In this document: one piece after another, positions 1 to 64,000 of the stretch
How positions within the stretch are numbered: position 1 is the stretch's first letter
Layout: the number at the start of each line of letters is the position of its first letter
Position numbers and translations under genes: made by a program
NCBI RefSeq assembly: GCF_042453785.1
Contig: NC_091674.1
Coordinates: 24,630,001 to 24,694,000 of the forward strand
DNA: 64,000 nucleotides
Direction of reading: 5' to 3'
Source of the DNA: Malus domestica
Taxonomy: Eukaryota > Streptophyta > Magnoliopsida > Rosales > Rosaceae
The notes under the pieces: model-generated
Seen by the model: only the letters and a program-made list of their open reading frames with translations
Told to the model about the DNA's origin: nothing
Database searches by the model: none

Positions 1-28
1 AGAGAAACACCACCGATCGAGAACTTAT

Positions 29-1294
29 TCAACGCCCATTGCTGCATCTCACGACAGCCTTGATCTTCCTCCTCTTCCTAGCCCTTGATCCGGAATCTTC
101 CCCTTGATTACGTCTGCAAGACAACTCTGGCATGTTAGGCCACGTCCAGGTTGGGGGTGGGCAAAAGATGATGTTCGAACTCGGAAAATCTGCTAATCGA
201 GAGACACGGCCAGAATCCAAGCTGTATACTGCAATATCGCTTAACATGCTTCTTAACCGATGGAACTCGTAACTCTTGCTATGAAGAGGCTCGTGGAAAT
301 AAATATATCTCCCTTCCACTCCAGGGAAATCTTGAGTGGAAAGAGAGTAGCAGCCGTCATCCCCTAGCACCAATATTCGATCATCCAGAGCTTGCGCCTC
401 TAGCTTAACCTATTGCTTCTCGTGAGCGTGAGCGTCCAGCTTAAAAATCTCGAATGTATAGTCTGACGGATTTCCCTTCAAATACATATCAACTAAAAGC
501 AGCTCTCCCAACGACTCCACCAACATCTTCTTCTTCTCGTGGTCAAGGCAAGAGATATTCGGTAATGGAGATGTAATCATTTCCGTATTCAGACAAGAAT
601 CAACCGCCACTGCTCTCCGGTCACGACACACGGCACAAAACCTTCCCTTGAAGAAAATAACGTCTTGAAAATCACGGTATTCGTCGCACAACTTCAGAAG
701 GAAGTTGGTGCAGTCTACAACGTCAGCACCTAGCTCTCCGTAGTATAATATTCCGAATAGATCAATTGCCATGAAAGCAGGGAAATCAAGATTCAAGGAT
801 GCAGCCACCTTAAAATCACCATGCATCTCCCTACCATATTCTACTAGACTATACATTCTTGCCACTTCAAATACCCGAGATTCCAATAAGTTGAATACCT
901 TGGGGAAGGACTTGGGCTGCCCTCGAAATAAGCGGGAGAGTAGATGCAACATGTGATGAGTGTGTTGTTCACCCTTTTGATCAAGACCTACTTGTTTGAC
1001 ATTAATCAACCAACCTCTTTTCTGGGGATCATCATTGTTTGGAGGTGCGAGATGATAGACTACACTCTCGACGAGGGTAAAGCTATATCCGCAAATATCA
1101 TAGCCGCTGTCTGGGTCTGCAATGTTCACTTCGGAAAGCAATTGGACCAGGTTCTTCTCGAAGGGAGGAATAGAGGACCGCCACAACTTACAGACTGCGC
1201 GGAATCTAGAAACGTCAGTTTTGGTGTTGACGCGGTTTCTGATGTTCTCTAACAGATCGTCTGGGATATTACCGGAACCACTCGCCATATGCAT
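29..1294 (-). pseudogene. F-box/DUF295 (KIB/SKIP23-like) gene with one in-frame stop
   Basis: The reading frame starts at the ATG at 1292-1294, with a second ATG two codons later. It runs 294 codons to a TAG at 410-412. The same frame then continues open through 409-374 and on to a TGA at 29-31, so without the TAG the protein would be about 421 residues. Residues 8-45 read as an F-box (IPDDLL...RFRAVCKLWRS). The rest resembles the DUF295 beta-propeller of plant SKIP23-like proteins, including the typical C-terminal FPGVEGRYIYF block, which lies after the stop. Such proteins are usually substrate adaptors of SCF ubiquitin ligases. No intron is needed, which is normal for this family. A basic stretch (RARKRRK) near the end could be a nuclear signal. 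The single TAG suggests a recent nonsense mutation, a polymorphism or a sequencing error. Confidence 0.8.
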
Positions 1295-2550
1295 ATATTA
1301 AACTATCAAGGGTTAGCTGGTACTACGAAACGAAAGAAAAGATCCCGGGAAAGAACAAGAAGAAGAAGGCAGAAAAGATCCCGGTTTCTGATGTTCTCTC
1401 TCAATCTCGTGGTGAAAGCACAAAGTGTGAATGTGAATACTCAGTGCTCGATCACTTTCACTCCTTTTACTAATACCCGGTTAAAATGAATGCATTTCAA
1501 ATAGGGAATCACCCTTATTTTTGTCAAGTTCGTGTCACGAACCCAAAACTAAAGAGCATACCTGACTTGGAATTCTACAGCATGCATTTCCTTTGAACTT
1601 CCAATAAAGTGTCTCTAAATTTTAATCGGAGGGTCAACTTCTTGGGATTTAAACTCATTGGAAATTACCATTGTTTTTGGGTAAAGGAGAAATAATTAAC
1701 AGTTGCTACGCACCCACCACTTAAAATGTAAATCCACTTGTAAAAATTAGAAGAACAAATGAATTAGCTAAGTTTTCCTAACAGTTGTTAAGTCAAAAAT
1801 AAGTAACGGTTATTAAGTCAAAATTAAGTCCCTCGCAACACTCCAGCAAAGCTTAAATTTGTAGCTACTTCCTCCGCTTCTTGAAATTTTGACTTGGATT
1901 TGGATTCGGACTTGGTAGCATGCACCCGTAGAGAGTTCAGTCTCTTGTTCTTCCTATATCAAGCAATTCATCTAGTTGTCTGTTCCACTACTGAGAGCGG
2001 TTCAAGACATGTGCTTATTATCTGCGTTAAAATTGAGCTTTTGTGTTTAATCTCTGCTAAACTCTTGCTCTCGACGTGCAAAGGGAACCTTGAGCGATGA
2101 AGTAAATCCGAGAGGGCATCGATCGTATAGATCACAAGCGCGAAGGGTAAGAATCCATTCATATACAACTTTTTTTGGTATATTATTGAAGGTTCTTATT
2201 TATGATAAACTGTGTGTTAACTCCTCTTTTATACAATCAAATCCTCATATCAACGATGTTAATCTTGCTGTATATAATTAAGTTTATTTATATCAAGAAT
2301 GTTGAAGTTTTTCTGTAATCTCAGATGAATTAGTTATTTATACGAGCTTAGAATGGTAACGTGGTTTGTAACAAAAACAAAGCTTTCACTGTTGGCCCAA
2401 ATTTTTTTAGGTATACAACTCAATGTGGCGGTCAGATGTCTCTGTAATTTAGAAAATATTAATGAATAATATTGGTGGACTATTGACGATCACACTAAAG
2501 AATTTCACATATTCACTTGTTTATTTAGCCCCAAAATCAATATTCTGAAA
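1295..2550. other. Intergenic region upstream of the F-box gene
   Basis: This is AT-rich sequence between the start of the F-box gene and the 3' end of the receptor-like kinase gene. The first 200 bases would be the F-box promoter or leader; they contain a purine-rich stretch (1335-1380). The short open frames here have no recognisable protein content. I see no element ends. Confidence 0.5.
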
Positions 2551-2616
2551 ATCAATGGAGTGGCGGTGATTTGGAGAGGCTACAAAAATAAAACTTGATG
2601 AATGCGATGCAGTGTG

Positions 2617-5486
2617 TCAAATCTTTTGGTCTCCATCTGCTGTTTCTTCCTGCACTTGAACTGCGTACTGTAAGTTCCAAAGGATGTCCTCGAAAGATGG
2701 ACGGCTCGATTCTGGACAAATGCATTTGTTCATTATAGAGATCACGATTGACAGAGACTCTTGTGAGCATGTGGCTAGAATAGCCGGTTCAACTATCTGC
2801 TTCCGCCCGTCTTGGCTATTGAGAGATGCCTGTAGCAAATTGTAGAACCATTTTTCGATCAATAAAAGCGCGCACTTATATGATCACCAAAATCTTGAGA
2901 ACAATAGGACATGATGAATTCTGCACATTTTTCGTGTGAAGCGAAAGTATTAATGTAGATAAGCAACAGGTCAGAAGTTAACGAGTTACCATATTATTTT
3001 GAAGGATTACTTCTCTTCGAGAAGACATGGAAGATCCAACGAGAGCCTCGAGTAGTATGTATCCGAAGCTATAAGCATCATCCTCTAAACTTGTCATTTG
3101 CCTGATCAAGACAATGTTAAATGTCAACAACTAAAGAACTCTAGTACAAACCTGCAGAAAGTAGACAGTAAAAATATGGTGTAAATTTTACCATGATGTT
3201 AGGCCATCTTTTGCCTACAAACAAGACAAGTACACAATCAGAACTGCATGGGAAGAAACAATTATCGCAGGGGTAAGCGATCCTTGAGTCACTATGAGGA
3301 GACATACCGTGGATTTATTGGTTTCTTCTGCGAGAATGGACAGTCCATAGTCACTCAATTTTGCCATACCATGCTCATCGAGCAAGATATTGTTCGTCTT
3401 TAGGCGGTTGCAGAAGAAACCAGGAATAATTCCGGTATGTAGGAAGTGCACGGCCTTGGCCACACTAACTAGAATTGCCAATCTCTCCGACCAGTTGAGA
3501 ACCTTTCCAGGACTATTCCCTACATAAACATACATAACATTATTGCTATGCTTAGACAAGAAAAAGATAAGTTTGTGTTTTTCCACCAAGAGTATATTGT
3601 GTTTAGGTTTTGAAGATTTACCAGAGAGATGAGCGCGGAATGTCCCATTGGGGACATATTCAGATACAAGATAGACCTTGTTCGGACTGTAATCATCTTG
3701 TCCACCACCATCGAGGCAGTGCCCTAAAAGACACACCAAATGCGGGTGCCGAAGCTTGGAAAGCAGATCCAACCGAAGTTTAACATTTCGAATTGTGTAC
3801 TTTTTCGACAAAGGCAGGCACCTTATAGCAACTTGAGTCCCATTGTATAGTCTTCCTTTGTAAAGCTGCATGCCAAAGGAAAAAAAGAGTAAGAACTTAA
3901 AGAACATATATTGTTATGAAAATTACAGTTTCAATTCATAATTATGTTCTGCATTGAAACTATACCTTCCCATATGAACCTTCACCCAAAAAGGCAGAGC
4001 TGTTGAAATTTTTCGTAGCTTCCATCAACTCTTCCAAAGAAAATTTCCGGCACACAGGGAGGCCTTGTATCCCTACCTTTCCATCTTGTGAAATAAATCC
4101 TAAATAAGCAAAAAGAACCAACTTGATCAGCTTAAATATTCATTCAATGAAACAAAAAAAACAGAGTACATTCTGGTTAGTGATTGACCTACTTGCACTT
4201 GTTAGAAGCTCGGTCGAAAACCCAACTGCTGAATTTTCCTGCACTGATTTATGCAGCAAATGCTGCTCCGATATCCCACGAAGGCAATATCTTCTGCAGA
4301 AAATGATAAACCCTAAAACCAGAAGCACACTAAGTACAACTAATCCTAGAATCACTCCCACCAAGATCCCTACATTGTTCCCTCCGGACTCTTTCTTCTT
4401 CAGGCTGATCACTTCCGTGCAGTGTGCTTGTTCATGCTGGTTTTGCATACCAATGGACAAACAATTCCCACCAAACTTCACAACTCTCTCTTCTGATTCA
4501 TTTCTTAAGCATGAAGGCAACTTACCCGTCAAACTATTATTCGATATATCGATGAAATTAAGCTTGCTACCGCAGATTAGATTGCCCGAAAGTGAGCCAC
4601 TCAGCAGATTTGACCCCAAGTTCAAGTAACTAATATTAGGCAAAGAGAAGACTGCAGCAGGAGGTGTGCCTATAAGTGCATTGTGTGACATATCAATGTG
4701 TTGAAGTCCACTTAACTTGCCATATTTCACTGGAATCTTGCCGGAGAAGGAGTTTTCACTGACGGAAAGCATGACCAACCCTTTCGGCATTGGAGGCAAC
4801 ACAGAGTTCAATTTGTTCCTGCTCAAATCTAGCACTTGTAAACTGGTTAGGCTACTAAGATCTTGCAATTTACCTTCCAACTTGTTGTTCCTCAAGCTCA
4901 GAGTTGTAAGATTGGAAAGCGAATCAAACCAATCAGGGATAGTATCATTTAAGAAATTCTCATCGATTTTAAAAGTTTGAAGCATTGCCATTGCGGAAAT
5001 CCTAGGTGGGATTGAACCGAAGAGAAAGTTCGAGCTCAAATCGAGATGTTCAAGGGAAGACAACCTATGAATCTTATCTGGAAGTTGTCCCCAAATGCCC
5101 AAAGACACAAGGCTAAGATCTCTCAAACTGTTTAGCCTTGAAAGGGTAGTGACAAAAGAATCCAAAGAAAAAGAATCTGATAAAGTTTGGCTTTGGATTG
5201 GAAAGCCGTTGAAGTAGCCGCTTTCTTTGGATTGCTTAATCTTATCACCCTTGATTCTGAGCTCAATTACAAGATTGTCCAAGCATGTAATGTTTACTTG
5301 ACCAAATGAAGAAATCGAGCAGAAATCTAAGCTGTGATTGTTCCAAATTTCTAGTTGTTTTGGGTACTCTAAGTGCTTTCTGAGCTGCAGAAGCACTTGG
5401 GTATGTGAGGATTGGAGTTGATGAGTGCCTAGAAGTAAGAAGCTCCATGCAAAACAGAACAGCAGAAATGATCTGAAACACCCCAT
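2617..5486 (-). CDS. Leucine-rich-repeat receptor-like pseudokinase (At3g03770-like)
   Basis: Seven exons join in phase: 5486-4193, 4099-3966, 3865-3622, 3519-3308, 3214-3192, 3101-2990 and 2829-2617, giving 743 residues. The order is a signal peptide (FLLFCFAWSFLLLGT, residues 6-20), an LRR ectodomain (residues ~105-330, e.g. LSSLEHLDLSSNFLFGSIPP), a transmembrane helix (VGILVGVILGLVVLSVLLVL, ~375-400) and a kinase-like domain starting near KFSLEELMEATKNF. It matches the plant family annotated as probable inactive LRR receptor-like kinases. The inactivity is visible: the glycine-rich loop (GEGSYGK) is present, but VAIK reads VAIR, the HRD loop reads PGFFCNRLKTNNILL, and DFG reads DYG. It is therefore probably a signalling scaffold or co-receptor at the plasma membrane rather than an enzyme. 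All introns are GT-AG. The C-terminus ends soon after DILWNLQYAVQVQ. I am confident of the family; the ligand is unknown. Confidence 0.9.
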
Positions 5487-5837
5487 TACAAAATCGCTTT
5501 TCTCAGAAGTGCTTCATGAAGGAGTTAAGTTTCTGAAATCTGCAAAATAAAAGAACCCAATAAAGCAGGAATTGAAAACTTCCAACCTATATTTAAGAAT
5601 GATGGTAACTATTTGGGGATCATTAAAGATGAAACAGAGTTGTGAGTTATGACAGAATCAGATTAGATGATGGGAAATTTCTGAGATTTTAGAGAAACCG
5701 AGATAAGATAAAATACAAAAAAGAAAGTTCATACGAGATAAAAGAAAATAAAATGTCCAAAGTTGAGCATTTGAGAAAGTTTAAACAAACATATGAAGCA
5801 GGCAGAAACAGAAAAAAATGAGAGTGAAGTTCTAAGT
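5487..5837 (-). promoter_or_regulatory. Putative leader and promoter of the LRR pseudokinase
   Basis: This 350-base AT-rich stretch lies directly upstream of the start codon at 5486, before the next repeat begins near 5838. Promoter function is inferred from position only. No clear TATA box position could be fixed. Confidence 0.3.
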
Positions 5838-6603
5838 GGATGATCACACTTGCTCCCTAATACACTGTATTAGATTTTCTTACACTACGATATTCTAAAA
5901 TACTCAAATCCTTTACACAGAGGGATTAAGATTGAGTGCAGAGAGACAGACACATATGGTGGTCAACTAGCTTAAAAACTCAAACTTGAATTCAACGAGG
6001 CAAACTCACACTCTAACTAACTGGCCTATCCCACATCTGTAAAACGAGTTTATTAGATGCAATAAGAATTTTGAAAATATTTAGAAAAATGGGTGTAAAA
6101 GATGAGAAAGTTTGGAGAGAGTGGGTGGCGGGTACCTCCAATGAATGCATTAAAGTTCTCCCACATGGTGTTCTTTCTTGGAAAGAAAAGTGGTTTATCT
6201 CCAGCATTAATGGAGTAGGCTTTACTTAATATTCTGAAACATTAGTTGCCCTCTCTGCGCAGCAACGAGAGAAGTGGTAGACCTCATGAGACCAACTTGA
6301 AAACACAAGAAAAATTGTGGAAGGGAGTTCATACTTTTTTATGAAGCAATGACTTATGAACTTGGTATCTTAATTTGTCCTATTGACTTTCAATTTTGAT
6401 TTCTGACCGTCTAATATTTTAAAATATGCTAATTTATCCACAACTGACAAAATTGTAATTAAGAGTTATTTCCGTCCATCAAACGAGGAATAGCACAACA
6501 AAAAGGTGATAAATTTAACAATTCAGAAAAACCTAACTTATTTTATAGATTAAGAGCTTATAACTAAACTAAAAGTCAAAAGAGTAAATCAGAAAAACTT
6601 TGT
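5838..6603. repeat. Unclassified repeat, copy 1 (no LINE inside)
   Basis: About 770 bases match, with scattered differences, the sequence at 18577-19168 joined to 27242-27410. In copy 1 the sequence is uninterrupted. In copy 2 it is split by the 8-kb chimeric LINE. The position equivalent to the insertion is the AT-rich run at 6412-6427. No coding capacity, LTR or TIR was recognised, so the repeat class is unknown. Confidence 0.75.
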
Positions 6604-7200
6604 AAATTGAGAGAGTCTGGCTAGTTTTGTTTTGTTTTTTTTTTAAATTCGATTATGGACACAAAATATGTAAAACAAAAGGGTAAATTGGTAAAAGGAA
6701 TGCATGTGCTTCGAACTTGTGATTGCTACTTGCCATAACTTTACAGGCTGTGTGCCAAACCAGGACCAAAATCAGCAGCAGACGAAGCCATACAAATTTT
6801 CTGAAGCAGTCGGCTAGTTAGAAGATATTTCATATGTACATACAATCATACTAGCACTGCCAAACAAATTGTACTGGATTGGAATGGAAAACTCAAAACT
6901 CAAAACTCAAATCTCGATCGCTTCAAATGCGGATTGACGAAATATTAACGTTTTCGAACCCTACACAAGTTTTTACAGCTTTAAACACTGCTAGGTAATC
7001 TTCGAGATAAATGACAGTGCCAAGAACCTGCAAGATCGACCAGGTCAATACAACAAGAAGCACTAAATCTCAGTCCTCTAATGGTACTGTCTGTCATTGG
7101 ATTTGTTTGCATCTTTTTCGAATTAGCACTTTCAAGTGAATATGTGGTGTGCATGTAAGGGCTAATTTCTGAGTTTCTGTAATTTTTTTTAAATTGCATC
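6604..7200. other. AT-rich intergenic stretch
   Basis: No gene, RNA or element end was recognised. It holds short poly-T and poly-A runs and a small local repeat of 'aaaactcaaaactcaa' type near 6890-6910. Confidence 0.4.
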
Positions 7201-7219
7201 TGTTGTGCTATGAGAATAG

Positions 7220-7383
7220 AGGTCGCACTTGGTGCGATGGCAAGTGCCTTCGCCCGTGAGCGGTAGGTCTCGGGTTCGAGACTTGGGAGCAGCCTCTTCA
7301 TAAATGGGGGTAAGGCTAGCCGACATTCACCTCTCCTAGACCCTGCGTAAAACGGGAGCCTTGTGCATTAGGTACGACATTTT
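7220..7383 (+). mobile_element. SINE (Au-SINE-like, tRNA-derived), intact with TSD
   Basis: The element begins AGGTCGCACTTGGTGCGATGG (A-box-like) and has a B-box GGTCTCGGGTTCGAGAC. It ends in a short T-rich 3' tail. It is flanked by a perfect 19-bp direct repeat, tgttgtgctatgagaatag, at 7201-7219 and 7384-7402, the signature of target-primed insertion. A second copy lies in reverse at 55457-55617. It resembles the widespread plant Au SINE as I remember it. It is non-autonomous and would need a LINE reverse transcriptase. Confidence 0.9.
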
Positions 7384-7402
7384 TGTTGTGCTATGAGAAT
7401 AG

Positions 7403-7855
7403 TACACAGCCATGGAAAAAGACAGGAAAGTGTTTGGTATTGTTCACCTGCCTCTAATAAAAAAAACGTTTTTTTTAGAAGTATGTGTATAATTGTTTCT
7501 ACTTTGTATTGTTTTAAATCTACGATTTCGAAAAAATAAAAAAAAAAATTACTTTTTTTTAATTTAACGAACACAATTAATTTTTTTTTTACTTTTTAAA
7601 AAATCCACTTTTAAAAAAAAATTTAAATAACCTCAAACCAGCTCTAAATAAAGTCGGAGAAAATGCAAGGATTTGCTTGTGCTGGTTGCAGAGCATTTAA
7701 GTCCTTATCCGCTTCAACAGTAGATTGCAGATACCACATATGCTGTGGTGGGTGCCAAATTTATGTCAATCAAACATGTTAAAGTTACACCTAGAGCAGT
7801 TGGACGTAACTAAGTTGATTTATTCTCGTAGTTTCGATTAACATATAGGGTGAAA
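7403..7855. other. Low-complexity AT-rich spacer
   Basis: Poly-A and poly-T rich sequence (especially 7450-7620) between the SINE and the Helitron 3' end. No feature was recognised. Confidence 0.4.
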
Positions 7856-8631
7856 TTAGAAAAAGCTACCCGCGCGTTGCTGCGGGATTAACAATTGCAC
7901 CAGACACGGCTTGAAACATGTAAAAACAGTGTAACAGCATTAAAATTATTTACAATCAAAAGGATGGAAAATTTTAAAAGACAAAATGTTTAGCTTATGT
8001 AATCTATAGGGTAAAAGATTGTAGAATGTTTGGTAATCTACATACAAAAAATAGTCATCCATTGTGCTGCATGAAAGCACTAAGATACTAAAGATTGTAA
8101 AGTGCTAGACTATTTACATGCAAAAAATATTATGCTCCCTAGGTTAGACATAATTATTTACATACCAAAAAATATTGTGCTGTCTAGATTAGAGGGAGCT
8201 ATTTACATGGTCAAAAATATTAGAGAGATTGTTTGATACATATATTGACAAAGGACTGTAAATTTGATGTCTGAAACAACTGAAGTTTTGGTCAAGCACT
8301 TTTCACCACTGGGAAAGCAACCTGGGCAAAGGAAAATGAAAACTAAACATTTAGATCAATGTGGCAAATTTATTTTTGAATAAATTTACACCGAAAGAAA
8401 AAAAATAAGGATAAATGATATTTACCTAGTCTTTTTTTAAAGCAAGAGGATCTGTCGTTGTACAAATCAGTGATGATTTTTTTCTTAACAATTTGATTGG
8501 AACTTCATCAATGTCTGTTGGATTTTCTTCTGAATTTTCTTCCACGTCACTAATTTAAATGCAAAAGCAAAATTAACAAACATGAATGCATGATAGTTAA
8601 AAACCTGAACATTGTAAAAAACACTGTTTGA

Positions 8632-11600
8632 TTATAACCTTTGTTCACTGCTGGTAAAAAGAGACCTTCTGACTGATTCTCTTTTTCGTTTATGCGATTG
8701 GGCAGTTGTTTCAGGTGTGGAAGTAGAAGATGAAACCGTTGTTGAAGACACTGTAATTTCCGTTAGCAAGGCCTGTGGAGTTGTTGGTAGCACGGTTGTG
8801 TCTTCAGAAACATTGGAAATCAAAAGATCATTCGTATTCAAATTATTTTTCCTAGTTCCACACCATAGATGAAAAATTTTCTTTTGTCCTATTAACCTCG
8901 AGAATTCATTTGGGAGTTGCTGTTGATCCACCAATCTTTGATTCATCACTAAATCTTTGCAGCTTGAGCCAAATAGCTTTTCACCAGATTTACCAATTAT
9001 CAAAGCATTTGTTTCATTAGTTTCATCTTCAAGAACTAAGTTGACTTTGTACCTGTGTATAAAAACTATGATTAGCCTTTGCAAGTCGGCTTGTACATGA
9101 AAGCAGAATTAGTAAAACCTAGAGCTGTGACAAATGATTAAGCATGATGGGATAAAATGTGCATACACATAGTAATTTTAAGTTGAATAACATATAGGTG
9201 AAAATGATTTTTGCCCAAGTGTTTTAAACACCTAAAATTACTTTACATAACCATACAATTATTATGTGTAGACAAACATGGTAAAAAATTGGAACACAGG
9301 TTGAGTTCATGCATTTTCAAACGGAGTAGATGATTAACTTTTTAATTTTGTTTAAGGGCTTACAGTTTTGGACAATATTTTAAAAAGTTTGAATGTTTTA
9401 TACCAATGTGTTAATTGTGCAATGTTATCTACATGAAATCAGCAAACAAATAAGTGATTCACCATATTGTTAGAAGTTTGAAAAGAAAAAAAAAATAGAC
9501 ATTGCAAATTTTTTAAATGATAAATAACAAAACTAAGCTATAGCATTTGAAATATTACCAAGCAGTCGGAATTTGGCTTCCATGTTTTTGACAAACCAAT
9601 TGCCCAGTTGTGGGATCCTTCTGCATTTGTTTGGCACAATTTGGGCAAGCGCTATACCACCAATCATAGCGTGTGTCAAAACGCTTTACACACGCTTTGC
9701 ACAAAAATGTATCGTCCTGTAAAATATTTTAACAAAATATTTGTATAAAGATAATTGAAAATATACATAGTTTTAACCAAATATATAAAAAAAGTAGTTA
9801 TAGATTAAAAAAAAAGAAAAAAAGATAGAGATGTAAAAGCTTTTATACCTTGTGTAAATCTGGATCTAGAAAAGCTAATTCCTCGATGATCACTTTCTTG
9901 GCAGCCTGTAAGACTTCAGCTTCATTGGCATGTTTTGAAGAGGGTGGCAGTTTTTTCACAGCCTCTGTGCAATTGGCAAACCTGCAAAATTTAAAATTTA
10001 ATATTATTTGAGTTCTTTGATGAAAATAACATGTCTTTGATTACAAAAATAATGAATACGTTTTTACTTTATTTTAAAAATGGTAAATACACTCACACTG
10101 ATTTGTAAGCATTTAGTTCTACAATGTCTGGATCAATGAAGAAGAGTGAAGAACCAGTACTGTTCAAGACAATGTTATCTACACATCGAAAAATAATGTA
10201 AAAAGCAAGAAGAAAATATTAACAGACACTTTAAACACGTTTATATAACTTTAAAAACGAAATAAAAATTGTCTCATGAAAGGTAACGCCTGTCTAAATA
10301 ATTATAACATGCTGAGCAACAACTGATTAGATCAGCAGCATTTCAATTTGTATTTACAGCTGCACAGAAAGTTAACGGAACCAAGAAAATGATTAACTAT
10401 AGTTAATAAGCACCTATACACTGTAATACTTCTATGCCAATTACTCAGAGACAAAGAAATCACTAAATCGAAAGTAAAATGTCAGAAATCAGCAAGAAAA
10501 AAACATAACAATTGTAGTCAGAATTGTGATGACAACTATCGATTTGTAAACCAAAAATATGAACACTGGTTTCATAGACAGTAAATATGTTTAAACTGCT
10601 CCATAATAAAACATTGAGAGAGTCTAAATTGAAAAATATTTCAACGTAATAAAAAAAAAAAGAGACTTAATAGATTGGATTTTAATCAAATTAAATACCT
10701 AGGTACAACTTTACTTTCAAACTTGTTAAAACAATCATGATTGGTGGGTTGAACGCTTCAGCTGATAAAGAAGAAAAACTTTCTGCAACATTTGCCCATA
10801 ACGTAACTCTCAACTCTTCTCTCCTGTAGGAGAAGTAAATTTGAAAAAAAAAAAATTGAATTAGAGGTAGTAAAAAATGTGTGATTTTCTATTAATAGCT
10901 ATCAAGTCAATATTATGAAGATGATATAATTGTTTAATAATTTAGAATTGTAAGAGAATATTTAAAACTTGGTGCATTGTGAATATAATACATATGCAAA
11001 ATAATTTATACAACATTGAAAAAGAAGAAGTAACCTAATATTCTGAATGATTATATCACACTTGGGTTCGATTATCTGATTAATTTGTTTCTATTCCAGA
11101 TTTTGTACAGCAGTTATACGACCCATGATATCTCACAATTTAACAAATAAATATTGTTAGATTGCCAAAATTCATTTAAAAAATAAAGACAAAATGTTTT
11201 AATACATGTATATATCTATTATTTTTACATGTTAGAATATCAACCCTATTCAGCCGAGGATAAAGACTGTTATAGTCTTGCAAGTAAAATCGATGTCGAG
11301 GGATGGGCGGGAATACACTTGTTAGTTTTTTGAAAGTTGTTTTTCCAGTGAACACAACTTGAGTGTCATGCGGGACAACTCTATATTGACCTCTCATTTT
11401 ATTCACACGAAAATCCATGATTTCATAACAACCACGAGCTTCGATTTTGGAAGCTATGATCTCGTAGTCTATGTCAGCTGTACAGGCCTCAACTGCATGT
11501 TGCTTTACAATTCATTAAAGCAGAAAAAGGAAAAAAAGTCAGAAGCATAATTAACAAACGAAATAAAACGAAGATAATGTTTTTAACAACATTAGCATGT

Positions 11601-12046
11601 ATACATTGAATAGTAATTATAGAAACACAGAATGTATACGATTTTCCTAATCAGGTTGAAACTGAAGACAGCGTACCACTCCATCGAAAAAAAATTGTAA
11701 TCTTAACTTTACCAAACCAAACAACCACTTGAAACTAAGTACAAAATACTTGCAAAAATCCTTTATTAATTTGAAAAACATAAAATTTATTGGTTAATAT
11801 GTAAAAAAATGATAAAAAAGAAAAATGTCATGTCCATTGTTAATTATTCTTGTCATAAAATTTAATTAAAATAATAAAATAATGACTTCTCACCATTTCA
11901 TCAACTAATATACAACGAAGGCCCGAATATTTTTCAACACTTCCAGAAAATCTTGGTCTCCATATTCTGCACACTCGAACTTTTATTTTGAGCACTTTTG
12001 TATAAGGGCGCAGTAAATGGATAGGAGTAGCAGCTGTGTTTTCCAT
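8632..12046 (-). pseudogene. RPA70-like single-stranded DNA-binding protein gene in the Helitron
   Basis: Eight exons join in phase: 12046-11894, 11502-11229, 11131-11035, 10823-10699, 10178-10097, 9981-9849, 9716-9559 and 9052-8632, for 480 codons. The first exon is an N-terminal OB fold (TPIHLLRPYTKVLKIKVRV). Exon 4 is OB-fold B (EELRVTLWANVAESF). Exon 7 is the RPA zinc ribbon, with CKAC, CPNC and CQKH pairs. Exon 8 is the C-terminal OB fold (YKVNLVLEDETNETNALIIG) followed by an S/T-rich tail with the basic motif HKRKRESVRR. Host RPA70 binds single-stranded DNA. The Helitron-borne version is thought to assist rolling-circle movement. One in-frame TAG (11091-11093, exon 3) interrupts an otherwise open model, so I call it a pseudogene. 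An alternative splice that skips it cannot be excluded. Confidence 0.75.
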
Positions 12047-12413
12047 TTAGGCTGCTAAAATCAAATGTAAATTTTATAAGTCTAAAAATAATTATGATAG
12101 AAAACTTAAAAGAAACATTGAAATCATGAAAGAGAATAAAATTTGTTTATAAAAATGAAAAAAAAATGCATAAAAAACATTGACCAAAATACGTCCCCTA
12201 TTATTAGCCAAGGGTCAAGAATTTGTGGGTTGTTGTCTACTATATACTGGCAGCAAACATTTTTTTGCATTGAGTTTAACCACACACGTAAATAGTTCAC
12301 AAACTCAGAGAGCATTATCGGAAAGGAAGTTGAACCAAAATTTTTTTAAACAAATTGGTGCAAATCCTTGAGCATCTCGTTACAGTTTATGATCAATTTA
12401 GAAATAAAGATGA

Positions 12414-12716
12414 AAGGTCAATTGAAACTTAAATGGAAAAGCGATCAAATAATGTTTAAAAAAAATTCTAAATTTCTTTTGTAAAAGTTTATGAATTGGT
12501 TTAGTTTCAACAACCTATTCAACAATTTACACGGGGAAATGTTTTTGCCACAAAATGAAAATCTGTAAAGAAAGCCTGTATTCAAGTGGGAAGCATCAAT
12601 GTTAATTTGAAATGAATTTTTTTTTTTCAAATAAAGATGAAATGCCAATTAAAACTTAAATGAAAAAAGGACCAAATAATGCCTCTAAAAATTATAAATG
12701 TTTTCTGTAAAAGTTA
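12414..12716 (+). repeat. Local duplication inside the Helitron
   Basis: A stretch beginning 'aaagatgaaaggtcaattga' near 12412 recurs in diverged form near 12633, both followed by a 'gtaaaagtt' block. The spacing is about 220 bases. No coding content was seen. Confidence 0.5.
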
Positions 12717-13037
12717 ATTGAGAAGATGAAAACAGTGACCCACTTTTTGTTAACAAACATCTGTGCAACAGTTTTGGTATAAAAAAAATTTGCCTTGGTG
12801 GCTAAATTCTCAGGTAATCAAATTGCTAAGCAGCATATACATAGCCAACAAATCAGATAAATTAGATATTTCATGTATATTTAATATATTAGAGTATAAA
12901 ACATAGACCAAATGTGTAAGCTTTAGGTACTCAATCACAGCAGCACATTATTTTAACAAAAACAGAAAAATATTGCATGAATTTTTTTTTTCTGCGAAAA
13001 AAAAGGAAACAGGGGAAGGCAAAAGCTTTTCCCCCTA

Positions 13038-13402
13038 TACATACTTGCTAAGTTATCATAATAAACCACAACAACATGTAAAAAGATTTACAACACATGG
13101 ATAAAAAAGACCCTTTATCAATACACTTTAGCCAACCATTTTGTGGGCTTTAACACCATCATTGACTAACTAATAATGTTATGCAAAACTAACATAATAC
13201 TGCAACTGCAGAATAAGAATAAGCCACAAAAATACATGACAATAAGAGAAAGTAAAAGAACAAAGAATAATGAAAGCCAACCAAATAGCCTCAACTAATT
13301 GAACACTTAATTTCTGTAAATCCAAAACTAATAGCTCATTATACATACTTGCCAAGTTATTACAATAAACCACATCAATACATAAAAAGCTTTACAACAC
13401 AT
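13038..13402 (+). repeat. Diverged direct repeat pair inside the Helitron
   Basis: Sequence at about 13040-13098 (acatacttgctaagttat...) reappears at about 13343-13402 with small changes, each ending in 'ttacaacacat'. It is non-coding. Confidence 0.55.
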
Positions 13403-13977
13403 TCTAATTAAAATCTAAGGAAAAAAAAAGTTAGGCTTTTTCCATTTTAAAATCGAAGAAACAAAACCCACATATTTAAATAACAATGCGAATCTTACCC
13501 TCAAATGTTTCATAAGCACAGAGACTATCCAAGATCTTGTTCTCCCTTTGCAAATGCAACCTGCAAAACAAATCAAAAAAAAAAAAAAAAAAACGAAAGG
13601 GTAAGTAACAAAGCTCAAAAACCCTAGCACAAAAATGTCATAAACAGGATAAAAATGGGCAAAAATACATATAAACGTGTCACTATAAGAAACCTAAAGT
13701 GCTGCCCTTTTAAAAATAGTTTAAAAACAAATTATTCTAAATAACTGATATCGCAATGAAAGAAACCTAAAGTGCTGCCCTTTTTTTCACCGACGAAAAA
13801 CCTGACAGCAACACACAAAAATACGACGACGATTGAACAAAAATTTGGGAGCAGCAGAAGAAAAAATGAAGAGCAAAACGAAATAACCTCTGAGAACTAC
13901 ACAGAACCACAGAGAAAAAAGTGAGAGCAAGAAGAGAAATGAAAATTTGGGAAAGAAAAAGCAAACAAACCCAACAA

Positions 13978-14274
13978 AGAACACATCGATCATCGACACT
14001 TGGCAACTATAATACACACCTTTTCATAAAAAAATTAATTAAAAAATACAACCAAGAAAGCATCTGGAAGATGGAGGGAAAACAAAGGATAGAAAAGGGA
14101 AGAGAGAGAAACAAATGCTGAGATAAGAACACATCGATTATTGACACTTGGCACCTATGATACACACCTTTTCACAAAAAATTAATTAAAAAATACTACC
14201 AAGAAAGCATCTGGAAGATGGAGGAAAAACAAAGGATAGAAAAGGGAAGAGAGATAAACAAATGTTGAGATTGG
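13978..14274 (+). repeat. Tandem duplication, period about 148 bp
   Basis: A block starting at 'acacatcgat' (13981) is repeated at 14129 with a few substitutions and small indels. Both copies contain 'catctggaagatggagg' and end near 'acaaatg(c/t)tgagat'. It lies in the 5' part of the Helitron. No protein is encoded convincingly. Confidence 0.8.
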
Positions 14275-15338
14275 ATAAAGAGAGGCGTGTATGGCATATC
14301 CACCACAAAAAAAAAATTAAAAAACAGCATCTGAACATGCAGCAGAGGATTTAGGTTTTAAAAACCAATGAAGTGGATGTATCCCAGAGAAGAAAGCCAA
14401 AAAGTAAAGAAATATCACCCAAAACACACACGATGAGGGACAGGTGGAACGAAAAAGACATAACTGTCATTTAACTGTGCAGAAACTGATAGAAATGTGT
14501 AAAAGCGTCATCTCACTGTACCAAGCAGATAAGACCACCAGAAACAAAGAAGACACCAAGGGGTATTTAAGCCATTACACTGCTCGTGAACAGTGTTTTC
14601 CACCAGGTTTTAGTATATAGATAATTTGACAGCAAAGCAATAGGAGCAAGGGTGAAATAAAAGAAAAATGGGTGCCTCCTTCTAGGCAGAAGTGGCCAAT
14701 TCACTTTTTTGATGACTGCTTTATCTAGAACACAACCAACAATGAAAAGTCGGGAAGAAGAGCAATCATACATAAATTTTTATTGTTTGTTGTGCCAACT
14801 CACTTTTTTTAATATTTTTTCTCTCGCCACCGGCATTTTTATCACATTTTTTAATATTTTGTTTTTGTCATTCATAAGTTTTTATTGTTTGTTGTGCCAC
14901 AAATCATATGGCCGTTATAAATTGTTATTGTTTATTGTGCCATTTCACATTTTTTAATTTTTTTTGTCTTGCCACAGCATCTTTATCACATTTTTAAATT
15001 TTTTATTCCGTTTCAGTTGAAACCTAAACCCTAAACTGGCACAAATGTTCAATTCTTATAGATAAGCTTCACCAACAGTATGTGCACACTACGACCAAAT
15101 GATCCTGATGACCAACAAGTGGAACTAACTTCCAGCAGCAGATAAAAGTGGAAGAAGCTGGAACCCTAGAAAACACAACACGCACGCACGCACGGACAGA
15201 AAGAAAAATGAAAGAGGGGCAAAATGGCCAATTCACCATTTAACCCCACTAAAGCTGAAAAAACATGAAGAGAAAGAGGGGCAAAACTGGTGGAGCACTG
15301 TTAATGAACAGTAGTTTTCCACCGGGTTTTAGTATAGA

Positions 15339-15774
15339 TAAAATATGAGAGAATCTTTTGGTATCGTTGCAGCACTGGTATAATATAGATGGACACAAGT
15401 GTTTTAAAATGGTGATCTTATGGTTAAATATGAAAAGATAAATCGACTATATATAAGTGTAATACTCAAATTAGTCCGATATTGCATTATACGACCTACT
15501 AATTTAGTTAAAATTATTCGATAACTTTTTATCTTATCTGACTAAAATAATCAGTATGGTTCACATTAGGATTATGAAAACCCCACATCAATCATGCAAG
15601 TCGTTAATGTGGGATGAGGGCTCCCCACGAAATAGAACAATAGAATAGAAGTGGGAAACGAACCCCATCGTACGACATCTACTGACCCCCACTTGGATGG
15701 TAATCTCGTATTTTTCTAATGTATGATATTCATGTATTGTCTACATGGCACTAAACATTAAAGTATGATTGATA
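15339..15774. other. Intergenic stretch between Helitron and SINE
   Basis: Ordinary AT-rich sequence. No gene or element end was recognised. Confidence 0.4.
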
Positions 15775-15934
15775 TTTTTTTTTTTGAACAAACGATATTC
15801 TCTACACTAGGGTAGTGGGGGTAGCTTAGCATCACAATGGACTAGCAATAATATAGTTCAAAATTTCTTTTGGCGAGAATCAAATCTAAGATCTCTCACT
15901 TACAAGTGAAGAGAAATACCACTAAACTGTAGTA
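15775..15934 (-). mobile_element. SINE (tRNA-derived), reverse orientation
   Basis: Read on the minus strand it starts TACTACAGTTTAGTGGTATT (A-box region) and has a B-box-like TTAGATTTGATTCTCG. It ends ATCGTTTGTTC followed by an A run (the T run at 15775-15785). It is related to the SINE at 59357-59510, which has the same start (TACTAC) and the same CTTAG-TTCGA-TCTCG core. I could not identify a clean target duplication. Confidence 0.65.
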
Positions 15935-15963
15935 CTAAATGGCAGCAGAATCGATATTGAATT

Positions 15964-18017
15964 TGTTGATGCACAAAATCAGCGAGGACTTTGGTACAAC
16001 AGAAAGTGTCAAGTTTGTGACTTTCGCTAGATTGCTCCGGTCACTAGTGTAGATAAGTATGTAAATGGATAGAGGCGGAGAAGCAAACACAAGATGTACT
16101 TGGTTCACCTAGATTGGCTACGTCCACGGAGTAGAGGAGTTCTCATTAATTGTGAAGGGTTTACACAAGTACATAGGTTCAATCTTTCCTTTAGTGAGTG
16201 CTAGTGAATGATTTAGTACAAATGACATTAGGAAATATTGTGAGAGAATGATCTCCTTTTATAGAAGAGTCTCTAGCTTTGTTCTGACTTTGACATGTGT
16301 CATGCTGTGATTGGCCTCTGAAGTTGACATATGTCATGCTATGATTGGCCTCTGATGTCGACACGTGTCGTGCTGTGATTGGCCTCTTGGTTGGAGGGAA
16401 ACTCTTGTGGATCATTGACAGTATAACGTTGACCGGTGCTCAGTAGTTTCGAGATTGGTCAAGTATGGTACAAACAGTGATCCCCTAAGTTCCCGAGTGA
16501 GGGAAACTCCTCGTTTGGGGACTTGCAAGATCCAAGCCGCTGAGTAATCACGAAACTTCTAAGTATTGAAGTGTGGTATCGTTTTCACTTGCCTTATTTG
16601 TCTCATAGGTAGATGTGGCATCTTCTCTAGAAGTACTTTTCCTCCATCCAGGGGTGGTATCTTTAACCGATGTAGATGCACAAGGTAATGTATCAATTTC
16701 ACTTGAAGCTTCCTTGTAGTTTCGGACTTGGTCAAGCGTGATACAAACCCTATAATAGAAATCCCCCAAGTCTCTGAGCAAAGAGATCTGTCGAAAGAGG
16801 TGACAGACAAGGTAAACAATCAGTCCCAGATCGGAAGTTTGATTTCGAGCTCCGGCTGATTGTTCTCATTTTCCCTATCTTGTAGGCAACAAGAAGGATA
16901 AAGAGAAGAAAAATAAGAAGAGATGATATGAGATATTTTTGCTTTTGAAGAAGTAACTTTCCACAGGCTTATTCTTGAACCCGGCTTGAGGGTTTTTTGG
17001 TTTCCTACAAAGTATAAGGCCGACTCAAGAATTTGAGGGTCAAAACAAGTCTATCAAATCTAGAGTACGTTCGACCCTGATGATATGAGATACTTTTGCT
17101 ATTGACAAAGTAGTGGATGTGGCATGGCGAGGCTTTACTTTTTGGTGATGGTGTCAACAAAAGGTTGTTGAAGCTTCTTGAGCTATTCGGATAGGGCAAC
17201 GATGTCGAGCTTGGCTTTGACTTAGACTCATCCGTCTGGATTATGTGGTTCTGCAAGGAGGGCGTTGTGCTATAGTGATCTGTTCCCGCTCATCGTTGAA
17301 CCTTCTGCTCCAATCTTTTGCATCGCAGAAATGGTGCGCAACCTTTGCATTTGAATGGTCCTTCAGAGCACTACTTCTTAGCGACTCATCCATGTGTGGC
17401 AGCTTCAGTGTAAAGCGTCAATATCGTATCAACTGTTCTGAGGTATTTGTCAAAGGACTTCGTGACCTTGACAACAGTTAAGGATGAGTACTCGAGAGCA
17501 ATGTTAGGTAAGTAACCATGCAAAGATTCTGGGCAATCAGTTCCAGATCGGAAGTTTGATTTCAGGTTTCGACTGATTGTGTTTATTCTCATTGTCATGC
17601 AGGTAAGAGCAAAGGCAAAGGAAAAGACAGGGAAAAAGCATGATATGGGATACTCTTGCTTTTGACCCTGATGATATGAGATACTCTTACTCTGGTGTGG
17701 CTGGTTTGCATAAGTATTATTGGGGGGAAGAAAGCTGAGTATTTCGAGAGGCTTCGTTGGGAGTGCCCTCTCAGATATGAGGAAGGGTTGAGCATTTTTG
17801 CAGGTCTGCCTGTCCGTTGAGAATGAAGGTCGACATATATAGGAGTCTCCCTAACAACAAGTAGTAATGTTATTCCTTTACCCTTCTTGGTCATAACAAT
17901 GTAGTGGGAGCTGTAAGCTTCACGTGTTTTAACTTTGTCAAATCACTTTGAAAAAGTGGTCTATGGTATTTGGAAAGCTGATGTTGCGTGTGAAGATTGC
18001 AAACAAGCTTTTTGTCC
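15964..18017 (+). mobile_element. Partial LARD-like LTR element, independent copy
   Basis: It begins with TGTTGATGC, which I take as an LTR start. For about 2 kb it is collinear with the LARD segment of the chimeric elements (35415-36810 plus, and the reverse of 25190-26605). Unlike those, it retains about 280 bases between 16254 and 16535. These include a TATA-like 'ccttttatagaag', a threefold repeat (16281-16390), and the block 'cccgagtgagggaaac' to 'gctgagt'. No gag or pol was seen. It stops at 18017 against a MITE. It shows what the LARD looked like outside the LINE chimera. Its classification as a LARD is my inference from the non-coding body and from recollection of apple repeats. Confidence 0.6.
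16281..16390 (+). repeat. Threefold repeat of about 38 bp with ACACGTGTC box in the LTR
   Basis: Three consecutive units contain GACA(T/C)(G/A)TGTC followed by (A/G)TGCTRTGATTGGCCTCT. The third holds the palindromic core GACACGTGTC, an E-box/ABRE-like site. They lie just downstream of the TATA-like 'ttttatagaag', so they are candidate LTR regulatory repeats. Function is inferred. Confidence 0.6.
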
Positions 18018-18140
18018 AATCACATCCATTCATCGTACATCGTGTGGTCAGTTTTTGTTAGGTACAGTTTATATTCAATTTTAAATAATAAAAATTACAA
18101 TAATTTCTGACTGCACGATGTACAATAACCGAATGTAATT
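18018..18140. mobile_element. Short MITE with 34-bp terminal inverted repeats
   Basis: The left arm, 18018-18051 (AATCACATCC...GTGGTCAG), pairs with the right arm, 18107-18140, at roughly 27 of 34 positions. The 55-base centre is AT-rich. The whole 123-base unit could fold into one hairpin. It sits exactly where the LARD homology stops. The target duplication could not be settled, so the superfamily is unknown. Confidence 0.7.
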
Positions 18141-18576
18141 GAAGGATCATTAAGATCATCACAAAGAAGATCCGACGAGGATCTTCCTGGTCCATAATAG
18201 ACTTATTGGCCAAAATCAGATAAGGCTAAGACTTGGGAACACAAAGCTGCAGAATCCTGGTTCATAATAGACTTCTTGGCCAAAATCAGATAAGGCTAAG
18301 ACTTGGTAACACAAAACTGCATCCTGCATGGTCATATGTAGTGGCCAAGGCTAAAAACAGACAGTACTATATATCGTCTTCATATTTACTTTTCAGACGA
18401 GACCTACCAATTCTTGGTTTCACCTTTGGCATCATCAAATACATTTATGATATAAGCATTTTATCATCAAAATGAAAATATAGAAATAATAATTTATGGT
18501 TGTTTACTTGTTAGTAATGGATTTGAAAAAAGGGTACAATTTAGGACATTTGGCCCTAAAAAGGGTACACTTTCTT
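18141..18576. repeat. Tandem duplication of about 69 bp and flanking spacer
   Basis: Two adjacent copies start 'tcctggtccataatagactt' (near 18187) and 'tcctggttcataatagactt' (near 18256). Each continues 'ggccaaaatcagataagg' and 'acacaaa(g/a)ctgca'. The rest of the stretch shows nothing recognisable. Confidence 0.65.
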
Positions 18577-19168
18577 TGGATGATCACACTTGCTCCCTAA
18601 TACACTATATCAGATTTTCTTACAAGTCGATACTCTAAGATACTCAAATCCTTTACACAGAGGAATTAAGATTGAGTGCAAAGGGACAGACACGTACAAT
18701 GGTCAACTAGCTTAAAGATTCAAACTTGAATGCAACGAGACAAACTCACACTCTAGCTAATTGGCCTATCCCACGTTTGTAAACCGAGTTTATTAGATGC
18801 AATAAGAATTGTGAAAATATTTAGAAAAATGGATGTAAAAGATGAGAAAGTTTGGAGTGAAAGTGGGTGGCGGGTACCTCCAATGAATGCATTAAAGTTC
18901 TCCCACATGGTGTTCTTTCTTGGAAAGAAAAGTGGTTTATCTCCAACATTAATGGAGTTGGCTTTACTTAATATTCTGAAACAGTTTTTGCCCTCTATGC
19001 GCAGCAACGAGAGAAGTCATAGACCTCACTGAGACCAACTTGAAAACACAAGAAAATTGTGGAAGGTAGTTCTTACTTTTTATGAAGCAATGACTTATGA
19101 ACTTGGTATCTTAATTTTCCCTATCGACTTTCAATATTGATTTCTGATCGTCTAATATTTTAAAACAT
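18577..19168. repeat. Unclassified repeat, copy 2, left part (split by LINE)
   Basis: This matches 5838-6427. Its last 16 bases (19153-19168) are the left target duplication of the chimeric LINE. The repeat resumes at 27242. Confidence 0.75.
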
Positions 19169-19280
19169 AACTCCGCCGTGTAAGTTTATCTTACATTGCC
19201 GGTCCCAAGCCCGGATAAAGGAGGAGGGGGAGGGCGTCAGGTAGTCGACAGCCGGCACTCCATGATCACGTCGAATCCTT

Positions 19281-22200
19281 ATGAAAATGAATCCAGAACG
19301 AAATCGCGCTAAAGCTAGGGCGTCACCCGTAAGTGGCGCGCTGTGTGGCCCGAGCACAGTGATAAGTGAGCAAGGGTCGCTGTATCTCCATCGGCACCCG
19401 GATGCAGTGTTAAATGAGCAAGGGGGCTATAGAAACTTCTTTTCGAACGACTCCACTCAAAGTTGTTTGGGAGCATATGCTCCTATCAACTTTACACGGG
19501 ACACACAAAAGAAGTACTTTGATTCTATTAGACAGGGAATGGTGAAGAAGCTAGGACAGAAGGGTAGAGTTCAAGGGAGCAAAATGCGTTTAGGAACGTG
19601 GAATATAGGAACCTTGACGGGAAAATCTATGGAAGTAGTAGAAGTTATGGTGAGGAGAAGGATAAATATTATATGCCTACAAGAAACTAAGTGGGTTGGG
19701 CGTAAGGCAAAGGATCTAGAAAACTCAGGGTTTAAACTATGGTATTCGGGCACAAATAGAACGAGAAACGGTGTTGGCATCATTGTGGACAAGACCTTGA
19801 CACAAGATGTTGTAGATGTCAAGAGGGTAGGAGATAGAATCATGGCAATTAAGATTGTAATAGGACAAGAACTTATCAATGTGATTAGTGCGTACGCACC
19901 TCAAGTAGGGTTGGATACGAGTTCGAAGGAGAAATTTTGGGAAGACCTTGGAGACTTGGTGCAAGGAATTGTTCAGACGGAGAAGTTATTTATAGGAGGA
20001 GATTTAAATGGACACGTGGGCAGGGAGACAGGCAACTATGGAGGTTTTCATGGTGGCCATGGTTTCGGGGAGAGAAACGAGGATGGGGAAGCTATCTTGG
20101 ATTTTGCAATGGCATATGATCTCTTCTTAGCCAACACCTTCTTTAAGAAGCGGGAAGAACATGTGATCACCTACAAGAGTGGGTCGTCAAAAACACAAAT
20201 AGATTTTCTTCTAATGAGGAAAAGGGATCGTATAACTTGTAAGGATTGCAAAGTTATACCAGGAGAGAGCGTGGCTAATCAACATCGCTTGTTGGTGATG
20301 GATGTACATATCAAAAGAGTGAGAAAAAAGAACAAGACTTGGAAGTGCCCAAGGACTAGATGGTGGAATCTAAAAGAAGAAAAACAAGTCATTTTCAAAG
20401 AGAAAATAACCACCCAGTGTGTGTGGGATAGAGAGGGGGAAGCTAACCAAATGTGGGATTCCATGGCTAGTTGTATCCGAAAAGTAGCAAAAGAGGTATT
20501 AGGAGAGTCCAAGGGCTTTGCTCCACACCAAAAGGAATCGTGGTGGTGGAATGAGGAGGTACAAACAAAGGTGAAGGCTAAGAAGGAATGTTGTAAAGCC
20601 TTATACAAGGATAGGACCGATGAAAATGGTGAAAGGTATAGAAAAGCGAAGCAAGAGGCGAAGAAAGCTGTGAGAGAAGCTAAGTTAGCGGCTTATGACG
20701 ATATGTATAAACGACTAGATACCAAAGAAGGAGAGTTGGATATCTATAAACTAGCTAGAGCAAGGGAAAAGAAGACAAGGGACCTAAACCAAGTGAGGTG
20801 CATCAAGGATGAGGATGGAAAGGTTCTTGCTACAGAGAACGCGGTTAAAGACAGATGGAAAGGTTATTTTCATAATCTTTTCAATGAAGGACATGAAAGG
20901 AGTGCTTCTTTAGGGGAGTTGAGTAACTCAGAAGAGTGTAGAAACTACTCTTTTTATCGTAGAATCCGGAAGGAAGAAGTGGTTGTAGCTTTGAAGAAGA
21001 TGAAGCATAGAAAAGCAGTAGGCCCAGACGATATACCAATCGAAGTGTGGAAAGTTTTGGGAGAGACGGGTATAACATGGCTCACTGACCTTTTCAATAG
21101 GATTTTGAAAACGAAGAAGATGCCAAATGAGTGGCGAACGAGCACTTTGGTGCCTATCTACAAGAATAAGGGCGATGTACAAAATTGCATGAACTATAGG
21201 GGTATTAAGCTAATGAGTCATACAATGAAGCTCTGGGAGAGAGTCATTGAGCATAGATTGAGGCAAGAGACACGGGTTTCGGACAACCAATTCGGGTTCA
21301 TGCCAGGGCGCTCAACCATGGAGGCAATCTATCTCTTACGAAGATTGATGGAAAGATATAGAGATGGGAAAAAGGATTTACACATGGTCTTTATAGATTT
21401 GGAAAAAGCGTATGATAGGGTCCCAAAAGACATTCTTTGGAGGATTTTAGAGAAGAAAGGAGTACGAGTAACATATATCCAAGCTATACAGGATATGTAT
21501 GAAGGAGCAAAGACTGCCGTAAGAACTCATGAAGGACAAACCGAAAGCTTTCCCATAACTGTAGGATTACATCAAGGCTCATCCTTAAGTCCTTACCTCT
21601 TTGCGTTGGTAATGGATGAGTTAACAGGACATATTCAAGATGATATTCCTTGGTGTATGCTTTTCGCAGACGATATAGTGTTGATAGATGAAACTCAAGA
21701 AGGGGTAAATGCAAAGCTTAACCTTTGGAGAGAAGTGTTGGAATCTAAAGGTCTTCGCCTAAGCCGATCAAAGACAGAATATATGGAGTGCAAGTTCAGT
21801 GCAAATGGAGGCCAAAACGAGTTAGGGGTGAGGATCGGAGATCAAGAAATACCAAAGAGCGACCGTTTTCGTTACCTAGGATCTATCTTGCAAAAGAACG
21901 GAGAATTAGATGGAGATCTCAACCATAGAATACAAGCTGGATGGATGAAGTGGAAGAGTGCATCCGGCGTGTTGTGTGACCACCGTATGCCACTGAAGCT
22001 CAAGGGAAAATTTTATAGGACGGCAATAAGGCCGGCGATGCTGTATGGCACAAAATGTTGGGCGGTGAAGCATCAACACGTACACAAAATGGGTGTAGCG
22101 GAGATGAGGATGCTTCGTTGGATGTGTGGGCACACGAGAAAGGATAAGATTAGGAATGAGGATATTCGGGGTAAAGTAGGAGTAGCCGAAATTGAAGGAA

Positions 22201-22439
22201 AGATGAGAGAAAATCGGTTACGGTGGTTTGGACATGTGCAAAGAAGGCCTACTGACGCTCCGATTAGAAGATGCGACTATGGGACAGAGGTTCAGGGCCG
22301 AAGGGGTAGAGGAAGACCCAGGAAAACTTTGAGAGAGACCCTAAGAAAAGACTTAGAGTACTTGGATCTAACGGAGGACATGACACAGGACAGAACACAA
22401 TGGCGTTCTAAGATTCATATAGCCGATCCCACTCAGTGA
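19281..22439 (+). CDS. RTE-clade LINE endonuclease-reverse transcriptase
   Basis: A single uninterrupted 1052-codon frame. After a ~100-residue leader, an apurinic-like endonuclease begins at [14 protein letters not shown] and includes [25 protein letters not shown] and the domain end SKTQIDFLL. The reverse transcriptase follows from about residue 560, with [23 protein letters not shown] broken across motifs, the [14 protein letters not shown] motif [14 protein letters not shown], and the catalytic FADD in [12 protein letters not shown]. The C-terminus includes [10 protein letters not shown]. One ORF with no RNase H and a microsatellite tail is typical of the RTE clade. Host annotation often mislabels it as craniofacial development protein 2-like. 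The frame looks intact, so it may still be functional. The stop lies at the junction with the LARD segment (CACTCAGTGA), so this copy lacks its own 3' tail. Confidence 0.9.
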
Positions 22440-22697
22440 CTTGGATTTTCCAAGTCTCCAACCGAGAAGTTGTCCTCGTTCGGGAAATTAAGGGAACACT
22501 ACCTCAACCTACATGCTCCACTCACAAAGCTCCAACATACAAGCATCAACAAAAGAAAATTCAAAGAACTTAGCGAAGAAGGCTTTGGTGATTTAACACA
22601 ATATGTTGAAATGAAGGAAAGCTTATTTATTGATATCTTGATAAATTACAAATATGTACATATACTTGAGTCAAAATAAACAAACAAGAGGGAGCCT

Positions 22698-23372
22698 TCA
22701 CAAAGGTTGCTTAGGAGAAGTCTCGGCAGTCGGTAGAGCCCCAGAAAGAGAAGGCACCGGAGGGGGATCATTCGGAGCCTCAGTACTGGACAGAACCCTA
22801 GAAGGAGGAGGCATCAGAGGTTGATCATTTGGAGCTTCATTACGCGGTACAGCCCCAGAAGACGAAGGCAATAAATGCCTTTGGAACAAACCCACAAATC
22901 TCTGATGATCAAGTAAAACCTGACCATCAGATTCCTTCATCTGGTCAAGCTTCCTCTTCATGTTTGTAGCATAGTCATGTGCGAGCCGGTGCAACTGTTT
23001 ATTCTCATGCTTGAGCCCTCTAATCTCCTGTTTGAGACTCATCACTTCAGCCGCCAATTATTCAACTTGGCGGGTTCGAGCAAATAGGCGTTGTGCCATA
23101 TTAGACACAGAACCTGCACACTGAACACTAAGAGCCAGAGAATCCTTAACAGCCAACTCATCAGACCGTTTGGAAAGTAGTCTGTTATCTTTGGGAGTGA
23201 GAAGGTTCCTGGCCACTACTGCAGCGGTCATATCATTCTTCATCACGGAATCCCCAACGGTAAGAGGACCAGTAGGGGAGACGAAGGATGGGCGCCATAT
23301 GTTGTCTGGAGAAGGCGGGGCTGCCTCTTCAACAAGGTTCAAGTCAAAACGACGGTCGGAGGGGCCAGACAT
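22698..23372 (-). pseudogene. LARD coiled-coil protein, interrupted by one stop
   Basis: The ATG is at 23370-23372. The frame is open through MSGPSDRRFDLNLVEE to LFARTRQVE, then meets a TAA where copy B has a serine codon. It continues in the same frame to QPL and a stop at 22698. It is the same protein as the intact 224-residue frame at 38944-39618. It contains a coiled coil and a proline/serine-rich tail and has no recognised domain. The stop makes this copy inactive. Confidence 0.75.
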
Positions 23373-23499
23373 TTTCAAAGGTGTAGAAGAGAGAAGAGGT
23401 CGGACAAATCAAGTTCTTAGAAGTGCAAGAATGGAGCTTCTACATGTGGATATTCAAGTGTGCTTTGGAACTTAATGTTAGCCTCTATAAAAATCTGCA

Positions 23500-23850
23500 C
23501 TCGACGAAGCTTCAGAAATCGAAGAGGCGTTTGCTTTCTCAAAAGCTGGGCTGCTCAGAGACCACGAGGGTCGATCTCAGAAATCGAAGAGGCGTTTGCT
23601 TTCTCAAAAGCTGGGCTGCTCAAAGACCACGAAGGCCGATCTCAGAAATCGAAGAGGTTTGCTTTCTCAAAAGCTAGGCTGCTCAGAGACCACGAGGGCC
23701 GATCTCAGAAATCGAAGAGGTTTGCTTTCTCAAAAGCTGGGCTGCTCAGAGACCACGAGGGCCGATCTCAGAAATCGAAGAGGTTTGCTTTCTCAAAAGC
23801 TGGGCTGCTCAGAGACCACGAGGGTCGATCTCAGAAATCGAAGAGGCACC
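23500..23850 (+). repeat. Tandem array of about 60-bp units in LARD A
   Basis: Five to six head-to-tail units, each 'agaaatcgaagaggYgtttgc', then 'tttctcaaaagct(g/a)ggctgc', then 'agaccacgagggYcgatctc'. Units are nearly identical, with periods of about 60-63 bases, consistent with recent slippage or unequal exchange. The apparent open frames here only reflect the repeat. Confidence 0.85.
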
Positions 23851-24234
23851 TACTTTTCCAGCCTTGTCAGCACCTGTCACACGCACACTCAGCTTTGCGG
23901 AAATTATGGGCATTCTGTCGAAGATTTCTGGCGAAGTAGAAAGCACATGAATCGTACTGTTCAATCACCCACTTCCCACACGCAACAGTAGCTCATGGGT
24001 ACCACATATAACTTTGCCAAAGTTCTCTGACAAAGTTGAGACTACTTTTCCAGCCTTGTCAGCACCTGTCACACGCACACTCAGCTTTGCGGAAATTATG
24101 GGCATTCTGTCGAAGATTTCTGGCGAAGTAGAAAGCACATGAATCGTACTGTTCAATCACCCACTTCCCACACGCAACAGTAGCTCATGGGTACCACATA
24201 TAACTTTGCCAAAGTTCTCTGACAAAGTCGAGAC
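23851..24234 (+). repeat. Direct tandem duplication of 192 bp
   Basis: 23851-24042 and 24043-24234 are almost identical, starting 'tacttttccagccttgtcag' and ending 'gttctctgacaaagt'. In copy B the equivalent sequences occur twice but far apart (near 37500-37650 and 38400-38570). This suggests local rearrangement of the array. Confidence 0.85.
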
Positions 24235-24359
24235 ACGTGAAGCTTGCAACTCTCACTACATCGCTCTGACCAAGAAGGGTAAAAGAATAGCAAAGAAACA
24301 ATACTAACAAAGTTTAGACACATAAATTTTGACGGCCTAGCTACCATATTATTACCTAC

Positions 24360-25160
24360 AAGGGTAAAGGAACAGTACCACTGCTGGATAATTGGAAAGT
24401 CCCGGTGTGTCAACCTCTGTGCTTCATGGCAAGGTAGACTAGCAAACATGCCCAACCTTTACTCACATTCGAGAAAACACTCCCAACAAGATTGCTTGCC
24501 CCAAAATCGAAGAGGCATCGCCCTCCGAATCTCGAGAGCCAGACTCCCAACATGATTACTTTCTCAAAAATCGAATAGAGGGTAAAGGAACAGTACCACT
24601 GCTGGATAATTTGAAAGTCCCTGTGTGTCATCCTCTGTGCTTCGTGGCAAGGTAGACTAGCAAACATGCCCAACCTTTACTCACATTCGAGAAAACACCC
24701 CCAACAAGATTGCTTGCTCCAAAATCGAAGAGGCACCGCCCTCCGAATCTCGAGAGCCAGACTCCTAACATGATTACTTTCTCAAAAATCGAAGAGAGGG
24801 TAAAGGAACAGTACCACTGCTGGATAATTGGAAAGTCCCTGTGTGTCAACCTCTGTGCTTCGTGGCAAGGTAGACTAGCAAACATGCCCAACCTTTACTC
24901 ATATTCGAGAAAACACTCCCAACTCCCAACATGATTACTTTCTCAAAAATCGAAGACACCGCTCTCCGAATCTCGAGAGCCAGACCCCCAGCATGATTGC
25001 TTTCTCAAAAATCGAAGACACCGCTCTCCGAATCTCGAGAGCCAGACCCCTAGCATGATTGCTTTCTCAAAAATCGAAGAGGCATCGTTCTCCGAATCTC
25101 GAGAGCCAGATCCCCGACAGGATTGCTTGTTCGAAAACCGAAGAGGCACCACTTTCCTAA
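24360..25160 (+). repeat. Array of 218-bp and ~63-bp units in LARD A
   Basis: Three units of about 218 bases span 24360-24930, each with 'gggtaaaggaacagtaccac', 'caaggtagactagcaaacat', 'gcccaacctttactca' and 'cgaagaggca'. They are followed by shorter units of about 63 bases (24930-25160) built on 'ctctcgaatctcgagagcc'-like and 'tttctcaaaaatcgaaga' blocks. All unit types share the core AAATCGAAGA. Confidence 0.8.
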
Positions 25161-26514
25161 CTTCAAGAGCCGGATCTCCTTGGATAAAGCTTGTCTGTAA
25201 TCTTCACACGCAACATCAGCTTTCCAGATACCACAGACCACTTTTTCAAAGTGCTCTGACAGAGTTAAAACTTGTGAAGCTGGCAGCTCCCACTACCGTG
25301 CTATGACCAAGCAGGGTAAAGGAATAGCATTATTACTTGATGTTAGGGAGACTCCTATATATGGCGACCTCCATCCCCAACGGACAGGCAGACCTGCAAA
25401 AATGCTCAACCCTTCCTCTTATCTGAGAGGGCACTCCCAACGAAGCCTTTCAAAATATTCAGCTTTCTTTCCCCCCGATAATACCTCTGTAAACAAGCTA
25501 TTCTAGAGCAAGAATATCTCATATCATCAGGGTTAAAAGCAAGAGTATCCCATATCATGCTTTTTCCCTGTCTTTTCCTTTGGCCTTGTTCTTACCTGCA
25601 AGACAAGGAGAAAGAGAGCAATCAGTCAGCACTTGGAATCAAGCTTCCAGCCAGGAACTGACTGCCTGGAACCCCTTACCCTGGCATTGCTCTCGAGTAC
25701 TCATCTTCAACATCTTATGCTTCCAAGGAAGATACCGCATCTGCCTGAGGATAGGGCAAGTGAGAAGGATACAAGGAAGCATGTGGAGACAAGCGTAACA
25801 GCACACGTGCCGATATATCCATTACTCTGTCAAAAGCAAAAGTATCCCATATCAGCAGGGTCGAACGTACTCTAGATTTGATGGACTTGTTTTGACCCTC
25901 AAATTCTTCAGTCGGCCTTATACTTTGGAGGAAACCAGAAAACCCTCCAGCCCAGTTCAAGAATAAGCCTGTGGAAAGTTACTTCTTCAAAAGCAAAAGT
26001 ATCCCATATCATCTCTTCTCATTTTTCTTCTCTTTATCCTTCATGCTGCCTGCAAGATAGGGAGAATGTGAACAATCAGCCGGAGCTCTGATTGCTTACC
26101 TTGTCTGTTACCTCTTTCAGCAGATCCCCTAGCTCGGCGACTTGGGGGACTCCTACTACATGGTTTGTATCGCGCTTGACCAAGCCTGAAACTACAAGTA
26201 AGCTTCAAGTGACATTGATACATTACCTTGTGCATCTCCACCAGTTACAGATACCACCCCTGGATGGAGGAAGAGTACTTCCAGAGAAGATTCCACATCT
26301 ACCTATGAGACAGATAAGGAAAGTCAAGCCGATACCACACTCCGGGACTTAGAAGTTTCGTGGTTACGAGATCATTCTCCCACAATATTTCCTAATGTCA
26401 TTTGTACTAAATCATTCACTTGTACTCCCTAAAGGAGAGCTTGAACCTATGTACTTGTGTAAACCCTTCACAATTAATGAGAACTCATCTATTCCGTGGA
26501 CGTAGCCAATCTGG

Positions 26515-27225
26515 GTGAATCACGTACATCTTGCGTTTGCTTTCCTATCTCTATCCATTTATATACTTATCCACACTAATGACCGGAGCAATCTAGCGAA
26601 GATCACAAAAAGTGACCGTTTTCGCTACCTAGGATCTATCTTGCAAGAGAACGGAGAATTAGATGGAGATCTCAACCATAGAATACAAGCTGGATGGATG
26701 AAGTGTAAGAGTGTATCCGGCGTGTTGTGTGATCGTCGTAGGCCACTGAAGCTCAAGGGAAAATTTTATAGGACGGCAATAAGGCCAACGATGTTGTATG
26801 GCACAGAATGTTGGGCGGTGAAGCATCAACATGTACACAAAATGGGTGTAGCGGAGATGAGGATGATTCGTGGGATGTATGGGCACACGAGAAAGGATAA
26901 GATTGGGAATGAGGATATCCAAGGTAAAGTAGGAATAGCCAAAATTGAAGGAAATATGAGAGAAAATCGGTTCCGGTGGTTTGGACATGTGCAAAGAAGG
27001 CCTACTGACGCTCCGGTTCGAAAATGTGACTACGGGACAGAAGTTCAGGGCCGAAGGGGTAGAGGAAGACCTAGGAAAACTTTGGAAGAGACCCTAAGAA
27101 AAGACTTGATTACTTGGATCTAACGGAGGACATGACACAAAACCGAGCGCAATGGCGTTATAGGATTCATATAGCCGACCCCACTTAGTGGGAAAAGGCT
27201 TTGTTGTTGTTGTTGTTGTTGTTGT
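26515..27225 (+). mobile_element. Second RTE 3' end (R2) of chimera A
   Basis: From about 26607 the translation reads [20 protein letters not shown] and continues like the C-terminus of the RTE protein ([18 protein letters not shown]). A frameshift near 27112 breaks the frame just before YLDLTEDM. It ends 'cacttagtgggaaaaggc' followed by seven or eight TTG repeats. This is the functional RTE 3' tail of the chimera. Confidence 0.85.
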
Positions 27226-27241
27226 TAATATTTTAAAACAT

Positions 27242-27410
27242 GTTAATTTGTCCACAACTGACAAAATTGTAAATAAGAGTTATTTCCGTCCATCAAACGA
27301 GGAATAATACAACAAAAAGGTGATAAATTTAACAATTCCGAGAAACTTAACTTGTTTTATAGATCAAGAGCTTATAATTAAAATGAAAGTCAAAAGAGTA
27401 AATCAGAAGA
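27242..27410. repeat. Unclassified repeat, copy 2, right part
   Basis: This continues the repeat broken at 19168 and matches about 6428-6603, confirming that the sequence between was inserted. Confidence 0.75.
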
Positions 27411-27536
27411 ACTTTGTAAGCAATAATTAATAAACCAAGAAAAAATATTTAATTATAAAATATATGAAAATGTACGTAAAAGTTGTCCGAACATAAAAAA
27501 AAACTACAAGTAGTCGTATGGGTTTAATGCATCAAG

Positions 27537-28007
27537 CTACTGAGTATCGGCTGGGCGAAGTGGCTGGGAGGTCGAAGGTGGAGCAAGATTAGGTGCTGGC
27601 ATCGGGATTTGGAGGCCGGACATCTGTAAGGCCCGTAAGATCATGCTCATCTTCTCGCCCAAGGCCGCAATCTTCTTGCCCTTGGCTGCAATCTTATCGC
27701 CTTGGGCCGCAATCTTATCGCCCTGGGCCGCAATCTTAGCTTTTAGGGTTTCCACTTCCTTCGTCAAGGCGATGACCTATGTTGTGGTCGATCTGGAAGA
27801 GGAGGCACCCGTCTCACGAACCCGCGCCTTCCCTATACCCCGAACAACCTTGCCATAATGATGATCGAGCTTCTGATCCAGAACGAAACTACAACAGGTA
27901 GCGATGCTGCTATGCTGCTGTGAGGTAGCCACTCCACGATGTCGCGAGTCATACGCAATCTTGATCAATTTGTTGGACCTACGTACGTTGTGTACCGACT
28001 TCAGCAT
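27537..28007 (-). pseudogene. C-terminal relic of a transposase-associated protein (PF03004-like)
   Basis: The minus-strand frame LKSVHNVRRSNKLIKIAYDSR runs to RETGASSSRSTTT, meets a TAG at 27777-27779, and continues in the same frame VIALTKEVETLKAKIAAQ to the end PLRPADTQ. The tail has a three- to fourfold repeat of IAAQGDK, a coiled coil. The RGxGKARxRETGASSS...LRPADTQ pattern resembles the C-termini of plant Ptta/En-Spm transposase-annotated proteins, from memory. The catalytic or DNA-binding core is missing. Confidence 0.5.
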
Positions 28008-28239
28008 TCGATTAAGCCGCCTGGTGTTTTTTTTAGCTGCCCAAAATAACTTAAATGGTGAAAACTCTAATCTTAAATTTCTACAAAAAATTTAGCAAAA
28101 CCTCCCTTAATAGTATATCATTTCCCAAAACCTGAAAATAGTAAAATAACATTAATTCACACCCACAACACATTTTCACAATGCAGCAAATTTTCACAAT
28201 CATAAAAATAATAGTTTTAAAATGAAAAAATACAACGTA

Positions 28240-28515
28240 GAAGGACTTAGAAAAAACTAACTGGCTGGGAGCCCCCACCCTCAATTGTGGATGCAAAGGA
28301 AGTGTGATCAGAAGGCTCCGGATGGCAGCGGCGTCGAAGAGGCCGCCGTGCACTGAGCGGCTGAACCGACACTGATGACGCCGATGATGCGGGCACCTGG
28401 GATGCCCTAGGAGTAGCCTCAGTAAACGATGTAGGCTCCCCAATGAAGCAGTAGGTGCTGAAAATGCGGGCAGCGCATTGGTCACACCTTGACGACAAGT
28501 GATCAACTGCGACAT
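28240..28515 (-). pseudogene. GC-rich N-terminal-like fragment, probably of the same transposon gene
   Basis: A GC-rich island in AT-rich surroundings. The frame SASSVSVQPLSARRPLRRRC...IEGGGSQPV is low-complexity S/P/R-rich, like the N-termini of PF03004-type proteins. It lies about 250 bases upstream of the C-terminal relic in the same orientation, with the core deleted. This is weak evidence; it may be unrelated. Confidence 0.35.
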
Positions 28516-30281
28516 CTATACAATTTTTGAACCATAAAAATATAACATTAGAAACTAATCATTTCTTGCATTTGAAACTAATCAATTAGCAGCCAAAGTA
28601 ATATCATATCCTTTCTTGCGTTTGTTCACATATATATAAAGCAGTATTGCAAAGGTAGAAACAATACCAATTCAAAAGAAGTTTTGGTTGATCAACTCCA
28701 AACACATGTTTTACTTGAAATAGCTAAAACAATAAATATAAAAATATACACACATGTGTATAGTTTCATGCCGTGCAAGCTAGGTTCATTTAGTTTCCTT
28801 ATATACATCCACACATATATACTAAGAAATACAAATATACACTAGCTATTATGCATATCGTGCCCCCTATGACCTGCCCATGGCCTAGGCTCCACCACAG
28901 CGCTAAGATGATAACTACATTCTTTCATATGCATAACAATCAAATACCTATGTATTAAAGCAAACTGAATGAGTATAACTACACTAGGACAAACAATACT
29001 TAGGAAAAGAATGAAAGCAACAGCGCACCACAAGCCATAAACACACTAGAAAGTCATAACCTATCAGACCATAAAGTTTTAATTTTGAAGAGCACCCCAT
29101 TCTAGAATATCCAGAATGAAATATAAAACCATTACGCAGAAAAAACATATAATCCATAGAGATACAAATTTGTGAAATTTGTGAGACTTGATGTACAAAG
29201 CAAAACTCAAGCCTCACAATTGATCACAAGCAGAAACATATGATTGAATTCAGGTTTACAATCATAAAGTTCTGTGGGTACAACACTTCATTAACTACGG
29301 AAGGCAACTACTACCCTCAAAGTCTTATTGACTTATAAGACTTGCAACATAGATAGAGGTTTTACACAGAAATCACACATCAAAAGGCCATAACTGGAAA
29401 ATCAAATAATGGCACTTAATATCAATTGTAGCAACCGAAACACCAATACAAGCCGTAAAATAGTACGATTCTTCAAGGCTTTATCACATTAAAGTTCAGC
29501 TTCCACTTCATTATATTTAATGGTTCTCACAGCAAATTGAAAGCTTAAGAAAACACTCTAGTATTCAAGATTCATAAATGGCTTTCAAGTCCCAGTACAA
29601 GGTAAGCGACTAAGTTTAAATGACCATACCAAATTCTACTACCCCATAAATTTTACAGCAACCTATTTCCAGAAATTCATAATATCAAGAAAATAAATAA
29701 ATTTATTAATTTATTTTGTACTAGAAAAGATAACAAATTATAAACGAAAAAGAATGAGAAAAAGGAAAATCAGCAAAAAAGCTAGCTGAAGAAAGCAAAC
29801 AAGTACAGACCTTCCATATTAGCAAGCACCATTGTCATCCATAGTGGATGAGCTACCAAGATCAACCAGAGACAAACTGAATTCCCAACCTTTATCTCCA
29901 TTTCTCTCACTTGCATTTTACAAGTCTCAGATCCAAAGGGTATCTCACCCCCAAACACACCATCCCAGAAACCCCCTAAAACCAACCCAACTCACTCAGA
30001 TTACCAAATCCCAGCTCACAAATCTCACCCTAACAACAAACTCACCATTACCCGCTTCCCCAAATCATAAAAATCACCCACTCTACCAAAAAACAATCCA
30101 CCGATTAAAGCAAAAAGCAAAACATTGAGAGAGAGAGAGATGTGAAAGGACCTTCGGAATTGAGGAAACGGCAAGGAATTCCGATGGAGTTGAAGCGGAG
30201 GAGGAGCAGATGGGTGGGTAGTGGCTGTTGTCTTCCTTCGTCTTTGTTTTCGTCTAACGGAGTGGGAGAGAAGAGCGAGAT
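28516..30281. other. AT-rich stretch; possible relic of a gene leader near 30150-30280
   Basis: 28516-29750 has no recognisable gene. From 29780 to 30281 the minus strand looks like a plant 5' leader: CT-rich, with a (CT)n run at 30127-30140 and exon-like GC content. I found no coding exons downstream that could belong to it. The copia element is inserted at its outer end. I make no product call. Confidence 0.3.
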
Positions 30282-30286
30282 GGAGT

Positions 30287-30516
30287 TAAAGAGCCACATC
30301 CTCAGTCAACTCAACAGTGCCAACTAGGATCCAAGTCCTTAGTACAGTAAGCAATTACTTAGTGTATAAGTTTAGTGTTACTTTAGTATTGTAACTAATC
30401 TTAGTTTAATGTTAGTTAGTTACAATAGTTAATATCTAAGCTTTATTTTAGCTTACTGGTATAAATACCATCATGTAAATCATTTCTTCAGTTAATAAGA
30501 AATATCTTTCTAAATA
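30287..30516 (+). repeat. 5' LTR of the copia element
   Basis: About 230 bases, matching 34485-34714 with roughly four mismatches. It contains 'gcttactggtataaatacca' (a TATAAATA promoter box) and ends at TTTCTAAATA. It is followed directly by TGGTATCATC, a Met-tRNA-type primer-binding site. The first bases differ slightly from the 3' copy (TGTAAAG there). Confidence 0.85.
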
Positions 30517-30781
30517 TGGTATCATCCCTTTTTGCTTAACCGTCTTTCTCTCTCTCTCGATCTTCTTTCTCGTTTCCTGCGATCTCTGATCTTCGTGGTT
30601 GTTGATCTTCGCAGTTTCTGTAACCTTTGCGATCTACAATTTTTGTGATTTCTGTATTTGCTTCAATTTGTGATCTTCGACTCTTGAGATCTGTCGTCGT
30701 ATTTTCGATTTCTGGAAGGTGGAAGCAATTGCACTATCAGTGATCTTCGCTCTTCTGCACTCTCTGTGATCTGCTGAATCT

Positions 30782-33700
30782 ATGACTTCATCAACTTCTT
30801 CTCCAACGGATCCTGAAGTTTTTGCCCTAAATTTGGCCCCGATGAACCCTAATTTGGCTTCGGTTCCTCTTTCTCCCTCAATTTCTTCTATTTCCATTCA
30901 GAATAGCTGTATGGTTCCTACAAAGCTCAAACGCGATAATTACCTTGTTTGGAACGCTTTATTTGCTCCGATCTTTCGTCGGTATAAGCTTATAGGAATT
31001 GTTGATGGCTCTGAAGCTTGTCCCTCGCCGTTTCTTCTTGATGAATCTGGCCAGACCACTGCACTTCCAAATCCTGCTTTTGATCTATGGTATGAAAAGG
31101 ATCAAAATATCCTTATTTGGTTGAATTCTACTCTTTCGGAATATCTTATTCCTTTCACAGTTGGTGTCCAATCCTCTCGAGAACTTTGGCTCATTCTTGA
31201 ACAACGTTTTGAAGGCGTCTCAGCTGCTCATATTCACCATCTTCGTTCTCGCCTTCACTAAGTTTAGAAGGGTGATCTACCTATTTCAGAGTACATTCAA
31301 CTCATCAAGAACATTTCTGATGCACTCATGGTTGCTGGAGCTCCAGTTTCTGAAAGTGATCTGATTGATATCACACTACAAGGTCTTTCTGATGATTATG
31401 AGTCTTTCATCGACTCGATTATGCTCCGTATCTCGTCCACCTCTTTGGATGAACTCCATGGATTGTTGATTAATAAGGAGCTCTTTATGAATCGCAAAAA
31501 GAAGTCTGTTGTTTCTAAACCATTTGAGGCTTATGCAGCTCACTCTTCTCAGCCTCCTTTTCTTCCTACACCACATGGCTATTCTCCACATCATTCTCGG
31601 GCCACTTACTCTCGTGATCATTCTCAGGGCACTCACTATCGTGGCAAAGGTTCTTTCCGGGGCCACAACAACAACTTTCGTGGAAATAATGCTCGTGGTA
31701 ATTATCGGGGCAATTACAGAGGTAACTCTCATAATTTCAATCGCAATTTTGGAGGCAATTCCAGAGGTAACAACACTGGTTCCAAATCTCCTTGTCAAAT
31801 CTGCCATTCTCTTGAACATGAAGCTATTGACTGTTTTGAACGAATGAATCATGCCTACTCTGGTAAAGTTCCTCCTGCAAAACTGGCAGCTATGTGTGCT
31901 CAAACCAACTACAAACCCTCTGCTCCTACTTGGCTCATGGACTCCGGAGCTACATCACATATCACTAATGATGTTTCTGCCCTTCAATCTCCAGTGCCTT
32001 ACAATGGTCAAGATAAGGTCTATATCGGTGAAGGTCAAGGTATGCCAATTCATCATATTGGTACTACCACTCTTCGAACTCCTCTTGCTAATTTTCGTTT
32101 AAATAATGTTCTTCATGTCGCTGCAATGAAGCATAATCTTCTATCTGCTTATCAATTCCTAAGAGATAATCACTGCAAATTAACCTTTGATTCTGATGGA
32201 TCTAAAATCAAGGATCGTATTTCGGGGATGATGCTTTTTCGGGGCCCTGTTAGCCGTGGCTTCTATCCATTTCAAGGCTCACCAACTGCTTTCAACTCTC
32301 ATTCTGCACTTGTTAGTACAACAACTTCTTTACAAGTCTGGCACAACCGGCTTGGTCATTCCTCATCTGTTATCTTCAGAAAGACTTTGAATAATAGTTC
32401 TATTGCTTATCGTGGTAAAAAGTTCACTTCGTTCTTTTGTTCAGATTGTGCAATTGGCAAGAATCACAAACTGCCATTTATTACCAGTGTTAGTACCGTG
32501 TCTGTTGCTTTAGAACTTGTGCATTGTGATGTCTGGGGACCTGCCCCTACATCTTCTGTTAGTGGCTATCGTTACTATGTCTTGTTTGTTGATGAGTTTA
32601 CAAAGTATAGCTGGTTCTTTCCACTGAAGTTGAAATCTGAAGTGTATTCCATCTTTGTTCATTTCAAGAGCTATGTAGAAAACTTACTTGGAAATAAAAT
32701 CAAAGTTCTCATAACTGATTCAGGGGGTGAATTCACTGGTACTAATTTCAAGTCTTTTCTGCTCCATCATGGTATTATGCATCAGTTTTCTTGTCTTCAC
32801 ACACCAGAACAAAATGGTTGTGTTGAACGGAAACATCGACATCTCACAGAAACTGCTCGTACTCTGCTCACTGCATCAAAGGTTCCTCATAAATACTGGG
32901 TTGAAGCATGTTCTACTACCTTATATTTGATCAATTGGCTTCAGATTTCTGGTCTTACACTTTCTCCATGGGAACTGTTATTTCACAAGCCTCCTGACTA
33001 CTCCAAGCTTAAAGTGTTTGGTTGCAGCTGTTATCCGTGGCTCAAACCATATACTACCTCAAAGTTGGATGGTAAAAGTGTTCAGTGTGTTTTTCTGGGT
33101 TATAGCTTACAGCACAAAGGCTACAGATGCCTTGATCCTCTTACATCCCGCGTCTATATCTCAAGACATGTTTTGTTCAATGAAATTCACTTTCCTTTTC
33201 ATGATTTTAAATCTTCTTCTGTGTCATCATCATAGCAATCCACTTCTTATCTTCCTATTTTTACCCTTCTTTTTTCAATATCCTGTCTCACACCACCCTC
33301 CTTCTTTCAGTCACCTCTCCCACTTTCCCCTAGTACTTCCAGTCCTGTTAATGTACCACAACCCCAAACCACTAGTTCATCCAGTCCACATTCCTTATCT
33401 CCTCATACTTCTCCTTCCCCATTACCCTAACCCCATATCCTTGCCAACACTCATTCTATGACCACCCGATCCAAAGCCGGCATTTTTAAACCTAAAGCCT
33501 TGGCAGCCACCAAACATCCTTTTGACATTTCACAATTTGTTCCTACTACTTACCTTCAAGCCTCCAAACATGCTCATTGGAACCAGGCCATGGCAGAGGA
33601 ATTTCAAGCACTGCAATCTACAAGAACTTGGTCCCTTGTTCCTTCTTCTCCTACTCAAAATCTGGTTGGTTGTAAATGGGTTTTTCTAGTTAAAAGGAAA

Positions 33701-34485
33701 CCTGATGGCACTGTGGACCGGTAGAAAGCCTGTTTGGAAGCGAAAGAGTTTCATCAACAAGAAGGGATTGACTTTACAGAAACCTTCAGTCCCGTTGCAA
33801 AGCCTATTACTATTTGGATTCTTTTGACTTTAGCAGTACAGTTTGATTGGTTTTTAAACCAATTGGATATTAGTAATGCATTTTTGCACGGCACACTCAA
33901 GGAGGAGGTCATTATGCAACAACCTCTGAGATTTATTGATCCATCTAAAGCTTCTTATGTTTGCAAGCTCCACAAATCCCTTTATGGCCTCAAGCAAGCC
34001 CCCCCGGGCATGGTATGACAAGCTTTTCCAGACTTTGGTTTCTCTTGGTTTCACCAACTCTCCTTCTTATTGCTCTCTGTTTGTTCAATATCAACCAGCT
34101 CTTGTTATTGTTATGGTCTATGTTGACGATATCATTGTGACTAGACCCAATGCCCAACTCTGTCAAGCTTTTATTCATAAGCTCAGTCAACTATTTCCGG
34201 TTAAAGACCTCGGCCCTTTACACTATTTCCTGGGTTTGGAAGTTCATCGCAGTTCAGCAGGAATTTTTCTTTCTCAACATAAGTATGCTGCTGATCTTCT
34301 ACATTCGGGAAATTGATTATCACTACATTCGGGAACTTGTCTTAACTTCTCTTCTATTTGTTCGCTTTGTACTCAGTCACCACCAAATTGCAGATATTCA
34401 CACCAAATCATTGTCCAAAGCTCGGTTTCAGCTTCTTAAATCCAAGCTTTCACTTGGTCTTCCTCCGTTCAGCTTGAGGGGGTGT
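30782..34485 (+). pseudogene. Copia gag-pol polyprotein, broken
   Basis: The ATG is at 30782. Gag starts MTSSTSSPTD and includes KLKRDNYLVWNALF. Stops TAA (31259-31261) and TAG (31265-31267) interrupt gag, then the same frame continues to 33235. This part holds the zinc knuckle CQICHSLEHEAIDC (C-X2-C-X4-H-X4-C), the protease motif WLMDSGATSH, the H-H-C-C integrase head (HNRLGH...CSDCAIG) and the integrase core with ITDSGGEF and QNGCVERKHR. Further in-frame stops lie at 33233 and 33722, and a frameshift occurs in the C run near 34005. RT motifs [11 protein letters not shown] and VYVDDIIV are present. RNase H is mostly deleted; only YHYIREL...HHQIADIHTKSLS survives. Confidence 0.9.
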
Positions 34486-34714
34486 AAAGAGCCACATCCT
34501 CAGTCAACTCAACAGTGCCAACTAGGATCCAAGTCCTCAGTACAGTCAGCAATTACTTAGTGTATAAGTTTAGTGTTACTTTAGTATTGTAACTAATCTT
34601 AGTTTAATGTTAATTAGTTACAATAGTTAATATCTAAGCTTTATTTTAGCTTACTGGTATAAATACCATCATTTAAATCATTTCTTCAGTTAATAAGAAA
34701 TATCTTTCTAAATA
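34485..34714 (+). repeat. 3' LTR of the copia element
   Basis: Begins TGTAAAG (34483 if the TG is counted) after the polypurine tract and ends TTTCTAAATA at 34714. It is the partner of the 5' LTR at 30287-30516. Confidence 0.85.
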
Positions 34715-34719
34715 GGAGT

Positions 34720-34805
34720 GAGAGAGATCGCGAACTTGTTTTTTCATCTGGCCAGATTATGAGATTATAATAATTCTTAAACCATTTCTACTGTTAATTC
34801 ATATT
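34720..34805. other. Short host spacer between the copia element and chimera B
   Basis: About 85 bases, AT-rich, separating the copia target duplication from the 3' end of chimera B. It contains no feature. Confidence 0.5.
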
Positions 34806-34833
34806 TATATAACAACAACAAAACCTTTTCCCA

Positions 34834-35410
34834 CTAAGTGGGGTCGGCTATATGAATCCTAGAACGCCATTGCGCTCGGTTTTGTGTCATGTCCTCCGTT
34901 AGATCCAAGTACTCTAAGTCTTTTCTTAGAGTCTCTTCCAAAGTTTTCCTAGGTCTTCCTCTACCCCTTCGGCCCTGAACCTCTGTCCCGTAGTCACATC
35001 TTCGAACCGGAGCGTCAGTCGGCCTTCTTTGCACATGTCCAAATCACCGGAGCTGATTTTCTCTCATCTTTCCTACAATTTCGGCTACTCCTACTTTACC
35101 TCGGATATCCTCATTCCCAATCTTATCCTTTCTCGTGTGCCCACACATCCCACAAAGCATCCTCATCTCCGCTACACCCATTTTGTGTACGTGTTGATGC
35201 TTCACCGCCCAACATTCTGTGCCATACAACATCGCTGGCCTTATTGCCGTCCTATAAAATTTTCCCTTGAGTTTCAGTGGCCTACGACGGTCACACAACA
35301 CGCCGGATGCACTCTTACACTTCATCCATCCAGCTCGTATTCTATGGTTGAGATCTCCATCTCATTCTCCGTTCTCTTGCAAGATAGATCCTAGGTAGCG
35401 AAAACGGTCG
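34834..35410 (-). mobile_element. Second RTE 3' end (R2) of chimera B
   Basis: The minus-strand frame carries the RTE C-terminus ([21 protein letters not shown], then RRPTDAP and [10 protein letters not shown]) with a frame break near 35035. It begins at the LARD junction near 35413 and ends in (TTG)n at 34812. Confidence 0.8.
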
Positions 35411-36799
35411 CTTTTTGTGATCTTCGCTAGATTGCTCCGGTCATTAGTGTGGATAAGTATATAAATGGATAGAGATAGGAAAGCAAACACAAGATATACG
35501 TGGTTCACCCAGATTGGCTACGTCCACGGAATAGAAGAGTTCTCATTAATTGTGAAGGGTTTACACAAGTACATAGGTTCATGCTCTCCTTTAATGAGTA
35601 CAAGTGAATGATTTAGTACAAATGACATTAGGAAATATTGTGGGAGAATGATCTCGTAATCACGAAACTTCTAAGTATCGGAGTGTGGTGTCGTCTTGAC
35701 TTGCCTTATCTGTCTCATAGGTAGATGTGGCATCTTCTCTGGAAGTACTCTTCCTCCATCCAGGGGTGGTATCTTTAACTGGTGGAGATGCACAAGGTAA
35801 TGTATCAATTTCACTTGAAGCTTACTTGTAGTTTCAAGCTTGGTCAAGCGCGATACAAACCATGTAGTAGGAGTCCCCCAAGTCGCCGAGCTAGGGGGTC
35901 TGCTGAAAGAGGTGACAGACAAGGTAAGCAATCAGAGCTCCGACCGATTGTTCACCTTCTCCCCATCTTGCAGCAGCATGAAGGATAAAGAGAAGAAAAA
36001 TGAGAAGAGATGATATGAGATACTTTTGCTTTTGAAGAAGTAACTTTCCACAGGCTTATTCTTGAACTGAGCTGGAGGGTTTTCTGGTTTCCTCCAGAGT
36101 ATAAGGCCGACTGAAGAATTTGAGGGTCAAAACAAGTCCATCAAATCTAGAGTACGTTCCACCCTGCTGATATGGGATACTTTTGCTTTTGACAGAGTAA
36201 TGGATGTATCGGCACGTGTGCTGTTACGCTTGTCTCCACATGCTTCCTTGTATCCTTCGCACTTGCCCTATCTGTTCCTCAAGCAGATGCGGAATCTTCC
36301 CTGGAAACATAAGATGTTGAAGATGAGTACTCGAGAGCAATGCCAGGTAAGTAATCAGGTAAGGGGTTCCAGGCAGTTAGTTCCTGGCTGGAAGCTTGAT
36401 TCCAAGTGCTGACTGATTGCTCTCTTTCTCCTTGTCTTGCAGGTAAAAACAAGGCCAAAGGAAAAGACAGGGAAAAAGCATGATATGGGATACTCTTGCT
36501 TTTAACCCTGATGATATGAGATATTCTTGCTCTAGTATAGCTTGTTTGCAGAGGTATTATCGGGGGGAAAGAAAGCTGAATATTTTGAAAGGCTTCGTTG
36601 GGAGTGCCCTCTCAGATATGATGAAGGGTTGAGCATTTTTGCAGGTCTGCCTGTCCGTTGGGGATGGAGGTCGACATATATAGGAGTCTCCCTAACAAGT
36701 AGTAATGCTATTCATTTACCCTGCTTGGTCATAGCACGGTAGTGGGAGCTGCCAGTTTCACATGTTTTAACTCTGTCAGAGCACTTTGAAAAAGTGGTC

Positions 36800-38800
36800 T
36801 GTGGTATCTGGCTCTCGAGATTCGGAGAGCGATGCCTCTTCGATTTTTGAGAAAGCAATCATGCTGGGGGTCTAGCTCTCGAGATTCGGAGAGCAGTGTC
36901 TCTTCGATTTTTGAGGAAGTAATCATGTTGGGAGTCTGGCTCTCGAGATTCGGAGGGCGGTGCCTCTTCGATTTTGGAGCAAGCAATCCTGTTGGGAGTG
37001 TTGTCTCGAATGTGAGTAAAGGTTGGGCATGTTTGCTAGTCTACCTTGCCCCGAAGCACAAAGGTTGACACACAGGAACTTTCCAATTATCTAGCAATGG
37101 TACTGTTCCTTTACCCTCTCTTCGCTTTTGAGAAAGTAGTCATGTTGGGAGTCTGGCTCTCGAGATTCGGAGGACGGTGCCTCTTCGATTTTGGAGCAAG
37201 CAATTTTGTTGGGAGTGTTTTCTCGAATGTGAGTAAAGGTTGGGCATGTTTGCTAGTCTACCTTGCCACGAAGCAGAGAGGTTGACACACAGGAACTTTC
37301 CAATTATCCAGCAATGGTACTGTTCCTTTACCCTTGTGGGTAATAATATGGTAGCTAGACCTTCAAAATTTATGTGTCTAAACTTTGTTAGTGCTGTTTC
37401 TTTGCTATTCTTTTACCTTTCTTGGTCAGAGCGATGTAGTGGGAGCTGCAAGCTTCACGTGCTCAACTTTGGCAGAGAACTTTGGCAAAGTTATCTGTGG
37501 TACCCATGAGCTATTGTTGCGTGTGGGAAGTGGGTGATTGAACAGTAAGATTCATGTGCTTTCTACTTCACCAGAAGTCTTCGACAGAATGCCCATAATT
37601 TCTGCAAAGCTGAGTGTGCGTGTGACAGGTGCTGACAAGGCTAGAATAGTAGGTGCCTCTTCGATTTCTGAGATCGGCCCTCGTGGTCTCTGACCAGCCC
37701 AGCTTTTGAGAAAGCGAGCGCCTCTTCGATTGATTTGGAGAACGATGCCTTATCGATTTTTGAGAAAGCAATCATGCTGGGGCTCTGGCTCTGGAAGATT
37801 CGGGGAGCAGTGTCTCTTCGATTTTTGAGAAAGTAATCATGTTGGGAGTCTGGCTCTCGAGATTCGGAGGGCGGTGCCTCTTCGATTTTGGAGCAAGCAA
37901 TCTTGTTGGGAGTGTTTTCTCGAATGTGAGTAAAGGTTGGGCATGTTTGCTAGTCTACCTTGCCACGAAGCACAGAGGTTGACACACAGGGACTTTCCAA
38001 TTATCCAGCAATGGTACTGTTCCTTTACCCTCTCTTCGATTTTTAAGAAAGTAGTCATGTTGGGAGTCTGGCTCTCGAGATTCGGAGGACGGTGCCTCTT
38101 CGATTTTGGAGCAAGCAATCTTATTGGGAGTGTTTTCTCGAATGTGAGTAAAGGTTGGGCATGTTTGCTAGTCTACCTTGCCACGAAGCACAGAGGTTGA
38201 CACACAGGGACTTTCCAATTATCCAACAGTGGTACTGTTCCTTTACCCTTGTGGGTAATAATATGGTAGCTAGACCTTCAAAATTTATGGGTCTAAACTT
38301 TGTTAGTGCTGTTTCTTTGCTATTCTTTTACCCTTCTTGGTCAGAGCGATGTAGTGGGAGCTGCAAGCTTCACGTGCTCAACTTTGGCAGAGAACTTTGG
38401 CAAAGTTATCTGTGGTACCCATGAGCTATTGTTGCGTGTGGGAAATGTGTGATTGAACAGTAAGATTCATGAGTTTTCTACTTCCCCAGAAGTCTTCGAC
38501 AGAATGCCCATAATTTCCGCAAAGCTGAGTGTGCGTGTGACAGGTGCTGACAAGGCTGGAAAAGTAGGTGCCTCTTCGATTTCTGAGATCGGCCCTCGTG
38601 GTCTCTGGGGAGCCCAGCTTTTGAGAAAGCGAGCGCCTCTTCAATTTCTGAGATCGACCTTCGTGGTCTTAGAGCAGCCCAACTTTTGAGAAAGCAAACG
38701 CCTCTTCGATTTCTGAGATCAACCCTCGTGATCTCTAAGCAGCCCAGCTTTTGAGAAAGCAAACGCCTCTTCGATTTCTGAGCAGGCGCCTCTTCGATTT
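36800..38800 (+). repeat. Large tandem-array region of LARD B
   Basis: Mixed units all contain the core CCTCTTCGATTT. The ~63-base units carry 'ctctcgagattcggaga', and the ~218-base units (about 36940-38270, at least four) carry 'tgggcatgtttgctagtcta' and 'ttgacacacagg'. Units of about 60 bases at the end (37650-37780, 38560-38800) carry 'tgagatcgRccYtcgtggtc'. Two long blocks (37320-37660 and 38240-38570) are near-identical and imply a segmental duplication inside the array. Confidence 0.85.
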
Positions 38801-38943
38801 CTGAAGCTCCGTCGAGTGCAGATTTTTATAGGGGCTGACATTAAGTTCCAAAGCACACTTGAATCTCCACCAGTAGAAGCTTCATTCTTGCACTTCTAAG
38901 ATCTTGATTTGTCCGACCTCTTCTCTCTTCAACACCTTTGAAA

Positions 38944-39618
38944 ATGTCTGGCCCCTCCGACCGTCGTTTTGACTTGAACCTTGTTGAAGAGGCAGCCCCG
39001 CCTTCTCCAGACAACATATGGCGCCCATCCTTCGTCTCCCCTACTGGTCATCTTACCGTTGGGGATTCCGTGATGAAGAATGATATGACCGCTGCGGTGG
39101 TGGCCAGGAACCTTCTCACCCCCAAAGATAACAGACTACTTTCCAAACGGTCTGATGAGTTAGCTGTTAAGGATTCACTGGCTCTCAGTGTTCAGTGTGC
39201 AGGTTCTGTGTCTAATATGGCCCAACGCCTATTTGCTCGAACCCGCCAAGTTGAATCATTGGCGGCTGAAGTGATGAGTCTCAAACAGGAGATTAGAGGG
39301 CTCAAGCATGAGAATAAACAGTTGCACCGACTCGCACATGACTATGCTACAAACATGAAGAGGAAGCTTGACCAGATGAAGGAAACTGATGGTCAGGTTT
39401 TACTTGATCATCAGAGATTTGTGGGTTTGTTCCAAAGGCATTTATTGCCTTCGTCTTCTGGGGCTGTACCGCATAATGAAGCTCCGAATGATCAACCTCT
39501 GATGCCTCCTCCTTCTAGGGTTCTGTCCAGTACTGAGGCTCCAAATGATCCCCCTCCGGTGCCTTCTCTTTCTGGGGCTCTACCGACTGCTGAGACTTCT
39601 CCTAAGCAACCTTTGTGA
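38944..39618 (+). CDS. LARD coiled-coil protein, intact, unknown function
   Basis: The ATG at 38944 opens 224 codons to a TGA at 39616-39618. The upstream in-frame TTG-AAA is not a start. The N-terminus MSGPSDRRFDLNLVEEAAPP contains DLNL, similar to EAR-type repression motifs, though not a complete DLNxxP or LxLxL. The middle (about 95-145: VESLAAEVMSLKQEIRGLKH and following) has heptad leucines and should form a coiled coil. The tail is P/S-rich with a near-repeat (APNDQPLMPPPS / APNDPPPVPSLS). There is no zinc knuckle, protease or RT, so it is not an ordinary gag. A TATA-less CT-rich leader precedes it. I do not recognise the family beyond this repeat; the open frame could be recent chance survival or selection. 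Confidence 0.65.
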   Translation: MSGPSDRRFDLNLVEEAAPPSPDNIWRPSFVSPTGHLTVGDSVMKNDMTAAVVARNLLTPKDNRLLSKRSDELAVKDSLALSVQCAGSVSNMAQRLFARTRQVESLAAEVMSLKQEIRGLKHENKQLHRLAHDYATNMKRKLDQMKETDGQVLLDHQRFVGLFQRHLLPSSSGAVPHNEAPNDQPLMPPPSRVLSSTEAPNDPPPVPSLSGALPTAETSPKQPL

Positions 39619-39878
39619 AGGCTCCCTCTTGTGTGTTTATTTTGACTCATGTATATGTACATATTTGTAGCTTATCGGGGATATCAATAAATAAGCTTTC
39701 CTTCATTTCAACGTATTGTGTTAAATACACCAAAGCCTTCTTCGCTAAGTTCTTTGAATTTTCTTTTGTTGAAGCTTGTATGTTGAAGCTTTCTGAGTGG
39801 AGCATGTAGGTTGGGGTAGTGTTCCCTTAATTTCCCGAGTGAGGAAAACTTCTCGGTTAGAGACTTGGAAAATCCAAG

Positions 39879-41848
39879 TCACTGAGTGGGATCGGCTATA
39901 TGAATCTTAGAATGCCATTGTGCTCGATCCTGAGTCATGTCCTTCGTTAGATCCAAGTACTCTAAGTCTTTTCTTAGAGTCTCTTCCAAAGTTTTCCTAG
40001 GTCTTCCTCTACCCCTTCGGCCTTGAACCTCTGTCCCATAGTCGCATCTTCTAATCGGAGCGTCAGTAGGCCTTCTTTGCACATGTCCAAACCACCGTAA
40101 CCGATTTTCTCTCATCTTTCCTTCAATTTCGGCTACTCCTACTTTACCCCGGATATCCTCATTCCTAATCTTATCCTTTCTCGTGTGCCCACACATCCAA
40201 CGAAGCATCCTCATCTCCGCTACACCCATTTTATGTACGTGTTGATGTTTCACTGCCCAACATTCTGTGCCATACAGCATCGCCGGCCTTATTGCCGTCC
40301 TATAAAATTTTCCCTTGAGCTTCAGTGGCATACGGCGGTCACACAACACGCCGGATGCACTCTTCCACTTCATCCATCCAGCTTGTATTCTGTGGTTGAG
40401 ATCTCCATCTAATTCTCCGTTCTTTTGCAAGATAGATCCTAGGTAACGAAAACGGTCGCTCTTTGGTATTTCTTGATCTCCGATCCTCACCCCTAACTCG
40501 TTTTGGCCTCCATTTGCACTGAACTTGCACTCCATATATTCTGTCTTTGATCGGTTTAGGCGAAGACCTTTAGATTCCAACACTTCTCTCCAAAGGTTAA
40601 GCTTTGCATTTACCCCTTCCTGAGTTTCATCTATCAACACTATATCGTCTGCGAAAAGCATACACCAAGGAATATCATCTTGAATATGTCCTGTTAACTC
40701 ATCCATTACCAACGCAAAAAGGTAAGGACTTAAGGATGAGCCTTGATGTAATCCTACAGTTATGGGAAAGCTTTCGGTTTGTCCTTCATGAGTTCTTACG
40801 GCAGTCTTTGCTCCTTCATACATATCCTTTATAGCTTGGATATATGCTACTCGTACTCCTTTCTTCTCTAAAATCCTCCAAAGAATGTCTCTTGGGACCC
40901 TATCATACGCTTTTTCCAAATCTATAAAGACCATGTGTAAATCCTTTTTCCCATCTCTATATCTTTCCATCAATCTTCGTAAGAGATAGATTGCCTCCAT
41001 GGTTGAGCGGCCTGGCATGAACCCGAATTGGTTGTCCGAAACCCGTGTCTCTTGCCTCAATCTATGCTCAATGACTCTCTCCCAGAGCTTCATTGTATGA
41101 CTCATTAGCTTAATACCCCTATAGTTCATGCAATTTTGTATGTCGCCCTTATTCTTGTAGATAGGCACCAAAGTGCTCGTTCGCCACTCATTTGGCATCT
41201 TCTTCGTTTTCAAAATCCTATTGAAAATGTCAGTGAGCCATGTTATACCTGTCTCTCCCAAAAGTTTCCACACTTCGATTGGTATATTGTCTGGGCCTAT
41301 TGCTTTTTTATGCTTCATCTTCTTCAAAGCTACAACCACTTCTTCCTTCCGGATTCGACGATAAAAAGAGTAGTTTCTACACTCTTCTGAGTTACTCAAC
41401 TCCCCTAAAGAAGCACTCATTTCATGTCGTTCATTGAAAAGATTATGAAAATAACCTCTCCATCTGTCTTTAACCGCGTTCTCTGTAGCAAGAACCTTTC
41501 CATCCTCATCCTTGATGCACCTCACTTGGTTTAGGTCCCTTGTCTTCTTTTCCCTTGCTCTAGATAGTTTATAGATATCCAACTCTCCTTCTTTGGTATC
41601 TAGTCGTTTATACATATCGTCGTAAGCCGCTAACTTAGCTTCTCTGACAGCTTTCTTCGCCTCTTGCTTCGCTTTTCTATACCTTTCACCATTTTCATCG
41701 GTCCTCTCCTTGTATAAGGCTTTACAACATTCCTTCTTAGCTTTCACCTTTGTTTGTACCTCCTCATTCCACCACCAAGATTCCTTTTGGTGTGGGGCAA
41801 AGCCCTTGGACTCTCCTAATACCTCTTTTGCTACTTTTCGGATACAAC
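39879..41848 (-). pseudogene. 5'-truncated RTE LINE reverse transcriptase of chimera B
   Basis: The frame is open from the truncation point at 41848 ([16 protein letters not shown]...) to the stop at 39879. The upstream codons to 41924 are flanking DNA. It includes the whole RT with [27 protein letters not shown] and FADDIVLID, plus the C-terminal region. The endonuclease is lost, so this copy cannot act alone. It is nearly identical to the RT part of copy A. Confidence 0.9.
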
Positions 41849-41943
41849 TATATAAATAATTATTTGCTTTTATACAATACATATTGTGAATTATTTGCAG
41901 CACATTTTTCTGGTCTTGTAACAACTTTAGACTTAAAACTAAG

Positions 41944-42330
41944 CATATCTTGAGGATAGTACCGCTTCTATTGCATGGTGGATGCGATATAACTTCTCCT
42001 CGTGCGTAAGCTTTTTATGAATTTCATTGTATATATCCAGCAACATCTGATAGCAGACTTTCATATACTCTGGTAGTTGATTCATGACTGAAACATCCTA
42101 CCTGATCAAGTAATAATATAAACCAGTCGTGCGTAATTAGGTTAGATTTTGCTTTTGATCAGACGGTGATGTAAGGTAAGATAGTTTATATATAAGAGAA
42201 TTTTAACTAACGATGTATTCATGCCTCTCAATAACTTCAGTAAAGAGCTCTAGTTCTTCATGTGTTCCATATGCATCATAAACGTCATCGATAGTGGATA
42301 TAATAGCAGTAGCTTTGCATAATGTCCTCC
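41944..42330 (-). pseudogene. Terpene synthase relic
   Basis: Exon-like 42329-42225 reads ...[33 protein letters not shown]. It holds the Mg-binding DDVYD (DDxxD) motif of class I terpene synthases. After an intron, 42101-41945 reads DVSVMNQLPEYMKVCYQMLLDIYNE, the next family exon. The conserved tryptophan codon of R-W-D at the junction is TAG, and the second exon ends early in SSRYA-stop. The upstream and downstream exons are absent. The left side abuts transposon sequence and the right flank received chimera B. It is a dead fragment. Confidence 0.85.
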
Positions 42331-42590
42331 TAGTCAGTAGCGGAGCCATGACTTTACTCCCTTTAAATTCAATTTTTTTTTACATAAAACCCATAATAAT
42401 ATATTTTTCTAATAAAAACCCGATCCGAACTACAATAATAAATTTAAAGCTACTTAATAAATATATATACCATTCAATTTCTTAACTATTATAAACAAAA
42501 AATCGAGATAGCATACACCAAAAATTGCAAAAAACAAACATTCAGAGATCAAATAATAGGACAAAACTTTTCAATGGTTATAAACGAAAA

Positions 42591-43680
42591 ATCACGATTT
42601 AACGGTTATTTTAACTCCAATTTTGATGATTTTTTTACAGCTACACTCCTTGACCCTATACGAATACAATGAATGAATTCGATCTTCAATTTAAAATATT
42701 TACACTAGTGGATACCACAAAATCTTATGTGATACTTAATGAAAGTATAAATAAATTCTAAATGTTAGTGAATCTATTGTTTTGATGGGATAAGCATTCT
42801 CCGAAACTAGTTTCAATAAACTTGTTTGTATATACTTCGAGATCGCATATGCCAAAAATCGCAAAAAACAAACATTCAGAGATTAGCTAACTGGACAAAA
42901 CTTTTCGATGATTATAAACGAAAAATCACGATTTAACGATTATTTTAACTCTGATTTTGATGATTGTTTACAACTACACTCCTTGACCCTATATGAATAC
43001 AATGAATGAATTCGATCTTCAATTTAAAATATTTACACTAGTGGATATCATAAAATCTTATGTTATACTTAATGAAAGTATAAATAAACTCTAAGTGTTA
43101 GTGAATCTATTGTTTTGGTGGAATACACATTCTCATAAACTAGTTTCAACGATCCAACCGTCAATTTTGTTTGTATATACTTCAAGATCACATACGCCAA
43201 AAAAAAAAAAAAACATTCATATATCATGTAACGGGACAAAACTTTTCGACAAATATAAACGAAAAATCACGATTTAACGGTTATTTTAACTCTGATTTTG
43301 ATAATTTTTTTACTGCTACACTCTTAACCCTATATAAATACAATGAATGAATTCAATCTACACTCTTAACCTTATATAAATACAATGAATGAATTCAATC
43401 TTCAATTTAAAATATTTACACTGGTGGATACCACAAAATCTTATGTGATATTTAATGAAAGTATAAATAAACTCTAAGTGTTAGTGAATCTATTGTTTTA
43501 ATGGGATATGCATTCTCCGAAACTAGTTTCAACGATCCGACCGTCAAACTTGTTTGTATATACTTCGAGATTGTATACGCCAAAATTGCAAAAAGCAAAC
43601 ATTTAGAGATTAGCTAACCGAACAAAACTTTTCGACGGTTATAAACAAAAAATTACTATTTAACGGTTATTTTAACTTTG
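42591..43680 (+). repeat. Tandem repeat, period about 335 bp, three copies and a bit
   Basis: The marker 'ctacactccttgaccctata' occurs at 42641 and 42974, and a diverged version at 43316. The marker 'aaaaatcacgatttaacgg' occurs near 42590, 42921 and 43261, and a partial one near 43650. Each unit also has 'gaatgaattcgatcttcaat' and 'gtgaatctattgtttt'. The third unit holds an extra 44-base internal duplication (43320-43400). It is non-coding. Confidence 0.85.
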
Positions 43681-43683
43681 ATT

Positions 43684-43830
43684 TTGCGTGACACATTTGT
43701 CCGTCGCGCAAAAAACCTTTGCGCAATGCGGTTGTTCCGTCGTGCAAACACCCTTTGCATGACGCATTGGTTGGTACGTCGCGCAAAAACCCTTTGTGCG
43801 ACGCATTTGGTTCGTCGCGTAATTTTCTGG
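43684..43830. repeat. Cluster of GTCGCGCAAA-type motifs, first
   Basis: Four to five degenerate repeats of (T/C)CGTCGCGCAAAAACC and CTTTGCGCGACGCATT in both orientations, spaced about 35-40 bases. They would pair as short hairpins. They match the second cluster at 44330-44640. Confidence 0.7.
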
Positions 43831-44329
43831 CTCCAAACCAGAATTTTACAGCAATTTTCTGGTACAATAATATATTTTTCTAACAAAAATCCGATTCGAA
43901 CTACAATAATAAATTTAAAGCTACTTAATAAATATATATACCATTCAATTTCTTAAGTGTTATACGTACAAAATAAATAAATTTAAAGCTACTTAATAAA
44001 TATATATAACATTCAATTTACAAGTTTATATTAATCTTCATCCGAACTACAATAATAACTATCGCTATCCTCACTACTATCATTTTCGGATTCCCATTCA
44101 TCCTTATCTTCGTTTGCCTCTTCCGGTGCATTGTATCACGGCAGATCACCAAGATCAATTGAAATTGACTCTATTGGCATTTTGATTTCAGGAACTCCAA
44201 TTACTTCAAACGGTTCTTGGACAACATTAGTATCCCAAAGTGTTTCTTCACCAATTTCTATCGAAGATGATAATTGTTGGTCAGCAACGTTGTCGTCGTT
44301 GTCATCATGAAATAGTGTTTGTGCAACGG

Positions 44330-44640
44330 TGAACCAAAACATCACGCAAAGGCCATTTGCGCGACATGGTTGGTCTGTCGTGCAATTTTTTGCCGCCAAA
44401 TCAAGGCTTTTACTGCTTTTTCCCAACATTGCACAATGAAAGTACACATTCGTTGCGTTAAACCGTTTTGCTCAATGGAATGCTTTGTCGTGCAAAACTG
44501 TTTTGCTCGATGGAATGATTCGTCGTGCAAAGTTTCGTTGCCCAAAATGTCCTTGTGTGACACTTAGTTGTCAACGTTGTGCAAAATGTCCTTGCACAAC
44601 ATAATTTGCTCCGTCGCGCAAGTGTGCTTAAGTACTAGCG
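44330..44640. repeat. Cluster of GTCGCGCAAA-type motifs, second
   Basis: Degenerate repeats such as 'catttgcgcgacatgg', 'gtcgtgcaaa' and 'ctccgtcgcgcaag' recur at about 30-40-base spacing. Together with 43684-43830 they bracket the acidic coding relic, which fits subterminal transposon repeats. Confidence 0.65.
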
Positions 44641-45281
44641 ACAATTTTGGAGTGGAGGTTGAATACAAGCTTCCATGGCGGCTCCGTACAAATGGTGAAA
44701 CTTATTGCCTTGGTTTTAAGCAAACTAAACGAAGCATTGGATTGAGAAGTAAAAAGGTAAAAGATTTGTTGAAGCATTGGTCTTTTTCTCCTTACGCAGT
44801 GCTGCAGGACGAATGAGACGACATGTCGTTCGTGGGCAGGCGCCATTATTAACGACTGAACGACAGCATGCAAGTGGGCAGCCCTTTGGTGTGAGGAGAA
44901 ATGAGAGGAGGAGAAAAATGAGTGAGGAAGATTGGTGTGTAGAAAATGAAAATAATGATTTTGTAGTGAGTTGATCTTAAAAGTGAAAAATCAATTTAAC
45001 ATAGGGTGGCTTCGTCCATTTCAGATCGATCTAACGTTTAAGTTATAGTTATGTTAATAAACTGTAAGCGGTGCGGTTTAGTTTGTTTGAACTAAAATTA
45101 GAGATGAAATTAAATCAAACCAAACTGTTAGTGAGTAGTTGGTTTTGCTTGGTTTGACGATTTAGGAAGAATCTCAATACTGTTTCGGTTTTGTAATAAT
45201 TAATTACTTGATTAGTTAAGATAAAAAACAAAAGAAAAACATATTGTACCATTATTAAACCGGAACATAGATATCCTCAAT
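44641..45281. other. Spacer with an unrecognised exon-like segment
   Basis: 44650-44970 has balanced base composition and open frames (e.g. LPWRLRTNGETYCLGFKQTK and RRHVVRGQAPLLTTERQH), but I recognise no family. It could be the end of a transposon-captured gene. The rest is AT-rich. Confidence 0.3.
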
Positions 45282-45454
45282 TTGTCTAAAGCAACCACGA
45301 GATGGTGGTTTAGTGGTAAATACCGGATTACATGACTTCCTTAAAACTAAAACTGGAGGTCTCGGATTCAAAACCCGTTGTTGGTCTGGAAGCTAGACTT
45401 GTAGTTAAGGGAGGCTGAAATGTCTCTGTGAGTCCCGGCCCCCGAAAGGGGTGG

Positions 45455-45754
45455 GGAAATTTGGAAAAGTAACCATATTTTAGACCCTATATAAAATTAT
45501 AACCACCATTTTAGTTTTATGATAATTCTAACCAAAACTTGATGTAAAAGTACTAATATATCCTTAATATTAGAGTTTCTCGCAACAAAAACAAAACCTC
45601 TTTTAAACTCTCTCGCAACCATCTGGCTTCTCACCCTAAACCAAAAGAGCCCCGTTTGTCGATTTCTCATGGTTTTATGTTTAGTTTACCAGGTTATCTT
45701 CATTTTTTATGTTCTCTGATTACATTTGAATATCAATATCTACTCAGTATCTAT

Positions 45755-45794
<40 letters not shown>

Positions 45795-46059
45795 GGGTTT
45801 ATATTGATTAAAAAGGAGTGTAGGAAATGGAGGGGTTCGAGAGTAGGGGTACTGGATAGTATTCAAGAGGCACCTCTTTTATGTTTCAAGATCTTAATTA
45901 ATTGTTGTTTTTTCATGGTTAAGAGCAATGAGGATTTTTTTTGTCATTAAGGGTATATTAGTACTTTTACATCAAGTTTTGATTAGAATTATCATAAAAC
46001 TAAAATAATGTCTATAATTCTATATTTGATCTAAAATATGGTTACTCTTCCAAATTTCC
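45455..46059. mobile_element. Long-TIR MITE (Mutator-like) inside the SINE
   Basis: Inverted arms of about 105 bases begin GGAAATTTGGAA(A/G)AGTAACC at both ends and pair well up to 'aaaagtactaatata'. The flanks aaaggggtgg (45445-45454) and aaagaaatgg (46060-46069) look like a diverged 9-10-base target duplication, as in Mutator-type elements. The core has a (TA)n run at about 45760-45790. No transposase is present. Confidence 0.75.
45759..45790. repeat. (AT)n microsatellite
   Basis: About 14-15 AT dinucleotides in the core of the MITE, flanked by CATACAT and GTATATG. Likely length-variable between individuals. Confidence 0.9.
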
Positions 46060-46338
46060 AAAGAAATGGATAACCGTGATTTGCCACTAATTTTTCCTAT
46101 TTTAAAAAAAATAAAAAATTGTCTAAAGCGAAGAACCCCAATTCCCAAATAATCCTGAAATATGTGGGCTATCCAAACAACCAAATTCGCCACCCTACAC
46201 ACACCTCCAAGCTCACTTCTCGGGACCCACGCCTCACGACCGTTAGATTCACCAAGCATTAAACCCATTATACACATCGAACGGACATAAACGACCTACC
46301 GCCACCTACATAACCCAACCCACTTCTTCCTCGCTGAA

Positions 46339-46360
46339 AAAACCCTAAACCCTAACCCCC
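46339..46360 (+). promoter_or_regulatory. Telo-box (AAACCCTAA repeat) in the NOP56 promoter
   Basis: The sequence AAACCCTAAACCCTAACCCC lies about 120 bases before the NOP56 start codon. Telo-boxes are a known hallmark of plant ribosomal-protein and ribosome-biogenesis promoters. A TGGGCT site-II-like motif is present upstream near 46161. Together they fit co-regulation with translation machinery in dividing cells. The transcription start is not known. Confidence 0.7.
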
Positions 46361-46476
46361 ACGAATTTCAGCTCTCCTCCCCTCTCTCCACCGCCGATTC
46401 TGACGGTTCTAGAGAGAGAAAGTGAGGGTTCCACGGACAAAGCCGAAGCCCTGAACGCCGCCGTTTCGCGTTCTTC

Positions 46477-49400
46477 ATGGCGCTCTACCTGCTCTACGAA
46501 TCAGCTTCAGGCTACTCTCTGTTCCTCGCTCATGGCATCGACCAAATCGGGCAGAACACCGAGGCGGTCCGGAGCTCCATTTCGGATATCAACCGGTTCG
46601 GGAAGGTGGTCCAGCTCGCAGCTTTCGATCCATTCGAGTCGGCCCTCGACGCCCTTAACCAATGCAACTCAGTCTCTGAAGGTAAAGAATGAAAGCTTGT
46701 TTCTTTTAGGGTTTTTTATTTGATTATGTTTGTATTGATTACAATGATTAGGATTTTTTATTGGCTTTGTTTCTGTTTGAATATTAAGTTTGAACATTGT
46801 TCTGTAACTGTTTGTGTGATTGTTTTTCTGTTTGGTTGATGGGAAATTGAAGGAAAATAAGTTATGCATGTATTGGGCTGGCATTCAATTATCTACTGTT
46901 TTCGCTATCGATTATTGAGAAATGACGAAAATTTTGACCCAATTGAACCAGCTTCCTGCGTTTACATGAAAACTTGTGAAAACTTGCAAAAATATAAGAT
47001 ATTGGAGCCTTGTTGAGCTGCCTAGTTGTGTTAAGGTCCCCAAGTTCAATATGTTCCCTTCTCCCTTATGCTTCGGAAAACTTGCTAGTTTGTCTCGTAA
47101 TGCATATGTGGAATTTCAATTGGGTTAGTAGATTGTACAATTTACTAATGTTGATAGTTGAAGTATAGTGTTGCCTCTCTTGATTTGCTTGGTGTGTTTA
47201 AATGAAGTTTACTCTTTTAATTTGGGTTGGTGAGGTTCCTTCAACACAAAGGGTTTTGCTTATTTGTTGTGGTTGCGTTTCAGGGGTTATGACTGATGAA
47301 CTAAGAAAATTTTTGGAAAAAAATCTCCCAACAGTCAAGGAAGGTAAGAAGCCAAAGTTCAGTTTGGGAGTTTCCGAACCTAAGATCGGGTCACACATAT
47401 TTGAAGAGACTAAAATTCCATGCCAAAGTAATGAGTTTGTCCTTGAGTTGATTCGTGGCGTCCGACTACATTTTACTACTCTTCTCAAGAGTCTAAAGGT
47501 TTGAATTCAACAAATCCTATTTCGTTGTATAATAAATTCATAGGTGTTCTTGTTTGCTATATTTTGTGGGTTTATGATGTAAAGACATTGCCTTTAGAAT
47601 TTGTATCTTTCACTTTTTGATTTTCGTTCTTTCCTTACCCTAGCCTGGAGACTTAGAGAAAGCCCAGCTTGGTCTAGGGCACAGTTACAGCAGGGCCAAG
47701 GTCAAGTTCAATGTCAACCGAGTTGACAATATGGTGATTCAAGCAATCTTCCTTCTAGATACCCTTGATAAGGATATCAATTCCTTCTCCATGAGAGTCA
47801 GGTATGATACTGGCATTTGTGCACCTTCATATTCAAAGTTCAGTAATTTGAATTGGGATTTTACTGAAGATATAATATTTTTGTGTATTCTTGTTTATCC
47901 CTTCTCTGCAGAGAATGGTACTCTTGGCATTTTCCTGAATTGGTGAAGATCGTCAATGACAATTATCTCTATGCCAAAGTGTCAAAATATATTAAAGACA
48001 AGTCAACACTGTCTGAAGACAATCTATCAGATTTAACTGACCTTGTTGGAGACGAAGATAAGGCAAAGGAGATTATAGAAGCAGCCAAAGCCTCCATGGG
48101 TAGGATTCCATAATATATGCCTTTCATTTATCTGTTTCTCTATCAATTCATTCATTTTCCTTATTGTTATGTTTGTTTTAATTTTTTCACAGGGCAAGAT
48201 TTGTCTCCACTTGACTTGATGAACGTTCAGCAATTTGCACAGAAGGTGATGGACCTAGCCGAGTACAGGAAAAGGCTTTATGACTATCTGGTTTCTAAAA
48301 TGAATGACATTGCTCCCAATTTGGCCTCTTTAATTGGTGAAGTAGTTGGAGCGCGTTTGATTTCTCATGCTGGTAGTCTTACAAATTTGGCTAAATGCCC
48401 TTCTTCTACCCTTCAGATCCTAGGCGCAGAGAAGGCTCTCTTCAGGTAGTTTTACACTCACTTTCCCTCAAGATGTTACGTAAAAGTTGGTCCTGTATGA
48501 CAAGAAACAAGTAAAAATGCCCTCTGGATTCATTTTAAGCCCTTTGGTTGACTCTTTTGTTCTTCTCCTCAGGGCACTAAAAACCAGGGGAAACACACCC
48601 AAATATGGACTGATATTCCATTCATCTTTTATTGGTCGAGCATCTGCACGGAACAAGGGCCGAATGGCTCGTTATCTTGCAAACAAGTGCTCTATTGCTT
48701 CTCGCATTGATTGCTTTGCAGGTGACTTTGAGCCTTCCTCATACAGTATTGGTTGTCTAGCTTTTCTTTTCTTGCGCAGCATGGTTTTTCCTGCATAAAT
48801 AGTTTTGTTGCGACTTTCTGTGGTTCAGATAGTAGCACTACTGCTTTTGGGGAGAAACTTCGTGAACAAGTTGAGGAGCGACTTGACTTTTATGACAAGG
48901 GTGTTGCACCTCGCAAAAACATTGATGTCATGAAATCTGCAATTGAGAGTACTCAAAGCAAAGGTGTGTAACTAAGAGAGTATGGTCTTAAGAGTTTTTT
49001 ACAGGACATCAATACAACCATCGGAATATATCGTATTTTTGGTCATGAATCTGTCAAATTATATTGTATGAGAACTGGGATCAACCTTTGATTTGACATA
49101 AAATGTTGGTAGACTTGCTTTCTGGCGTGTAACTTTGATAGTTTACTTGTATGTAATAGATACAGAGATGGAAACAGAAGAAGCTTCGGTGAAGAAAAGC
49201 AAGAAAAAGAAATCAAAATCTGTAGATAATGGTGATGCTATGGCTGTGGATGAACCAGCTGCCACTGCAAATGGAGATGCCGCTGAGGGTAAATCTGAAA
49301 AGAAGAAGAAGAAGAAGGACAAGAGAAAATTGGATCAGGAGGATCAAACCATGGAGGATGCGAATAATGGACATGCCGAGGAGGATGGAATGGCCAAGAA

Positions 49401-49500
49401 GAAGAAGAAGAAGAGCAAACAGGAGAATGGAGACGATCTACAGGCTCCCAGTGATGTCAAGAAGAAGAAGAAGAAATCTAAAAGTGAAGACAGTGACTAA
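46477..49500 (+). CDS. NOP56: Nucleolar protein 56, box C/D snoRNP core protein
   Basis: Eight exons join in phase: 46477-46681, 47284-47498, 47644-47801, 47912-48099, 48193-48445, 48573-48721, 48829-48963 and 49160-49500, giving 547 residues. The N-terminal NOP5 domain begins [16 protein letters not shown]. The central NOSIC/Nop coiled-coil region has [20 protein letters not shown]. The Nop RNA-binding domain has [20 protein letters not shown] and [22 protein letters not shown], the nearly invariant family signature. The C-terminus carries several lysine runs ([18 protein letters not shown]) alternating with acidic stretches, the KKE/D tail typical of eukaryotic NOP56. It pairs with NOP58, fibrillarin and the 15.5K protein to guide rRNA 2'-O-methylation in the nucleolus. 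A telo-box promoter supports this. No defects were seen. Confidence 0.95.
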
Positions 49501-50161
49501 ATTACAACTAACGTTGTTCTTGGTACTCAAGGGGCTCGTGGATATCCCGGCTTGCTGCCATTATGTTGTTTTGACGATGTCTACGGTTTCCTTAGTAGGT
49601 TTTTATGTTATCAGCATAAACCATGTTCTAATGCTCTCTATGTAGTAGTAACCTTTCTAGTTGCACTCTTATCTTAAGTTGATAGAATATGAGTGTCGGT
49701 GTTTTTGCGGATTCTGTCTGTGAACTCAAAGATCTAGACGTGCAGTCAATAGAAATTGCAGTTGAACGTAGGTTTTTGACAATGATTTTGTTATATAAAG
49801 CTGTTTGTGTTTATGGTTATATGCTAGTGCTTATCATGCGATTCATTTGGTGCGAGAAGCAAAGCTCGAAAGCTCGATTCCTAGCTGCCACTGGAACTCT
49901 GCCGGAAGTTCAGCAGCTAGACGAGCTAGGAAGAGCAGACGAGCAACCGATGGAATTGATTTCACATGGTTTTGTTTGGTGAATGCATGACTCGACCTGT
50001 GTTTCTCAAGGTGCTGTTTATGTTTCAATATTTGCAATTCCTTGTCATTCAATCCTCATGGAACAATTTCTTTTAAAGAAGTTAAAGTGTTAAAATCAAA
50101 ATTCTTCACTATTTTTTATTCTTTTTTTACATTTTCCATCTCTGGTTTTTCAAATTTTGAC
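49501..50161. other. NOP56 3' UTR and intergenic spacer
   Basis: The first part (to about 49700) is probably the NOP56 3' UTR. The following open frames (e.g. within 49689-49990) have no recognisable content. Confidence 0.4.
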
Positions 50162-50620
50162 ATTTTCTCTATATTTTACTAAGCTAATTAAGCAAATCAT
50201 AATTTGACTTTACTTTTTAGTCTTATGTGTATTTGTAACCGAGAGTCACTGAATTCTCGATTACGGAATTTCTGTATATGATGATATGTAATATTGTATC
50301 AAGATGACTCATCGTGTATTTAGCTGCAATGCTATTTTTCCATTCATATTTTTTTGACTTTTTCTCTATATTTTACTAAGCTAATTAAGCAATCAAAATT
50401 TGACTTTGCTTTTGTCCTTTTGACTCCTTATTACAATAATGCCTATTTACCCATTCATAATTTCTTACTTCAAATTCATTTCCATTTGTTTTAAATATTA
50501 TCTTATTCATGTCTGTTAGTATTTATTTGCATTTGTAACTGAGAGTCACTAAATTACAGCGAATGACGACATCTAATAAGATGACTCATCGTGTAGTTTG
50601 GGGCCATTTGCCCATTCAAA
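50162..50620 (+). repeat. Diverged tandem duplication, period about 197 bp
   Basis: Blocks 'ttctctatattttactaagc' (near 50165 and 50362), 'gagagtcact(g/a)aatt' (near 50240 and 50540) and 'aagatgactcatcgtgta' (near 50302 and 50578) occur in the same order in two adjacent copies. They lie in the spacer before the adenylate kinase gene. Confidence 0.75.
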
Positions 50621-50819
50621 ATTTCTTGTATTTCATTATCATAAACAAAAAAACAAAAGAAAATTATTATTTATTTCAAAGCAGAACCAAGGGACAGGGG
50701 TAAAAAGGTAATTCAACAGACCTAGGTAGGTAAAACGGCTGCTTGAGTTCGAAGCATTGGAGGGTCCGAAGTCCGAACAAAGTACAACCACCACCCCACA
50801 CCTTAAACACACAACCCAA

Positions 50820-50822
<3 letters not shown>

Positions 50823-50855
<33 letters not shown>
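50823..50855 (+). repeat. (CT)n microsatellite in the adenylate kinase leader
   Basis: About sixteen CT dinucleotides lie some 70-100 bases upstream of the start codon, in what is probably the 5' UTR. CT-rich leaders are common in plant housekeeping genes. Confidence 0.9.
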
Positions 50856-50857
<2 letters not shown>

Positions 50858-50921
50858 GCACTCTTACCGTAAATCTAGAGAGAGAAAACCCTACCCTAAA
50901 ACCACAGAGAAACAATCAGCC

Positions 50922-53359
<2,438 letters not shown>

Positions 53360-54280
53360 AACAGGGTCCCCTTGCCCCTTGGCTTGGATAATTTATCCAA
53401 AAGTCCTAGTTCTTTTTTTGTTCATTTGTTTTCTGACATACAATTGAATCCGCCGATTCTGCGCATGTTTTGTTGAATTTTATATTGATAGTACCGGCTG
53501 CTGTCAACTCTTGAGAGTTTAATGAGAGGAGTAACTTGTGAAATAAGAATTATGAATTTTAGTGGCAGTTTAGTTTTGTTCATTACTTTGCTGCAGTGCT
53601 ACCTCTATTTTGTCGTGCGATGTTTTTCTCTATGTGCTGTCGCTTGTACTGCGAAGATTGCCGCTGACATAGTGCAATGCTTTTCTCAATGTGCTGTTGC
53701 TCGATTAAACCGGACAGAGAAATGCGAAGGAGGAGACACTCTCAAAGTTGAACTCTTCATAAACTTTTTGACACCCTGCAGTTTAGTGCTAATTCCTGTG
53801 CGAGCGCTATAAAACATTGTGCAAAAACACAAGGTGGTAGAGAGTTCAAAGAGTCTCCTTGCGATTTTTCAACCGTACAAAATGGAATTTCTTAAAGTCG
53901 GATTTTGATGAATTAGTGTTGGGTTGAAGTTGAACTCTAAGTGTTGTGTAGACCGATAAGGCCTAGCTGGCATAGCGGGAGGAGAGGGTTTCTCACATTG
54001 GGTACAGGTACACAACAGTGGCGGTAGTATCACTGCAACGTGAGAAAGTTAAAACACATAGCATAGCATAACATCATGTTATTGGTTAAACTTGCAATAC
54101 GGCCGGTATTGCGTCCCTGGTGATGGTAAAATTCGTGACTTCGGCCTAATGCCAATAAGTCCAGCACTGCATGATACATTGCTAACCATCTTTACACACT
54201 GATGGTCAAACACGCCACGAGCAACTAGCAAACTCCTCGTATGAACTTCCAAGGACGACGAAGACTGGAGGACCATAGAC
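53360..54280. other. Convergent intergenic region
   Basis: This holds the 3' UTRs of adenylate kinase (plus) and aspartyl aminopeptidase (minus). A small duplication of 'ctgtcgcttgtactgcg' and 'ctgttgctcgattaa' type sequence is visible near 53637 and 53694. No gene was recognised. Confidence 0.4.
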
Positions 54281-57200
54281 CTACGCGTCTACTTTAATCT
54301 TTGCATCCAGATGAGTGAACTCCTGGAAGAAGGCTTTGAAATGCTCGTATGAATGCTTCACATCATCAACAGCACACATTTCTCGTATGCTGTGCATCGA
54401 CAGCTGTGGTGCACCTACATCAACTGTTCGTATTCCCACTCCACTTGCCAGAATGGGACCGATGGTCGAACCGCATGCCATGTCATTACGAACTACAAAG
54501 TCCTGCATTTGAAGCAAACTCTATGATATTAATCAAATTATTTGTATCACATCAGCTCTCTCGCCGTAGATTGACATTAACAGAAAGTGTGCTCGGTTTC
54601 AGTTATTTAACTTTCACAGCTAGAATACAAATCGTAGGGAGAGGCTGACCTGGACAGGAAGGCTGTGATTCCTTGCTATCTCCCTGAATATTAATGCAGT
54701 GACGGCATTGGTTGCGTAGCGTTGATTTGCATTGTGTTTGATCACAAGGCCCCCATGCAACTTGGGTTGGTGATTCTCTTCGTGTTTGTCCTGAATTAGA
54801 TCCCTCGGTTAATATTGAGCAAAAGTAACAGCACTGAGAAAATTGTTAGTACATTGAACAAACATACCATATAATTAGGATGTAAGGCATGTGCCATGTC
54901 AGCAGATACAAGAAAGCTCCTCTGAATAGCTTTCTCGAGCAGCTTGGGAAACGAGAAAAAAAAAAACAGTGCAGTGTATAAAAAACAAACTTTCCTGATG
55001 AAAACATAGTTACTAGGGTAAGTCTTCAATAGTCCGGCTTTATATCCATTAGATTGACAAGTAAGCTAGTATTTCTTCAATACATTCCAGACCGTTTATT
55101 TTCCGCACTACTGAGTAGTCTGGACTATTAAAGAAAAACTGTAGTTACCAAATCCAATAGGGACAATACCATACAATTTGACATCAAAGAGTCACTACCT
55201 TAGAATCTGTGGTGAAGGAGCTTGTAATTCGTGAAAGAGTATTCAACATGGCTGGAGACCCAGCGCCCTGGGCAGAATCAGATCCGACCTCCTCATGATC
55301 AAACAAAGCCACCATTCTAACACCAGACTCATCTTCAAGGTTGCTATCAGAAGATGTTGCATCTATCAATGCCTGGAAGTAAGCAATAAAGTAAGAAATA
55401 AGAATCAGCTGCTCCATATTGCAACAACATAGTACAATATACTTTAACGTAATACCTTCGTACCCAGTGCACAAGGCTCCTGCTTTACGCAGGGTCTGGG
55501 AGAGGTGAATGTCGGCTAGCCTTACCCCCATTTATGGAGAGGCTGCTCCCAAGTCTCGAACCCGAGACCTACCGCTCATGGGCGAAGGCACTTGCCATCG
55601 CACCAAGTGCGACCTCTATACTTTAACGTAATACCAAACCAAAAAAAAAAAATATACGAAAGCATACGGGTAGTATACAGTAGAGAAGAGAACTAACCTA
55701 CAACTGGAATCTTGACAGAAAGATAAAGCCTTAACAAACTTTAAAAAAGTTTCTTACCTTAAGAGAACAAAATGACATGCAAAGATTATCAAGCCTTCCT
55801 GAGAAAATAAATTCTTTTGCGGCACCAGCTATTATGCTTGGTTGAGTATCACATGCTTGCAATTCAAAATCAGATATATGTTCCGGTTCACATCCAAGCT
55901 GATCTGCAAGTAGCTGGAAGAAAGAAAGAGAAAATCACTATAATATTATAATCACCATAACAGCATACCCAAAGTTGAAACTGTACTCTTGTGCACCTAC
56001 AGCACTCGGCTAGCGCGCAACCCCGCCCCGTTATGTTATTTTAGAATTGAACTTATTGCTGGGATCTAAATGAGTAATAGTTGTCTTATCATCTGCTAAT
56101 TTGTTCATGTATATGAAATCAACCAAAAGGCCAACTGATTCTCCAAGGTCAAATAGAAAGCCTAGGTTCAAGAATTACTGACCTGTAGTAGAAGTGAGTG
56201 ATGCTTCGATGCAATTGAGGTTGTTTTCTCATTGGATTTCTTCCCATCATTCTGAGCATCACTATTAGCCCCACCATCTTCAGCAACCACTTTATTGAGC
56301 TCGGCCTACATAAAAAGTTTTTTTTTTTTTGGTAAAAGAAAGCACAAGTGAATAGGAAGGAAGGAAAATTGACAATTCTATGATAAACTATGCAAGAAAA
56401 TTCAGTAGTTACTCCACTTTCAGATACTAAATACCATCCTCGTTAGATCTAATGAGCATGGGTATAACAACGTATATGATGTGATTCCAAGATTACCTTG
56501 ACTGCCGTTGCCAAGACGGGAAGAAGATGCGTCTGTGCATTCACCTTGAATGCATCTTTAACATCCCTGCCAAAGGACGATGAAAATATACTTGAAAGTG
56601 AGAAAGCAGAAATAATTTAGCTAAAGAAAAAGAATCACTAATGCATATTAATTTCAGTATCAGTCATGCATCATAGCGTGATTACCTGTCTAAGTGAATT
56701 GCCAGAGTAGGGATCCGCATTATGGGCTCCTCAATTCTAACAAGTTTATGTGAATACGAAACAGAGCCATCCTTTTCTTCTGTCACTATCACCCTGCCTG
56801 CAATCGTCAAGTCACGGTCGAACCATGTATGCCACAAGCCACTACCATAAGTTTGGACACCCACTTCCAAGAACCCGCCTTTAGCAACCTGCACAAGCCG
56901 TCCATATTCCAAAACCGTTCAAATTTTTCCACACCATATCCATTTGTTAATTGTGATCATTTCAGGCTTATCAGCTCCTTTTCGTAACAATCAAATTCAA
57001 ATTCAAACAAATCGAGACAATACCTTGGAAACCGGTTTCAATTTGAGACAAGGACTATCAGTATGAGCACCAACCATATGAAATCCGTTTCCAGCAACAT
57101 ACCTATACATAAGCATACCCCATACACATTTTAGCTTTCCGAATAATTAAACCCGAAAAGATCAAAACTTTCAACTCCATCACCTCTCCCATGAATTTCT

Positions 57201-57595
57201 CGACATCAAACGAAGCTTAAATCAATGAAAACAAACAAGCAGGCTCGATTTAAAAGCGCTAAACAATGAAAAAAACTGAGCGTACTTTTTTCCGATTGCG
57301 AAAGCAACAATGGTGGAGTAATTCCTGGTGAAGAAATACTTTTTACCAGTTTCCAATTTCCAATCCTCCCTCTCCAAAACTTGCTCGTACCCCGCGCTTC
57401 GCAGCAGCTTCTTCGCCTCGTCTGCAGAAGAAATCGAACCAGATAACAAACAATTACCAAAAGCAACGAACTTTGGATTGAAATTAAGCAAATAAGGGGA
57501 TTTGGGTTTTTACCGACGGCGTGGAAGGCGGTGGGGGCGGCGTTTAGGAAGCTGATGAGATCAGAGACGACGGAGTTTGGTTCTTGCTTTGCCAT
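54281..57595 (-). CDS. Aspartyl aminopeptidase, M18 family
   Basis: Eleven exons join in phase: 57595-57514, 57421-57286, 57102-57024, 56888-56686, 56566-56497, 56305-56183, 55913-55758, 55372-55199, 54942-54868, 54790-54650 and 54502-54281, giving 486 residues. The zinc-site motifs are in order: MVGAHTDSP (His, Asp), [17 protein letters not shown] (catalytic and metal-binding Glu), VSADMAHAL (Asp) and the C-terminal [12 protein letters not shown] (His). [17 protein letters not shown] and [13 protein letters not shown] are also typical. It removes N-terminal acidic residues from peptides in the cytosol; related plant proteins form dodecamers. There is no targeting peptide. Intron 7 contains a complete SINE (55457-55617), outside the splice sites. 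No defects were seen. Confidence 0.95.
55457..55617 (-). mobile_element. SINE (same family as 7220-7383) in aminopeptidase intron 7
   Basis: The minus strand begins AGAGGTCGCACTTGGTGCGA and shares the whole head and body with the SINE at 7220. It is flanked by a perfect 18-base duplication atactttaacgtaatacc at 55439-55456 and 55618-55635. It is oriented in the same sense as the host gene. Confidence 0.92.
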
Positions 57596-57843
57596 ATCCG
57601 CTGTGCTGGGCTGAGCCGACTCAGTAACGCGCTCTCTAAGTCTCCTAGTGATATAGTTCTTGTTCAGTGGATCGTTCTGACTCTGCGTGCGAATTTATTT
57701 GTTGAATCCCGGCAACCAGAATCGGTTTGCGTGCGAATTTATTTGCTGAATCCCGGCAACCCGAATCTGTTCGCGTGATTTATAAAACTTTAAACGGTTC
57801 ATATTATAAATAATTCTAGGAATATCGCTTTTACACCGAATCA
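57596..57843. promoter_or_regulatory. Aminopeptidase upstream region with a short duplication
   Basis: Promoter and leader by position only. It contains a direct repeat of about 50 bases, 'gcgtgcgaatttatttg(t/c)tgaatcccggcaacc', at about 57686 and 57727. Confidence 0.5.
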
Positions 57844-57851
57844 ATTAAAAC

Positions 57852-58978
57852 CAAGAAGAAAATATCGGTAATATCGGAAATATCGGTAGTCCGAAAATAC
57901 AGAAATATCGATAGAAATATCGGGATAATATCGATATCGATAAAAATTACATGGAAACCACGGAAATTGTAAGAAAAACTTGGAAATTTTTATTGAAACT
58001 TTGCAAGATGTTTATTTAGTCAATTATCTATTAGTTTATCACAAAAAATTGGAAGGAAATGCATTGCATGATGGATTTAACTGATTTAAGTTGATTATAT
58101 AGCGAGCTGTCAAACATTGTGAATGTAGAAAATATGTAGTAATTAATGAAAGAAGTTTAAACACACCATAATCATTTATATATAATGAATTAGTACAATA
58201 TTTTACACTTTATACATTGTATGGTAAGATACATGAGTGACTTAGTACCACATAGTGTTCATATGAGGTTCAAAATTTTCACTATCTTCATCATCTCTAT
58301 TTGTAGAGTAAGTGTATTGTGAAGAGTAGTCAGCAACCATGGCAATGGTTTTCAAGAACCAAAACCCAAAAGTCAATAGGAAACCGAATACTTCGGTATT
58401 TTTCAGGATTACCAAACAAATGGGATTTGGAAACCAATCCCATATCGAAAATTTCGGTATTTTTCGGGATGGGATTCCCGAACTTCAGGATGGTTTTGGT
58501 TTGGGATTTTTCGGTTTGGGTTTGGGACTTTTTCGGTTTGGTTTGGGATTTTCGGGAATTTTTTCCAGCCCTATCATGTAAGTGACCAAATAAAAAATAG
58601 AAAAATTAAAAACCACATGCCATTGACTAAGTAATTAATTGACACAATTTAAAATATAATACCACAAAAAATTTGGAATATGTGCAAATTTGTTTCTTGT
58701 AAAAAGAATTCAAAACAAAACAATATATATAAATATAGTAGCATATCATCACAACAACATAAGTGATATGGTGGTTAAGGCGTTAAGGAGTCAAATGGTA
58801 GGCGGTTCGAATCCCTTTAGTCTCAAAATTGAGACTTTTCAGAAAATTTTAAGAATTTTTGGATGTCATATCGCGATATTATCGATAATATATTTTGACG
58901 AAAACTCATTAGATATTCATTAAAATATCGGTAACTCAAAAAAACGATTCGCCGATATTTTCGATATTTAAATCCTTG
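57852..58978. mobile_element. Non-autonomous hAT-like element rich in ATATCG
   Basis: The ends are CAAGAAGAAAATATCGG... and, inverted, CAAGGATTTAAATATCGA.... The flanks are a perfect 8-base duplication attaaaac (57844-57851 and 58979-58986), the length used by hAT transposons. Both ends are dense in ATATCG/CGATAT motifs, probable transposase-binding sites. The core contains a separate 'cggtttgggattttcggg' repeat block (58330-58575) and tRNA-like boxes near 58768-58815 (TGGTGGTTAAGG, GGTTCGAATCC). No transposase was seen. Confidence 0.8.
58330..58580 (+). repeat. TTCGG/TTTGGG-rich block inside the hAT-like element
   Basis: Short degenerate repeats of 'ttcggtattttt', 'gggatttttcggtttggg' and 'ttggtttgggattttcggga' end at 'ttttttccagccctatcatg'. 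The AGCCCT end resembles a hAT-type terminus, so this may be a second, nested element. A left end was not found. Confidence 0.4.
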
Positions 58979-58986
58979 ATTAAAAC

Positions 58987-59342
58987 TAACATTTAGTCCC
59001 ACTATAAAAACACATGAATGAAATTGATAAAAATATTATAAATCATCTATCTATTTGTTAGAATAAATTAACTAAATAATCTTAGTTTTAATTCGTTTTT
59101 TATATAGATTTTTTACAATGTGATTCATAATATGAATAGTTTTAATTATAAGCACAAAACTCTGTGATTCAAACATAAAAAATTTTGAGCAGAAGTTCCT
59201 ACTCATATTTGAGTAGCCAAGCATTGTTCGTGCAAATTTACCCAAACTGACCAACCCAAAGTTGTGGTGTCACTGTTGCTCACGCGGGTGTGAATAGTTA
59301 ACAAATGATAAGTTGTGAGACTGTCAGTCGTTTGTAATTTTA
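58987..59342. other. AT-rich spacer
   Basis: No recognisable gene or element between the hAT-like element and the next SINE. Confidence 0.4.
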
Positions 59343-59356
59343 AAAAGAATTATGAG

Positions 59357-59510
59357 TACTACGGTCTAATAGTATTCTTCTTTGCTTAGAAATGAGAGGT
59401 CTTAGGTTCGAGTCTCGTAAATGGCGAATTTGATACCAAATTAGGCTGTTCATAGTGTGGCTTAGCCGAACCCCACTCTTCCTAGTGTAAAAATATCAAT
59501 GTACTAAAAA
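59357..59510 (+). mobile_element. SINE with TSD (tRNA-derived)
   Basis: Starts TACTACGGTCTAATAGTATTC (A-box region), B-box TTAGGTTCGAGTCTCG, and ends in an A tail. It is flanked by a perfect 14-base duplication aaaagaattatgag at 59343-59356 and 59511-59524. It is related to the SINE at 15775-15934. Confidence 0.88.
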
Positions 59511-59524
59511 AAAAGAATTATGAG

Positions 59525-60166
59525 CATTTGAGTAATGATTTGACCAATAATTATTTACGTTGTGCTTTTAATTCAATAAAGTAGAAGATCCAATTGGTAT
59601 TTCCCGCGGTGTGTGAATGATTGTTAATATCACATATTAACCAGGCGACTGTTGATAACTTATAATTAAAAGAATTATCAGTTTTTGATATTGTAACTTT
59701 TTGTATGCTTGTGTAATATTTGGATCAATTTAACTATGAACCATCCAAATTGCCAACGACGCATCTTAAAGTTAGAAATAAGAAAACTTTGGGCATCAAA
59801 GATAATGGAAATGAGTGACATGGGATCCATATGAAGAATCATATAAAGCAACAAAAGCACTTCGTACTAAATATATGACATATGCTAGGTAAATTCGCCT
59901 AAAAAGCGAGCCTCAAGCCACTCGCTGGACGCATGTTCTGTATACCTTAACAATTAACATTCATGTTTGGGCTCGCTAAAATTTAAAAAAAAAAAAATGT
60001 TAAACTTGTTCTCACTCTTCTAACTTCTCGTCTCCCCAACAGATGAACTCAAACAATCTCTCTCTTTTCTTCTCTGCCATTCCAACACGACGTCTATAGA
60101 TTCTTCAAAGAAATAGAGAATTTAATTTTTGAACTTGCTTCTTGATGGAAATGTACAATTTTTTAT
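59525..60166. other. AT-rich spacer
   Basis: No gene or element was recognised. One A run of 13 occurs near 59986. Confidence 0.4.
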
Positions 60167-60576
60167 GAGTAAATTACACAGTAACCCCTCAGGTTTGAGG
60201 TCTTGCACAAACCCATATAACATTTTTAAAACATTTCACTTTTATACCTCACATATCATTTTATTTCAACATAATACTTTCGTTACATTTTTCATCAATT
60301 AATCCGTTAAGTGTTGACGTGGCTATCAAATGTGTGCCACGTGGCAATTTTTTTTTAAAAATAACCTAAATCTTCTAAATAAATATTTAAAAAAAAAAAA
60401 AAAAACTGAAACCTTCCCTCATCCTCCTCTCTTCTCCCCGCAACCCCCAAACCCATATCCCCCATCTTCATCTTCTTGCCTGCAACCTAGAAAGAAAAAA
60501 AAAAACCCAGGTTCGTGAGGTGGAATCGGGTGCGAGGGTGGGTGCAGGGGGAAGATGAATTGGGTTGTTGTTGTTG

Positions 60577-60616
<40 letters not shown>

Positions 60617-61116
60617 CTTTTCCGGGTTGCAGGAGGGGTTTTGGGGGAAGAAGATGAACATGGAGGAAGGAGAAGGGGGAGGGAAGGTGAGTGCGGGTGC
60701 GGGGAGAAGACGAACTGGTTGCAGGATTGGGGATCTGGGAAGGAAGGGTCGCGGGTTGGAGGGGTGTGTTCTGGTTTTGGGGTGGGGGACGCGGGTTGGG
60801 GGTTGTGTTCTGGTTTTGGGGTGGGGGACGCGGGTGGGGTGGGGTGGGGGGGGGTACAGGGGTGGTTTATTTTAGTTTTATTTTATTTTATTTATTTATT
60901 TAGAAGATTTAGGTTTTTTTTTTAAATTAAATTTTTTTGCCACCTGACATACATTTGGCAGCCACGTCAGCACTTAACGAATTATGGATGAAAAATGTAA
61001 CGGAAGTATTATTTTGAAATAAAATGGTACGTGAGGTATGAAAGTGAAATGTGTTAAAGATGTTGTATGAGTTTGTGCAAGACCTCAAACCTGAGAGGTT
61101 ACTGTGTAATTTACCT
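60167..61116. mobile_element. Mutator-like long-TIR element with G-rich core
   Basis: The arms 60167-60360 and 60930-61116 are inverted repeats of about 190 bases (ends GAGTAAATTACACAG and AGGTAAATTACACAG read inward). The flanks AATTTTTTAT (60157-60166) and AATTTTTAT (61117-61125) fit a 9-base target duplication with one T slipped. The core holds a T run of about 35 (60581-60616), purine-rich and G-rich tracts, and no transposase. Open frames in the core are low-complexity glycine-rich translations and are not called as genes. Confidence 0.8.
60755..60860 (+). repeat. G-rich tandem repeat, G-quadruplex-prone
   Basis: Two copies of 'gtgttctggttttggggtgg' followed by 'gggacgcgggt' (near 60768 and 60808) run into a ggggtggggtggggggggg tract. 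Many runs of three or more G on one strand within 100 bases should form quadruplexes. Confidence 0.85.
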
Positions 61117-62670
61117 AATTTTTATTTTAATTCTCTGTGAGAATCTGCATCCACCACCTAAAACGCTCAATCTCTGCAAACCGACTGGAATTTTTACAAT
61201 TGTTGCCTGTGGGTTCATTGGGCCGGAAAGATGAGACATGGTAGAGAAGAAGAGAGAGAAAGATTGTTTAAGTTCATCGACATGGGCGGAGCCATGAAAG
61301 GATCATAATGGTCTCGAGCCTACCTGGCATTTTTTCACACAAAAAATTAGAATTATTCTTATAATTTTCAAAGATTTTTCTTAGGATTAGGGCTCCAACT
61401 GGAATTTTTTCTTTATTATTTTCACTGGGTTTGATTTGAGTCTGGTGTCTCTTTTGTAGTTAACTAGCAACACTGTGAGTTTTGCAGAACTTAGGTGATC
61501 AGAAGAGAGAGAGTAGGTGAGATAGTTGGTTTTTATTTTTATATTTGCTTTATTCTCCTTCTCATTCCTTCCATCTTCCGCTTGCCATTTACAAGAACTT
61601 TAAATTGTATCTGAGTCATGATACTAGGCATGAGAGTTGAGTTGAGGAAAACAATGACAAGAACGACGTTACACCAAACCCAAATAATGGTGGTCGTAGC
61701 TTAGGACACGACACAACCTAATTTTTCTTATATCAAGAGAGTATTTTAGGGTGAGATTTTTAGGCTCCTCCTGAGCTACTGTTCATCGGGTTGGGGAGAC
61801 GAGAGGTTGGAGGAGAGAGAGACCAACTTTAACATTTTTATTTAGTAGACCTAAACAGGAATATTAATTGCTGAGTAGAAAAAACACGCGTCTAGTAAGT
61901 TGCTTGAAACTCACTTTTAAGACAAGTCTGCCAAGCATATTTCTATATATAGAAAGAGAGATATAGGACATACATGAGAATTTGTGAAATTTTAAACTTA
62001 GTACACAACTCTTTACTCTAAAATTTTGATAAAAGTAATAAAGAATTTACAACTTAAGTGATTGAAAGCGCTTGTTCCTGTATTCAAATTTCCTACCGCA
62101 ATATTACTTGTATTAATGAATTAGAAACTCTGAGTCGCCCTTGATTCCATTTACTATATGTTGTCTTTCTAGTCACTCATTCTATTCCATCAAAACCATC
62201 TTTGTCTTTTTCTTTCTCCTTTTCTTTTTTTTATCACTTGCCAAACAAAGCATAAATTAAAATGCATTTAAATCATCTCTTGTTAATATACATCTCTCCA
62301 AAAGTCGAATACATAATTTGTAGTTAATCACACTCGGAAAATATGGATAACTACTAACCTAAATCACAGTTTTGCTTTTGCCAACAGCCCAAGTATTAGC
62401 AAAACTACTATTACAAGAGGCACTTTTGAGCTAACCTGCTTTTTATTTTCCCGGGAAAACCAAACGGAATAACCGTCGACTTCATGATTGTGTACAATTA
62501 CCATAAAACCCTCTCGTGGGTTCATTTTACTGAGCTAATTTTGCAATAAATCAAGGACAAATCGGACATTTACGAAGGTTCAAGAATCAAGAACTATATA
62601 GCCTTACACAACAAGCTTCTCGGTGCTTTCTTTCATTTCTTCTCTTACAATCTTTCAAACTCCTCACTTT
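61117..62670. other. Intergenic region upstream of the O-fucosyltransferase gene
   Basis: AT-rich with no recognisable gene. A 'gggcggagccatgaaagg' fragment near 61283 resembles the end of a dispersed repeat also seen at 42330-42350. The last 200 bases are the likely promoter. Confidence 0.4.
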
Positions 62671-62671
62671 C

Positions 62672-62731
<60 letters not shown>

Positions 62732-62732
62732 A
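62672..62732 (+). repeat. C-run and (CT)n microsatellite in the O-fucosyltransferase leader
   Basis: Twelve C residues then about 24 CT dinucleotides with one TTT interruption, ending about 75 bases before the start codon. Probably within the 5' UTR. Confidence 0.9.
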
Positions 62733-62806
62733 AAAACCCAAAATTTACAGAAAACAGAGCTTCTTCCAAAACCCCAATTACAGAGAAGCACCACTCTGTA
62801 ATTTCC

Positions 62807-63915
62807 ATGGCGAAAGCAAGAAACTTGAAGGCTTCCACATTCACCACAAACCCACCACCGCCGCCGCCATTCTTCCACCTACTTCCATTCACTCCGCTCA
62901 CCGCCTTCCTCTTCTCCCCGAAAACCCTCCGCCACCGAAACCCGATGCTCTGCAGCAACAGCAAGCACCCATTAGCCGTCCCAATCTTCTACCTCTCCCT
63001 CCTATTTTCCATCACTTTCTTGGGAATTTCCTTTCTCACCCTCGTCCCCTCATACCCTCCTCTCCTCCCCTGTTCCCATTTCTCCTCTCCAACTCCTTCT
63101 CCCACTTCTCCAGTTTCTGCCACCAAAGGAGAGGAAGATAATGACCGGCCGAGCCTGTCAACCAGTGCAATGGTACCGCTGCCTGCTCGCGGGGCTTTCG
63201 GGAACCTTTCAGAGGCGGAAAGGGAGTTCTGGCAGCAGCCCAGAGGTGAAAATTACCGGCCCTGCTTGGATTTCAGCCTCGGGTATCGGAGAATCTCTCC
63301 CAGGATTTCTGAGGAGAAAAGGAGGTTCTTGGTGGTGGTGGCGTCAGGAGGTTTGAACCAGCAGAGGAATCAGATTGTTGATGCTGTCGTCATTGCAAGA
63401 ATTCTTGGAGCTGCATTGGTTGTTCCAGTATTGCAGATCAATCTGATTTGGGGAGACGAAAGGTTTGCCATATGCGTTTTTTTTTTCCTAATTTTTAAAT
63501 CATGTTTTGATGTTGTTCTTGGTCCGTTTTGGTCAATTTGGTTATGTTAAAACATGATTTCTAGATTCTGGTACCAAAATTGGACATTGATTTTGTTCGA
63601 TTCTTCGTGTTTAGCAAGAAAGTCATTGTTTTCGCATAAAAAATAAGCATAAAACAAGCGGCTTTGGAATCATCTACTAGTATTTTAATAGGGGTTGATT
63701 CTGTCGAATGCTTGTGCTGATCGGTTTGTTTTTATTGAATTTGCAGTGAGTTCTCGGACATTTTCGATGTGGCACATTTCAAAAGGACTTTACAAGCTGA
63801 TGTACGAATTGTATCGTCTCTTCCCTCCACACATTTGATGTCAAGACAGACAATCGAAAACAAGATTCCGCACGACGTTACTCCACAGTGGATCCATAGC
63901 AGATTCTACAATCAA
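62807..63915 (+). CDS. O-fucosyltransferase family protein, first two exons (partial)
   Basis: The ATG at 62807 opens exon 1 (62807-63462), which joins in phase to exon 2 (63747-63915, then GT). The gene continues beyond the window. The N-terminus is cytosolic, with one membrane segment (LAVPIFYLSLLFSITFLGISFLTLV, about residues 58-82), the type II anchor of Golgi glycosyltransferases. A Pro/Ser-rich stem follows. The catalytic domain starts FLVVVASGGLNQQRNQIVDAVVIARILGAALVVPVL, the N-terminal GDP-fucose-binding block of plant GT65-related O-fucosyltransferases. Exon 2 reads SEFSDIFDVAHFKRTLQADVRIV, as in the family. The substrate is unknown. The later His/Arg catalytic motifs lie outside the window. 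Confidence 0.9.
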
Positions 63916-64000
63916 GTACGGAACATCTCTCATATTAATTATTACCAGTCTTCGGGTTGAGATATGAACTGAACTAAGAAAGAAAATAATTTTCCTACTT

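Follow-up and report, generated by a model that had tools for sequence, protein, structure and literature searches.

Can three retroelement parts joined end to end have travelled through the apple genome as one molecule? This question is raised by the chimeric unit of copy A, located within a 64-kb window (the whole stretch of Malus domestica DNA analysed here). A preliminary description regarded it as an RTE LINE, an antisense LARD segment and a second RTE 3' end inserted together by target-primed reverse transcription. Our analysis is based upon two loci, copies A and B, both within the window. The results support the view that the three-part chimera, which has an open RTE frame of its own, moved as a single unit through target-primed reverse transcription. 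In this form the unit appears to have been copied to at least two places in the genome.

Two copies of a three-part unit

Sequence checks of copy A returned the start, end and order of parts that had been proposed. The target-site duplication, TAATATTTTAAAACAT, is identical at 16/16 bases between both sides, and among 20000 pairs sampled from the nearby flanking DNA none shared 16 bp (the longest shared 10). The perfect outer duplication was therefore verified, as was the RTE-type (TTG)n ending. A duplicate of this site that has diverged and lacks the insert aligns with 18577-19168 and 27226-27419 at 92% identity on both sides and contains one target copy (6412-6427, 15/16 bases).

Table 1 Features of copies A and B and of the related empty site (positions within the window).
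Feature	Position	Strand	Remark
Diverged duplicate of copy A insertion site	5837-6605	+	Insert absent
Copy A target-site duplication, left	19153-19168	+	16 bp
Copy A three-part unit	19169-27225	+	First RTE part, antisense LTR-element segment, second RTE part
Copy A first RTE part	19169-22436	+	5' leader and RTE-like LINE to junction at stop region
Copy A open reading frame of first RTE part	19281-22439	+	1052 aa; TGA stop at junction
Copy A junction 1	22431-22438	+	First RTE part/antisense LTR-element segment; ACTCAGTG
Copy A antisense LTR-element (LARD-like) segment	22440-26607	-	Several tandem-repeat blocks
Copy A gag-like frame (stop to stop)	22701-23408	-	One TAA interrupts, 23058-23060
Copy A junction 2	26603-26612	+	LTR-type end of segment, to 26607/second RTE coding sequence
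Copy A second RTE part	26608-27200	+	5'-truncated RTE 3' end; lacks one base present in first RTE part
Copy A tail, (TTG)n	27201-27225	+	
Copy A target-site duplication, right	27226-27241	+	16 bp
Copy B candidate duplication, partner	34806-34812		Overlaps tail by two bases
Copy B three-part unit	34811-41850	-	5'-truncated at point equivalent to 20468 in copy A
Copy B tail, (TTG)n	34811-34823	-	
Copy B second RTE part	34824-35415	-	Two in-frame stops upstream of native stop
Copy B antisense LTR-element segment	35416-39878	-	
Copy B gag-like frame	38938-39618	+	Uninterrupted; opposite strand to RTE parts of copy B
Copy B first RTE part	39882-41850	-	Frame open as far as junction
Copy B candidate 7-bp duplication (TTATATA), 5' copy	41849-41855	-	Overlaps element start by two bases

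The preliminary description reasoned that a duplication surrounding the whole unit demonstrates insertion in one step. We rejected the outer duplication as sufficient proof, because an LTR element inserting into a pre-existing RTE leaves the outer duplication intact. The conclusion itself was retained on other evidence. Single-unit movement is supported by copy B, which has both internal junctions, unrelated flanks, a LINE-style 5' truncation, its own tail and a candidate target duplication with a chance probability of 0.0048. The shortness of this duplication (7 bp) and the number of copies seen, two, weigh against the explanation preferred below. Both junctions fall at the same base position in copies A and B. 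Across 591 gap-free columns, 26 informative sites pair the first RTE part of A with the first of B and the second of A with the second of B, one pairs the two RTE parts of copy A, and none pairs the first part of A with the second of B. Because the RTE parts pair by position (26 versus 1), the chimera is older than the split between A and B.

The preliminary description had also suggested counting loci that carry both junctions within different flanks, and had named two observations that would speak against it: junctions confined to segmental duplicates, and target duplications around the LARD segment itself. The window contains two such loci, one with a 16-bp duplication (A) and the other with a candidate 7-bp duplication (B), and comparison of their 2-kb flanks detected no similarity at E 0.01. 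No 5-bp duplication was found around the antisense segment, whose two sides differ.

Junction 1 is an 8-nt near-match of both partners; its counterparts are ACTTAGTG at the end of the second RTE part and ACTCAGCG in a related LTR piece. The LTR-type end at junction 2 was recognised from the related LTR piece at 16014. In the related piece, the stretch resembling the junction-1 end of the segment is separated from the LTR-type end by about 500 bases and not by 4 kb; this mismatch of spacing counts against the explanation favored below. Searches of viral contigs with the junction 1 and junction 2 patterns returned 0 matches each. Searches for relatives of the gag-like and RTE sequences in viral contigs, and of the RTE sequence in prokaryotic genome contigs, likewise confirmed none, these being non-plant collections that are silent on plants. 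No ribozyme or other Rfam family was detected in 15500-42500 at gathering score.

Coding frames and their divergence between copies

The full-length, uninterrupted RTE protein ascribed to copy A was confirmed as an open frame. Its product contains an Exo_endo_phos domain (PF03372, residues 105-260) followed by RVT_1 (PF00078, residues 631-869), and residues 128-787 yield PDB matches to LINE-1 ORF2p. A single frame with endonuclease preceding reverse transcriptase, (TTG)n tails instead of poly(A), the 16-bp duplication and the 5'-truncated copy B are all characteristic of RTE-clade LINEs, which, on the basis of anatomy, we take to be the probable clade of the LINE parts. Comparison of the first RTE part between A and B (1968 bp) gave a dN/dS of 0.25, with 22 synonymous changes, 22 non-synonymous changes and 0 stops. 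The probability of this pattern without constraint is 0.00001 from site counts and 0.0006 when the cleaned spectrum of local substitutions is applied. Across the A/B split, this frame shows purifying selection.

The second RTE part is damaged by a frameshift in A and by in-frame stops in B. Its dN/dS between copies is 0.6, its difference from neutral is not significant (p = 0.31), and it looks near-neutral. It has also diverged more than the first RTE part (25/594 against 44/1968 differences, p = 0.013). When sites of the first RTE part were polarised, the B branch displayed 7 synonymous and 2 non-synonymous changes, and the A branch displayed 3 and 5, respectively, with no constraint. This behavior of the A branch is a point against our preferred explanation.

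The antisense segment measures 4.2-4.5 kb across the two copies and has one recognisable LTR-type end, and no paired terminal direct repeats were found within 22440-26607. Its earlier identification as a LARD is weaker than was stated: such elements have two LTRs and no coding capacity, whereas one LTR-type end was recognised here and copy B has in this region a gag-like frame of 226 aa when TTG is taken as the start codon (224 aa from the first ATG, 38944). The predicted model of the copy B protein has a helix at 60-167. Searches with this protein returned 6 weak matches in PDB (E 0.44 or worse) and 13 weak matches in Pfam, with 0 at cut-off. Differences between the A and B frames display a third-position bias, and the pattern has P = 0.0002 under a strand-correct substitution spectrum. 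Judged from this pattern, the opposite-strand gag-like frame unexpectedly looks to be under constraint. Such a pattern is not predicted for a pure antisense passenger and constitutes a further point against the explanation preferred here. The right-hand block of the segment, aligned between A and B from a shared anchor, has 44/1380 differences; given this block, the argument from density is weaker for the gag-like frame and slightly weaker for the first RTE part.

These frames raise the prospect of a young self-mobilising retrotransposon carrying an RTE gene and an opposite-strand helical gag-like gene derived from an LTR element, both under purifying selection, in which the captured piece would be a working second gene and no passenger. 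We regard this two-strand arrangement as improbable. RTE elements lack ORF1, and under such an arrangement the gag-like protein would perhaps do an ORF1-like job.

Origin of the chimera and competing explanations

The unit is probably an autonomous-looking chimeric retroposon in which an RTE-like LINE is followed by 4.2-4.5 kb of LTR-element sequence in antisense and then by a borrowed RTE 3' end that carries the (TTG)n tail. A single RNA would start at the leader of the first RTE part, run through the antisense segment and end in the tail of the second RTE part. The protein encoded by the first part would use this tail for target-primed reverse transcription, with the unit copying itself in cis. 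For its origin, we consider, less surely, an LTR insertion into an RTE copy, followed by a template switch, to be probable. The LTR element would have left its LTR-type end at junction 2; later, the enzyme reverse transcribing the transcript of that locus may have jumped at junction 1 to the terminal part of another RTE RNA.

The near-match of both partners at junction 1 is also in keeping with two template switches among three RNAs during one reverse-transcription event, with no prior LTR insertion into an RTE. Tripartite chimeras with 14-16 bp duplications were made in this way in Magnaporthe and mouse, according to the portion of PMC2104539 that treats them. However, junction 2 coincides with an LTR-type end (judged from the piece at 16014), for which an integrase-made insertion is simpler, and the segment is antisense, whereas the same portion of that report has the same orientation as common in bipartite chimeras. 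We therefore view a double switch as possible but doubtful.

Copy A could alternatively have been built in place from an RTE with its 16-bp duplication, through a later LTR insertion and recombination or gene conversion of the part before the insert, with copy B a retrocopy of the copy A transcript. Such an assembly would account for the LTR-type end at junction 2, as in a nested insertion, and the outer duplication would survive it. A further event is nevertheless needed to explain the additional RTE 3' stretch that precedes the insert, the RTE parts of copy A differing from each other at 49/591 sites, and the segment has no 5-bp duplication. The excess of synonymous changes on the B branch, although from few sites, suggests that intermediates between A and B were active. 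Assembly in place is accordingly quite unlikely.

The spacing of 7.6 kb between A and B and their inverted orientation might indicate an inverted segmental duplication at the DNA level and not two retropositions. We rejected this link on the dissimilar flanks and find it very hard to credit, as copy B begins within the RTE, terminates in a TTG tail of its own and has a candidate duplication, while copy A has a separate 16-bp duplication and a duplicate of its empty site. The identical arrangement might also have been produced twice by independent fusions, or by an assembly artefact, from partners that are both probably repeated in the genome. This extremely improbable explanation is close to refuted by the junctions, whose positions agree to the base between A and B, and by the 26 to 1 pairing of RTE parts by chimera position.

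Comparison with known retroelements

With RTE-clade LINEs, the self-copying chimera proposed here shares an endonuclease and reverse transcriptase frame, a short-repeat tail and 5' truncation; it differs in that antisense LTR-element DNA (4.2-4.5 kb) and the 3' end of a second RTE stand in place of its native 3' end. LARD elements are long, tandem-repeat-rich and LTR-element-like. The apple segment resembles them in length, tandem repeats and an LTR-type end, but no LTR pair was found in it, it includes the 226-aa gag-like frame in copy B and it was mobilised by a LINE route. The SVA elements of apes are composites of tandem repeats and LTR-element sequence that spread by target-primed reverse transcription, and they are without a protein of their own and depend upon L1. 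Composite make-up and mode of spread are therefore common to SVA and the apple unit, while the open RTE frame occurs only in the latter.

Sadhu retroposons of Arabidopsis, in the part of PMC2848041 that describes them, have empty sites, 7-16 bp duplications and chimeric derivatives for which template switching or transduction is held responsible; they differ from the apple unit in being non-protein-coding, in having a poly(A) tract and in their expected non-autonomy. The tripartite chimeric retroelements of Magnaporthe grisea and mouse, attributed to LINE machinery and template switching in the portion of PMC2104539 considered, share with the apple unit three directly joined parts, a LINE 3' part, a short perfect outer duplication and the LINE machinery. 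Copy A likewise has three parts directly joined within one target duplication, but its parts are not all in the same orientation: in the middle one, both the gag-like frame and the LTR-type end are antisense. According to the same portion, the fungal tripartite is a single element with a full non-coding RNA copy at its 5' end, whereas the apple unit has an open RTE frame at its 5' end, an antisense middle and two sites. In the sections of the literature compared here, LINE chimeras are single template-switch fusions, while in apple the same three-part fusion is present at two sites. Because this two-site fusion is combined with a selected-looking open frame and a borrowed tail, the unit may represent the very beginning of a plant family of composite autonomous retrotransposons. 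The fusion also bears on how far LINEs tolerate kilobases between coding part and recognition tail, and on whether captured genes can persist.

Architecture of copy A and recovery of a second copy

The preliminary description placed at 19169-27225 (copy A) an 8-kb unit composed of an RTE-like LINE (RTE#1), an antisense segment derived from an LTR element and a second, 5'-truncated RTE 3' end (RTE#2), the whole enclosed by a perfect 16-bp duplication. Reading of the bases and repeat mapping bear out this order, and the uninterrupted RTE protein is likewise present, its open frame carrying both Exo_endo_phos and RVT_1 domains with LINE-1 ORF2p as its PDB matches. The two target duplications are identical at 16/16 bases; no match of that length occurred in 20000 pairs sampled around the site from its local flanks (longest match, 10). 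Comparison of the flanks located an empty counterpart of the site: the left flank (18577-19168) resembles 5837-6427 and the right flank (27226-27419) resembles 6412-6605, at 92% each. Exactly 16 bases (6412-6427) are common to both matches and correspond to the lone target copy, which has 15/16 bases as in the copy A duplication. Once the insert and one duplication are removed, the alignment of the filled site with the empty one contains no internal gap; therefore, the whole stretch between the copy A duplications is absent from the duplicate site.

Features of the two chimeric copies (window positions)
Feature	Position	Strand	Remarks
Copy A, left target duplication	19153-19168		reading of bases, repeat mapping
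Copy A, RTE-like LINE ORF	19281-22439		open, 1052 aa; preceded by leader of ~110 bases
Copy A, antisense LTR-element segment	22440-26607
Copy A, gag-like frame	22701-23408	-	interrupted once
Copy A, second RTE 3' end (RTE#2)	starts 26608		5'-truncated
Copy A, (TTG)n tail	27201-27225
Copy A, right target duplication	27226-27241
Copy B	41850 down to 34811	-	repeat mapping
Copy B, gag-like frame	38938-39618	+	226 aa, uninterrupted

The outer duplication had also been taken to establish that the three parts moved as one. Although the duplication itself stands, it does not suffice as proof of a single step, since an LTR element entering a resident RTE would spare it as well, leaving the original argument incomplete. 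Copy B bears on this question. It comprises RTE#1 from the point matching 20468 of copy A, junction 1 (the border of RTE#1 with the antisense segment), the antisense segment, junction 2 (its border with RTE#2), RTE#2 and a tail of its own. Junction 1 is identical between the copies across 20 compared bases, and junction 2 differs by a single substitution on the RTE#2 side. The flanks of A and B (2 kb compared on each side) have no similarity at E 0.01, and a segmental duplication is rejected on this ground; both junctions thus occur with different flanks at two loci within the window. Copy B starts within the RTE and ends in a TTG tail, as expected from abortive target-primed reverse transcription. 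It is bracketed by a short candidate 7-bp duplication, TTATATA, each copy of which overlaps the element by two bases; among 20000 local pairs, a fraction of 0.0048 matched over 7 or more bases. PMC4245944 gives target duplications of 5 bp for one LINE and 15 bp for another.

The 3' RTE region is present in RTE#1 and RTE#2 of both copies (A1, A2, B1, B2), permitting a four-way comparison over 591 gap-free columns. These columns contain 27 informative sites. The pairings A1-B1 and A2-B2 are favoured by 26 of them, A1-A2 by one and A1-B2 by none, which indicates that RTE#1 and RTE#2 were already distinct within the common ancestor of these two copies. Differences amount to 49/591 for A1 versus A2, 18/595 for A1 versus B1 and 25/594 for A2 versus B2.

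Between A and B, 30287-34714 is probably an LTR retrotransposon, two 230-base direct repeats (98% alike) flanking a long ORF (31268-33232). The sequence directly upstream of copy B resembles, as judged by eye, broken pieces of a terpene synthase gene (41860-42350, minus strand), and next to copy B a 333-base unit is repeated 2.5 times (42503-43359).

Divergence and constraint in the reading frames

RTE#1 differs between A and B at 44/1968 sites, divided into 22 synonymous and 22 non-synonymous changes with no stops or indels. The resulting dN/dS of 0.25 departs from neutrality by site counts (P = 0.00001), and also when the neutral expectation is built on substitutions in the antisense segment's right-hand unique block (P = 0.0006). 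RTE#1 has also diverged less than the non-coding unique parts of that segment (67/1766, p = 0.007) and less than RTE#2 (25/594, p = 0.013). The dN/dS of RTE#2, 0.6, is not distinct from neutral (p = 0.31); in this part, copy B contains two in-frame stops and copy A has a deletion of one base. Polarised sites are few (synonymous/non-synonymous: A1, 3/5; B1, 7/2; A2, 4/11; B2, 2/5 plus 2 stops) and place constraint on the B1 branch, with none seen on A1 alone. The overall picture is of a replicating lineage in which the RTE#1 protein mattered and RTE#2 served merely as a tail.

Within the antisense segment, opposite in strand to the RTE, lies a reading frame termed gag-like from its position. 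It differs between the copies at 15/681 sites, 11 of them at third positions; the changes are 11 synonymous, 3 non-synonymous and 1 stop (P = 0.0002 against the local spectrum, correct strand). Its change density is lower than in the remainder of the left unique block (23/386, p = 0.003), no different from the right block (44/1380, p = 0.26) and borderline against both pooled (67/1766, p = 0.06), and is less telling than the third-position bias. A passenger should not display such a bias; either the frame was used, or exchange with a working LTR family occurred, or the 15 sites mislead. Structure prediction of the B protein without an alignment returned a single confident long helix (residues 60-167) in an otherwise poor model (mean pLDDT 69.4), and searches of Pfam and PDB gave weak matches alone, none reaching any cut-off. 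Tandem-repeat blocks in the segment (23512-25171 in A; 36807-38782 in B) differ in copy number, one 63-65 base unit being present in 5.3 versus 3.3 copies.

Origin of the chimera and known counterparts

A separate LTR-element piece at 16014-18011, in opposite orientation, is related to the antisense segment yet different from it (85-91% alike in the main matches). About 290 of its bases (16256-16543) are missing at that place in A and B, and part of them resembles the junction-1 end of both. The LTR side of junction 1 matches the reverse complement of 16478-16547 at 54/72 columns (best of 200 shuffles, 36). Comparison of the related piece (ACTCAGCGGCTTGG) with the RTE end as represented by RTE#2 (ACTTAGTGGG) and with the fusion (ACTCAGTGACTTGG) displays an eight-base near-match that could be a polymerase switch point. 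The junction-1-like stretch lies ~500 bases from the LTR-type end in the related piece and at the opposite segment end in A. At junction 2, the antisense segment stops where the related piece starts, in TCACA (sense TGTGA), as an LTR end would.

An economical order of events would be insertion of an LTR element into an RTE, followed by a single template switch onto another RTE RNA. The preliminary description had held a duplication around the antisense segment ("LARD") itself to count against joint movement; no 5-bp duplication bracketing the segment was found, which is consistent with loss of its other side. Two template switches without a prior LTR-element insertion are a less likely alternative.

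Among the matches listed from the open-access literature, mostly titles and abstract starts, no RTE chimera with an antisense LTR element was found in Rosaceae. Chimeric Sadhu derivatives are described in Arabidopsis (PMC2848041), and chimeric L1 elements formed by template switching or transduction are termed pervasive in the human and mouse genomes (PMC6500023). According to PMC2104539, bipartite chimeras commonly have their parts joined in the same orientation; tripartite ones are also described there, one from Magnaporthe with a 14-bp duplication and two from mouse with 15 and 16 bp, for which template switching is the mechanism given.
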